From Chrysomallon squamiferum (lineage: Eukaryota > Mollusca > Gastropoda > Neomphalida > Peltospiridae): a stretch of 64,000 bases of DNA. Under the pieces are notes generated by a model. The model was not told the DNA's origin, searched no databases, and saw nothing but the letters and a program-made list of their open reading frames with translations. The DNA lies in assembly GCA_012295275.1 (NCBI GenBank), contig CM022678.1:6131059-6195058 (forward strand), in the 5' to 3' direction. Every line of letters begins with the position of its first letter. Position 1 is the stretch's first letter. Shown here piece by piece: positions 1 through 64,000 of the stretch. Made by a program: the position numbers and the translations under genes.

Positions 1-888
1 ATTATGAGATAATATACTATGTGTATTTCTCGTGCACAGCAATAGTTCATAGGATATATTGCGTTTTGTAACAAACTTTGAAATGATGTTATAAGCATGT
101 GAAAAAGAATAACCAGTTGCATGGCTTTTGGTTCAGAAAAAACAACAAAAAAAAACAAACAACTGTTGCTGAATTTAGATTTATGGTCCATTCAAAGAAT
201 GATGGTTTCTTAGGCAGATTAAATCTTTGCGTATCTCTGAGTGCACGTGTGTGTTTGTTAGAGTGAAATATTTAATAAGTTCTTGTTTTGTTTTGTTTTT
301 AAAATAATTTGTATTATTACTATTTTTTTTTTTTTTTTACACATACACATATAAAGTGTATAATAATTTAATTCAATTACACATACACCTTATTTTTCTT
401 ATCATCATCATTTACTTTTTCGAGATTTCAGTAAAAAAAAAAAAAAATGATGATGATGATGATGATAATAATAATGCAAAACACTTTTATTACTTATTTT
501 TTATTTTATTATTATGTTTTTTTTATTTCGATTCATTTTGTTCGCTTTTGTTTCCTTTGTTTAATCATTTCAATTTATTTATATTTACTTCACCTCATTT
601 TCGTTGTTACATTTATTAAACAGTTTGAATTTTAAAAAAAACATTTGTTTAAAATTATTTTAGTATATTACAATTTACTGTTCTTTATTTCAGCAGTTTT
701 TCTGCATTTATTATGTTGCATTATACCGTGTTGTATTGACATGCTTATTTACTGGTATGAGTGTTTATTTGTGCTTTTCATGTGTGTGTTTGTATATCTC
801 ACTGTCCATACGTCTGTTCTGTATCTACGTCTTTCGTCCGCCTATCTATCTGTATATCTCTGTATCTGTATCTATATACATATTGCAG
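1..888. other. AT-rich upstream/intronic sequence, no supported exon
   Basis: Low-complexity AT-rich DNA with a poly-T run near 325-339, a poly-A run near 433-446 and an ATG/ATA microsatellite at 446-475. Open frames here are products of simple sequence. It probably lies in an intron upstream of the exon that begins at 889, because that exon has a pyrimidine-rich acceptor and no start codon of its own. Confidence 0.5.
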
Positions 889-1130
889 ACAAGCTATCAA
901 CTTCACGCATGGCAATAAATCGATATATGGTTACTATGCCAACGGGGAAGTTCTTGTCAGCTACGCAGAACCCGAAACAAGCCTTACGTCTGCGTTTGAA
1001 AGCCAGAGGTTCTACAACCTCGGATTCAATTATTCTGAGAACACCTATCACGTGAGCTAATTAATACGTTTTTCTTCGTGTGTGCGTATGTATGTTTATG
1101 TATATTACGTCAGTATTTGTGTACATCATG

Positions 1131-1226
<96 letters not shown>

Positions 1227-1404
1227 GTTTTAACTAAAATCGTCATCATGATCATCATCATTTTTATCTTGAATGCAGTTTAAAATCGATGGAATATTGA
1301 GAGAGATAAATTCAGATTTTGAGGATTTCCTGCCATTGATTGAGTCCATTGTTTTAAGTGAGAGCGTTTCTGTGAAGACTCTACATTTTAACTACCCTGT
1401 TTAA
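889..1404 (+). CDS. 3' end of an unrecognised protein gene (two last exons)
   Basis: Two exons join in frame. The first (889-1051) follows the acceptor tattgcag and ends at CAC before the donor gtgagc. The second (1279-1404) follows ttgaatgcag and ends in TAA. Together they encode about 96 residues without stops. The sequence looks like ordinary globular protein (for example SIYGYYANGEVLVSYAEPE, ending TLHFNYPV), with one N-glycosylation-type site (NYS). An AATAAA lies at 1420-1425. The intron (1052-1278) holds TC and TA microsatellites. I do not recognise the family; earlier exons must lie left of the window or far upstream. The second exon recurs almost unchanged at 37732-37857. Confidence 0.6.
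1132..1221. repeat. (TC)n then (TA)n microsatellite in intron
   Basis: About 50 bases of TC dinucleotides (1132-1182) followed by about 33 bases of TA (1189-1221), inside the intron of the left-end gene. Confidence 0.95.
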
Positions 1405-2030
1405 GAGTGGTGTTCTGGAAATAAACAAAGTCGCGAGAATGCAAGAATGAAAAAAAAAAAAAAAAAAAAATAATAATAATAACAATAATAAAACAGTTAT
1501 ATAACGTCTGCAGTTAAAGCTGATATTCACTGTACTGACTATCTATTGAATTAAATATATAAAAAAAAGTTTAATTCAGAATATATTTTTAAATTTTTAA
1601 TATTTGTTTAAAAAAAATTCAAATGCTATTAGAGAGGGAGGGATGAAGGGACAGACAAGATCGAGCGGGAGAGAGCTATACTAAAGTATGTATGTATGTA
1701 TGTATGTATGTATGTATGCTTGTATGTACAATAAAATGTCGGATTATGCCATTTTGGCCTGTATGAAATTAACCTTAACGCCGATGTTCTACAGTAGAGT
1801 GCGAACGTCATTATGTCAATGTGACGTCATTCAGCAATGTGACGTGTCATGATAAAAAGAAAAGGCCCGAAATACATTTTCCCTTTAAAATTTATTTAAA
1901 CTAAAGTAAATAAAATACATAAACATTAACAATTAAATACAAAAGAAGCTAAAACAAACAAGCACAACAATAAAAACAAAAAATGGGTATGGACCATGAA
2001 ATATATACACTGACCTCTACCTATACAAAG
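1405..2030. other. 3' flank of left gene, part of a block duplicated at 37.86-38.57 kb
   Basis: Contains AATAAA at 1420-1425, a poly-A run (1450-1470) and a TATG microsatellite (1685-1719). The same order of unique segments reappears after the second exon copy at 37732-37857, up to about 38570. This is therefore a genomic duplication with flank, not a retrocopied exon. Confidence 0.7.
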
Positions 2031-5000
2031 ACTTTTCGAAAGAGTTTTGCAGTTATCACCACAATTAAAAGAATCAACTATCTGAGTAAAGTGAAAAAGA
2101 ATTAAAACATTTTCTAATTCTAAATCGATATCTTGAGTCTCCTAATAATATATTTGAATGTACGAAGATTTTCAGCAAAAACAATTATTTATTAAAAAGC
2201 CTTCAATATATGATCTTTATATGAATCAATTGGAAAAAGGAATATTTAAAGCTAACATGATTTTTATGGGTGTAAATTTGATCAGAATACTTTCTGCTGT
2301 AAAATATATTAGTTTTTAACATGGGGAGACACATCACATCAGTTTTTTAATTTATCTTCACAGTTTACTAGGCAGATTTTCTAGACTGAAAACAATAATT
2401 TAGTCTGCAAGTGAAGGACAATAATGTTCAAATCAATGTAAACCCAATATGATTTTGTTTGTTTTAATCTTTTTACATTTTTTTTATTATTTTTGTATTT
2501 TGTTGCTTGAAATAGAATGCAACTGTAGCATTAAATTAGAAATTATTATACACTATCATAACTTCTCACTGTTTGAAATAAAAATTAATAGCATTCAATT
2601 ACATTTAAAATATCACACTTTTTTCCAATTATGACATTTACTATTTTCATATTCTTTTCTTTCTTTATTTAGTTAGTTTTTTGTCATACTAGGAATGTAA
2701 GAACAAAACATTAAAAATAAAAAATCTTTATAAATAAACATATCAAGTAAAAAATATTTATCACAAATAAAATCTCCATAATTATGCAATTATCACCACA
2801 ATTAAAAGAATCAACTATCTGAGTAAAGTGAAAAAGAATTAAAACATTTTCTAATTCTAAATCCATATCTTGAAGCACTATTTCTATACAGTGTTATGTT
2901 GCTATTCTTTAATAGAAACATTTTTTGGACGGTTTCTTATTAATTTGATTAATGACTTCATAACAATAACCAAGCACAAAAATGTTAAAAATCTTCAAAA
3001 ATAAATGTATCAAGTAAAATATATTTGTCACAAATAAAATCTATACATTATGAGATTATAATCACAATTAAAAGAATTAATGATCACAGGAAATTGAAAA
3101 ATAATAAAAGTTTTGCCTGATTTATGGTTCTAAATCTAGATAAACAAGTACTATATCTAGAAAATATTATGTTGCAGAAAAATAATAGTACTTTAAACCT
3201 GAACTCTGTGTTTCTATATATATATCGCTTAAATGATAATACATTCTAGCAGGAACATTACTGTAAAAACATTCGATATAATTACAGTTTATGTTTAACT
3301 TAATAATATGAAACAATACTGTTGTAACAAATGTTCAAATTTTACATAACTTATACAAATACTAAATTTATATTACTTTAGTTTCTTCATGATTACATAT
3401 TGAATTTAAAGTTTTTCTACAATAACACATTTACATTAGAAAACTTTCTAAAAGAACGGACTTTTAAATACAGTTCTATAGATATTAAATCTGTGCATCA
3501 CTTAATAATACTAAATTTATTTTAGAAAACTTTCTCCAAGTTTTATATGTGATTAACATGCTTCAATATACATTAAAATGCTACATGATTTTCGTATTAA
3601 TACATTTGAAAGTATCAAGTGATTTTCAGAAACTCAATTATTTATTAACAAATTTCAATACATGATCTTTACATGAATCAATTGGAAAAAGGAATATTTA
3701 AATTTAACATGATTTGTATGGGTGTAAATTTGATCAGAATACTTTCTGCTGTAAAATATATTAGTTTTTAACATGGGGAGACACACCACATCAGTTTTTT
3801 AATTTATCTTCAGAGTTTACTGGGCAGATTTTCTAGACTGAAAACAGTAATTTAGTCTGCAAGTGAAGGACAATAATGTTCAAATCAATGTAAACCGAAT
3901 AAAAATGATTTTATGTTTGTTTTAATCTTTTTACATTTTTTTATTATTATTTTTTTATTTTGTTGCTTGAAATAGAATGCAATTGTAACATTAAATTAGA
4001 AATTATTACACACTAACATAACTTCTCATTGTTTGAAATAGAAATTAATACCATTCAATTACATTTAAAATATCACACTTTTTTCCTATTTTGACATTTA
4101 CCATTTTCATTTTCTTTTCTTTCTTTATTTAGTTAGTTTTTTGTCATACTAGGAATGTAAGAGCAAAACATAAAAAATAAAAATCTTTAAAAATAAACAT
4201 ATCAAGTAAAAATATTTATCAGAAATAAAATTTCCATAATTATGCAATTATAACCACAATTAAAAGAATTAACTATCTGAGTAAAGTGAAAAATAATTTA
4301 AAATTTTTCTAACTCTAAATCCATATCTTGAAGCACTATTTCTATAAAATATTATGTTGCTATACGTTAATAAAAACATTTTTTGGACACTTTCTTATTA
4401 ATTTCATTAATGACTTCATAACAATAACCAAGCACAACAATGATAAAAATCTTCAAAAATAAATGTATCAAGTAAAATATATTCTCACAAATAAAATCTC
4501 TATATTATGAGATTTTAATCACAATAAAAAGAATTAATTATCACACCAAAGTCAAAAATAATAAAAGTCATGCCTGATTTATGGTTCTAAATCTAGATGA
4601 AGAAGTACTATTTCTATAAAATAATAGTACTTTAAACTTGAACTCTATGTTTCTATATATATATATAAATATATATAGATATATATACAGTTTAAATGAT
4701 AATATATTCTCGCATTTCCTTTGCTGTAAAAACATTCGATATAATTACAGTTTATGTTTAAGTTAATGATAGGAAACAAAACTGTTGTAACAAATGTCTT
4801 GTATTAGAAATTGTGCAGCAACAAATATCATATGAAAACATTTTTGTTTTAAACAAACCACTTGGAAAGAGGAATGTGTAAAGGAAGTGTAAAATAAAAT
4901 GGTCTTATAACAAAGTATTTATATTTTGAAACTAGTTTTCCAATACATTGTTAAGAAACAAACATCAAAGGTAATTAAAAAAGTATATTCAGTTAGTAAC

Positions 5001-6099
5001 AAAACAGCCATCATATGGTATATTACTGAATATAAGTGGAAAGATTAAAACTGAAAAATCTTCAAATTAGATATAGCAAATAAAATATATTTTTCACAAA
5101 TAAAATCTGTATATTATGAGATTATAATCACAATTGTAATAATTAACTAATCAAGATGAAGAAGTACTATTTCTATAAAATAATACGTTGCAAATATTAT
5201 TAGGAGGAATGTGTAAAGGAAGTGTTAAATAAAATGGTCTTATAACAAGTATTTTGACTCAAAAGTAATAATAATAATAAAATAGAAACATAAAAAATGT
5301 TGTTTAACAAAGTATTTATAGGTTTTTGTTTTCCATAAGACAGATACAAGAATGGACTTTTAAAGACACCTGTTTGTATTTTTGTTTTATATAATTCATG
5401 GTCAGATGTAATGATTATAAAAAATTATGAAACTTAATACTTGATTAACAATATCTCAATATATTTTGTTTTACATAATCAGTATGAAATACAACTGTTG
5501 TAACAAATATAAAAAATATGCAAATTATTATTTATAAAATAAACAGATATGTAAAAAAGGAAATTTCTATAAATATAAACATTTGTTTCACAAGACATAA
5601 ACACATTTTTAGTGTTTTACGTTATTCGATGCCACAAATAATCATATTTTGCTTAAGAGACATCAACATGATTTTCATGGGTGTAAATTTGATCAGATAA
5701 CTTTTTGCTGTAAAATATATTAGTTTTTAACGTGGGGAGACACACCACATCAGTTTTTTAATTTATCTTCACAGTTTACTCGGCAGATTTTCTAGTCTGA
5801 AAACAATAATTTAGTCTGCAAGTGAAAGACAATAATGTTCAAATCAATGTAAACCCAATAAAAATTATGTTATGTTTGTTTTAATCTTTTTACTTTTTTT
5901 TAATTTATTTTGTTGCTTGAAATAGAATGCAATTGTAACATTAAATTAGAAATTATTATACACTATCATAACTTCTCATTGTTTGAAATAAATATTGATA
6001 TCATTCAATTAAATTTAAAATATCACACTTTTTCCAAATATGACATTTACTATTTTCATTTTCTTTTTTCTTTGTTTCTTTATTATTATTATTATTATA

Positions 6100-6149
<50 letters not shown>

Positions 6150-6780
6150 CTGATTTATTTATTTATTTATTTTTTGTTATACTAGGAATGTAAGAGAAAA
6201 AAGTAAAATTAAAAATCTTTAAAAACAAACATATAAAGTAAAAAAATATTTTGGCAGAAATAAGACATCCATAATTATGCATTTATAACCATTATTTAAA
6301 AATAATTTTTTTTTTTCTAATTTTAATACCAAATCCATAACTTGAAGCAGTATTTCTATTAAATATGTTGCACAATATTAATAGTATTTGAAACTGAAAA
6401 TATTTGTTTTGAAAATATTTGTTCTGTTTAAATGATAATACATGCTTGCAGTTGCATTACATAAAAACAATGGATATAGTTACAGTTTATATTTAACTTA
6501 ATGATATGAAACAACACTGTTGTAACAAATGTATAAGAAATTGAGCAGCCAAAAATATATCAAATTTTTTTTCTTTTTAATTAAACCAGTTGGAAGAATG
6601 AACATGTAAAGGCACTTCAGTGTATTTTTATATTCAGCATAACAGTGTTAAATAAAATGGACTTACAATAAATATTTAGGATAATTTTGTTTTTTAAATA
6701 TACCAACATTGAACATTAAACAAATTAGAAACTAATATTTGTTTAACAATATATTAATACATCATTCAATTAAATTAACA
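2031..6780. repeat. Array of AT-rich ~1.45-1.96 kb repeat units (block B)
   Basis: The landmark tagtctgcaagtgaaggac recurs at 2401 and 3853, and with one change at 5812 (spacings 1452 and 1959). A second landmark, the ttgcttgaaatagaatgcaa segment, follows each about 110 bases later. Units carry many indels, and the third is lengthened by a TTA/TTTA microsatellite at about 6080-6170. Open frames in the block are short, start in AT-rich repeats and repeat only because the DNA repeats. No transposase, RT or terminal repeats seen. The same unit forms the arrays at 18.3-24.1 kb and 32.4-36.9 kb. Confidence 0.8.
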
Positions 6781-6912
6781 AATACCACACTGTTTCCAAA
6801 ATAAAGACATCATGACTCCAGTTATGGAGGGACGGATTAAATGGCCTGATTCAAATCTTTCTTTACATTGTCTTCTTTTTGCATGAATGAAGGTAAATTG
6901 CCATTCAGATTA

Positions 6913-7657
6913 TTATGTTTGAGACAAATGAAAAGCTATAACCATGTCGTCATCATCATTTCCAACTAACAGTGGTTGTTGTTCTGGTAAACTTAACGTC
7001 TCAGCAAGCTTTTCCATATGAAGCCCCACACAATCATGCAGATTGTACAGAAATACAAACTCTTCTTCTGCAGCAGTTTGGTGGTATTTCTGGCAGATTT
7101 CGCAGTCTTGTTCTGCGACTGGACATCGGCCTTCAAGTAAATTGATGACGCACTCATTGAATAGACTTAGCTCTAACTCTCTGACGAAGACGGAACGCTG
7201 ATTTGGAAAACATGATGACCACTGTTTCACTCTGATTGGGTTCTTCTTAGCATCAACAACATCACATTCGTTGTCAAAATTCCACAGCTTTGGTAACAAC
7301 ACACAGTTTTCATTGTCCTTGCTTTCAATACTTTGTAAAGACATTGTGAAATCCTCTTCATTGAATTTTGTGAGATCAATCCCACCACTGAAGCAGCAAT
7401 CCAAAATTATCGTCACCTTTTCAGCTTTCAAGGACAGCAATTGTTTCTTAATTTGTTTTAGAGTAATTATGCTTAAACCACCTCCTAAATGCAATGATGA
7501 CTTATCGGAATGTCCAGAGAAATACAGAAGGAAAAATGGATGTTCTTTTTCACGTATTTGCTGAGGAAGTTCACTGAATGCTTTTACTACTCTTTCACAC
7601 ATAAAGTAATCAATGACTGCTGGTTTTGATGTCGTTATCATTGTAATATTTTCTTCT
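6913..7657 (-). CDS. Copy 1 terminal exon: caspase-like p20/p10 region
   Basis: Enters in phase 2 after tttgtttttag and reads 248 codons to a stop. It shows the family's hydrophobic strand plus His motif (FFLLYFSGHS), strand plus Cys motif (TIILDCCFSGG), and a p10-like segment (KQWSSCFPNQRS, then SLFNECVINLLEG). A later C-x2-C pair (DCEICQKYH) could bind metal. Metacaspases use the second Cys of a D-C/S-C-x-S-G motif as nucleophile; here it is TGC. Confidence 0.75.
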
Positions 7658-8594
7658 CTAAAAACAAAAGGAATAAGTAAACAAAATGTTCATTTTTTTC
7701 TTTCTTTTTTTAAACATGTATTATATAATAAAAAATAAAAATTCGGATTTCACAAAAAATAACTATTTCTGTTACTACAATCATAGCAAAAATTAAATAT
7801 ATAAATAATACATATTTATTTTCATATTAATTTTTTATTAAAAACACAAATGACTAAAGACTAAAAAAATTGGTTACTAAAGACAAAACAAAATAAATGA
7901 AACAATACTTTCACACATACACACACACATATTTAAAATCGATGAGTTAAATTTCAAGTTTATCCCTTTTTGTAATAAATTCATTTAAAAAAGAAAAAGT
8001 GATTAAAGCAAACACATGCACACACACAGCCACACACATTTTACCTGATTCCAACAATATTAGGACTTTGCAGTTTCTCTTTCATTACATTTGTATCATT
8101 AATAAATATTTGATCAAAGTGTTTTATATAATAATAATAATAATTATTATGTCAAATCAAAATAAATAAAATAGTACTTTCACATACACCCACACCCACT
8201 CAAAATAGGTGAGTTAAATTTTAATGTGATCCTTTTTTTGTGGTAAATGCTTTAAAAAAAAAAAAAAAAAGCGATTAAAGCAGCCACACCCATACACACA
8301 CCCACACACATTTTACCTTATTCCAACGATATCAGGATCTTGTAGTGTTTCTTTCATTGTTATGGCATCATTAATAAATATTTTAGCTACGTCTTCTCTA
8401 TGATCATAGCCTGCGATGATAAGGGCAAAACAGTTTTCATGACCTGAGTTCAAATAAAAGAACAAATGTTTAAGTGTACACACTGATCAACTTAACAAAA
8501 CTTAACAAAACACATATTATTTACTTCAATGTGGTGGTTGGTTTTTGAAAAAGAAATTTATTTGGAAGTTGTAATTTTATTTTTTATTAAAATG

Positions 8595-8674
<80 letters not shown>

Positions 8675-8967
8675 ATTTGTAAATAAAACTAAAGAAATGA
8701 TTAACAGAATCAAACGTATAAAAATAAATTTAAAACAATAAAATATTTCCGTATGAACATTTTTTATTATTATTATTATTATTACTATCATCATCATCAT
8801 CATCATCACAGAGTTTAGGGTAATAATGCTACAAGAAATGAAATTAACTGATTACACAATAAGAAATACATAAATTATTAAATGTTATGAAATATATTGA
8901 ATAATAAAAATTAGAGCTTAATCTCGGATTTCTAGGATATGAATAAAACAAACTAAAACACTCTCAA

Positions 8968-9016
<49 letters not shown>

Positions 9017-10724
9017 CACACCTCAACTTACCTACAGGAGAAAAGCACGGCCCATGATCTGTACAACGAAGTTGATTTTCCCATGACTGACGAAAACAGT
9101 CTACACAGAAACTGGGACATGCTTCATCGCAATGTCTTGACAAATGTCTTATTTTTGCTATTTAAGAAATAGATTTTTAAAGCAGATTACAGTTAAATTA
9201 AATTACCATTTAGACTAGCAGTGATTTAAATATATCTTGATAAATATTATTAACAAAACTGACTGACACTTATAAAAATAGAAAACAAAACAGTAATTAA
9301 GAATCACAGTTGTTCCAGTTTTTACGTGGTTTCTTTACATACACCAGAACATTCAAAATCTTGCAAAGAAATATTCTGGTAAATATCAAAAATATTCTTT
9401 TTCTTACCTGCAGGTTGTTTCTTACAGGAAATACAAACTGAAAATAATAAAATCATTTCAAAGAGATAAACAAAAAAGGTAACTGTAAAACAAAATCATT
9501 TGTATGAACTACACAGCAAAAGTGAAAAATTAGGCAACTGTTCTGAAAGGCTACTGATACAGATCGACGTTCAAAGTTCACTAGCAAATATGTTGGAGAC
9601 TTAATTAAATTACTTAAATTATTCAAATATTCATAATATGTATGTCAGAAGCTTAATAATTATTTGGAAACCAATCCTATCTCCAAACACATAGACACAA
9701 GAATAATTACATGCACACATATACTGAAGCATACAAGAATTAAAAAGACATACGCCTTTTCATAATTTAGGAAACTATTTCAAATTAAACCTACGCTCTT
9801 TAGGTTCAGTTTTCTTAATTTGTTCATCCAAATGGTCTTTTGTTTCCTTACTGCCACAGCTCACAATGATTTTTCTTATGGAACACTCTCTCTGACATCT
9901 CTCTATGTTTCTCAGAAGTCTCAAAAGCGCCTCAACAGTGGCAGGGACGTTGCTGTACAATACTTCTACAAATCAGATATAATAATTAAAACCAGTAATC
10001 AGCAAATCAGAAACTTGACTGTAAACTAAGAAGCAGCTTTGTAAAATGTTTAAATCAATTTTCTTACGGCTGTTTTGTTGCTGGAGATATTTCATTGGTA
10101 ATAAGATATAGGAGTAATTATACACACTCTTGAGAAGGAAATACATTTTTATATTACTCTTTTTTGGTTATCCAAAACTGTTCTCTTGTATCAAATAAAC
10201 AAACATTTGGAAATACGCATTTATTATTATTGATTTTTTATTATATTATTTAATTGCAGTTCTGTTCTGGGCATTTCCAAATGTTTGTTTATTTCATAGA
10301 AGAGAACAGTTTTGGATAACCTAAAAAGATTAACATAAAAGTTCACTTCGTTCTTCAGAAACTGCAATTAAAAAATAAAATAAAATAATAGCTATTGGGA
10401 ATGAATTATTTTTCATCAGTGACTGTTATTAATGAATCTTTGATTCTGTATACGTCTATAACTGAATGGTAGTTAGTACTGATGACTGGTAAATTCACTT
10501 ACCATTGTCGCAGAATGGTATAACTACTACAGATGAATCTTTACAAACATGGAACATTTTTTCAATGATTTCTTTCACATTCCGTGCAGTTTTATAGTGC
10601 ACCATTTGCCCAATTCCTTCTAATCCAGAATCTGTCTTCATGACCTGGCCAGATCTAATTTCTTCCTCTTTGAAAGAAAGGGGAAAAAGAAGTTCCCAAA
10701 AATATACATACATACATACATACA

Positions 10725-10760
<36 letters not shown>

Positions 10761-12587
10761 TATATATATGTAACAAAACAAATATAATAATAAAAAAATA
10801 ATAAATTTGCAATAAAGAGTTATATTATGATGCTGAATGTAATTTCGATTAATGTGTTATGTTGTAGTGTTGATAATTATTTGGAATGTTGTTTATCATG
10901 TTGGTTAACTTGTAACAATAATGTTGAAATATTGTAATATTGAAAAAATAATCTAGAATAGTGACTTTAAATGTAATTGTGAAAATAACTTGGATTAATG
11001 GCTTATTCTGTAATGTTGAAAAATAATTTGGAACAGTGACTTATAATGAAAAATAATTTACACTAGCAGCATATATCACAATATAGATAAATAATTAATA
11101 ATAGAGGTTAATTTGTAATTTTAAAATTAAGTTTGTTTATACTGTAACATTGAAAATAATTTGGAATAGGAGTTTTTATGTTGAAAGTAATCTGGAATAG
11201 TAGTTGAAACTGCAATTTTGAAAAAAAAAATTAGCTTAGCAGGTTATACTGTAATACTGAAAAAGTAGAATAACGGCTCAACTTATAGTTTGGAAAATAA
11301 CTTCAAAATAGTGGCTTATTCTTTTTTTTTCAAAATGATTTGAAATAGAGGCATACACTGTAATGTTGATAGAATATTTAGTTATTTTGTGTTTGTTTCA
11401 CAATAACTCAGTTTTAATTTATTTTTGATTGGTTTTCATATTACTGCATACTCAGTTATATGATTTTATAATATCACTTTTTATAATAGATGACATCTGT
11501 TGCCACAACATTTTAAGATCTTTATAATTTGATTTAGTTTTGTTTTTCTTATCTCTATTTTAAAACCAATTACCTGTATATTTAACATATACTACAAACA
11601 TAATATATGTACATGTATGTAATCATAGTACAATTGCTGGCAGTAGGCTATAAGAGGCAATGGGGAAAACTGATTCTGCAGTCCTTGATTGCTCAATCTG
11701 CTACAGTATACCTTAGGTAATTAAAACTATACCAGAAACATTGCATATCGAATAAATATAGAGAATTATATTACATCAGTAGTTGATAAATCTTATGGAC
11801 CGTAATCAGCATAATTAACTTTATTTTCATTTATTATGAGAAAAATAAAATAAGAGAAACTTACTGAATTCTGACCAGTTTTCCAGTTTTACACCAATCC
11901 TCTGCAGAAGTGGGTGGATTGGTCCTTCAAAAGAAAGGAAATAGAATCATAAAAATTCTTATTGTATTACATTTACTGTTAACTTCTTTCTTGCCAGTGG
12001 GATAACACTAATTTTAACAAATTATAGAAAGAAAATATTCGAAACCTCCAACAAAAAGAAAAAAAAAAAGAAAAAGACCTATCAGGACATGTATAAGTTT
12101 CTTGCATTGCTCTATATCCTGACATGGAGAAAAGATGACATGCCAGTCCTGTCTTTATCAGTTAATAATCTCTACATGTTCCTTACCATACCAAGTATAC
12201 CTACGAATAAGACATCCTCTAATAAACCAGTTAAAAAGAAACAACCCAAGACTTAATCTGTGACTGATCTCACATCAGCCAAGTATGTTTTTCACTGAGA
12301 TACAGCCCTTTTTAGTGGCCAGTGTAAGTGATGGACTCTTCAGTATTAAATTGACATTTAGTGAGCAAAGAGGATTGATGTAAGTATGTACTAACCTACA
12401 TTCAACATTTTGTCAGACCATATACAAACAATATCATCTGCTTTTATGTTATGAATGTCGTCTTCAGTTATAATGAGTTCAACTTTATCATCTGCTTTTA
12501 TGTTATGAATGTCGTCTTCAGTTATAATGAGTTCAACGGCTATTATTATTTCTTCGGGTAATTTTGCAGGCTCAGTTCCTTTTGCAT
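6913..12587 (-). CDS. Macro-like / RING-like / caspase-like protein, copy 1 (5' part missing)
   Basis: Eight exons are read on the minus strand: 12396-12587, 11865-11924, 10503-10667, 9795-9965, 9408-9437, 9032-9157, 8317-8443 and 6913-7657. Acceptors and donors are all AG/GT. Junctions are phase 1 except the last (phase 2), and the joined frame is open for about 538 codons to the stop at 6913. The first four exons form a divergent macro-like (ADP-ribose-binding) domain, the next two a Cys/His RING-like cluster, the last two a caspase/metacaspase-like domain with YFSGH and DCCFSGG, so the presumed catalytic His and Cys (codon 7393-7395) are both present. Unlike copy 3, no A20-finger exon is found upstream, and the linker exon at 13135-13319 is out of frame. 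The start codon is therefore unknown; the gene may be 5'-truncated or use a new first exon. Either a functional short paralogue or a recent pseudogene. Confidence 0.65.
8045..8116 (-). pseudogene. Partial duplicate of the caspase N-terminal exon (copy 1)
   Basis: Minus strand reads IFINDTNVMKEKLQSPNIVGI followed by AG|gtaaaatg, the same 3' half and donor as the true exon at 8317-8443. The 5' half (CFALIIAG) and a usable acceptor are missing, and TTA/TAA repeat replaces them. It looks like a leftover of exon duplication. Copy 2 has the same fragment at 25565-25636; copy 3 does not. Confidence 0.6.
8597..8670. repeat. (TC)n microsatellite, intronic
   Basis: Uninterrupted CT dinucleotides over about 74 bases in an intron of copy 1. 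The orthologous site in copy 2 carries the same repeat at 26131-26197. Confidence 0.95.
8971..9021. repeat. (AC)n microsatellite, intronic
   Basis: CA dinucleotides abut the donor side of the RING-like exon of copy 1. Copy 3 has AC runs at the same place (about 45395-45450). Confidence 0.9.
9032..9437 (-). CDS. Copy 1 RING-like Cys/His exons
   Basis: Two exons, 9408-9437 (30 bp, CISC) and 9032-9157 (126 bp). Joined, they give CISC, then HLSRHCDEACPSFCVDC and a downstream C-x2-H-x2-C. The CPSFCVDC spacing resembles the third and fourth ligand pairs of a RING (FCxxC preceded by a ligand). It is not a textbook RING, so RING-like or another zinc-binding fold are both possible. Both exons are phase 1 at each end. 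Confidence 0.6.
10166..10321. repeat. Foldback element, ~49-bp inverted arms (copy 1)
   Basis: The arm starting ggttatccaaaactgttctc is answered by an inverted arm ending gagaacagttttggataacc across a loop of about 60 bases. Arms differ at a few positions. It lies between the macro-like exons of copy 1. The same foldback in copy 2 (27203-27357) has perfect 48-base arms; it is absent from copy 3. Confidence 0.8.
10830..11380. repeat. Intronic diverged ~40-bp tandem repeat (copy 1)
   Basis: Repeated phrase of the type ACTGTAATRTTGAAAAATAA, then TTTGGAATAGTGGCTTAT, with a period near 38-45 bases and many substitutions. The same array sits in the same intron of copies 2 and 3. Confidence 0.7.
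12396..12587 (-). CDS. Copy 1 first macro-like exon with in-frame 54-bp duplication
   Basis: Encodes the predicted first strands of the macro-like domain. The segment VELIITEDDIHNIKADDK appears once complete and then again as VELIITEDDIHNIKADDI; the DNA repeat is exact over 54 bases on inspection. Copy 2 (29497-29640) has a single unit, and copy 3 (49496-49648) has one diverged unit. Phase 1 at both ends. Confidence 0.7.
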
Positions 12588-12628
12588 CTGAAATCACAAA
12601 AGATATTATAAACTAATTAAGCTGGGAC

Positions 12629-12704
12629 ATTTTGTTATTTGTTGATGATATTGTCTATTCAAAAGGATTTAAATTTGCCTGATGTAATAGAACTGAATCA
12701 TCAA
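12629..12704 (-). pseudogene. Decayed linker exon (copy 1)
   Basis: Behind the acceptor ctttcactccag the minus strand reads VDDSVLLHQANLNPFE and then a stop, followed by SSTN-like sequence. This matches the start of the copy 3 linker exons (VDDSVPLQQTDLKPFE) but has a stop and no donor. Copy 2 has the same relic at about 29683-29757. Confidence 0.55.
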
Positions 12705-13134
12705 CTGGAGTGAAAGAAATCATAGAAATATTATAAACTAATATTTGGGACAATTGTGTCTACATGTATGTGTGAGAAGTGTCAATAAAAATAATATTTA
12801 ACAATAAGATAACAGATGCATACTGTAATTATGTTTGTGATGTTCTAATGCTTAAGAAGATACTGTCACATATTTTATATCAGTATTATTTATAGGATTG
12901 TTGTGTGTATTTCTGGGTATAACAATAACAGTTTGTGACAGCAGAATTTTGTTTTAATACGAATGAAGAAATCATTAATACATATCAAACATCTGATAAT
13001 GTTTAAGCATATCATATGATATAGAAGAATGCTATACAAAAATCATTTATGCCAAAAATATTTAGTGTTTAAATAAATAAAGGCTTATGCATTTATGATT
13101 AAAATGTATATACATTTTTTCTACTAAAAGCTAC

Positions 13135-13319
13135 CTGCTGATGATTTATTTTGATTTGAATCTTCAGTATGCTCTTCATCAGGACCAGCAGAAGATTTTT
13201 CATCGGAAAGAATGGTAACCAAATTCTCTGACATTCTGTTAATAATTTCCTTGTTGTCTTGAAATGGAACAGACGATCCAGTTCTGTAATCAACAAGACT
13301 GTTCAACAGGATTCATCAA
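13135..13319 (-). pseudogene. Linker exon with out-of-frame deletion (copy 1)
   Basis: Retains the acceptor (ttcaccccag), the donor (gtagct) and the conserved module ending DEEHTEDSNQNKSSAG. Its length is 185 bp, whereas intact copy 3 linker exons are 216 and 249 bp, both multiples of three. In the phase-1 frame it meets a TGA after five codons. Copy 2 shares the defect (30188-30375, 188 bp). Confidence 0.6.
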
Positions 13320-13357
13320 CTGGGGTGAAAGAAATCATAGAAATATTGTAAACTAAC

Positions 13358-14165
13358 GCACCAACTTACGAATTTTCCGTGTTACGAGCAGACGCAAAGT
13401 TAATTTGTTTTTTCTTTGCATTACGAGGCAAAACGTTAGCTGCGCAACGAAGAACATAAAATCCGGCCTTCATCCCGCATCTCACTCGTTTACTTCATGA
13501 TTACCTCGCCTTGGAAGCATCTCTGTTGTGTTGTGTTCGCATTTAGTGCAGTATTTTGCAAAAAAATATTTCTGACCATGGATCCTAAGAAAGTGAGTTC
13601 AAAGGACAATGCTGAGAAGAAGGTGTCCACTGAATTAAAGCATGAAATGATAGAAAAACACGAGCGAGCTGTGGGTGTCGTCGACATGGCTAGGCAGCAT
13701 GAGAGTAATACTTCTACGACATGTACCATACGGAAGCAGAAGGAGTCGATAAAGGCTATAATTCCAGTCAAAGGCATTAAACAAAATTCTAAGCTGGAGA
13801 CCTCTGTCTATGAAAAAAATGGAGAAGCAGCTCGCAGGGGAGGTACCATCTGCGAGAAGGCAGAAACAGTTTGAGCTCACTTCCTGCAATAGGCCGCAGG
13901 AACTTCAATGGACGAGGTGCTGGAAGAATTGTTTAAAGCCAGTCGGGACTGGTTCGACAATTCTAGGAGGACTGACATTCACTCCGTCATCAGGCACGGT
14001 GAGGGAGCGAGCTCGGATCTGAAGGCAGCTCTGGATTATCTGAAAACGTTTGCCGAAATGATAAGAGCCGAAGGATACATCCACCAGCAAGTCTTCAACT
14101 GGGCTCTTCTGGAAAGAGATGCCAAGGACGATAGGTTAATCCTCACACTTTGCTTCTAATAAGTT
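13358..14165 (+). mobile_element. Degenerate Tigger (pogo/Tc1-mariner) transposase fragment
   Basis: Sense frames from about 13579 read a CENP-B/psq-like helix-turn-helix N-terminus (MDPKKVSSKDNAEKKVS, then KHERAVGVVDMARQ and STTCTIRKQKESIK). A second frame from 13908 gives the middle of a Tigger transposase (FKASRDWFDNSRRTDIHSV, YIHQQVFNW). The segment where the first catalytic Asp is expected is deleted (QVFNW then ALLER), and the reading frame changes at about 13870. It stops near the DRLILTLC stretch where the Gypsy element begins. Copy 2 carries the same fragment. Confidence 0.75.
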
Positions 14166-14174
14166 GACACGTCT

Positions 14175-16430
14175 TTAACCCACTGAAATAGTATCGGATC
14201 ACGTCCCTGCTCCAAAACCGCTAACCCTAGAGGGAAACGTTTTAGAAAATTGGCGCCGTTGGCTGCAGCAATATAAACTGTACATGTGCGCGACGGAACA
14301 AGACAAGAAAAATGAAAAGTTAAAATGCGCGACATTTCTGTCCCTTGCTGGTGAGTCTGCAATTGAACTATCGAAGACTTTTGTGTTTGAGGAAAATGAA
14401 AACTGGAAAATAGCGCCGCTAATTAAAAAGTTTGATGACTATTGAAAAACACGAAACGTAGGAAAGGCATATATTCAATGGTCGTGTCCAAAAACCGGAT
14501 GAAATTTTTGATCAAATTTTAATAGATCTGTGACACCTATCCAAAGATTGTCATTATGGAGAATTTAGAGATGGGGTAATAGGAAATAGAATCATTGAGG
14601 TGTTCGCGATATTACAACAAAAGCACGTTTGCTGAGAAAAGGGGGTGCCTAACTCTAGAGAAATGTATCGAAATTTGTTGTACATCTGAGATAACCGCTT
14701 CTACCGTGAAAGTCAGGACAGATCAGTCTGTAGTAATAAACGAAACTCTTGTACCTTAAAAACTTGAGACAGGTTCAGATGAGAACATATTGGGTTACAA
14801 AGATATTCAATCCTTGTGGCAAAAGCCAAAACCAAACAGCAGTAAGGTTCTGTTGAAAGCATATGATATAGGAAATGTACGAGTAAAAGGTCAGGCTGTA
14901 CTGGAATTTTGCTACAAGGATAGTCGATACAGAGAATTGTTTATCGTCAGTGATGAAGATGTACGACGTATTTTGGGCTGCAAGTCATGCGAACAAATGT
15001 GTTTGGTGAAACGAGTACTGTCACTTGAATGTCAGGTTGAAACTATCAAGGTAGATGTATTCAAAAAGTATTCTGATACATTTGAAGGTCTTGGTTTTCT
15101 CCCACGAAAAGTTAGCATAAAACTGCATAACGATGCAATACCAGTTGTTGAGCCATGTTGGAAAGTACCATTTGCCTTATATGGTAAGCTCAAAGCAGAA
15201 ATTCATAACATGGAAGACATGAGGGTGATTGAAAAAACTGAAGAGCCAACAGAATGGGTAAATTCATTTGTCGTAGTAGGCAAGGTTAATGGAAATCTTC
15301 GAGTCTGTATGGATCCGCGGAACTATAATGAAGCAATTCTTCCGGAACATTTTAAACTCCCTACTCGTGAGGAGATCATGTCATCGATTTGCAGGAGCTA
15401 AAGTTTTTTCGAAACTTGATGCGTCAAATGGGTTGTGGGAAATACAGTTGGATGAACAGAGTTCACGGTTATGCACATTCAGTTCGCCAATGGAAAGATT
15501 TCGTTTTCTCAGATTTCGTTATCACATTCATTCATTATTGGAACACATGGATGGAATCGATACATCTATGGATGATATCATTGTGTGGGGTAAAGATGAA
15601 GAAGAGCATAACAGAAAATTGTGCAAGTGCTTAGACGAACTCGAGTTGTGATTCCAGGTAAGATGCGTTCTTGGGAAAATTTATGTAGGACACATGGGTA
15701 TGGAAAAGTGCAAGCAGCGAGCTCGAGAAGTAGTTCTCTGGCCTTCCATGAACCAGGATATTGTCAGTAATATACTTTGGTAAAGCAGGGTGAAACACGT
15801 CAAGCTAATCAGAAGCATCAAATGGCTGAACTTCTACTCTCACATTCATTGCCAATGCGACCATGGCGAAAAGTTTCAACAGATTTGTTTGAACTCGGGA
15901 GAAAAGACTACATTGTTATTGTTGATTCATATTCAAATTATCCAGAGGTGATAGGACTGTCAAGTCAGTCGAGCAGCTTGGTGTTATTTGCTAGACATGG
16001 CATTCCGGAAGAATTTCTCAGTGATAATAGATCATGCTACAGTAGTATAGAATTCGCACAGTTTTCAAAAGATTGGAGTTCCAACATGTTACAAGTAGTC
16101 CGAAATTTCCTCAGTCCGATGGACTGGCTGAAACAACTGTTCAGACCGTTAAGTCGCTAATGAGAAAATGCCTGGATTGTGGTCAAGATCCGAATTTAGG
16201 GCTACTAGCCTACCGAACAACTCAGTTCGGGAATGGACTTTCTCCAGCTCAGCTCTTAATGGGAAAACAACTCCGTAGCAGAGTTCCCATAACTGTTTTA
16301 GAACTGATTGTATCTAAATCAAAATCTGTTGTCAAATGGAGAAAGGAACAACGTTACTCCCAGAAATATTTTCATGACAAAAAAGCAGTAAGAGAATTAA
16401 AACCTCTTTCGTCTGGAACAAGAAAAATTT
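14175..16430 (+). mobile_element. Degenerate Ty3/Gypsy retrotransposon internal region
   Basis: A gag-like stretch (LTLEGNVLENWRRWLQQYKL, about 14220-14450) is followed by protease-end/RT sequence (14790-15400; EPTEWVNSFVVV, LRVCMDPRNYNEAI). The RT continues after a frameshift (AKVFSKLDASNGLWEIQL, about 15390-15520) and has an internal deletion before DDIIVWGKDEEEH. No RNase H region is seen. Integrase follows (RPWRKVSTDLFE, HGIPEEFLSDN) with another frameshift into PQSDGLAETTVQTVK and LLAYRTT. Several frameshifts and deletions make it dead. I did not find LTRs. It interrupts the Tigger relic and is absent from the matching place in copy 2. Confidence 0.8.
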
Positions 16431-16515
16431 CTTCATATTATCATTTTATTTTAGTAAGTGAATTTGTAGTTATCCTGTACATCTGTAGTCAAAGAAAGCC
16501 ATTTTTAGGTAACCA

Positions 16516-16529
<14 letters not shown>

Positions 16530-16551
<22 letters not shown>
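16530..16551. repeat. (TG)n microsatellite
   Basis: Short TG run just downstream of the Gypsy relic. Confidence 0.9.
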
Positions 16552-16579
16552 TTCACATCTTTAACAGAATGGAGATTTA

Positions 16580-17460
16580 ATGATAAGTACATTAAAAATT
16601 AAGTCACGTTAACCTCTCACCAGTGTGGTGCTCAAGGACATGAGGAGGAAGGACGAGCGGAATAGACATCATGGCCTGTGTATAAAAGTTTGCAAGTTCA
16701 CCCCGATTCCGTTATTAAACGTTGTAAGTCTTTAACAATGACTTTTTAATATAATACAAACTCTTGCCTAAGTTTTCTCTTTGGCAGTCATTTTTAGAAG
16801 ACCATGCGAATCGAGGAAATCTCGCGAGACAGGAAGAAACGGTTCGGTGCGTGATAGTTATGTCTGTCCTAGACCTTTCTAATAACGTGTATTCGTATAT
16901 TTACAAATAAGATAGTCTTCACTAAACATTAAAGAGGTCTACCACCATTGTCGATTATCTCTTTTTGATGACACAGTAAAGGTAATTACAGAAAATCATA
17001 AAAACAAGACTCACCCTGTATAATCTTTAAGAAGTTGGGAGAAAGATAGGGATACGCACAGATACAAGTGCTTTGCTGCACGTAAAGCCGAATGGCGAGT
17101 GGAGAAAATCTCGCGAGACAGGATGATACTTTCGGTTCGTGATATTTATATCTGTGCTAGACCTACCGAACAACTCGGTTGGGGAATGGACAATTACCTG
17201 TATCCGTACACTTACAAACAAAATAGCCTTCACTAAACGTTCAAGAGGTCTGCCACTGTTGTCGATTATCACAAAAATAAAGAATAATCTTCACTGTGTT
17301 AACAAATTTAACAAGTATTCACGTACTTGCAAAGATGAGAACTTCCGGGTTAACTAAACCTTTACGAGGACAGACATTATAATGATTATTCATTTACTTA
17401 TAAAGAAGAAAATACTGGATTTATCAGATTTTTAAGACGTCTTCCCACATAAAAATGAAA
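16580..17460. repeat. Diverged tandem repeat with core taaac-ttcaagaggtctgccac
   Basis: Two diverged units start with atctcgcgagacagga (about 16829 and 17108) and end with actaaac-ttaagaggtctaccac and actaaacgttcaagaggtct. A shorter third unit is near 17350. The block is repeated downstream of copy 2 (31370-32250), and weaker relatives occur at 17760-17990 and 38750-40560. No protein or terminal repeats seen, so class unknown. Confidence 0.6.
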
Positions 17461-17578
17461 CAAAACGTTGAAGAGTTTTCTCCATTTCTCTTTATCATTT
17501 AAAACTGCTGAAATTATAGTCAACTTTCATCCCTAGAGTCTTTTTAATTGTAATTAACTCTTTTTAAAATTATTATTA

Positions 17579-17613
<35 letters not shown>

Positions 17614-18140
17614 TACAGAAAATAAACCCATGTTATTTTTTCTTTTCTTCTACACTTTATTATTAATTTGATAAATCAGTTAATAACAAAAATCGTCGAC
17701 CATATGTTATATTACTGAGTACAAAAATATTAAGAATTAAAAATATTCAAAAATAAATACATGAAGCAAAACATATTTATCACAAATAATATCTCCATAA
17801 TTGAGCGATTACAGGTTCAGAGAGTAGCTTTTATTTGGTTACTATCAACATTGGCGCCATATTGGAAGGAATGGGCAAAACATAAGATTTACGACGACAG
17901 ACATTATAATGATTATTCATTTACTTATAAAGAAGAAATTACTGGCTTTATCAGATTTTTAAGACGCCTACCCACATAAAAATGAAACAAAACCGTCAAG
18001 AGATTTCTCCGAATCTAATTATAATTTTAAACTATTTTGTTTTCTTTTAATTAATTTTTGAAAGATTGTTTATAATATATTTTGAAACTAGTTTCCATTA
18101 CATTGTTAACGCAAGCACACATTATAGCTAATTAAATAAG

Positions 18141-18181
<41 letters not shown>

Positions 18182-18350
18182 ATATATATATATATACTAA
18201 AAGAAAATAAATCCAAAATATATTTTTTATTTTTTTTAGTAACAAAAACAGCAATCACAATTGTATATTACTGAATATAAGTGAAAAGATTAAAACTTAA
18301 AAATCTTCAAACATATATATATCAAATAAATTATCTATATAATGAGATTA
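17461..18350. other. AT-rich intergenic DNA with AC microsatellites
   Basis: AC runs at about 17580-17608 and 18145-18176. Another copy of the cttataaagaagaaa / aagacgcctacccacataaaaatgaaac repeat lies at about 17885-17990. No gene seen. Confidence 0.6.
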
Positions 18351-21300
18351 TAATCACAATTGTAATAATTAACTAATTAAGATGAAGAAGTACTATTTCT
18401 AGAAAATAATACGTTGCAAATATTATTAGTACTTTAAACCAAAATACTTAACTCTGTTTCAAAAAAAAAAAAGTCTTCAAATGATAATATATTCTCGCAG
18501 TTCAATTACTGTTAAAACAATCGATATAATTAAAGTTTATGTTTAACTTAATAATATTAATTTTCTCAATTATTTATTAACAAATTTGAATACATCATTT
18601 TTATATGAATCAATTGGAAAAAGGAATATTTAAATTTAACATGATTTTTGTGGGTGTAAATTTGATCAGAAAACTTTCTGCTGTAAAATATATTAGTTTT
18701 TAACATGGGGAGACACATCACATCAGTTTTTTAATTTATCTTCACAGTTTACTGGGCAGATTTTCTAGACTGAAAACAATAATTTAGTCTGCAAGTGAAG
18801 GACAATAATGTTCAAATCAATGTAAACCCAATAAAAATAATTTCATCTTTGTTTTAATCTTTCTACTGTTTTATAATTATTTTATTTTTTATTTTGTTGC
18901 TTGAAATAGTATGGAAATGTAACACTAAAACAGAAATTATTACACACTATCATAACTTCTCATTGTTTGAAATAGAAATTAATACCATTCAATTAAATTT
19001 AAAATATCACACTTTTTCCAAATATGACATTTACTTTTGTCATTTTCTTTTATTTATTTATTTAATTAGTTATTTGTCATACTAGCAATGTAAGAGCAAA
19101 ACATTAAAAATAAAAAAATCTTTAAAAATAAACATATCAAGTAAAAAAAATATTTATCACAAATAAAATCTCCATCATTATGCAATTATCACCACAGTTA
19201 AAAGAATCAACTTTCTGAGTAAAGTGAAAAAGAATTAAAACATTTTCTAATTCTAAATCGATATCTTGAAGCACTATTTCTGTACATTATTATGTTGCTA
19301 TACTTTAATAAAAAAAAGAGTTTTGGACACTTTCTTATTAATTTGATTAATGACTTCATAACAATAACCAAGCACAAAAATGTTAAAAATCTTCAAAAAT
19401 AAATGTATCAAGTAAAATATATTTATCACAAATGAAATCTCCATATTATGAGATTTTAATCACAGTTAAAAGAATTAATTATCACAGCAAACTGAAAAAT
19501 AATAAAAGTCATGCCTGATTAATTGTTCTAAATCTAGACGAAGAAGTACTATTTTTATAAAATATTATGTTGCAGAAAAATAATAGTACTTTAAACCTGA
19601 ACTCTGTGTTTCTATATATATATCGCTTAAATGATAATACATTCTCGCAGTTCTATTACTGTAAAAACATTCGATATTATTACAGTTTATGTTTAACTTA
19701 ATAATATGAAACAATACTGTTGTAACAAATGTTCAAATTTTACATAACATATACAAATACTAAATTTATATTACTTTACTTTCTTCATGATTACACATTA
19801 AATTTAAAATAATTTTACAATAATACATTTACATTAGAAAACTTTCTAAAAGAATTGGGTTTTAAATACAGTTCTATAGATATTACATCTGTGCATCACT
19901 TAATAATACTAAATTTATTTTAGAAAACCTTCTCCAAGTTTTATATGTGATTAACATGCTTCAATATACATTAAAATGCTACATGATTTTCGTATTAATA
20001 CATTTGAAATTATCAAGTGATTTTCAGTAACTGAATTATTTATTAACAAATTTCAATACATGATCTTTACATGAATCAATTGGAAAAAGGAATGTTTAAA
20101 TTTAACATGATTTTTATGGGTGTAAATTTGATCAGAATACTTTCTGCTGTAAAATATATTAGTTTTTAACATGGGGAGAAACACCACATCAGTTTTTTAA
20201 TTTATCTTCACAGTTTACTGGGCAGATTTTCTAGACTGAAAACAATAATTTAGTCTGCAAGTGAAGGACAATAATGTTCAAATCAATGTAAACCCAATAA
20301 AAATAATTTCATCTTTGTTTTAATCTTTCTACTGTTTTATAATTATTTTATTTTTTATTTTGTTGCTTGAAATAGTATGGAAATGTAACACTAAAACAGA
20401 AATTATTACACACTATCATAACTTCTCATTGTTTGAAATAGAAATTAATGCCATTCAATTAAATTTAAAATATCACACTTTTTCCAAATATGACATTTAC
20501 TTTTGTCATTTTCTTTTATTTATTTATTTAATTAGTTATTTGTCATACTAGCAATGTAAGAGCAAAACATTAAAAATAAAAAATCTTTAAAAATAAACAT
20601 ATCAAGTAAAAAATATTTATCACAAATAAAATCTCCATCATTATGCAATTATCACCACAGTTAAAAGAATCAACTTTCTGAGTAAAGTGAAAAAGAATTA
20701 AAACATTTTCTAATTCTAAATCGATATCTTGAAGCACTATTTCTGTACATTATTATGTTGCTATACTTTAATAAAAAAAAGAGTTTTGGACACTTTCTTA
20801 TTAATTTGATTAATGACTTCATAACAATAACCAAGCACAAAAATGTTAAAAATCTTCAAAAATAAATGTATCAAGTAAAATATATTTATCACAAATGAAA
20901 TCTCCATATTATGAGATTTTAATCACAGTTAAAAGAATTAATTATCACAGCAAACTGAAAAATAATAAAAGTCATGCCTGATTAATTGTTCTAAATCTAG
21001 ACGAAGAAGTACTATTCTTATAAAATATTATGTTGCAGAAAAATAATAGTACTTTAAACCTGAACTCTGTGTTTCTATATATATATCGCTTAAATGATAA
21101 TACATTCTAGCAGGAACATTACTGTAAAAACATTCGATATAATTACAGTTTATGTTTAACTTAATAATATGAAACAATACTGTTGTAACAAATGTTCAAA
21201 TTTTACATAACTTATACAAATACTAAATTTATATTACTTTACTTTCTTCATGATTACACATTAAATTTAAAATAATTTTACAATAATACATTTACATTAG

Positions 21301-23320
21301 AAAACTTTCTAAAAGAATTGGGTTTTAAATACAGTTCTATAGATATTACATCTGTGCATCACTTAATAATACTAAATTTATTTTAGAAAACCTTCTCCAA
21401 GTTTTATATGTGATTAACATGCTTCAATATACATTAAAATGCTACATGATTTTCGTATTAATACATTTGAAATTATCAAGTGATTTTCAGTAACTGAATT
21501 ATTTATTAACAAATTTCAATACATGATCTTTACATGAATCAATTGGTAAAAGGAATATTTAAATTTAACATGATTTTTATGGGTGTAAATTTGATCAGAA
21601 TACTTTCTGCTGTAAAATATATTAGTTTTTAACATGGGGAGACACACCACATCAGGTTTTTAATTTATCTTCACAGTTTACTGGGCAGATTTTCTAGACT
21701 GAAAACAATAATTTAGTCTGCTAGTGAAGGACAGTAATGTTCAAATCAATGTAAGCCCAATATGATTTTGTTTGTTTTAATCTTTTTACATTATTTTTAT
21801 TATTTTTTTATTTTGTTGCTTGAAATAGAATGCAATTGTAACATTAAATTAGAAATTATTACACACTATCATAACTTCTCATTGTTTGAAATAGAAATTA
21901 ATATCATTCAATTAAATTTAAAATATCACACTTTTTCCAAATATGACATTTACTTTTTTCATTTTCTTTTATTTCTTTAGTTAGTTAGTTTTTTGTTAGG
22001 AATGTAAGAGCAAACATTAAAAATCAAATTTGTTTATAAATAAACATATCAAGTAAAAAATATTTATCACAAATAAAATCTCCATAATTATGCAATTATC
22101 ACCACAATTAAAAGAATCAACTATCTGAGTAAGGTGAAAAAGAATTAAAACATTTTCTAATTCTAAATCCATATCTTGAAGCACTATTTCTATACAATAT
22201 TATGTTGCTATTCTTTAATAGAAGCATTTTTTGGACGGTTTCTTATTAATTTGATTAATGACTTCATAACAATAACCAAGCACAAAAATGTTAAAAATCT
22301 TCAAAAATAAATGTATCAAGTAAAATATATTTATCACAAATGAAATCTCTACATTATGAGATTATAATCACAATTAAAAGAATTAATGATCACAGGAAAT
22401 TGAAAAATAATAAAAGTTTTGCCTGATTTATGGTTCTAAATCTAGATAAACAGTACTATATCTAGAAAATATTATGTTGCAGAAAAATAATAGTACTTTA
22501 AACCTGAACTCTGTGTTTCTATATATATATCGCTTAAATGATAATACATTCTAGCAGGAACATTACTGTAAAAACATTCGATATAATTACAGTTTATGTT
22601 TAACTTAATAATATGAAACAATACTGTTGTAACAAATGTTCAAATTTTACATAACTTATACAAATACTAAATTTATATTACTTTACTTTCTTCATGATTA
22701 CACATTAAATTTAAAATAATTTTACAATAATACATTTACATTAGAAAACTTTCTAAAAGAATTGGGTTTTAAATACAGTTATATAGATATTACATCTGTG
22801 CATCACTTAATAATACTAAATTTATTTTAGAAAACCTTCTCCAAGTTTTATATGTGAGTAACATGCTTCAATATACATTAAAATGCTACATGATTTTCGT
22901 ATTAATACATTTGAAATTATCAAGTGATTTTCAGTAACTGAATTATTTATTAACAAATTTCAATACATGATCTTTACATGAATCAATTGGTAAAAGGAAT
23001 ATTTAAATTTAACATGATTTTTATGGGTGTAAATTTGATCAGAATACTTTCTGCTGTAAAATATATTAGTTTTTAACATGGGGAGACACACCACATCAGG
23101 TTTTTAATTTATCTTCAGTTTACTGGGCAGATTTTCTAGACTGAAAACAATAATTTAGTCTGCTAGTGAAGGACAGTAATGTTCAAATCAGAAATTATTA
23201 TACACTATCATAACTTCTCATTGTTTGAAATAAATATTGATATCATTCAATTAAATTTAAAATATCACACTTTTTCCAAATATGACATTTACTATTTTCA
23301 TTTTCTTTTTTCTTTGTTTC

Positions 23321-23398
<78 letters not shown>

Positions 23399-24060
23399 CT
23401 GATTTATTTATTTATTTATTTATTGTTATACTAGGAATGTAAGAGAAAAAAGTTAAATTAAAAATCTTTAAAAACAAACATATAAAGTAAAAAAATATTT
23501 TAGCACAAATAAAATATCCATAATTATGCATTTATAACCATTATTTAAAAATAATTAAATTTTGTTCTAATTTTAATACCAAATCCATAACTTGAAGCAG
23601 TATTTCTATAAAATATTATGTTTCACAGTATTAATAATACTTTAACTGAAAGTATTTGTTTTGAAAAAATCTGTTCTGTTTAAATGATACTATATGCTTG
23701 CAGTTCCATTATATAAAAACAATGGATATAGTTACAGTTTATATTTAACTTAATGATATGAAACAACACTGTTGTAACAAATGTATAAGAAATTGAGCAG
23801 CCAAAAATATATCAAATTTTTTTTCTTTTTAATTAAACCAGTTGGAAGAATGAACGTGTAAAGGCAATTCAGTGTATTTTTATATGCAACATAATAGTAT
23901 CAAACAAAATGGTCTTACAATAAATATTTAGGATAATTTTGTTTTTTAAATATACCAACATTAAACATTAAACAAATTAAAAACTAATATTTGTTTAACA
24001 ATATATTAATACATCATTCAATTAAATTAACAAATACCACACTGTTTCCAAAATAAAGAA
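18351..24060. repeat. Four-unit tandem array of the ~1.46 kb block B unit
   Basis: The tagtctgc landmark occurs at 18785, 20251, 21714 and 23156, giving periods of 1466, 1463 and 1442. Adjacent units look nearly identical over hundreds of bases (for example 18894-19600 versus 20360-21066), so at least part of this array expanded recently. The last unit is shortened and runs into TTA/TTTA microsatellite (about 23323-23425). No conserved coding frame. Confidence 0.85.
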
Positions 24061-24414
24061 ACGAAAATGAAATTAATAAATTTATTTTTATTTTATTTTC
24101 TTACTTTTTTATTTTTTCATATTATACTAGGAATTTAAGAGCAAATCCAATAAAAGCAAGTACACTTTAAAGGTATCTGGACATCATTTTTCTGTAGTCA
24201 TGATATCATGACATTCAAGTAAGACTGATTTTCTCTAAGTATTCCTCTAACAGAATAAAAAAAAAAAATAGTGCTAGGAGTCTGCAAAGTATGCCATGAC
24301 ATCATGACTCCAGTTGTGGATGGATGGATTACATGGCCTAATTCAAATCTTTCTCGACGTTGTCATATTTTGTCTTCTTTTTGTATGAATAAAGGTCAAT
24401 TACCATTCAGATTA
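24061..24414. other. 3' flank of copy 2
   Basis: Holds the segment aaggtatctggacatcatttttctgtagtc and catgacatcatgactccag, which also lies just 3' of copy 3 (43070-43220) and in the orphan flank at 36960-37160. Copy 1 lacks most of it because of a deletion at about 6807. Confidence 0.6.
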
Positions 24415-25159
24415 TTATGTTTGAGACAAATAAAAAGCCATAACCATGTCTTCATCATCATTTCCAACTAAAAGCGGTTGTTGTTGTGGAAGATTAAATG
24501 TCTCAGCAAGCTTTTCCATATGAGGCTCCACACACTCATGCAGATTGTTCAGAAATACAAATTGTTGTTCTGCAGCAGTTAGATGGTATTTCTGGCAGAT
24601 TTCGCAGTCTTTAGCTGCGACTGGACATCGGCCTTCAAGTAACTCTATGATGCAGCTAGTGAATAGACTTAAGTTTAACTCTCTGATGAAGCAGGAACGC
24701 TGATTTGGAAAAGATGATGACCACTGTTTCACTCTGATTGGGTTCTTCTTAGCATCAACAACATCACGTTCCTTGTAAAAATTCCACAGCTTTGGTAACA
24801 ACACACAGTTTTCATTGTCCTTGCTTTCAATACTTTGTAAAGACTTTGTGAAATCCTCTTCATTGAATTTTGTGAGATCAATCCCACCACTGAAGCTGCA
24901 ATCCAAAATTATCATCACCGTTTCAGCGTCCAAGGACTGCAATTGTTTCTCAATTTGTTTTGGAGTCATTCTGCTTAAAAGACCTCCTAAACACAATGAT
25001 GACTGATCGTAATGTCCAGAGAAATACAGAAGGAAAAATGGATGTTCTTTTTCACGTATTTGCTGAGCAAGTTCACTGAATGCTTTTACTACTCTTTCAC
25101 ACATAAAGTAATCAATGACTGCTGGTTGTGATGTTTTTATCATTGTAATATTTTCTTCT
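24415..25159 (-). CDS. Copy 2 terminal caspase-like exon with Ser at the nucleophile position
   Basis: A full-length open 745-bp exon, like copy 1. It encodes FFLLYFSGHYDQ and MIILDCSFSGG. The p10-like part (KQWSSSFPNQRS) and the C-terminal C-x2-C are intact. Only the Cys normally used for catalysis is changed. Confidence 0.7.
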
Positions 25160-26128
25160 CTAAAAACAAAAGGAATAAGTAAACAAAATGTTCATTTTTT
25201 TCTTTCTTTTTTTAAACATGTATTATATAATAAAAAATAAAAATTCGGATTTCACAAAAAATAACTATTTCTATTACTACAATCATAGCAAAAATTAAAT
25301 ATATAAATAATACATATTTATTTTCATATTAATTTTTTTATTAAAAACACAAATGACTAAAGACTAAAAAAATGGTTACTAAAGACAAAACAAAATAAAT
25401 AAAACAATACTTTCACACATACACACACCCACAGACATATTTAAAGGCTTCAAAATAGATGAGTTAACTTTGAAATTTATCCCTTTTTGTAATAAATTCA
25501 TTTAAAAGAAAAGAAAAAGTGATTAAAGCAAACACACACACACACACGTACACATACATTTTACCTGATTGCAACGATATTAAGATCTTGCAGTTTCTCT
25601 TTCATTACATTTGTATCAATAATAAATATTTGATCAGAGTGTTTTATATTATAATAATAATAATAATAATGTCAAATCAAAATAAATAAAATAATACTTT
25701 CACACACACACGCACTCAAAATAGGTGAGTTAAATTTTAATGTGATCCTTTTTTGTGGTAAATTCTTTTAAAAACAAAAAGGAGAAACGATTAAAGCAGC
25801 CACACCCATACACACACCCACACACATTTTACCTTATTCCAACGATATCAGGATCTTGTAGTGTCTCTTTCATTGTTATGGCATCATTAATATATATTTC
25901 AGCTACTTCTTTTCTACTATTATAGCCTGCGATGATAAGGGCAAAACAGTTTTCATGACCTGAGTTCAAATAAAAGAACAAATGTTTAAGTGTACACACG
26001 GATCAACTTAACAAAACATATTGGACATAACACACAGAAGTAAACACATATTATTTAGTTCAATGTGGTGTTTGGTTTTTGAAAAAGAAATTTATTTTGA
26101 AGTTTTATTATTATTTTTTTATTAAAAT

Positions 26129-26202
<74 letters not shown>

Positions 26203-26282
26203 GTAAATAAAACTAAAGAAATGATTAACAGAATCAAACGTATAAAAATAAATTTAAAACAATAAAATATTTCCATATGAAC

Positions 26283-26324
<42 letters not shown>

Positions 26325-27758
26325 CATCATCACAGAGTTTAGGGTAATAATGCTACAAGAAATGAAATTAACTAATTGTATAATAAGAAATACATAAATT
26401 ATTAGATGTTATGAAATATATTGAATAATAAAAATTACAGCTTCTTACAGGAAATACAAACTGAAAATAATAAAATCATTTCTAAGAGATAAAGAAAAAA
26501 GTAATTCTAAAAGAAAATCATTTGTATGAACTACACAGTAAAAGTGTAAATTTAGGCAGCTGTTTTGAAAGGCTCTTTATACAGATAGACATTCAAAGTT
26601 CACTAGCAAATATCTTGCAGACTTAATTAAATTACTTAAATTATTCAAATATTCATAAAATGTATGTCAGAAGCTTAATAATTATTTAAAAACCAATCCT
26701 ATGTCCAAACACATAGACACAAGAATACTTACATGCACACATATACTGAAGCATACAAGAATTAAAATGACATACGCCTTTTCATAATTTAGAAAACTAT
26801 TTCAAATTAAACCTACGCTCTTTAGATTCAGTTCTCTTAATTTTAATGCGTGATATTTGTTCATCCAAATGGTCTTTTGTTAGCTTACTGCCACAGCTCA
26901 CAATGATTTTTCTTATGGAACACTCTCTCTGACATCTCTCTATGTTTCTCACGAGTCTCAAAAGAGCCTGAACAGTGGCTTTTGTGTTGCTGTACAATGC
27001 TTCTACAAATCAGACATTATAATTAAAACCAGTAATCAGCAAATCAGAAACTAGACTTTAAACTAACAAGCAGCTTTGTAAAATGTCAAAATCAATTTTC
27101 TTATGGCTGTTTTGTTGCTGGAGATATTTCATTGGTAATAAGATATAGGAGTAATTATACACACTCTTGAGAAGGAAATACATTTTTATATTAATCTTTT
27201 TTGGTTATCCAAAACTGTTCTCTTGTATCAAATAAACAAACATTTGGAAACACACATTTATTATTATTGATTTTTATTCTATTTTTTAATTCTAGTTCTA
27301 TTCTGGGCTTTTCCAAATGTTTGTTTATTTGATACAAGAGAACAGTTTTGGATAACCTAAAAAGATTAACATAAAAGTTCACTTCCTTCTGCAGAAACTG
27401 CAATTAAAAAATAAAATAAAATAAAAAGAATGAATTATTTTTCATCAGTGACTGTTATTAAAGAATCTTTAATTCTGGATACCTCTGTAACTGAATGGCA
27501 CAGTTAGTACTGATGACTGGTAAGTTCACTTACCAGAGTAGCAGAATGGTATAACTACTACAGATGAATCTTTACAAACATGGAACATTTTTTCAATGAT
27601 TTCTTTCACATTCCATGCAGTTTTATAGTGCACCATTTGCCCAATTCCTTCTAATCCAGAAAATGTCTTGATGATCTGGCCAGATCTAATTTCTTCCTCT
27701 TTCAAAGAAAGGGGAAAACGAAACCGAAAAACATTCATATATATATATATATATATAT

Positions 27759-27813
<55 letters not shown>

Positions 27814-29640
27814 CATACACATACATACATACATATATATATAAAAAACAAAGAAATAAAAGTAATAATAAAAATAAATAATAATAAAAAAACATTTGCA
27901 ATAAAGATGCTGAATGTAATATCTATTAATGTGTTATGTTGTAATGTTGAAAATTATTTGGAAAGTTGTTTATACTATCATGTTGGTTAACTTGTAATAG
28001 TAACTTATATTGTAATATTGAAAAAATAATTTAGAATAGTCTCTTTAAATGTAATTTTGAAAATAACTTGGAATTCTGTAATACTGAAAAATAATTTGGA
28101 ACAGTGACTTATAATGAAAAATAATTTACACTAGCAGCATATACCACAATATAGATAAATAATTTAAAATAGAGGCTTAATTTGTAATTTTGAAATTAAC
28201 TTGTTTATACTGAAACATTGAAAATAGTATGGAATAGGAGTTTACATTACAATGTTGAAAATAATTTTCGAATAGAGGCTTATTTTTTAATTCTGAAAAT
28301 AATTAGCAAAAGTGGATTAAACTATTGTTCAAAGTTATCTGGAATAGTAGTGGAAATTGCAATTTTTAAAATTTATAATTTAGAAAATAACTTCAAAATA
28401 GTGGCTTATTCTGTATTTTTCAAAATGACTTGAAACAGAGGCATACACTGTAATGTTGATAGAATGTTTAGTTACTTTGACAGTGATGTCCATTTCTCTT
28501 TGTGTTTGTTTCACAATAACTCAGTTTTAATTTATTTTTGATTGATTTTCATATTACTGCCTGCTCAGTTATAAGATTTTATGACACTTTTTACTAATAG
28601 ATGACATTTTAATATCTTTATAATTTGATTTCGTTTGGATTTTCTGGTCTTTTTTTAAAAACTAATTTCCTGTATCAAATACTTAACATACTACAAACAT
28701 AATATATGTACATGTATGTAATCAGAGTACAATTGCTGGTAGTAGGCTATAAGAGGCAATGGGGAAAACTGATTCTACAGTCCTTGATTGCTCAATCTGC
28801 TACAGTATACCTTAGGTAATTCAAACTATATCAGAAACATTGCATCTGGAATAAATAAAGAGAATTATATTACATCAGTAGTTGATAAATCGTATGGACC
28901 ATAATCAGCATAATTAACTTTATTTTCATTTATTATGAGAAAAATAAAATAAGAGAAACTTACTGAATTCTGACCAGTTTTCCAGTTTTACACGACTGCC
29001 CCGCAGAAGTGGGTGGATTGGTCCTTCAAAAGAAAGGAAATAGAATTAAAAAAAAAGTTCTCATTATATCACATTTACTGTTAATTTCTTTCTTGCAAAT
29101 GGGATAACACTAATTTTAACAAATTAGAGAAAGAAAATATACGAAATCTGCAGCAAAAAGAAAAAGAAGAAAGAAAGACCTATCAGGACATGTATAAGTT
29201 TTTTGCATTGCTCTATATCCTGACATGGAGAAAAGATGACATGCCAGTCCTGTCTTTATCAGTTAATAATCTCTACATGTTCCTTACCATACCAAGTATA
29301 CCTACGAATAAGACATCCTCTAATAAACCAGTTAAAAAGAAACAACCCAAGACTTAATCTGTGACTGATCTCACATCAGCCAAGTATGTTTTTCACTGAG
29401 ATACAGCCCTTTTTAGTGGCCAGTGTAAGTGATGGACTCTTCAGTATTAAATTGACATTTAGTGAGCAAAGAGGATTGATGTAAGTATGTACTAACCTAC
29501 ATTCAACATTTTGTTAGACCATATACAAACAATATCATCTGCTTTTATGTTATGAATGTCGTCTTCAGTTATTATGAGTTCAACTTTTACGGCTATTATT
29601 ATTTCTTCGTGTAATCTTGCAGGCTCAGTTCCTTTTGCAT
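24415..29640 (-). CDS. Macro-like / caspase-like protein, copy 2 (catalytic Cys to Ser, RING-like exon lost)
   Basis: Exons on the minus strand: 29497-29640, 28964-29023, 27534-27698, 26817-27002, 25833-25959 and 24415-25159. The 126-bp RING-like exon found in copies 1 and 3 is absent, and the small CISC exon is cut off after AAGAAG (26460 down to about 26440) without its donor. Because the flanking exons are phase 1, direct splicing of 26817-27002 to 25833-25959 keeps the frame. In the last exon the motif reads DCSFSGG: the codon at 24895-24897 is AGC where copies 1 and 3 have TGC. The His motif YFSGHY is kept. The rest of the frame is open to the stop. As in copy 1, no A20 exon is upstream. 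Likely a non-proteolytic paralogue or an early pseudogene. Confidence 0.6.
25565..25636 (-). pseudogene. Partial duplicate of the caspase N-terminal exon (copy 2)
   Basis: Same fragment as at 8045-8116, with IFIIDTNVMKEKLQ and a gtaaaatg donor but no acceptor-side half. Confidence 0.55.
26131..26197. repeat. (TC)n microsatellite, intronic (copy 2)
   Basis: CT dinucleotides at the place equivalent to 8597-8670 in copy 1. Confidence 0.95.
27203..27357. repeat. Foldback element with perfect 48-base arms (copy 2)
   Basis: Left arm begins ggttatccaaaactgttctc and the right arm is its exact reverse complement over about 48 bases; the loop is about 55-60 bases. Equivalent to 10166-10321 in copy 1, absent from copy 3. 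MITE-like, no coding capacity. Confidence 0.85.
27737..27812. repeat. (TA)n/(GATA)n microsatellite
   Basis: TA repeat followed by about 13 GATA tetranucleotides, just upstream (5' on the minus strand) of the copy 2 exon 27534-27698. At the same place copy 1 has a TACA repeat (10706-10752). Confidence 0.95.
27905..28470. repeat. Intronic diverged ~40-bp tandem repeat (copy 2)
   Basis: Same TGTAATRTTGAAAATAATTT-type array as in copies 1 and 3, in the same intron. Confidence 0.7.
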
Positions 29641-29682
29641 CTGAAATCACAAAAGATATTATAAACTAATTAAGTTGGGACA

Positions 29683-29757
29683 TTTTGTTATTTGTTGATG
29701 ATATTGTCTATTCAAAAGGATTTAAATTTACCTGATGTAATAGAACTGAATCATCAA
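29683..29757 (-). pseudogene. Decayed linker exon (copy 2)
   Basis: Same relic as at 12629-12704 in copy 1. A VDDSV start follows an acceptor-like ctttcactccag, the frame then stops, and no donor follows. Confidence 0.5.
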
Positions 29758-30187
29758 CTGGAGTGAAAGAAATCATAGAAATATTATAAACTAATATTTG
29801 GGACAATTGTGTCTACATTTATGTGTGAGAACTGTCAATAACAATAGTACTTAACAATAAGATAACAGATGCATACTGTAATTATATTTGTGATGTTCTA
29901 ATGCTTAAGAAGATACTGTCACATATTTTATATCAGTATTATTTATAGGATTGTTGTGTGTATTTCTGGGTATAACAATAACAGTTTGTGACAGCAGAAT
30001 TTAGTTTTAATACGAATGATGAAATCATTAATACATATCAAACATCTGATAATGTTTAAGCATATCATATGATATAGAAGAATGCTATACAAAAATCATT
30101 TATGCCAAAAATATTTAGTGTTTAAATAAATAAAGGCTTATGCATTTATGATTAAAATGTATATACATTTTTTCTACTAAAAGCTAC

Positions 30188-30375
30188 CTGCTGATGATTT
30201 ATTTTGATTTGAATCTTCAGTATGCTCTTCATCGGGACCAGCAGAAGATTTTTCATCTGACGGAATGGTAACCAAATTCTCTGACAACATTCTGTTAATA
30301 ATTTCCTTGTTGTCTTGAAATGGAACAGACGATCCAGTTCTGTAATCAACAAGACTGTTCAACAGGATTCATCAA
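30188..30375 (-). pseudogene. Linker exon with out-of-frame deletion (copy 2)
   Basis: 188 bp between acceptor and donor, not a multiple of three. Shares the early TGA seen in copy 1, so the damage predates the copy 1/2 split. Confidence 0.6.
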
Positions 30376-30419
30376 CTGGGGTGAAAGAAATCATAGAAAT
30401 ATTGTAAACTAACACAGAC

Positions 30420-31190
30420 TTACCAGTGCACCAACTTACGAATTTTCCGTGTTCGAGCAGACGTCAAGTTAATTTTTTTTTTCTTTGCCTTACGAGGCAA
30501 AACGGTAGCTGCGCAACGAAGAACATAAAATCCGGCCAGCATCCGGCATCTCACTCGTTTACTTCATGATTACCTCGCCTTGGAAGCATCTCTGTTGTGT
30601 TGTGGTCGCATTTAGTGCAGTATTTTGCAAAAAAATATTTCTGACCATGGATCCTAAGAAAGTGAGTTCAAAGGACAATGCTGAGAAAAAGGTGTCCATT
30701 GATTTAAAGGATGAAATCATAGAAAAACATGAGCGTGCTGTGGGTGTCGTCGACATGGCTAGGCAGTATGAGAGTAATACTTCTACGACATGTACCATAC
30801 GGAAGCAGAAGGAGTCGATAAAGGCTATAATTCCAGTCAAAGGCATTAAACAAAATTCAAAGCTGGAGACCTCTGTCTATGAAAAAAATGGAGAAGCAGC
30901 TCGCAGGGGAGGTACCATCTGCGAGAAGGCAAGATCAGTTTGAGTTCATTTGCTGCAATAGGCCGCAGGAACTTCAATGGACGAGGTGCTGGAAGAATTG
31001 TTTAAAGCCAGTCGGGACTGGTTCGACAATTCTAGGAGGACTGACATTCACTCCGTCATCAGGAACGGTGAGAGAGCGAGCTCGCATCTGAAGGCAGCTC
31101 AGGATTATCTGAAAACGTTTGCCGAAATCATAAGAGCCGAAAGATATGCCAAGAAAGATAGGGTAAACTTCACACTGTGCGGCTGATTAC
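30420..31190 (+). mobile_element. Degenerate Tigger transposase fragment (copy 2)
   Basis: Same fragment as 13358-14165: MDPKKVSSKDNAEKKVS, a helix-turn-helix with KHERAVGVVDMARQ, then FKASRDWFDNSRRTDIHSV in another frame. It lacks the QQVFNW part and ends at DRVNFTLCG. A possible terminal sequence is cagtgcaccaacttacg at about 30424. Here the Gypsy element is missing and sequence continues into the shared flank by about 31370. Confidence 0.7.
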
Positions 31191-31264
31191 TTCACACGTG
31201 TTATCACGTTCATAGATTATATAAAGTATTGGAATTAAATTATAGGATGGTAAGAAAGTGATAA

Positions 31265-31300
<36 letters not shown>

Positions 31301-31369
31301 TAAAAATAAGATATTTTAAATTTCTTCATGTTGAAATTTTGGAACGTTCTCAACTCTGTAATGATAAGT

Positions 31370-32250
31370 ACATTAAAAGTCAAGTCACGTTAACCTCTCA
31401 CCAGTGTGGTGCTCAAGGACATGAGGAGGAAGGACGAGCGGAATGTACATCATGGTCTGTATGTAAAAGTTTGCAACTTCACTCTGATTCCGTTATTAAA
31501 CGTTGTAAGTCTTTAACCATGACTTTTTAATATAATACAAACTCTTGCTTAAGTTTTCTCTTTGGCAGTCATTTTTTGAAGACCATGCGAATCGAGGAAT
31601 CTCGCGAGACAGGAAGAAACGGTTCGGTGCGTGATAGTTACGTCTGTCCTAGACCTTTCTAATAACATGTATTCGTATATTTACAAATAAGATAGTCTTC
31701 ACTAAACATTAAAGAGGTCTACCACTGTTGTCGATTATCTCTTTTTGATGACACAGTAAAGGTAATTACAGAAAATCATAAAAACAAGACTCACCCTGTA
31801 TAATCTTTAAGAAGTTGGGAGAAAGGTAGGGATACGCACAGATACAAGTGCTTTGCTGCACGTAAAGCCCAATGGCGAGTGGAGAAAATCTCGCGAGATA
31901 GGATGATACTTACGGTTCGTGATATTTATATCTATGCTAGACCTACCGAACAACTCGGTTGGGGAATGGACAATTACATGTATTCGTACACTTACAAACA
32001 AAATACACTTCACTAAACGTTCAAGAGGTCTGCCACTGTTGTCGATTATCACTTTTTAATGAAAAATAAAGAATAATCTTCTCTGTGAACAAATTTAATA
32101 AGTATTCACCGTACTTGCAAAGATGAAAACTTCCGGGTTAACTAAACCTTTACGAGGACAGACATTATAATGATTATTCATTTACTTATAAAGAAGAAAA
32201 TACTGGATTTATCTGATTTTTAAGACGTCTTCCCACATAAAAATAAAACA
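31370..32250. repeat. Second copy of the atctcgcgagacagg tandem repeat block
   Basis: Close copy of 16580-17460, downstream of the copy 2 Tigger relic, with units at about 31600 and 31888. Confidence 0.6.
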
Positions 32251-32419
32251 AAACGTTGAAGAGTTTTCTCCATTTCTCTTTATCATTTAAAACTGCTGAA
32301 ATTATAGTCAACTTTCATCCCTAGAGTCTTTTTAATTTTACTTAAGTTTTTTTAAATTATTATTGTTATTATTATTATATAATATATTCTGATTAAATAA
32401 GGTAATGATTACACACACA

Positions 32420-35400
32420 CACAACAGAAATTATTATACACTATCATGACTTCTCATTGTTTGAAATAAAAATTAATAGCATTCAATTACATTTAAAATA
32501 TCACTCTTTTTTCCAATTATGACATTTACTATTTTCATTTTCTTTTCTTTCTTTATTTAGTTAGATTTTTGTCATACTAGGAATGTAAATTAAAAATAAA
32601 AAATCTTTATAAATAAACATATCAAGTAAAAAATATTTATCACAAATAAAATCTCCATAATTATGCAATTATCACCACAATTAAAAGAATCAACTATCTG
32701 AGTAAAGTGAAAAAGAATTAAAACATTTTCTAATTCTAAATCCATATCTTGAAGCACTATTTCCATACAATATTTTGTTGCTATACTTTAATAAAAAAAA
32801 AGTTTTGGACACTTTCTTATTAATTAGATTAATGACTTCATAACAATAACAAAGCACAAAAATGTTAAAAATCTTCAAAAATAAATGTATCCAGGAAAAT
32901 ATATTCTCACAAATAAAATCTCTATATTATGAGATTATAATCACAATTAAAAGAATTAATGAACACAGCAAAGTGAAAAATAATAAAAGTCATGCCTGAT
33001 TTATTGTTCTAAATCTAGATGAAGAAGTACTATTTTTATAAAATATCATGTTGCAGAAAAATAATAGTACTTTAAACCTGAACTTTATGTTTCTATATAT
33101 ATATATGATAATATATTCTAGAGGTTCCATTACTATAAAAAAAATCGATATAATTACAGTTTATGTTTGACTTAATGATATGACAATACTGTTTTAACAA
33201 ATGTCTTGTTTAAGAATTCATAAAGGTTTAGCATATTTCAACACACATTGAAATTTTACTTAACTTACACAAATACTAAATTTATATTACTTTACTTTCT
33301 TCATTACTACACATTAAATTTAAAATAATTTTACAAAAATACATTTACATTAGAAAACCTTCTGAAAGAATGGGCTTTTAAATAAACTTCTATAGATATT
33401 AAAACTGTGCATCACTTTGTAATAATAAATTTATATTAGAAAACTTTCCCCACGATTAAATACGTCATTGACATTGTTTTATATACATTAGCAGTTTACA
33501 TGAGTCTCCTAATAATATATTTGAATGTGCGAAGATTTTCAGCAAAAACAATTATTTATTAAAAAGCCTTCAATACATGATCTTTCCATGAATCAATTGG
33601 AAAAAGGAATATTTAAATTTAACATAATTGGTATGGGTGTAAATTTGATCAGAATACTTTCTGCTATAAAATATATTAGTTTTTAACATGGGGAGACACA
33701 TCACATCAGTTTTTTAATTTATCTTCACACTTTACAGGGCAGATTTTCTAGACTGAAAACAATAATTTAGTCTGCAAGTGAAGGACAATAATGTTCAAAT
33801 CAATGTAAACCCAATATGATTTTGTTTTTTTAATCTTTTTACATTTTTCTTCTTATTATTTTTGTATTTTGTTGCTTGAAATAGAATGCAACTGTAGCAT
33901 TAAATTAGAAATTATTATACACTATGATAACTTCTCATTGTTTGAAATAAAAATTAATAGCATTCAATTACATTTAAAATATCACACTTTTTTCCAATTA
34001 TGACATTTACTATTTTCATTTTCTTTTCTTTCTTTATTTAGTTAGTTTTTTGTCATGGAATGTAAGAGCAAAACATTAAAAATAAAAATCTTTAAAAATA
34101 AACATATCAAGTAAAAATATTGATCAGAAATAAAATTTCCATAATTATGCAATTATAACCACAATTAAAAGAATTAACTATCTGAGTAAAGTGAAAAATA
34201 ATTTAAAATTCTTCTAATTCTAAATCCATATCTTGAAGCACTATTTGTATACAATATTATGCTGGTACACTTTAATAAAAACATTTTTGGGACACTTTCT
34301 TATTAATTAGATTAATGACTTCATAACAATAACAAAGCACAACAATGATAAAAATCATCAAAAATAAATGTATCAAGTAAAATATATTCTCACAAATAAA
34401 ATCTCTATATTATGAGATTTTATTCACAATTAAAAGAATTAATGACCACAGCAAAGTGAAAAATAATAAAAGTCATGCCTGATTTATGGTTCTAAATCTA
34501 GATGAAGAAGTACTATTTTTATAAAATATCATGTTGCAGAAAAATAATAGTACTCTAAACCTGAACTCTATTTTTATATATATATAGTTTAAATGATAAT
34601 ATATTCTCGCAGTTCCTTTGCTGTAAAAACATTTGATATTATTACAGTTTATGTTTAACTTAATGATATGAAACAATACTGTTGTAACAAATGTCTTATA
34701 TTAGAAATTGTGCAGCAACAAATATCATATGAAAACATTTTTGTTTTAAACAAACCACTTGGAAGAAGGAATGTGTAAAGGAAGTGTTAAATAAAATGGT
34801 CTTATAACAAGTATTGTGATTCAAAAATAATAATAAAAATAAAATAAAAGCATAAAAAATGTTATTTAACAAAGTATTTATAGGTTTTGTTTTGCATAAG
34901 ATAGACACAGGAATGAATTTTAAAGACACCTGTTTGTATTTTTGTTTTATATAATTCATGGTCAGATGTAATGATTATAAAATATTATGAAACTTAATAC
35001 TTGATTAACAATATCTCAATATATTTTTTATGTTTCACATAATCAGTAAGAAATACAACTATTGTAACATATGAAAAATATGCAATTAATTTTTGTAAAA
35101 TAGTATCTTAATATATTTTTCTGTTTTACATAACGGTGTTAACAAATATGTAATAAAGCAAGTGTCTGTAAATATAAACACTTGTTTCACAAGACATAAA
35201 CACATGTTTAGTGTTTTACATTATTTGATGCTACATGTAATCATATTTTACTTAACAGACATCAATATGTTAAGAGTGTTTGAAAGAATTTTCTTTAAGG
35301 ATTCATAAACCTTTAGCATATTTCAGTATACATTCAAATTTTACATAACTTATATAAATACTAAATTTATATTACTTTACTTTCTTCATGATTACACATT

Positions 35401-36126
35401 AAATTTTACAATAATACATTTACATTAGAAAACTTTCTAAAAGAATTGGGTTTTAAATACAGTTCTATAGATATTACATCTGTGCATCACTTAATAATAC
35501 TAAATTTATTTTAGAAAACCTCCATGTTTTATATGTGATTAACATGCTTCAATATACATTAAAATGTTACATGATTTTCATGTTATTACATTTGAATTTA
35601 TCAAGAGATTTTCAGAAAAACAATTATTTATTAACAAATTTCAACATGATCTTTATATGAATCAATTGGAAAAAGGAATATTTAAATTTAACATGATTTT
35701 TATGGTTGTAAATTTGATCAGAATACTTTCTGCTGTAAAATATATTAGTTTTTAACATGGGGAGACACATCACATCAGTTTTTTAATTTATCTTCACAGT
35801 TTACTGGGCAGATTTTCTAGACTGAAAACAATAATTTAGTCTGCAAGTGAAGGACAATAATGTTCAAATCAATGTAAACTCAATAAAACTGAGTTTTGTT
35901 TGTTTTAATCTTTTTACTTTTTTATATTATTTTATTTTTTTATTTTGTTGCTTGAAATAGAATGCAACTGTAACAGTAAAGTAGGAATTATTATACATGA
36001 TCATAACTTCTCATTGTTTCAAATAGAAATTAATATCATTCAATTAAATTTAAAATATCACTTTTTCCAAACATGACATTTACTATTTTCATTTTCTTTT
36101 ATTTCTTTGTTTCTTTATTATTATTA

Positions 36127-36173
<47 letters not shown>

Positions 36174-36850
36174 TTTTTTGTTATACTAGGAAGGTAAGAG
36201 AAAAAAATTAAAATTAAAAATCATTAGAAATAAACATATCAAGTAAAAAATATTTTAGCACAAATAAAATATCCATAATTATGCATTTATAACCACTATT
36301 TAAAAATAATTAAAAAAAATTTCTAATTTTAATACCAAATCCATAACTTGAAGCAGTATTTCTATAAAATATTATGTTTCACAGTATTAATAATACTTTA
36401 AACTGAAAGTATTTGTTTTGAAAAAATGTGTTCTGTTTAAATGATAATACATGCTTGCAGTTCCATTATGTAAAAACAATGGATATAGTTACAGTTTATA
36501 TTTAACTTAATGATATGAAACAACACTGTTGTAACAAATGCCAAAAATTTTATATCAAAACATTTTTTTGTTTAAATTAAACCAGTTGGAAGAATGTATC
36601 TGTAAAGGCACTTCAGTGTATTTTTATATTCTACATAATAGTGTTAAATAAAATAGTATTACAACAAATATTTTGTATAATTTGTTTGTTTTTTTTTTTT
36701 TTTTTTTTTTTTTTAAATATTCCAACATTAAAAATTAAAGAAATTAAAAAATAATATTTGTTTAACAATATATGAATACATTATTGAATTAAATTAACAA
36801 ATGATTCCAAAAGTAAGAAAAGAAAATGAAAATAGTAAATTTATTTTTCT
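32420..36850. repeat. Block B array, third location
   Basis: The tagtctgc landmark lies at 33768 and 35837 (spacing 2069), with a partial unit starting abruptly at about 32425 after an AC run. A TTA/TTTA microsatellite (36118-36175) and a poly-T run (36688-36714) lie in the last unit. No coding features. Confidence 0.8.
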
Positions 36851-36959
36851 TTTCTTTTCTTACTTTTTTAATTTTTCACATTATACTAGGTATTTAAGAG
36901 CAAATCCAATTAAAGCATATCTTTCGTGATACAAAAGAAAAAAAACTAAATAAAATTTG

Positions 36960-37160
36960 CCTTCCAGTTGCAAGAATAACAAGCAAGTACACTTCAAAGG
37001 TATCTGGACATCATTTTTCTGTAGTCACAACATCATGACATTCAATTAAGACTGATTTTCTCTAAGTATTCCTCTAACAAAATAAAAAAAATAGTGCTAG
37101 GAGTCTGCAAAGTATGTCATGACATCATGACTCCAGTTATGGAGGGACGGATTAAATGGC
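36960..37160. repeat. Orphan 3' flank of a fourth, lost paralogue
   Basis: Contains ggtatctggacatcattttt, tctctaagtattcctctaac and catgacatcatgactccag in the same order as the 3' flanks of copies 2 and 3. It ends abruptly at attaaatggcc, just before where the caspase exon should begin, and a retroelement fragment follows. Confidence 0.65.
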
Positions 37161-37500
37161 CTTCCCCTCAACCCAAACTGTTTTAGAAGGTCTTATCGAT
37201 GACTGCGTAATGGACTCAGCTATTTTTGAACGTAAGATGAAATTAGCCGATTATTTTAGAAACTGAAGTGGAGAAAAATTACCGATAACTCAAAAACTGA
37301 TCCCGAGATCGTTAAAACTTACAGAAAAGTACAAGAAAATGTTGGAAAATTTCAAATAAACAAAATTCTGCGGTTATAGAACGACGTACTCTCGGTAATC
37401 TACGCAATAATCAAACCGGCAGACAAAGGATTAACAACTGTTATTTTATCAAGGTAAAATTACATCCGCGAAGACAACTTAATAATATGAAATATTATTT
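37161..37500 (+). mobile_element. Penelope-like (or related) reverse transcriptase fragment
   Basis: A broken frame includes PEIVKTYRKVQENVGKFQIN and, after stops, IKPADKGLTTVILSR (from 37410) then NYIREDNL. The KPADKG...V motif followed by YIRE is typical of the start of Penelope-like RTs. Several stops; only the N-terminal RT part is present. Confidence 0.5.
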
Positions 37501-37640
37501 TAAAAAAATTGGACAAAACCATTTGCCAAACCAATAGAAATAAATTCATAATCAATACATTGAATCTATTCATGTATGAATGCATTAGGTGTTTTTGTAA
37601 GTATGTATGTTTGTATGTATATATATATGTATACCTACAT

Positions 37641-37675
<35 letters not shown>

Positions 37676-37731
37676 TTATGTTTTAACCATAATCATCATC
37701 ATCATCATCATTTTTTTCATCTTGAATGCAG

Positions 37732-37857
37732 TTTAAAATCGATGGAATATTGAGAGAGATAAATTCAGATTTCGAGGATTTCCTGCCATTGATTGAGTCC
37801 ATTGTTTTAAGTGAGAGCGTTTCTGTGAAGACTCTACATTTTAACTACCCTGTTTAA
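37732..37857 (+). pseudogene. Second copy of the left gene's last exon
   Basis: Same acceptor (cttgaatgcag), same 126-bp frame and stop as 1279-1404; the one difference I noted (gattttgag/gatttcgag) is synonymous. The 3' flank is duplicated too, including AATAAA-containing ggaaataaacaaag. The partner exon (889-1051) is not upstream here, where the Penelope-like fragment lies instead. Probably a non-functional duplicate, although the frame is preserved. Confidence 0.6.
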
Positions 37858-38570
37858 GAGTGGTGTTCTGGAAATAAACAAAGTCGCGAGAATGCAAGAA
37901 TGAAAAAAAAAATAATAATAATAATAATAAAAATAATAATAAAACAGTTATATAACGTCTGCAGTTAAAGCTGATATTTCACTGTATTGTCTATTGAATT
38001 AAATATAAAAAAAGTAATTCAGAATATTTTTTAAAATTTTTAATATTTGTTTAAAAAAATTCGTATGCTATTAGAGAGGGAGGGATGAAGGGACAGACAA
38101 GATCGAGCGGGAGAGAGCTACACTAAAGTATGTAAGTATGTATGTATGTAAGTATGTATGTATGTATGTACGTATGTAAGTATGTTTGTATGGATGTATG
38201 CTTGTATGTACAATTAAATGTCGGATTATGCCATTTTGGCCTGCATGAAATTAACCTTAACGCCGATGTTCTACAGTAAAATGCAAACGTCATTACGTTC
38301 AACGTGACGTCATTCATCAGCGTGACGTGTCGTGGTAAAAAAAAAGGGGGGCCTGAAATACATTTTCCCTTTAAAATATATTTAAACGAAAGTAAATAAA
38401 ATAAATAAAAATTAACAATTAAAGACAAAAGAAGCTAAAACAAACAAGCACAGAACAATACAATAATATATACATATATATATATATATATAATAAAAAG
38501 ATGATAAAAACAAAAAATGGGTATGGACAATAAAATATATACACTGACCTCTACCTATGCAAAGACCTAG
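37858..38570. repeat. Duplicated 3' flank block (A')
   Basis: Matches 1405-2030 in order: AAT microsatellite, agagagggagggatgaaggg, a TATG-type microsatellite (about 38130-38210), gccattttggcctg, and acgtcattc. Confidence 0.7.
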
Positions 38571-41500
38571 CATGTTTATTTTGTATCAGTTCATTGTTAT
38601 TAACGACGAGAAGTCAACCAAACCAATAAAATAGTAACTTGGAATAATAACAATAATAAAAACAATTTAAATTATTATTTGTACCACAGTTAGCACACTT
38701 TGAAATGTTATACATTACACAGACAGTTGTGAATCTACACAAGAAGAGACAAGTGGTTTAGCAAGACGTTCAAGAGGACTGCCACTCTTGTCTTGCTGAC
38801 TATTTCTACTTTGGAAAATACGATAGTAAAACAGAATATAGAACCTATTAATCTTATTTACATGTATTAGAATGCTGATGAAGAAACTACTGGCTTAAAC
38901 CTTCAAGAGGTCTGCCTCTCTTATCGATACGTCTCTTTTTTTTCTTTTTTTTTGTTGTTTTTTTGAAGATACAACAGATAATAAAAATCAAATACTGCAT
39001 GTAATGATGTATTCATTTACTTATAAAGAAGAAAACTACTGGTTTAACTAAACCATCTTTGAGGACTGCCATTTTAATAATTATTGATTTATTCATATAC
39101 TCAGAGAGAACTTTCAAGAAACGACCACAACAAAAATACTGATTTAACAACATCATGTGGGCGATTTTTTTATATTTCCATGAGAAAATACCTGTCACTA
39201 ACCTCATAACGTCGATCCCAAACAGGGAAAGAAAAATTACATTCTGATAAAATTTTATTATGAATTTATGTGTGAAAGCTTTAAATTTCAAAAAAGTACA
39301 TAAAACTAAGTTAATCATCACCATACAGAGCGTTATTTTTTAAATTGCTTTTGTTTATTTAGTTATTTCTTTCTATTATTATTTTTTTTTTTATTTACTT
39401 AATAAAATAATACTCTTTGAAAGCTTTACAAGTGGAAGAAAGATTACTAAACTTACATTAAAAATCTCCATTAATTGAACTTTGACATTATTATTATTAT
39501 TATTATTTTTTTATTTTTTATAATTGTTGTTATGTAGTCTGCATGCATCATTAAAAGTTTATTTTATTTTTATACTTTATGATTGTCAAAGATCTTTTGC
39601 CAGTTTCACATATACTGATGCTGCTTTAAAAAATGCAGTGCTTTTATTGAGTTTAGACAATTTTATGAAGGAAATGTATTGTTCTTTTTATACATAGTAT
39701 GCACATGCCATCAGAAGAAACACTTTTAAAAAACATTTTAATTTCAACACCTTGTTTTATTTATAAATTTATTTCACCAACACAAAATTAAATTTTATAT
39801 TTTGTTACTTGTTAAATTTGATTTGTAATTTTGATATGTACAATTTATATATATATATATATATTGTTTATTTGTTTTCATTGTACAGTGAATTGTATGA
39901 AAGTGACATCTCACTGTGCAGTTGGAATTGGTTTTTTATCAGATGATTTACTGTCTTCAAATATCACAGGTGGAAATTTATGTTACCCATATAATTTATT
40001 TTACTAGTAGAATGGACCTAAAATGGAATCACCTGTTCATGTGGCCTTCTGCATAAAGTGATTCACTCAAGGCATTTCTGTAAATTTGATTTTGCCTTTG
40101 GAAGAGGTATGAATTGTGTAACCAACTATTTGTTCCAGATACCAGCCACTGTTACACAGACCATAACATCTCTCTACCATGATTGTGGTTACTCTTCTGC
40201 ACACACTGAATAACACAAAAGATTCTTTGTTGTCTAAGGTAATGGCCAAAAAATGATGATGTGTGCATGCTCGTTAATCATGATGAAAACTATGTATTCA
40301 GTTACTTGAGGAGAAAGTAGCTGTTTTCACTAAACATTCAACAGGATTGCCACTGTTGTGAGTTATCTCTTTTTGATGATACAGTAAAGAATAATATATC
40401 ACTGTCTTAACTAATCAAATACTACATGCAATGATGTATTTATGTAATTATAAAGAAGAATACTGGTTTAATTAAACCTTTATGCGACTGGCATTAGAAT
40501 GATAATTCATATGAAACTTATAAAGAAAATACAGGCGTCACTAAACTTTCAAGAGGACTGCAACTTATAAAAATGAAACAAAACCTTCAAAACCTTTTTG
40601 TCATTTAAAGCTGCTTAATTATAGTTTATAATTGTAGTGACAAAAAATCACTATCTTCTTTTCTTTTAATAATTTTATTTTTTAGTTATTGTTGTTGTTA
40701 TTATTATATATAATAATACATTCTGAATCTAGTTTTCTATTACATTTTTATTACAAACACATATAATTAATTAAGTTTTTATATATATATATATATATTA
40801 AAAAGATAAATAAATTCAACATCTTTTTTTTTACACTTTATTATTAATTTGATTCATGAGTTAATAACAAAAACCAACCATCATATGGTATTTTACTGAA
40901 TACAGAAACATTAAAAATAAAAAATCTTCAAAAATAATATATCAAGTAAAAAATAAAATTCTTTTGTTTAAATGATAACATATTCTTGCAATTCCATTAC
41001 TGTAAAAACAATTAGTATAGTTACAGTTTAACTAAATGATATAAAACAACAGTTGTAATAAATATCTTGTATAAAAAACTGTGCAGCAAAAACAATATCA
41101 AAACATTTTTATTTTAAACAAACCAGTTGGAAGAATGAATGTCTAAAGGCACTTCATTGTATTTTTATATTCTACGAAAGTGTTAAATAAAATGATCTTA
41201 TAACAAATATTTTAGATAAAAAAAAAATAATAATAATAATAAAAACAAAATTTGGTTTAACATTTGTTTTACATAGCTACAAGAATGAATTTCTAAATAC
41301 AATTCTATTTGTATTTATGTTTTATACAATTCATTATCAGATGCAAAGATTATTAAAAAAAAACATGAAACTTCTACACTTGATTAATAATATATCCTAA
41401 TATATTTTTTATGTTTTACATAATCCAGTATGAAATACAACTATTGTTACAAATAAGAAAATTGTGCAGATTAATATTTGTAAAAAAATATCTTAATATA

Positions 41501-42726
41501 TTCTTATGTTTTACATAATAATGTCAAACATTAATAATGTTAAAGTAACATTTGTTTCACAAGGCATAACACATTTTTGGTGTTTTACATTATTCAGAGC
41601 CATATGTAATCATTATAATATTTTGCTTAAGAAAACCTTAATATTTGGTTAAGGAACATGAATACATATATACAGGTAAATGGTGAAATATACAAATGTG
41701 CCATGTCCCTGAATATCCCACTGTTTTGGGGGAAATAGATTAAGTGTCACATTTGTTTCACATATAATTCACTGCCACATGCACTCATTGTAATATTTTG
41801 CTTTAAAAAAAAATCCATAATTAAAATTTGGTTAAAGAACATCAGTACATGTATAGAGGTAACTAGTGAAATACACAAATCATGCATGTCACCACACATG
41901 CATAGCTAAGAGTTTATTATATATATAATATATATATTTAAATACACAAACAAACACAGACATTTTATATATATATATATATATATGTATCACCAAAAAT
42001 AAAATTTGCATTAGAATATTTTCTGGTACAAAATTAACATTTCCCATGATTTTACAGTAATAAATTATCTGCATTAGAAAACTTTCAGTTAAAATGAATT
42101 TTTATTAATATATTTCATTAATGTTTAACAAGATTTTGTTATAAATAAAGTTAAAACTAGAAAATGTTGTCTAAGAATTCATAATGGTTTAACATATTTC
42201 AATATATGTAACTTTCTTAAATTAAATTTAAATAAATTTAAATTAGAAAACTTTCTAAAATAATGGGCTTTAAAATATACTTCTATAGATATTAAAACTG
42301 CACCACTTTTTAATAATAAATTTATATTTGAAAACTTTCTCCAAGTTTAATATGTAATTAACATGCTTCAATATACATTAAAATTTAACATGATTTTTGA
42401 ATTAATACATTTAAATGTATCAAAATATTGTCAGCAAAAACAATTATTTATTATCGAACTTCAATACATGGTTTTTATGTAAATCAATTACAAGAATGAA
42501 TATTTAAAGTTTAACATGATTTTTATGGTAGTAAATTTGATTATAAAACGTTCTGCTATAAAATATATTAGTATTAACATCATATTATGCTTATATATTT
42601 TTTTCTTTCTTTTTTGTTTTTATTCTTATTGTTTGAAATGGAATGCAACATATTATTAAATTAGAAATTATTATACACTATCATAACTTTTCATTGTTAG
42701 AAATTAATATCATTCAATTAAATTTA

Positions 42727-42807
<81 letters not shown>

Positions 42808-43070
42808 ACTGGCAAACCAGTCCCTATTTATGCCAAAAATTTTGGTCTCAATATGTATATCACGTTTGTTAAAACTGTATATTATGGATACTGGATTGGT
42901 TTGCATCCCCAAAGGGTGTACATAGATATATATGTTTTCTTACATTTTATTATTATTAATTTCATTAATGATATAATAACAAAAAAAAACCCATTTATTT
43001 CTGAATACAAAAACTTTAAAAATGCTCTCCAGTCTTAAGAATAACAAAGTACAATAACAAACAAGTGCAC
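38571..43070. other. Intergenic AT-rich DNA with decayed repeats
   Basis: Holds dispersed copies of the taaac-ttcaagaggactgcca repeat (about 38770, 38895, 39045, 40325, 40470, 40545) and degraded block B pieces from about 40850 to 42720. The AG microsatellite is at 42729-42806. A minus-strand frame at 40067-40249 (VCRRVTTIMVERCYGLC) looks protein-like but matches nothing I know. No supported gene. Confidence 0.5.
42729..42806. repeat. (AG)n microsatellite
   Basis: About 39 uninterrupted AG dinucleotides. Confidence 0.95.
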
Positions 43071-43348
43071 TTTAAAGGTATCTGGACAACATCATTTTTC
43101 TGTAGTCATGATATCATGACATTCAAGTAAGACTGATTTTCTCTAAGTATTCCTCTAACAGAATAAAAAAAAAATAGTGCTAGGAGTCTGCAAAGTATGC
43201 CATGACATCATGACTCCAGTTTGGATGGATGGATTACATGGCCTAATTCAAATCTTTCTCGACGTTGTCATATTTTGTTATGAATAATGATAAGTTGCCA
43301 GAGCAATAAAATGAAAGCTTAGAAACTTACAAAATTAGTTTTCAGCCA

Positions 43349-43354
43349 TTTATT
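43349..43354 (-). promoter_or_regulatory. Candidate polyadenylation signal, copy 3
   Basis: AATAAA on the minus strand, about 42 bases after the conserved stop at 43396. Confidence 0.5.
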
Positions 43355-43395
43355 CATATCACCACAAGTACACTTGCAACTTTTTGCATCTCAGA

Positions 43396-44139
43396 TTATT
43401 TTGTTTGAGACAAATAGAAAGCAACAGCCATATCTTCATCGTCATTCCCTTCTAACTGTGGCTGTTGTTCTTTGTTGTACTTATGAACAAGCTTCTCCAC
43501 ATGAGGCACCACACACTCGTGCAGATTGTTTAGAAATACAAACTCTTCTTCTGTAGCTGTTAGGTGGAAGGTCTGGCAGTATTCACACTGGTCGTTTTTC
43601 ACTGGACACTGGCCTTTAAGCAAATTTGTGATGCAGAGAGTGAATAGACTGTTTTTAACTCCCTGTGGAAGAAGGAACGCTGCTCTGTAACAGACGATGT
43701 CCACTGTTTCACAGTGGTTCTGTCCTTCTTAGCACCAAGACCATCGCACTCGTCCTCCAGATTCCACAGCTTTGGTAACAACACATAGTTTTCATTGTCC
43801 TTGCTTTCAATACTTTGTAAAGACTTTGTGAAATCCTCATCGCTGAATGTTGTCAGATCAACCCCACCACTGTAGCAGCAATCCAGAATTATCATCACCT
43901 TTTCAGCATTCAAGGACTGTAATTCTTTCTTAAGTTGTTTTGGAGTCATTCTGTTGAAACGATCTCCGAAATGCAATGATATATGATTATTATGCCCAGT
44001 GAAATACAGAAGGAAAAATGGATGTTCTTTTTTATGTATTTGCTGATGAAATTCTCTGAATGCTTCAATTACTTTTTTATCCATAGAGTGATCACTAAGC
44101 GCTGGTTTTGATGTAGTTATCAATTTAATATTTTCTTTT
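43396..44139 (-). CDS. Copy 3 terminal caspase-like exon with frameshift
   Basis: Begins after tttgtttttag. It keeps FFLLYFTGHNN and MIILDCCYSGG and the p10-like QWTSSVTEQRS, then leaves the family frame at about FFHREL and stops at 43599. In the next frame the family sequence continues (NSLFTLCITNLLKG, CEYCQTFHLTATEEEFVF) to the homologous C-terminus AFYLSQTK. Aligning gaatagactg-tttttaac with copy 2 gaatagacttaagtttaac shows one base missing. Either a true mutation or an assembly error. Confidence 0.7.
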
Positions 44140-47100
44140 CTAAAAACAAATAAAGTAAGTAAACAAAAAGATAATTTTAATTTAAACATAAATAAAATAA
44201 CTAATTCTGTTCCTACCATCACACCAAAAACTGAATATTTAAATAATACATTTTCATTTTTATATTAATTTTCATTAAAAACACAAATAACTGTGTAAAA
44301 GATATGATACAAAACAAAATAAATTCAAAGCAATAAATTATCACTTGACACTTACTGCATATTCAGCAACATTTTTCATAATCATTTTAAACAGTGATAG
44401 ATGATTTGTAACAATTCCTGCTCAATACATATTTACTATCAACAAACAGGAGACAGAAAACATTTAAAAGCATGGCACTAAATAAAGGAATTAAACAAAA
44501 GCCCAGTGGCAATAAATGCACAGAAATAAAGAATATCTTACTGATTTGTTTAGGACTTTTTGCATAAGTTTAAAAAGTATTAATTACAGCAAAAGTGTGA
44601 AACACTACTACTACTACTACTAATAATAATAAAGACATAGAAAGATAATAATTAAAAAATTTTAATAATAAAGACAAAACAAAACAAATAAAACAATACT
44701 TTCACAAACACATGGACACACATAAAGGTTTCAAAATAAGGGAGTTAAATTTGAATCTGATCCCTTTTTGTGATAAATGCATTTACAAAAAAAAAAAAAA
44801 AAAAAATGTATAAATACTTAAGCACCCACACCCACACATTTTACCTTATTCCAATTATATTAGGATCTTGCAGTGTCTCTTTCATTAAATTTGCATCATT
44901 AATGAATATTTCAGCTGATGCTTTGTCAGAATCATGGCCTGCGATGATAAGGGCAAAACAGTTTTCATGACCTGAGTTCAAATAAAACAACAAATGTTTA
45001 AGTGTACACACTGGTCAACTTAACAAAACAAAAAGTCATTAAACATACCACGCACCAGCAAACACATATTATTTACTTCAATGTGATGATTGTTTTTTAT
45101 TTTTATTTGTTTTTTTATTTGGAAGTGGTAATTTAAATTTTTGATGAAACTGTTCTCTGTTTTGTGTGTGTGTGTGTTTTGTGAATAAAACAAAAAAAAA
45201 AAATTAACAGAATCAAGCATGCAAAATAAGTTTAATCCAATAAAATCTTTCTTTATGAACATATTATTATTATTATTATTATTACCATAATCACAACCTT
45301 TGGTGTAATCATGCTACAAGAAATGAAATTAACTGATTACACAATAAGAAATATATAAATAATTAAATTTATGGAAACATATGAAAAGAAAAATTACACA
45401 CACACACACACACACACACACTATGAATGTAACACACACACACACACACAGAAATGTACCCATAACATAAACCAATACAACTCAACTTACCTACAGGAGA
45501 GAAGCACCGCCCATGAACTGAACAATTAAGTGGATTTTTCCATGACTGGCACAAACAGTCAACGCAGAAACTGGGACATGCTTCATCACAATGTCTTGAC
45601 AAATGTCTTATTTTTGCTATTTAAGAAATAGATTTTTAAAGCAGATTACAGTTAAATTAAATTACCATTTAGACTAGCAGAGATTTAAATATATCTAGTC
45701 AAGTATTATTAGCAAAAATTGGTTGACAGTTATAAACAAAACAATAATTAAGAATCACACAAATCTATTAATTTAAGACGATTTGTTTCTGTTTTTTAAG
45801 TGTTTTCTTTACATGTACCAGAAGATTCAAAATCTTGCAAAGAAATATTCTTGTAAATACCAGAAATATTCTTTTTCTTACCTGCAAATCGTTTCTTACA
45901 GGAAATACACACTGAAAATAATGAAATCATTTGTAATAGATGAAATACTTCTTTAATTGCAAAGCAACTGAACAGCAAAAGTATCTTCAGAGGTGAAAAA
46001 TTAGGCAGATGCTTTTGGAAAGGCTATTTAATTTAAAGGATTAGCAAAAACAGACACATACACTTTTATAAACATGAATATATATACAGTGGTGGGATTC
46101 AAAAATTTTTAAAACAGGTTCTTTTGGTAATAGTAAGTCAGCTTTGATCTGTAGGCTACTAGATGCTACATGCTACCAGGTGAAATTATTATTAATAATT
46201 TATTTTTGCCAAATAAAAAACACAGTGGTTGAAATATTATTTGACAACACTGATGAGATTGTACACGGTTAATAATCACTTAATATAAAGCAAGGAGTGA
46301 CTTATGTAAGCAAATCAACACCAAGCTAGCTCTATTAACAACTGGTTTCATTGAACTCATGAAATTCCAAGAATGGGTTTTACAAAACATTGCAAACTAG
46401 CTTAATCCTATCACTGTACATACATACAAACAGACATTCAAAGTCCACTAGCAAATATGGTCTTGTACAATTAATTTATTCATGTTATTCAAATATTAAT
46501 AATCTTTGTTAGAAGAAACCAGTCCTATCCACACACATACACACACACACACACACACATACAGATACACACATGCTGAAGCAGACATAGTAGAATTAAA
46601 AGGAAAAAAATTAAAAAAATTCTAGTTTAGAAAACTATTTGAAATTAAACCTACGTTGTTTCTGTGTTTCAGTGTGAGAATGACAGGATATAAGTTCATC
46701 CAAATGGTCTTTTGTTTCCTTACTGCCACAGCTCACAATGATTTTTCTTATGGAACACTCTCTCTGACATCTCTCTATGTTTCTCACAAGTCTCAAAAGT
46801 GCCTGAACAGTGGCTTTTGCGTTGCTGGACAGTACTTCTACAAATCAGACATAATAATTAAAACCAGTAATCAGCAAATCAGAGACTTTAAAATAACAAG
46901 CAGCTTTGTAAAAAAAAAAAAATGTAACAATTTTCTTGTGGTTGTTTTGTTGTGAGAGACATTTCATTGCTAATAATAAAGTATAGCAGTAATTTTATAC
47001 TCAAAAGAAGACTGCCATTTTTCTTTCTGTTATGTGTACTTCTGATATGTTTTGTCTGAAGATAAATTTATTCACACTTGCTTGTTACCTAATTAAGTAA

Positions 47101-50100
47101 ATTACTGGCAAAGTTAAAATTTTGCTTACTGTAGTGAAATGTAAAACTATTAGGGATGAATTATTTTTCATAAGTGATAATTATTAAAGAATCTTTAATT
47201 GTATATACCACTATGACTGAATGGTGCAATTAGTACTGAATTCACTTACCGTAGTGGCAGAACGGTACAACTACTACAGATGAATCTTTACAACCATGGA
47301 CAATTTTTTCAATACTTTTTGTCAGATTCCATGCAGTTTTATTGTTGCAAACACTGTGCAACATTTCCCCAATTCCTTGTAATCCAGAATCTGTGCTCAT
47401 GACCCGGCCAGATTGAACTATTTTCTCTTTTAAAGAAAGGAAAAAAAAAAAAAAAAATAAAAAATAAATAAATAAAATAATAATATTGAAAAATAATTTG
47501 GGAAATGAGTTACACTGTATTGTTGAAAGGTAATTTGCAATAACAGGTTATGTTATAGTACTGAATATAAATTGGATTAATGTGTTATACTGTAATGTTG
47601 AAAATAATTTAGAAAGTTGTTCATATTAAGTTGGTTAACTTTGTAATAGTAACTTACACTGTAATACTGAAAAATAATCTGGAATAATGAATTAAAATAT
47701 AACACTGAAAAATAATTTGGAACAGTGACTTAAGCTGTAATATTGAAAAATAGCAGCATGTAGCACAATATAGATAAATAACTTAAAACAGAGGCTTAAT
47801 TTGTAATTTTGAAATTAACTTGGAATAGTGGCTTATACTGTAACTTTGATAGAATATTTAGTTACTTTGGAAAGTTGTTTATACCATGTTGGTTAACTTG
47901 TAATAGTAACATATTCTGGAATACTGAAAATAATTTAGAATAGTGACATTAAATGTAATTTTGAAAATAACTTGGACTAATGACTTATTTTGTAATACTG
48001 AAACAAATCTGGAATAATGGGTTATAACATAACACTGAAAAATATTTTGGAACAGTTACTTGTACTGTAATATTGAAAAATAATTTACATTAGCAGCATG
48101 TACCACAATATAGATAAATAATTTAAAATAGAGCCTTAATTTGTAATTTTGAAATTAACGTGAAAAAGTGGCTTATACTATAACTTTGATAGAATATTTA
48201 GTTACTTTGACAGTGATGTCCATTTCCCTTTGCATTTGTTTCATAATATCTGTTTTAATTTATTTTTGATTGATTTTCATATTACTGCATAATCAATCAG
48301 GTGACTTTATAATAACACTTTGTATAATAGTTGCCACAAAATTTTAATGTAGTTTTCTTTTCTTTCATTATTTTTTTTTTTTTACTAATTACCAGTATCA
48401 AACATTTAACAGACTACAGATATAATATATTATAAATGTATGTCATCATAGTGCACTTGCTGGCAGTAGACTATAAGATGCAATGAGGAAAACTGTTTCT
48501 ACAGTCCTTGCTTACTGAATCTGCTATAGTCTAGTTTAGGTAATTCAAACTATATCAGAAACAATTACAAGAAAAATAAAAATAAAAATAAAAGAAACTT
48601 ACTGAATTCTGACCAGTTTTTCAGTTCTTTGCCAGTGCTTTGGAGAAGTGGGTGGACTGGCCCTTCAACAGAATAGAAATACAATCATAAAAATTCTTAT
48701 TGTATTACATTTACTGTTAATTTCTTTCTTGCAAGTGGGATAACACAGATTTTAACAAATTAGAGTAAGAAAATGTACGAAATCCACAAGAAGAAGAAAA
48801 AGAAGAAAGAAAGACCTAACAGGACATGTATAAATTTCTTGCATTGCTCTATATCCTGACATGGAGAAAAGATGACATGCTGCTGCCAGTCCTGTCTTTA
48901 TAAATTAATAACCTCTACATGTACCTTACCATGCCAAGTATGAATATACCATAATAAACCAGCTAAAAGGGAAACAGCCCAAGACTTAAACGATGATTCA
49001 TCACACATCAGCACAGAATGTTTTTCACTGAGATACAGCTCTCTTCAGTGGCCAGAGCAAGTGATGGAATTTTCAATATTTAACATTTAGTTTGCAAACA
49101 ATATAAGATGTAACAGGGCTTGAAATGGCCAGTTGCCAAATTGCCAGAATGTTAAAAATATTATGGGTTAGTCACTGAAAAATATGATTTGAACAACCTT
49201 TTTTTTTTTTTAATAAAATTATAACACAAGGGCCATTATTAATAATTATATCGAAAATATTTATTTCACATAAAAGGTTTTGCTTGCATTTTATTAAACT
49301 TCAAAAATTTAATGATCAAGTACATATTTCCTTTCACTTAAATGCTGAAATATGAATGTTTTTTTGCTTGGGCTATCAAAAACAAATTTGGGCCACTGAA
49401 TTTGTTTCAAAATGAATATTTAGTGGCCCACGTTTGTTTTTTGGGTCACCGTACATTTCAGATGAGTTTTGAGCCCTGTATAAGTATGTACTAACCCATA
49501 TCCAACATTTCCTGAGACCACATACAAACAATATAATCGGCTTTTATAACATGAATGGAGTCTTGAGTTATAGCCAGTTCCACTTTTTCTGATAATATTT
49601 CTTCGGATGATCTTGAAGGCTTATTTGTAATCACCTCAGTTGCATTATCTGAAATCATAGAAATATTATAAACTAACTTGAGGTATTGTCATTTGCTGAT
49701 GATACTGCCTCAGCAAAAGAAATCATAGAAATATTATACCATTAACATTTGGGGCAACTGTGTCTACATGTGTGTGTCAGAACAATAAAAATAGTACTTA
49801 ACCATAAGATAACAGATGACCTGTAATTATGTTTGCTAATTTTTAAGAAGATACTGTTACAGATTTTCTATCAGTATTAATATAATTATGGCCATCACTT
49901 TGGCCATGTTTTGATAGGACTGTTCTTTGTATTTCTGAGTATAAAAATAACCAGTTTGTGATATCAAAAGGATCTTTTAATATGAATGATGAATTTGAAG
50001 TCATTAATGTGTGCAAAACCTGTTACGAATTAAACATAAATCATGATGTAGAGGAATACTAATTGAAAAAAAATGTATGTCAAAAACATTTAGTGTTTAA

Positions 50101-53088
50101 TGGCTTATACATGTATCCTTCAAATTTATGAAAAACATTTTTTTTTTCCTGAAACCTACCTGGTGCTGAAAGATTATTTTTATTTGAATCTGCAGTATGC
50201 TCTTCAGCAGGACCAGCAGAAAATAGTTCATCTGAAGAAATGCTATTGAAATTCTCAGGATTTATTCTATTAATAAAACTGGCGTTCTTTCGAAATGGTA
50301 CAGATGATCTGGTTCTGTAATTAGCTTGAAACATGTTGTTATTTGCTGATGATGTCAACTTTTCAGCAGAATTTAAAACGTCCTGATGTAATGGAACTGA
50401 ATCATCAACTGGGGTAAAAGAAATCATAGAATATTATATTATATTTAAACTAATATTTGGGGCAACTGTGCATACAGTGGATGTGTCATAACTATCTCAA
50501 TAAAAATAGTAGTTATATATATAAAAAAAAAAAATTCCTGAAACCTACCTGGTGCTGAAAGATTATTTTGATTTGAATCTGCAGTCTGCTCTTCAGCAGG
50601 ACCAGGAGAAAATAGCTCATCTGAACGAATGTCATTCAAATTCTCAGGAAATGGAATAGACGATCCAGTTCTGTAATTAACTGGAGACATATTGTTATTT
50701 GTTGAACAGACCCTCTGTTCAAATGGTTTTAAATCTGTCTGCTGTAATGGAACTGAATCATCAACTGCGGTAAAAGAAATCATAGAGTATTATAGACTAA
50801 TATTTGGGGAAACTGTGCATACAGTGGATGTGTCATAACTATCTCAATAAAAGTAGTACTTAACAGTGAGATAACAGATGCATACTGTAATTATTTTTCT
50901 GAAGTTCTAATGCTAAAGATGATACTGTTACTGATTTTCTATCGGTATTATTATAATTTTGGCCATCACTTTTGCCATGTTGTTTGTATTTGAGGTTATA
51001 ACAATAACAATTCACAACAGCAAAAGTTTCTTTTAATATGAATGATGAATTTGAAGTCATTAAAGGGTGCCAAACATCTGATAAAATTTAAACAAATCAT
51101 ATGATTATGATGTAGAGGAATGCTATACAAAAAATATTTATGTCAAAAGTATTTAGTGTTTAAAGGCTTATACATGTATCCTTTAAAATGAACGAATTTT
51201 TTTTTTTTTCTGAAACCTACCTGGTGCTGAAAGATTATTTTGATTTGAATCTGCAGTCTGCTCTTCAGCAGGACCAGGAGAAAATAGCTCATCTGAACGA
51301 ATGTCATTCAAATTATTAGGAAATTGATTAGACGATCCAGTTCTGTAATTAACTGGAGACATATTGTTATTTGTTGATGAGACCCTCTGTTCAAATGGTT
51401 TTAAATCTGTCTGCTGTAATGGAACTGAATCATCAACTGGGATCAAGGTCATTTGCCTCTCATATGAAACATTTCCTGGCTTCAGAGTTGTATTCTCAGG
51501 TTTTGCCTCGTTTGTGACTGAAATGGAATCACCTCGCTGGCTTGCATTAGTGTCCCATGTTAACTGTGTCAGTGAATTTTCATTTTTGTCTGGTTGGTAT
51601 GGTACAACAGATATGTTACTGAACTTTTTAAAACACTCTGAACAGTAAGGTGCTGTTTGAACTGTACTGAAGTTACCACAGTCTCTTTTACAAAGTGAAT
51701 TTAACAACATCTTATGTTTTTTACTAGCATTTACAAGTGTGTTGGTGTTGAAATTATTGGATTCAGAGGTTACGCGACTAGGGGACCAATTGTTGTCATA
51801 ACTCTCTCCAGTGGTAGAACTAGTCAATTCAGAAGATCCTGTTTCAAATAAATATTTTTGAAAACAAACACTACACATGTTCAGCTGATCTGGGTCACCA
51901 TAAAAATTACAGCCATGTGTTTTACATACCTTCTGCCTACCAGCTACTGTTAAATCTGAAAAATGATTTGGCAAAGATTGGTATTTTGCCAGCTTTTCTT
52001 TGTCGTAGCATTTACTGCATTTATTACCAAACTTAGGACTGCCAAAATAGGCACAGCCTTGGACAATGCACTGATTAGAAGAAGCAGACTCATGTATTTC
52101 AGTTTTGTTTATACATTCAAAAAGCGTGAAGCAACCAGCACATCTTCCACCCAGAGATTCTATGCCCTTCTTCGTGCATTCCTTTTCTGAACATTTTCTG
52201 TAATTTATCTCAGAAACACTTCTTTTAATTATCTGGTTGGGTTCTGTCAGACCACTGACATTTGAAGATACTCCAAGAGTATTATTCCAAGCATTATTTT
52301 CTAGCTCAATTTCAGTGTGATTTTCTAGTTCACCGGTTTCATCTCTGTTTTTACATGAACACCAACAACCATTAAAAATATATTCTGGAACAGATGATGA
52401 AAATCCTTGACATTTTTTGCAAAACTGGAATAGATTAGCACACTGGTTACACAGATCTGCATTTTGTTTGGAGCCATAATTTCGACACATTTTGTTTTTA
52501 CATTTACCGATTTTATAGTTTTCCGTTTCTGATTTATTACACCTTTCACAAACACACTTGTAAGCATTTATCAAACAACATGGTATGTCTTTAGTAAATC
52601 CAAAGCAAATACTGCAAAATCCATATTTTTCATTACACTGTGAACAGAAAGGGTAATTTTTGTCATTAGTAACGTTCTGACACTCAGGATTCTTGCAGAT
52701 GTTCCGAGATGGAGCATTGTTTGTGGTTTCATGTTGACTGTCACAGCAACAGAGAGGACATGAATGTAAACTGCCTGGAAGAGGTCTTGCTACTTTTTTA
52801 CATTTTGTGCAAAATCGAAAACGTTCTGAACATTCATTACATAGACCACCTGTTTTATCATTTCCAAAATGAGAACAATTTCTGTTCAAACATTGCATAC
52901 TCTGTTTCTTAAAGCAGCTGTTGCACAAGTTTTGATTTTTTGGGTTGCCATAATTCGGACATCCAGAAGAACTACAGCGACTAGGATTTTGCATATCAGA
53001 AGAAAAATTAATTCAACCATTACAGTTAAATAGTCTTTTTGAGAATTCCTTGGGATAGGTTCACCATTGGGGCTTTTCAGATTAATAT
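43396..53088 (-). CDS. A20 zinc-finger array / macro-like / RING-like / caspase-like protein, copy 3 (frameshift near the end)
   Basis: Exons on the minus strand: 51221-53088 (ATG at 52992-52994), 50549-50764, 50160-50408, 49496-49648, 48603-48662, 47250-47426, 46655-46837, 45882-45911, 45491-45616, 44845-44971 and 43396-44139. All have AG/GT ends, and all junctions are phase 1 except the last (phase 2). The protein order is: eight A20-type fingers (residues about 7-454), a Ser/Asn-rich region, three copies of a linker module, a macro-like domain, a RING-like cluster, then a caspase-like domain with YFTGH and DCCYSGG. A 1-bp deletion near 43647-43655 versus copies 1 and 2 shifts the frame. 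As read, the protein is about 1211 residues, stopping at 43599; the conserved frame resumes downstream to 43396. Domain families suggest ubiquitin binding, ADP-ribose binding and proteolysis; the combined role is not known to me. Confidence 0.7.
44845..44971 (-). CDS. Copy 3 caspase-like N-terminal exon
   Basis: 127 bp, phase 1 in and phase 2 out. It encodes ENCFALIIAGHD and INDANLMKETLQDPNIIGI, the first strand and helix of a caspase-type fold. Copies 1 (8317-8443) and 2 (25833-25959) have exons of identical length. Confidence 0.7.
45491..45911 (-). CDS. Copy 3 RING-like Cys/His exons
   Basis: Exons 45882-45911 and 45491-45616. They encode CISCKK, HLSRHCDEACPSFCVDC and then NCSVHGRC. The Cys/His positions match copy 1, which argues that they are under constraint. 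Confidence 0.6.
46087..46416. mobile_element. MITE with hAT-like ends (copy 3 intron)
   Basis: Begins tacagtggtgggatt and ends aatcctatcactgta, an imperfect terminal inverted repeat. It is non-coding and absent from the matching introns of copies 1 and 2. The CAGTGGTGGGATTC end resembles hAT non-autonomous elements. Confidence 0.6.
46655..49648 (-). CDS. Copy 3 macro-like domain exons
   Basis: Four exons: 49496-49648, 48603-48662, 47250-47426 and 46655-46837. Order of features: KVELAITQDSIHVIKADYIV (strand, D-I, D-x-IV); GPVHPLLQ in place of the usual Gly-rich loop; GRVMSTDSG (macro G-x-V-x-T-x-G-like); a helix; SSVVVVPFCHYG (hydrophobic strand with Gly loop); a helix ATVQALLRLVRNI; and IRKIIVSC. 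This matches the strand/helix pattern of macro domains, but the canonical GGG-V and N-A-A-N motifs are absent, so ADP-ribose binding is uncertain. Confidence 0.55.
47475..48200. repeat. Intronic diverged tandem repeat with ~275-bp internal duplication (copy 3)
   Basis: Same 40-bp-scale units as in copies 1 and 2. In addition, the stretch from aaagttgttcata to atagaatatttagttacttt (about 47608-47873) is followed by a similar second copy ending near 48210. Confidence 0.7.
49114..49478. mobile_element. MITE with cagggctt / gagccctg ends (copy 3)
   Basis: 365 bp with imperfect inverted ends (cagggcttgaaa and ttttgagccctg). It sits 17 bases beyond the splice donor of the exon 49496-49648. Copies 1 and 2 have an empty site (gatgtaagtatgtactaacc). 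hAT-like judging by the ends; no clear target duplication found. Confidence 0.65.
50160..50764 (-). CDS. Copy 3 duplicated linker exons
   Basis: Exons 50549-50764 (72 codons) and 50160-50408 (83 codons), both phase 1-1. Both encode the module that also ends the A20 exon: VDDSVPL, then NYRTGSS, then DELFSPGPAEEQTADSNQNN or a close variant, then LSAP before a gtaggt donor. Low-complexity, Ser/Asn/Glu-rich and probably unstructured. Fossil copies persist upstream of the macro-like exons in copies 1 and 2. Confidence 0.7.
51221..53088 (-). CDS. Copy 3 first coding exon: eight A20-type zinc fingers
   Basis: Coding from ATG 52992-52994; an in-frame TGA lies 21 bases upstream. Eight C-x3/4-C-x11-C-x2-C fingers start at residues 7, 35, 100, 165, 268, 309, 357 and 435 (finger 8 has x3). 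Several carry the A20 GNP/GxP-type loop (PNYGNPKNQNLC, AYFGSPKFGNKC, NFYGDPDQLNMC). After fingers 2, 3 and 4, extra Cys clusters (FCxxC...CxCxxC types) may bind more metal. Family members such as TNFAIP3 and ZFAND proteins bind ubiquitin through such fingers. The exon ends in one linker module before gtaggt. Upstream acceptor tttttattccag is at 53089. Confidence 0.8.
52995..53088 (-). promoter_or_regulatory. 5' UTR segment with upstream ATGs
   Basis: Between the acceptor and the main start lie two upstream ATGs. One opens a short 13-codon frame. The other (53018-53020), with G at -3 and +4, opens a frame overlapping the main start and ending at 52886. If transcribed as inferred, this would reduce translation of the main frame. 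The 5'-most exon and promoter were not identified. Confidence 0.4.
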
Positions 53089-53400
53089 CTGGAATAAAAA
53101 AAAACCTAAATGATATACATGCAATAATAAGTAATAAAAAATGGGCAAGTCTAATAAACAAATAATCCTGTGAACTCTAAACAATTAACAATAAGCTTAA
53201 AGAACTAAAACAGCTAAAAAATGTATCTCATAATGTGTATGTGTGTATTAGTTCATATTACATATATTTGGAAACTTCTAAAGAAGCATGCACATTGTTT
53301 GATCCAAGCAAAACTAATTACAAATAACATAATGAATATGTAGTTATAACTGATACCTCAGTAGTTTGTGTAAATCAAAGCATAATCTATTAATGAACAA

Positions 53401-53431
<31 letters not shown>

Positions 53432-55530
53432 TTCTTTAAAATAATAATAATATTCTTTAAACAATAAAATATGGTACTTAGAATTTTCTTACATTTTCTT
53501 GAACCAAATATAAATATTATCATTATCAGTAACTAACATAATTATATTACTTTTGGAACATACTAACCACTTTTTTCTTTCTTTAATGCAATCATTTTTA
53601 TCAAGATAATATATTTACTACAATTTTAAATTTTACTTTTTTCTTTTCTTTTTCCTCATAAATTTTATATTTTTTTATTTTGAAATACTGTTTGATCATT
53701 AATGTGGTAAAAAGAAGGCCTCACAAGAACAGCAGTGCATCAGAAAACTGGGCAGTATATCACTGACTTTTCCTTTTCATAAACAATTATTGTTCAGCAT
53801 ACTTCCAATCAGCTGGTTAAATATTAAATTTATTCCTTGCTTTTAAATGAAAGGAGACCTGTTTTGTTTTTCTAATTTGTCTTTACATCTTTGGCACAAA
53901 GAATTAAAGAACAACAGATTAACATTAAATGAAAACAAACAAAAAAAAAAAAATTAAAATAATATTTTTTCCAAGGTTTCTATTGTTTTTGGATTATAAA
54001 AAAAAGAAAAAAAAAAAAAAAAAAAAATTCAGGAACAATGTAAATATTACAGCAAAAAGAAGCTGTGTTAGGAAAAGGATTACTCATCAGTCTTCTAATG
54101 TTACAATAAACTTTAAATTTACAATTTAGCGTAGTCTTACGCGAAGCCTTGGAATTTCCTAAGAAAATATACTTTAAAGCTTAATATCCGGGATCCATAA
54201 ACTGATAAAAACAAAATGCATTAGAATTAAAATACTATTGCTGTTTTGGCATAGTGGCCAAATCAGATCATAATTAAGACTCGTATGGTTGTATTACTCT
54301 TTTACTGTTTTCTTACTTGCGTATCACTAAATTATTGTTTAAAAACAATCAAAGAATTAAAACGAGGAGGGAAACAACAACAACTGACGTCTGCGTTTTT
54401 TTCACTAAAGGGAGTTAATTCTATTTTACAGATTGGCAGGTAATTAAATCGTACTACGCTCAAGACGTACCTAACCGCAAGATGCCAACTTTTACTCAAT
54501 AACCTGTTTTTATTCAGAACGTATCAAGAATAATGAACCTATCACAAGTTTAGTTAAATGTACATGCTATGCATGCTTTTAATAAATAAAAAATAAAAAC
54601 GATAAAATAAGATAAAATAAAATGGTCATAAAGAATTATGTTTTAAATTAACGATTAAATTATTTTAAGAACACGCAACATATAATTACTTCCCGTTACT
54701 CATACAATGGATATATTAATTAGTGCGCAAACAACTTGTTTACATTCTGTGTTACTACTAACAATTAGATGATACCAAATTTAAAATAATAATAATAATA
54801 ACAGTAAAACCGATAGTTATATTTTCGCGAAAACTAATTATTTTGACATTTCAAAATATTATTAGTTCAGCTACTTAATAACACAGTTGTTGTTTTTGTT
54901 TGTTCTTGTTATCAAAGACAGACGAGAAGCCGTCAAAAGGAAAGTCGTTAATGTTAAAAAATTTATGAATTTAATACAACTTATTATTATTATTTATTTA
55001 TTTATTTATTTGTTTATTTTGATATATAAAGTTCTGTTGAATATTTAGTGAACTGTAACTTAAGTCAACTTCACACTGAATTAACAACGCTAAAAATCCG
55101 ATTTTTAAAACATTTTCTGTTGGGACTAAGTTCGATTTCATTACTGATATCAAGTACAAGTTTCGATAGATTGAAAAGACAGCTTCGTTTCAATATGTTT
55201 GCAAACATTTGAATAGTTTATCCTTTGTTATGTGGTTTCATAACTAGGTTTTTATTAGGCTTTTCTTTTTTACATTTTTTACTTTTATTATCATTATTAC
55301 TGTTATTACTGTTTTTATTATCATTATTATTTTATCACTGATTTTATTTTCCTTATTGTTGTTATTATCATTATTATTTTGTTATTACTGTTTTTATTAT
55401 TATTATTTTATCACTTTTTCATTTTCCTTATTATTGTTATTACAGTTATTAATGTCATTATTATTGTTTTCACTGTTTTTATTATCATTATTATTGTTAT
55501 TACGGTTATTAATGTTATTATTATTATTAT

Positions 55531-55568
<38 letters not shown>

Positions 55569-55727
55569 TAACTGTACAGAAACTAAACCGATTTTAGGAA
55601 ATCTGTTTTACATGCATTGATGCTACTAAGGTGGGAGGAAATAAACAATCAAAACAAAACACGAACAAGAACGACAATTCTTGTTCACATTAGAGTTACC
55701 TCCCGTTCTGACCTTGGATTGTCGAAA
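53089..55727. promoter_or_regulatory. Shared upstream region between divergent genes
   Basis: About 2.6 kb separate the copy 3 acceptor and the IF1 start, which face away from each other. Contents: an AAT microsatellite (53402-53432), poly-A runs (about 53940-54025), less repetitive sequence from about 54120 to 55260, then an ATT/TTG-rich stretch and an AGT microsatellite (55530-55568). It should hold both promoters and at least one copy 3 5' exon; I cannot place TSSs. Confidence 0.4.
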
Positions 55728-58176
55728 ATGGCTTTAAGAATAAGAGTATCAAACACGTTGCGGTTAATTGGGTAAGGAAAATATGTTACCTAACAGGTAT
55801 GCAGACGACATTCAGTGCATAAAGTGAAACATTTGATAAAGATATTGAATATTTTTGTAAACTGAAACCAAATATAACTGTTGACATCTGATACCGTTTT
55901 TCTAAGAGTAAGTGCACGACCCAGTCTCGGAGTCTCCTAAATCAGAATTTCGTAAGACATAAATAATATAAAATTCATAATGAAGCATATGCATCATAAT
56001 GAAATAGAATAAAATAAATAATAATGAGGGTATTTTTTTTTTTTTTTAAATTTTCTGTTTGTGAATATTTAATTTAAAATTAAATGATTACTCATTGCAG
56101 CATAAGGTGAATTTAAAATTATAAATAAGTATTACTGAATATAATCATTCATTCTATATCAATTATATTTTTAGTATTATTATTTTTTTTAGTATATACT
56201 GGTTTTAAACATCTGCATTCATATTTTTACATTTGATATCTATCTTATAATGAAAGCTAGTAACTAAGTAAGTCGATAGTTTGTAATAAGTTGGATTTAT
56301 TATTTATTTATTTATATATTTTGTGTTTATATTTTTGCAGTGTTCGCTGCATGGGAGGTGGTGAATGGGGATCCGGTTCTGGAAAGGTCAGTCAATAATA
56401 TTTAATTAAAATGGTTACAGCAGGGATAACCATAGTGGTCAAAACTTTTTAGATGGTCAAAAGCTGATAGGGAGTTGACAGGAGTAATATATAAATACTG
56501 TCTATTAATAAACATCAAACATTTTTGCACACTTGTGAAAACATTTTTGTTTATTTTTTCATTTCTGTGTTTCTGTAAGGTTAGTTCTGATTTTGGCCTC
56601 GTAAATAACAAAACACGAAGAACAAACTGAATACAGAGTAATGAGTTACAGTTAAAATTTGTCAATTTGCTACTGAATATTGATATTTTTCTATAAAAAA
56701 ACAACAACCAAGCATGATGCTCTACCTTTAGAGATGTCAGACAATCCATGAAAAGGTAATACTACATTATTTTATCATTAAAGGTTTATTACAAACCGAA
56801 AGAGAAAAATAAAATTTTGGGTCAAACTTATTTCCAGGCAGTTTTCTGAAAAGTCACCTCATCTGTCATTTCATGTTTCTTTTTATTTAATTATCAAGTC
56901 CAAATTCATTAGTGAAGTTAATTTTATTTGTTTTTTCTTTCTTCTTTTTTTTTTTTTCTTTTTTATTTCAGTTTCTGTCTTTTCCAACATTTAGATGAAG
57001 ATTTTTTCGTTTATTTTTTTACTGTTCTCGATTTCGTTTATTAAGACAAGAATATGGTGGTTGATTTATTTAAGTCCTTACAGGGATTAAATAGTTATTC
57101 CATTTCTAGCTTCATGATTACAATCAATAAAACAATAACTGTACATTTTTATAACTTTCACGAATAAGAAAGAAATGTTTTATTTATTAACAACTTGGTC
57201 TGTTTTAGTTATATTTGTTTCACACAGAACACATAGTTAAGAACTCGATGAAAACAATTTATTTTTATTTTTAATCAACATTTGTTGATCTTTTAGTTTT
57301 ACGTGCACCATTCATTAAAATACACAGTGTTTTGGTAAAACAAATAATAGGACGCTGACTTGGATTTTAAATCACAGAAGAAAAAATGTGTTTTGAGTGA
57401 TTATATTGTAAACCCTGTATACCTTAAACTTGCAAATAAATGGATCTTGTTAGCCGTGCCATGTTAATAACAAATACAGATTTTGAAGGAATAAAAAAAA
57501 AAAAAAAAAAAAAGTCCAGCTTAAAGTTAAAATATAGACCGGTTTGTGTTACATGTTGAGAATTCCTTAACAAGTTCGGTGCTGGGCATTTTTGGGATTA
57601 TTTTCACAAATTGAAACAAGTTTCTGCTTGTACTTGTACATGATTTTCTGAATGCCGGGGAAGCCTACAGTAGACCAATAATTGCCTACGTCGGCACTGG
57701 AAGTCACATCACTAATGCGTGGCAATTTTAAAAGTATGACGGAGGTCACCGTCATTCAGCACCAACAGTGTTAAGAGATTGTTTAAAATCTTAGAAGAGA
57801 AGCAGAATAGGGTCTAAGGATAACTTTGAATTCTGTTCATATTTCATAATATAGAAATAATCTGCAGGACCGTTTACATGATATTTCAAAAAAAATCATG
57901 CATTAATGATAAAATAAAGTGCATTTCCAGCAGTGCAAAATAAATGCCAGAATTTCAAGTCATCTCTGTTTGTCTAGTTCAAAAAAAAAAGGTTTTGGGT
58001 TTTGGAATTTCAGATAAGGGATTCTCAACCTCAGTAATGTAAAAATTATTTATCATTATTATATATTTTTGTATATTTGTTCATATCATATTTACATTTA
58101 TGGTATGGTTGTTATGTATCCCTTTGACTACACTTAAATTACAGGCTGTGCAAGTTAAGGCATATGTCTATGTCTT

Positions 58177-58218
<42 letters not shown>

Positions 58219-58492
58219 GTACCTATAATTGTGCATGTTGTTTTCACCATTAGTGTTTTTTTTTTTTTTTTTTTTCCAGGGTGGAGGAAGTGGTGGAAGT
58301 ATTAGGTAAGACTTTTATTTTTATTTTTTTTAAATTGATTATTATTATTTTTTTTTTTTTTTTTTTTTTTGCAAATTACTGATATAATAAGCAACTTCTG
58401 CTATTCTCTGAACTTGGACAACATTGCAATTCTGTATTTTTTATTATTTTAATTAATATATTGTATAATTTTTTTAATTGTTTTTGTAATTT

Positions 58493-58531
<39 letters not shown>

Positions 58532-61500
58532 CAGAGATGCTGGTGGATCTTTTGGCAAAATGGAGGCTGCCCAGGAAGAGCAATATTTCAGAAAATTGGT
58601 AATTTTTTTTTTTTTTTACATATTTACATATTTTTTTTTTTTATTATTATTTTTTTTAACCAAACATTCTTATGGGAACTAATGGAAAAAAATGAGAAAA
58701 TCATTTTTGTAAATGTTTGTAAATAAATGGGTATTAAAATAAACTTAGTATGAATTTGAACATGATGAATTCAGTGTGAAACTGATCACGAGAAATGGAG
58801 TATGAAATTGAGTGACAATTCAGTGTGAAAATTGTATGTCATGAATTTTTTTGTGAAATTAATTATGATAAATGTACTGTGAAATTGAACTAAATAATTT
58901 TTAATGTGAAATTAATTATGATAAATGTACCATGAACTTGGGCGACATATTGATACGAATTTGAACAAAATGAATTTTATATGAAATGTAGTGTGAAATT
59001 GAGTGAAAATTTACCATGAATAAAACAGAAACATTTTTGGAACCAGAGTGACATTAGAATTTATAAGAAATTGAGTATGAATCTGAATATTTGATACAAG
59101 ATTGAATATTACAAGGCTTTAGCAAAAAATCAGGGTGAATTATATGAAATTCAGTGACATAGGAATTTTATATGATACAAGTGAGCTAGCTGGACATTTT
59201 TTATTATTAAACTGGCCAGCTAAATTTTATTTCTAGTTTTAATTATTATTTTGTTTTGTAATTATATTGATAGATCATACTTACTATTGTTTATTTTTTG
59301 TTTAAAAATCAAATAAATGTAGCTTTTTTTTTTTTTATCTGTTTTAAATGCTGATGTTTTCTTCAAAGAAAAAAATTAATAGAAAAGGTTTCGATAACAT
59401 TTTTTAAAAAATCAACATAAAATGCTATCTGTAATTTCAAAAAGAGAACAAATTAGGAAATTTTATTTCTCAATTCTTTTTCCAAAAAAAAAAAGATTTG
59501 ACTACAGCAAGCTGGAAAAAAAAAAAAAAAAAATACAGTCCACTTTAAGTTTAAGACGTGCTCAAGTAGTTTTATTAGTTGTTTTTTTTCTGTTGCGTAC
59601 AATTTTTTCATCACACGGTAAGACCCACTTCTTTTCTGTCATGATTGATTTGCATTTAAAACAGCAAGCTGAACAGCTGAAAGAAATGAGAAAAATGATG
59701 GCCGATGAAATCGAATACCATTCAAAACAAATTGAAACGCATAAGGTATATGTACGCTCGCAGTACAGAACTTTCGGTCCTGTACTGTACTGTGATATAT
59801 GTATACGTATCATACACATGCATGTGTGGTCATGTATAGCCACAGGTGTTTGCTTCTTGCATGCTATTCCATTTTCTGTTCAAATATATGGGTTTGTGAG
59901 ACCTTGATAAAGTTGAGAGTTAATAGTAGCAAGTTTTGATTTGTTTTACTTTATCAGAAATATATATGTATAAATATATATGTATATGTATGTATGTATA
60001 TGTATGTATGTATAACATATATATATATATTAATATATGAATAACTTTATCAAATTAATGTAAAATAACTTTATCAAGAATGTAAACCTGTATGTTTGAA
60101 AATCCATGTGTAGAAGTAGATGGATTCCTATTATTTTTTTTATTTTTTTTTTTTTGCATCTATTATTTTACTAATTTATCCTTCTATGTGTGTGTCTGTC
60201 TGTCAATGTGTGTGTATAGCAAGCTGAACAGTTAGAAAAACTTCATCAGCACTTAGAGGAAGAGGTGTCTCACCACGAAGAAAGCATTAAACAACATAAG
60301 GTATTTGGAAAACAGTATCTCGAGTCATTTTCGAAAAAAAAAAAAAAATCGTCCCTTAATTAATGTGTACTTTGATGAACTAGCCGAAATACATTTCGTA
60401 CATTTGTTGTACGTGATTGTTTAATTTGATTTAAATTAATTTAATTAAATATTTACTCCTTTTTTTAAATTTTTTAAATGGATTACATGATGGTAATAAT
60501 AAGTACTTTGTTTAAACTTCAGTTTCATTTTAAGTGTTTTATTTAGAGGTCTTTGTTTGATTAAATTATTATACATATTTCTTGAAAAAAAAAAAAAAAA
60601 AAAAAAAAAAGACATCTGTTGGAGAATGCATGAATGGTTCTGTATTTTTTTTTTCTTTTCTATTCTTTGTAATACCATAATCATTGCTTCAGTTTGAATT
60701 TGACACAGATTTATCATAATAAACCTCCGATTTAATTTTTTATGTTTAAAGTCATTAAATATACTTATTAAAATAAAATATATATATATATATACATACA
60801 TACACACACATGTATATTAAAAGATCATAATTAAAATGTGTGTGTTGTGTATCCTGAACAAAAAAAAAATCTGAGTAACTTTATATTTTATTATTAATAT
60901 TGATGTCTGGGAATACGTAGACATAACATGTGCATATGAATTGGTTTTTAACTGTTTCATTCTTATTAACTTTCAGTAAACAAACCATGCAAACAGAAAA
61001 CAATAATTAAAAAGTAATAAATGAAATAATAAAAGTAACATATAAAAAAAAAAAAAAAGATTTTTTGGTTTATTTTATTATTTTAAAAGAAATGTATAAA
61101 ATATTTGTCTCAGAAACTGTTTTATCAGTCATGTTGAAAGTTATTAATAAACTTTTGAACTTTGACCTCTTGAGCCACATTTTTATGTAATCCCTTGCTT
61201 TGTTACAGAAATGCCCCAAATTATTTCTAGGCAAAATGAAGGAAATTTTTAATCTATAATTGATACCTTTATTTATTTTCTTTGGTGAACAAGCTCATTT
61301 TTAAAGTTTGATTAAACTTTTTTTTAGAAATATAAATTTTATTTCTTGGTGGATGGAAATTTTATTATGGTATTTGTTTATTTAGTGGCACTAAAACATT
61401 TTTGATTTCTTTAAATTGGCTTCTGCTTTCATTTTAATTTTTTTAATTTTTTTTTATGTATGTATTTGTATTTGTATTCTTTATTGTGTTTTTGCTTATT

Positions 61501-62232
61501 AGTACAGATTAATTACTTTTTTTATTTATTTAATATTAAATCATCTTTACTTACTTACGTACGTATTGTTGTGAAATACTGTAATTAAATTATTTTTGTA
61601 AAAACACATACTAATATGCATTTGCTACTCCCTCATTGAATATTAATTATAAATTAAATTTTGTGGAATAATGTAACTGAATGCTTAGAAATATGTTAAA
61701 TTATATTGTAGAAACATCTATTGATCATACACATACATATATATATTAATGTTCTTTTTATAGCACTAGAATTCAGTTTTATAAATATATTTGTAGAAAG
61801 TTATTTTCAACAAAAGTGCTGCCTTAAATCAGTTCAGTTTCATGAATATATAAACTAATGCTCTTCATGTAAACATTGAAGAACTGTTTTTCCCATTTTT
61901 ATTTTTTACCATCAAGTTTCAAAAATTATTTTCTGTTAATATACCACTAATAATGGTATAAAAAAAAAATGTGTGTGAATTCTTTCTTTTTCAAAAATAT
62001 ATTCTCAGTTTTATTAAAATGGAAATCTAAAAAAAAAAAAAAAAAAATGACCATTTTTTATAAAAACATGTAAATAACCATCATTTGACAATTCTCAGGA
62101 TTTTTGAAGAAAAAAAAGTTTTCACATTTTTCTTCTTCTTCTTTTCAGGAAGCTATTGAGAGGCACAAGAAAAAAATTGGCCAGCTAAAACATGAGGAAG
62201 AGAAAACAAAGAAAAATTATGATTCAGATTAA
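55728..62232 (+). CDS. ATP5IF1: ATP synthase inhibitory factor 1 (IF1), mitochondrial
   Basis: Seven exons with AG/GT ends: 55728-55771, 56341-56386, 58280-58305, 58535-58598, 59665-59745, 60220-60300 and 62149-62232. They join into 141 codons plus TAA. The N-terminus (MALRIRVSNTLRLIG) is an Arg-rich mitochondrial presequence, followed by a Gly/Ser-rich stretch. Then comes the IF1 inhibitory motif SIRDAGGSFGKMEAAQEEQY (residues 37-56) and FRK, and a long Glu/Lys/His-rich coiled coil. IF1 binds the F1 catalytic interface in the matrix and blocks ATP hydrolysis when the membrane potential collapses. Mammalian precursors are about 106-110 residues; the excess is one 27-residue unit from duplicated exons 5 and 6. 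Using only one gives 114 residues. AATAAA lies at 62533. Confidence 0.9.
57567..57774. mobile_element. Small piggyBac-like MITE in IF1 intron 2
   Basis: Flanked by TTAA on both sides. Inverted ends ttaacaagttcggtgctggg and gcaccaacagtgttaa pair imperfectly. Length is about 208 bp and non-coding. TTAA target sites are typical of piggyBac transposons. Confidence 0.55.
58180..58206. repeat. (TA)n microsatellite in IF1 intron 2
   Basis: TA dinucleotides about 75 bases before exon 3. Confidence 0.9.
58735..59170. repeat. Diverged tandem repeat in IF1 intron 4
   Basis: Repeated phrases such as gtgaaattgagtgacaattcagtgtgaaa and gatgaattcagtgtgaaact with a period near 30-45 bases. It is similar in style, but not in sequence, to the intronic arrays of the minus-strand genes. 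Confidence 0.5.
59665..59745 (+). CDS. ATP5IF1: IF1 exon 5 (coiled-coil variant a)
   Basis: 81 bp, phase 0 at both ends. It starts QAEQLKEMRKMM and continues ADEIEYHSKQIETHK: two His, with Tyr in place of the first His of the conserved HH pair. Confidence 0.8.
60220..60300 (+). CDS. ATP5IF1: IF1 exon 6 (coiled-coil variant b)
   Basis: 81 bp, phase 0 at both ends. It starts QAEQLEKLHQHL and continues EEEVSHHEESIKQHK: five His including the HH pair, closer to the vertebrate EEEIVHHKKEI segment. Confidence 0.8.
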
Positions 62233-64000
62233 ATGGACATTTTAAAAAATAGAATTTTTTTTAGTCCTACAAGAAAGAAGAAATTATATATAAATTGTGA
62301 CAGTGTGTGTGACTTTTTTTTTCTGATTTTTTTCTGATTTTTCTGTGTACATACATTTTTTTCTAAAGTAATCAGAATGAACGAATCCGTACACTTTTTG
62401 GATTTTGATTTTATGTGGACACTATTTTTTCTTTTTTCTTTTTTTCTTTTAATTGTTATTTCATTCCTGAAAACTGGATTTTTGATGGAAAATGTTTTTT
62501 TTTTTTTTTTTTAGTGTTTAATTTTTGGCATAAATAAAAAAAATCGTGAGAGTAAATACAGAATCTATTGATGGAAGATTTTGTTTTAGTTTTCATTTTC
62601 TATTAGTTTAGTTTAGTTAGTTAGTTAGCACGTAAGTTGGGTGTAAACAGAAATACATTTCAGTTTGATTGTTTGGCATTTTACCTTAGGACATACATGA
62701 CCAGGAGATCAACCATCAAGTGGTTTTTGCTGTGTGACTGGGGTAGATCAATGTAAAGATGGATCTTGTTGCTAAATAAGGAGGGAGAGGGAGTGAGAGT
62801 GAGAGAGAGTGAGTGTGAGAGCGAGTATCTGAATAACAGTTACTTAATCTTGTGATGGTTAGTATGACAAATTTGACCTGTGCAGGATAAAACTGAAATC
62901 TTAAACACATTAAGCATTTATTTCTTTTATCCATGCAAACCTAGATAATACAAATACTAAATGAAATTAATTGTTCTCTTTCTCAGTTCGCCACTCTCGA
63001 GGGTTGTAAGTTCATTACTTTTAAAAATGTCAGTTCTAAGTCGGGCAGTAAATATGTATCTTTGAACAGTGTATATGTAAATAAATAGCTTATTGCAGTA
63101 AAAAGAGTTGCTTCTGAAAAAAAACTGCATTTAAATTTAACTAGTCTTATTTTGCCACTATTTATATTGATTGCTGTAAAATAACAATCCCATAACAAAT
63201 TAAATTTGGTAATTTAATAAGCAACAAATCTGTACATTATTATGATTATTAACTTACGGTATGCTGCAAATATTCATAAATGACTAAAATACTGGCCTGA
63301 TTAGAGAATAACAACAACAATGAAAATGCGACTTGTGATCTAAAATATACATAAAATGTTTAATAAATTACATAGTAATGACTTACGATCAAAAAAAAAA
63401 AAATATATATATATATAAAAATAAATAAAAGTATATTTTGATATTTGCTTTTTCGAAAACAAGTGAGGTTTTCTCAATTGTATATTTGCCTCCCCCTACT
63501 ATTTAAAACAAACCAACAGCAAATATGATTTGCTATAATTATTTTTGCTATATTAAAAAGAACACACATTGTAACTGTGCTCTGAGTAAAAATGTCTTAT
63601 AATGTACCGACTTGCATCTTGAAGATGGTTCAATTAACTAGGTCACTGACAGATTACTTGGCAAATGGGCTGCAACAGAAAACTAGCAAATTTGCATAAA
63701 AGATTCTCTGTGATCTCTGAAGGTTTTGGGTCGTTTCTTATTAAAATACCATGTCTGGAACTTTAGAAGTGATAAAGTAAAGAAGAGGTGCCAGCAACTT
63801 ACCTGAAATAAAAACTCAAAATGCTGGTTTTTTGCATTCTTCAAATTCTTTAATTAATTTAAATCAATACATTATATTATTGTAAAGATTTTGGCACGTG
63901 AAAAAAAAAAAAAAGAAGAAAAGAAAAACAAAAATACTGTTCTAGATTTGATATGAAAGAAAGATGTGTTTACAAAATATACATTTTCAGTATTCATAAA
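62233..64000. other. IF1 3' UTR and downstream intergenic DNA
   Basis: AATAAA at 62533-62538 is a plausible IF1 polyadenylation signal. Beyond it lie a GA-rich simple repeat (about 62780-62822), poly-A and TA runs near 63390-63416, and no exon-like sequence that I can support. Confidence 0.5.

Follow-up and report, generated by a model that had tools for sequence, protein, structure and literature searches.

An array of A20-type fingers joined to a caspase-like domain in a predicted gene of a tandem cluster in Chrysomallon squamiferum

Results

Gene model and tandem copies

The window (the whole stretch of 64,000 nucleotides that was analysed) contains three tandem gene copies, all on the minus strand, of which the A20–caspase gene is copy 3 (Table 1). 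The model of copy 3 has 11 exons, GT-AG ends at all 10 introns and intron phases that agree (nine junctions in phase 1 and the final one in phase 2), and it gives a single open frame of 1211 aa; this bears out the 11-exon structure proposed in the preliminary description, and at the level of a predicted gene model there is good support for an A20 array and a caspase-like domain joined in one gene. An acceptor-like AG precedes position 53088, the boundary given earlier, and the sequence there would be 5' UTR if this site is used. Of exons 4-11 of copy 3, all share their splice sites and phases with copy 1 (8/8) and six do so with copy 2 (6/8), where exon 9 is deleted; within the window, no A20 exon is found for either of these copies, which the preliminary description does not mention.

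No A20–caspase fusion is described among the literature matches listed (titles and abstract openings). Searches of a protein collection gave no relative at E <= 0.001 with the copy 1 query (8000 candidates scored) or the copy 3 query (5813 candidates scored); this collection seems poor in animal proteins, and this result is not counted as evidence of novelty, because even known A20-finger proteins did not come up.

Table 1. Features of the three gene copies, with positions in the window
Feature	Position	Strand	Basis or remark
A20 fingers 1-4	52914-52976, 52830-52892, 52635-52697, 52440-52502	-	motif match
A20 fingers 5-8	52131-52193, 52008-52070, 51864-51926, 51633-51692	-	motif match
Exon 1 coding part, A20 array and linker unit 1	51221..52994	-	ATG at 52992-52994
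Exon 2, linker unit 2	50549..50764	-	gene model
Exon 3, linker unit 3	50160..50408	-	gene model
Exon 4, beginning of macro-like region	49496..49648	-	gene model, paralogs
Exon 5, macro-like region	48603..48662	-	gene model, paralogs
Exon 6, macro-like region	47250..47426	-	gene model, paralogs
Exon 7, macro-like region	46655..46837	-	gene model, paralogs
Exon 8, CxxC opening the Cys/His cluster	45882..45911	-	gene model, paralogs, motif positions
Exon 9, remainder of the Cys/His cluster	45491..45616	-	gene model, motif positions
Exon 10, N-terminal part of C14 protease	44845..44971	-	gene model, Pfam
Exon 11, C14 protease	43599..44139	-	His and Cys motifs, Pfam, NCBIfam
Out-of-frame protease C-terminal part, copy 3	43396..43650	-	comparison with copies 1 and 2
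Tandem copy 1, equivalents of exons 4-11	6913..12587	-	538 aa open frame, LDCCFSGG
Tandem copy 2, equivalents of exons 4-7, 10 and 11	24415..29640	-	475 aa open frame, LDCSFSGG

The A20 array and the linker units

Exon 1 (591 codons, minus strand) encodes eight A20 motifs. The pattern C-x(2-4)-C-x11-C-x2-C occurs eight times in this exon and at most twice in any of 1000 shuffles of the protein, and the zf-A20 family (PF01754) matches with E=2.2e-18 and 66.2 bits, above the curated cutoff of 21.6, so that the eight A20-type fingers claimed from the first inspection are borne out; six PF01754 stretches are counted at E <= 10. Given the stop frequency of the window, an open frame of 592 codons would arise by chance with a probability of about 2e-19. 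In the PDB, single fingers match ZNF216 (7.6e-4), TNFAIP3 (0.013-0.049) and Rabex-5 (0.038-0.043), with only ZNF216 below E=0.001, and the pattern of the A20 exon has no match in viral contigs.

The final 72 codons of exon 1 form linker unit 1, to which unit 2 is 94% identical over 72 aa and unit 3 is 59% identical over 83 aligned columns. The end of the A20 exon and exons 2 and 3 share this linker unit as well as the donor and phase, which ties the A20 exon to the exons that follow. Exon 2 starts 456 bases beyond the end of exon 1, and the A20 frame, when read past its donor, meets a stop after only about 12 codons. Both paralogs also have related linker units upstream of the exon 4 equivalent, and stops are present in these linker exons.

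The region encoded by exons 4-9

A macro-like domain had been proposed for exons 4-7, and this is not borne out, as no macro match is obtained for any of the three copies in Pfam (PF01661; the only match is tRNA-Thr_ED, E=0.16, in one of the three) or in the PDB profile search, which gives two unrelated chains (E 0.49 and 2.2). The NCBIfam matches of this region of copy 3 are chance-like (BREX_PglZ_4, 0.031; rnpA, 0.08), and there is no PADLOC match. A macro profile of 81 sequences (from 80 of 81 loci and YmdB, all bacterial or viral-contig, and of MacroD type only) scores 1.0 bits on copy 3, 1.5 bits on copy 1 and 1.8 bits on copy 2, and these scores are reached by 14/227, 4/214 and 8/222, respectively, of the shuffles scored, out of 300 made per copy. 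When hhalign is used with a 7-sequence YmdB profile, the alignment falls on an unrelated stretch; another run aligns the first strand and loop 1 as expected, but its local score of 16.7 does not stand above 60 column-shuffled decoys, which score 14.0 on average and 24.4 at most. The global-profile alignment to macro gives -5.9, -22.1 and -5.6 for copies 3, 1 and 2, by which copies 3 and 2, and not copy 1, lie above all 46 control windows drawn from 32 E. coli CDS (maximum -12.2); the z values against 40 shuffles each are 2.8, 0.9 and 2.3, and some shuffles of copies 1 and 2 outscore the real sequence, so that the global comparison lends a macro fold weak support. Macro hydrolase activity needs Asn/Ser and Gly in loop 1 and a hydrophobic-aromatic pair in loop 2 (PMC10221186). 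In a hand alignment, itself uncertain, the position of the macro NAAN motif is occupied by CMWS or CIWS, and no counterpart of the Gly-rich loops is present. A macro fold in exons 4-7 is possible, as judged from the sequence.

The segment described earlier as RING-like has no RING family match in either of the two sequences searched, and what is found is a conserved Cys/His cluster with the spacing C-x2-C-x14-C-x3-C-x3-C-x2-C-x10-C-x2-H, which we take to differ from the standard RING C3HC4 spacing.

The caspase-like protease and the end of copy 3

The Peptidase_C14 family (PF00656, cutoff 21.4 bits) matches the protease segment of copy 3 with E=1.9e-5 and 24.9 bits, confirming the caspase-like domain; copy 1 scores 24.4 bits and copy 2, at 21.1 bits, is slightly under the cutoff. 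This match is not reported by the profile search when the full-length 1211-aa protein of copy 3 is used. The presumed catalytic His of copy 3 (codon 43992-43994) is in YFTGH, and the presumed catalytic Cys (codon 43875-43877) is the second Cys of LDCCYSGG, assigned because of the D-x-C pattern. Both residues are kept in copies 1 and 3, and copy 2 has a Ser at the Cys position. The NCBIfam model NF047832 (caspase_w_EACC1) matches copies 1, 2 and 3 with E=2.5e-10, 3.1e-8 and 6.7e-11, at 40.2, 33.3 and 42.1 bits, which is below the curated cutoff of 140; the protease is predicted to be related to the EACC1-associated caspases and is not filed as a member. PADLOC gives one weak caspase match (copy 1, E=0.0048), solved caspase structures give no match at E <= 1, and the AlphaFold models of exon 11 of the three copies are unusable (mean pLDDT 34.8).

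The gene end placed at 43396 in the preliminary description could not be upheld. Compared with copies 1 and 2, copy 3 lacks one base near 43650. Its protease frame meets a stop codon at 43599-43601, and the frame that ends at 43396 is offset from it by one base; both paralogs read through. Because of this one-base deletion, copy 3 as sequenced is without the last part of the protease. Beyond the shift its frame is still open, with 51/84 columns identical to copy 1 and 56/84 to copy 2. The deletion may be an assembly error, a polymorphism or recent decay. An AATAAA is present at 43354, downstream of this C-terminal part.

Divergence of the copies and alternative explanations

The dN/dS values between copies 3 and 1 are 0.91 (macro-like region), 0.56 (Cys/His cluster) and 0.89 (protease), those between copies 3 and 2 are 0.93 and 0.98, and those between copies 1 and 2 are 1.18 and 1.41. 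Exons have diverged less than flanks when copy 3 is compared with copy 1 (0.183 vs 0.274) and with copy 2 (0.196 vs 0.286), and the divergence between copies 1 and 2 is equal inside and outside exons (0.072 vs 0.082, p=0.27). Between copies 3 and 1, indels are multiples of three in 5/6 cases in exons and 10/37 in 120-base flanks; pooled with the whole locus of copies 1 and 2 the counts are 8/9 and 17/68 (p=0.0004), the exon tally including one 501-base deletion, and a second, exon-by-exon count for copies 1 and 2 gives 2/2 vs 4/8. Copies 1 and 2 are separated by 103 exon differences, yet their joined frames are free of stops, where 100 random substitutions would introduce about 3.9 (probability of none, 0.02). 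The indel lengths, the open frames and the lower divergence of exons relative to copy 3 speak for coding constraint, and the dN/dS values and the equal divergence of copies 1 and 2 speak against it. As judged from these comparisons, the near-neutral dN/dS values (0.56-1.41), open frames and in-frame indels may reflect either fast evolution or early decay.

It is rather unlikely that the cluster as a whole is decaying, such that a once functional fusion gene is now a frameshift pseudogene in copy 3 and copies 1 and 2 drift unconstrained. The range of dN/dS, the frameshift of copy 3, the catalytic-site Ser and exon 9 deletion of copy 2, the stops within the linker exons and the equal exon and intron divergence of copies 1 and 2 agree with such decay, and against it stand the stop-free frames of eight exons (copy 1) and six exons (copy 2), the exon indels in multiples of three, the lower divergence of exons than flanks relative to copy 3, and the open, paralog-like frame of copy 3 past its shift. 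It is also unlikely that the product is a ubiquitin-binding scaffold or regulator in which the caspase-like part does not work as a protease, much as in cFLIP, an inactive caspase relative: of the recognisable parts, the A20 array is the best preserved, copy 3 has lost the C-terminal part of the protease and copy 2 its catalytic Cys, yet copy 1 retains the His, the Cys and the C-terminal part, and copy 3 both residues of the dyad. Two adjacent genes, one with the A20 array in a single exon and the other of macro-like/caspase type resembling copies 1 and 2, are improbable, since the A20 exon ends with the linker unit, donor and phase common to exons 2 and 3 and is separated from exon 2 by just 456 bases, even if copies 1 and 2 are without an A20 exon within the window and the early stop past the donor would permit a self-contained protein.

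Discussion

The explanation preferred here, held as a whole with a little less than even confidence, is that the locus is a real multi-exon eukaryotic gene, the most elaborate of a tandem cluster of three, encoding a ubiquitin-recruited, proximity-activated immune protease. As to ubiquitin binding, activation, specificity and immune role, we infer that the eight N-terminal A20 fingers would bind ubiquitin chains, that this would bring protease units together, and that the protease, activated by proximity, would then cleave itself or its partners after Arg/Lys. The three repeated linker units would connect the fingers to the diverged region of uncertain fold, the Cys/His cluster and the C-terminal protease, and the copies without fingers, including copy 2 with its Ser in place of the catalytic Cys, may be free effectors or decoys. 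Ubiquitin sensing by the array, proposed previously together with ADP-ribose sensing, is plausible, as the fingers align with the structures of ZNF216, Rabex-5 and A20; ADP-ribose sensing is unsupported, because the macro domain is unproven and the residues of the ADP-ribose site are apparently absent in the hand alignment. Cleavage after Arg/Lys is proposed because the D-x-C motif is that of metacaspases and paracaspases, not of caspases, and PMC5756287 describes a preference for Arg/Lys in the non-caspase C14 members characterised so far.

It is doubtful, in its full form, that these copies represent an immune protease of animals whose A20 array reads ubiquitin chains and is fused directly to an EACC1-like caspase of a bacterial defence type, and that fast tandem duplication has diversified it into forms that carry or lack the sensor and into one altered at the catalytic site. 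If this is true, ubiquitin recognition and proteolytic firing are combined in one polypeptide. To our knowledge, ubiquitin readers such as A20 and C14 proteases such as MALT1 are separate proteins in well-known animals; one protein with an array of eight A20 fingers and a caspase relative that scores best against a family of bacterial conflict systems would lead from ubiquitin signals to proteolysis in one step, and would form a link between the death or immune machineries of bacteria and animals. The cluster, in which some copies carry fingers and others lack them, offers a natural way to test their contribution.

When compared with known systems, the segment order of exons 4-7 is by eye similar to that of macro domains, with DDIHNIKADDIV in copies 1 and 2 beside GDITKLAVDVIV in YmdB, whereas the loop-1 Asn/Gly and the Gly-rich loop 2 are apparently absent here. 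For the protease segment, bacterial EACC1-associated caspases are the top NCBIfam model in all three copies, from which this gene differs by its eukaryotic exon structure. Of the earlier term metacaspase-style, the D-x-C motif fits and the top profile does not, being that of the bacterial EACC1-associated caspases instead. Metacaspases, orthocaspases and paracaspases (MALT1) share with this gene the C14 family and the D-x-C around the presumed catalytic Cys; the sequence here is DCCY or DCCF, compared with DxCH in metacaspases and DxCR in type II paracaspases in PMC5756287, where metacaspases are also given as absent in animals. For A20/TNFAIP3, of the zf-A20 family, the minus strand between 53 and 64 kb shows no counterpart of its N-terminal OTU deubiquitinase domain, as searched with three regular expressions and by inspection of open reading frames by eye only. 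Like this gene, TNFAIP3 has several A20 fingers, and its structure chains, which we take to be ZnF4 and ZnF7, align with fingers 1 and 2. Human A20 has seven A20 fingers. This gene differs from A20/TNFAIP3 by additional Cys-rich segments between fingers 2 and 5 and by its C-terminal C14 protease.

Exon structure of copy 3 and its A20 fingers

Copy 3 is modelled as eleven exons on the minus strand, from 53.0 to 43.6 kb, which join into a single frame of 1211 codons. Its introns have GT-AG ends in all cases (10/10), with phase 1 at nine junctions and phase 2 at the last, in agreement with the exon ends and consistent phases of the preliminary description. The 592-codon open run has a chance probability of ~2e-19 at the stop-codon frequency of the window. 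The eight A20-type fingers claimed earlier are recovered in exon 1 as eight C-x(2-4)-C-x11-C-x2-C motifs (mean 0.08 and maximum 2 in 1000 shuffles), and exon 1 matches Pfam zf-A20 (PF01754) with E=2.2e-18. The solved structures matched by this exon at E up to 0.05 are A20-finger proteins only, finger 7 being similar to ZNF216/ZFAND5 (E=7.6e-4 and 0.0052), fingers 1 and 2 to TNFAIP3 (E=0.013 to 0.049), and finger 6 to Rabex-5 (E=0.038 and 0.043). Three Cys-rich segments, each starting with FCxxC and assigned to no family, are located between fingers 2 and 5. A20-type fingers bind ubiquitin, and the fingers of copy 3 would be expected to do so too.

Exon 1 ends in a linker unit of 72 codons that is repeated as exon 2 (94% identity, 72 aa) and as exon 3 (59% identity, 83 columns), exons 1, 2, and 3 having a phase-1 donor in common; linker-related units are also found 5' of exon 4 in copies 1 and 2, the tandem paralogs of copy 3. 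Because this unit and its donor recur in exons 2 and 3, and related units occur in the paralogs, the A20 exon appears to be part of the same gene as the downstream exons, and the repetition is the best sequence evidence for this. The linker motifs PLQQT and PAEE, which resemble TRAF-binding motifs, could be due to chance, being short.

The frame of copy 3 stops at 43599-43601. One base, adjoining a run of five A, is missing near 43650 when compared with both paralogs, and the previously proposed gene end at 43396 is therefore in another frame than the catalytic motif. The shifted frame past 43650 is open to 43396, with identities of 51/84 columns to copy 1 and 56/84 to copy 2 (65/84 between copies 1 and 2), and is followed by AATAAA at 43354; a scan of 151 bases in the two paralogs finds no AATAAA. 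It is possible that the missing base reflects an assembly error, a polymorphism, or recent decay.

The region between the fingers and the protease

Exons 4-7 encode the region of 191 aa that had been described as macro-like. By eye, the order of its features resembles that of a macro domain, with DDIHNIKADDIV (copies 1 and 2) opposite GDITKLAVDVIV of the macro-domain protein YmdB, and in the global alignment to the macro profile copies 3 and 2, but not copy 1, score above all 46 controls. The macro assignment is not confirmed: Pfam finds this domain in none of the three copies, it is absent among the PDB matches of the region, and the HMMER and hhalign scores of the macro profile are not above those of shuffles or decoys. 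Since the loop-1 Asn and Gly, like the Gly-rich loop 2, are missing from the alignment made by hand, the region, if it has a macro fold, would not be an ADP-ribosylhydrolase by the criteria given in PMC10221186, where recurrent loss of macro activity in proteins of host immunity is also described. The Cys/His cluster of exons 8-9 is present and is kept in copy 1; it is not matched by RING models, and its RING-like label is not confirmed.

Tandem copies and their evolution

The features of the tandem array are listed in the table.

Features of copy 3, its paralogs, and their surroundings (window positions)
Feature	Position	Strand	Remark
Exon 1, copy 3	ATG 52992-52994 to donor CAG/GTAGGT at 51221	minus	1774 bases
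Linker motifs, copy 3	50160-51437		PLQQT in 2/3 units, PAEE in 3/3
Repeats in intron 5-6, copy 3	47560-48160		short and diverged; the paralogs have similar sequence
Copy 1	6913-12587		exons 4-11 equivalents, splice sites kept
Copy 2	24415-29640		exons 4-11 equivalents except exon 9 (lost) and exon 8 (lost in part), splice sites kept
Second partial exon 10	8044-8112 (copy 1), 25564-25644 (copy 2)		donor conserved
Tandem duplication, exon 4 of copy 1	12432-12537		perfect, 54 bases, frame kept
Protease C-terminus of paralogs	6913-7150, 24415-24670		weak similarity to ZAP/PARP13 zinc-finger region, E=0.22-0.5
Retroelement	13440-17577 (copy 1 side), 30509-32364 (copy 2 side)		under cutoff for RVT_1 (E=1e-4) and for rve (E=1.1e-6)
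Repeat blocks between gene copies	2134-6800, 18565-23190, 32417-36900		period near 1.46 kb
Repeat pair (example)	18565-21748 vs 20031-23190		96.5% identical

In the window, A20 fingers are found nowhere outside exon 1 of copy 3. Stops occur in the linker units of both paralogs, so that the N-termini of these copies are uncertain. A 501-base deletion removed the missing exon sequence of copy 2, whose frame stays open with exons 8 and 9 both left out. The second partial exon 10, for which a 272-base tandem duplication is listed in copy 1, could provide alternative protease N-termini. The ZAP/PARP13 alignment includes a common Cys/Cys/Cys/His pattern. The window is AT-rich (25/32 blocks of 2 kb below 30% GC) and contains a retroelement similar to reverse transcriptase and integrase; together with the introns, this is consistent with an animal source. 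The retroelement lies directly 5' of copy 1, at the expected place of an A20 exon, and recurs at copy 2, where it lacks the stretch 14078-16577. As both copies carry it, its insertion is probably older than the copy 1/copy 2 duplication.

The exon difference is 0.072 between copies 1 and 2, 0.183 between copies 3 and 1, and 0.196 between copies 3 and 2. Exons are less diverged than flanks for copies 3 and 1 (0.183 versus 0.274, p=5e-10) and not for copies 1 and 2 (0.072 versus 0.082, p=0.27). Indels are multiples of three in 5/6, 5/6, and 3/3 cases within exons (copies 3/1, 3/2, and 1/2, the 501-base deletion being among the last), compared with 10/37, 9/30, and 7/31 outside; pooling copies 3/1 and 1/2 gives p=0.0004, and a second, exon-by-exon count for copies 1/2 gives 2/2 versus 4/8 outside. 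Both paralogs are free of stops in their joined frames, whereas 100 random substitutions are expected to produce 3.9 on average (P of none 0.02). The dN/dS values, for which exon 11 is compared with copy 3 over its first 492 bases only, are 0.91 (macro-like), 0.56 (Cys/His), and 0.89 (protease) for copies 3/1, 0.93 and 0.98 for copies 3/2, and 1.18 and 1.41 for copies 1/2; they are near neutral or diversifying. Taken together, the data suggest a fast-evolving family, in which some copies may be decaying.

The predicted protease and its relation to known systems

The caspase-like domain proposed earlier is supported. Peptidase_C14 (PF00656) scores above cutoff for the protease segments of copy 3 (E=1.9e-5) and copy 1 (E=2.7e-5) and just under it for copy 2, where the presumed catalytic Cys is Ser; for the full-length copy 3 protein no Peptidase_C14 match is reported. 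Two points count against the protease reading, namely that no solved caspase is matched at E<=1 and that the predicted structure model is unusable. The copy 3 protease has the motifs YFTGH and LDCCYSGG. The D-x-C motif, together with the C14 preference in PMC5756287, suggests Arg/Lys specificity of the predicted protease, because the C14 members other than caspases that have been characterized so far are described there as having a strict preference for Arg and/or Lys; animals are described in the same paper as being without metacaspases.

What the sequence shows is the domain content. The likeliest mechanism, inferred at each step, is recruitment followed by proximity activation, in which the A20 array would be recruited by ubiquitin chains and the protease would then be activated by proximity. 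Judged by a literature search, the combination of an A20 array with a C14 domain may be novel. The closest profile for the protease of all three copies, although their scores are far under its own cutoff, is NCBIfam caspase_w_EACC1 (copy 3, E=6.7e-11; copy 1, E=2.5e-10; copy 2, E=3.1e-8), which fits better than Peptidase_C14 and represents the bacterial EACC1-associated caspases; EACC1-caspase pairs are described, in PMC7159879 and PMC8195603, as bacterial conflict systems.
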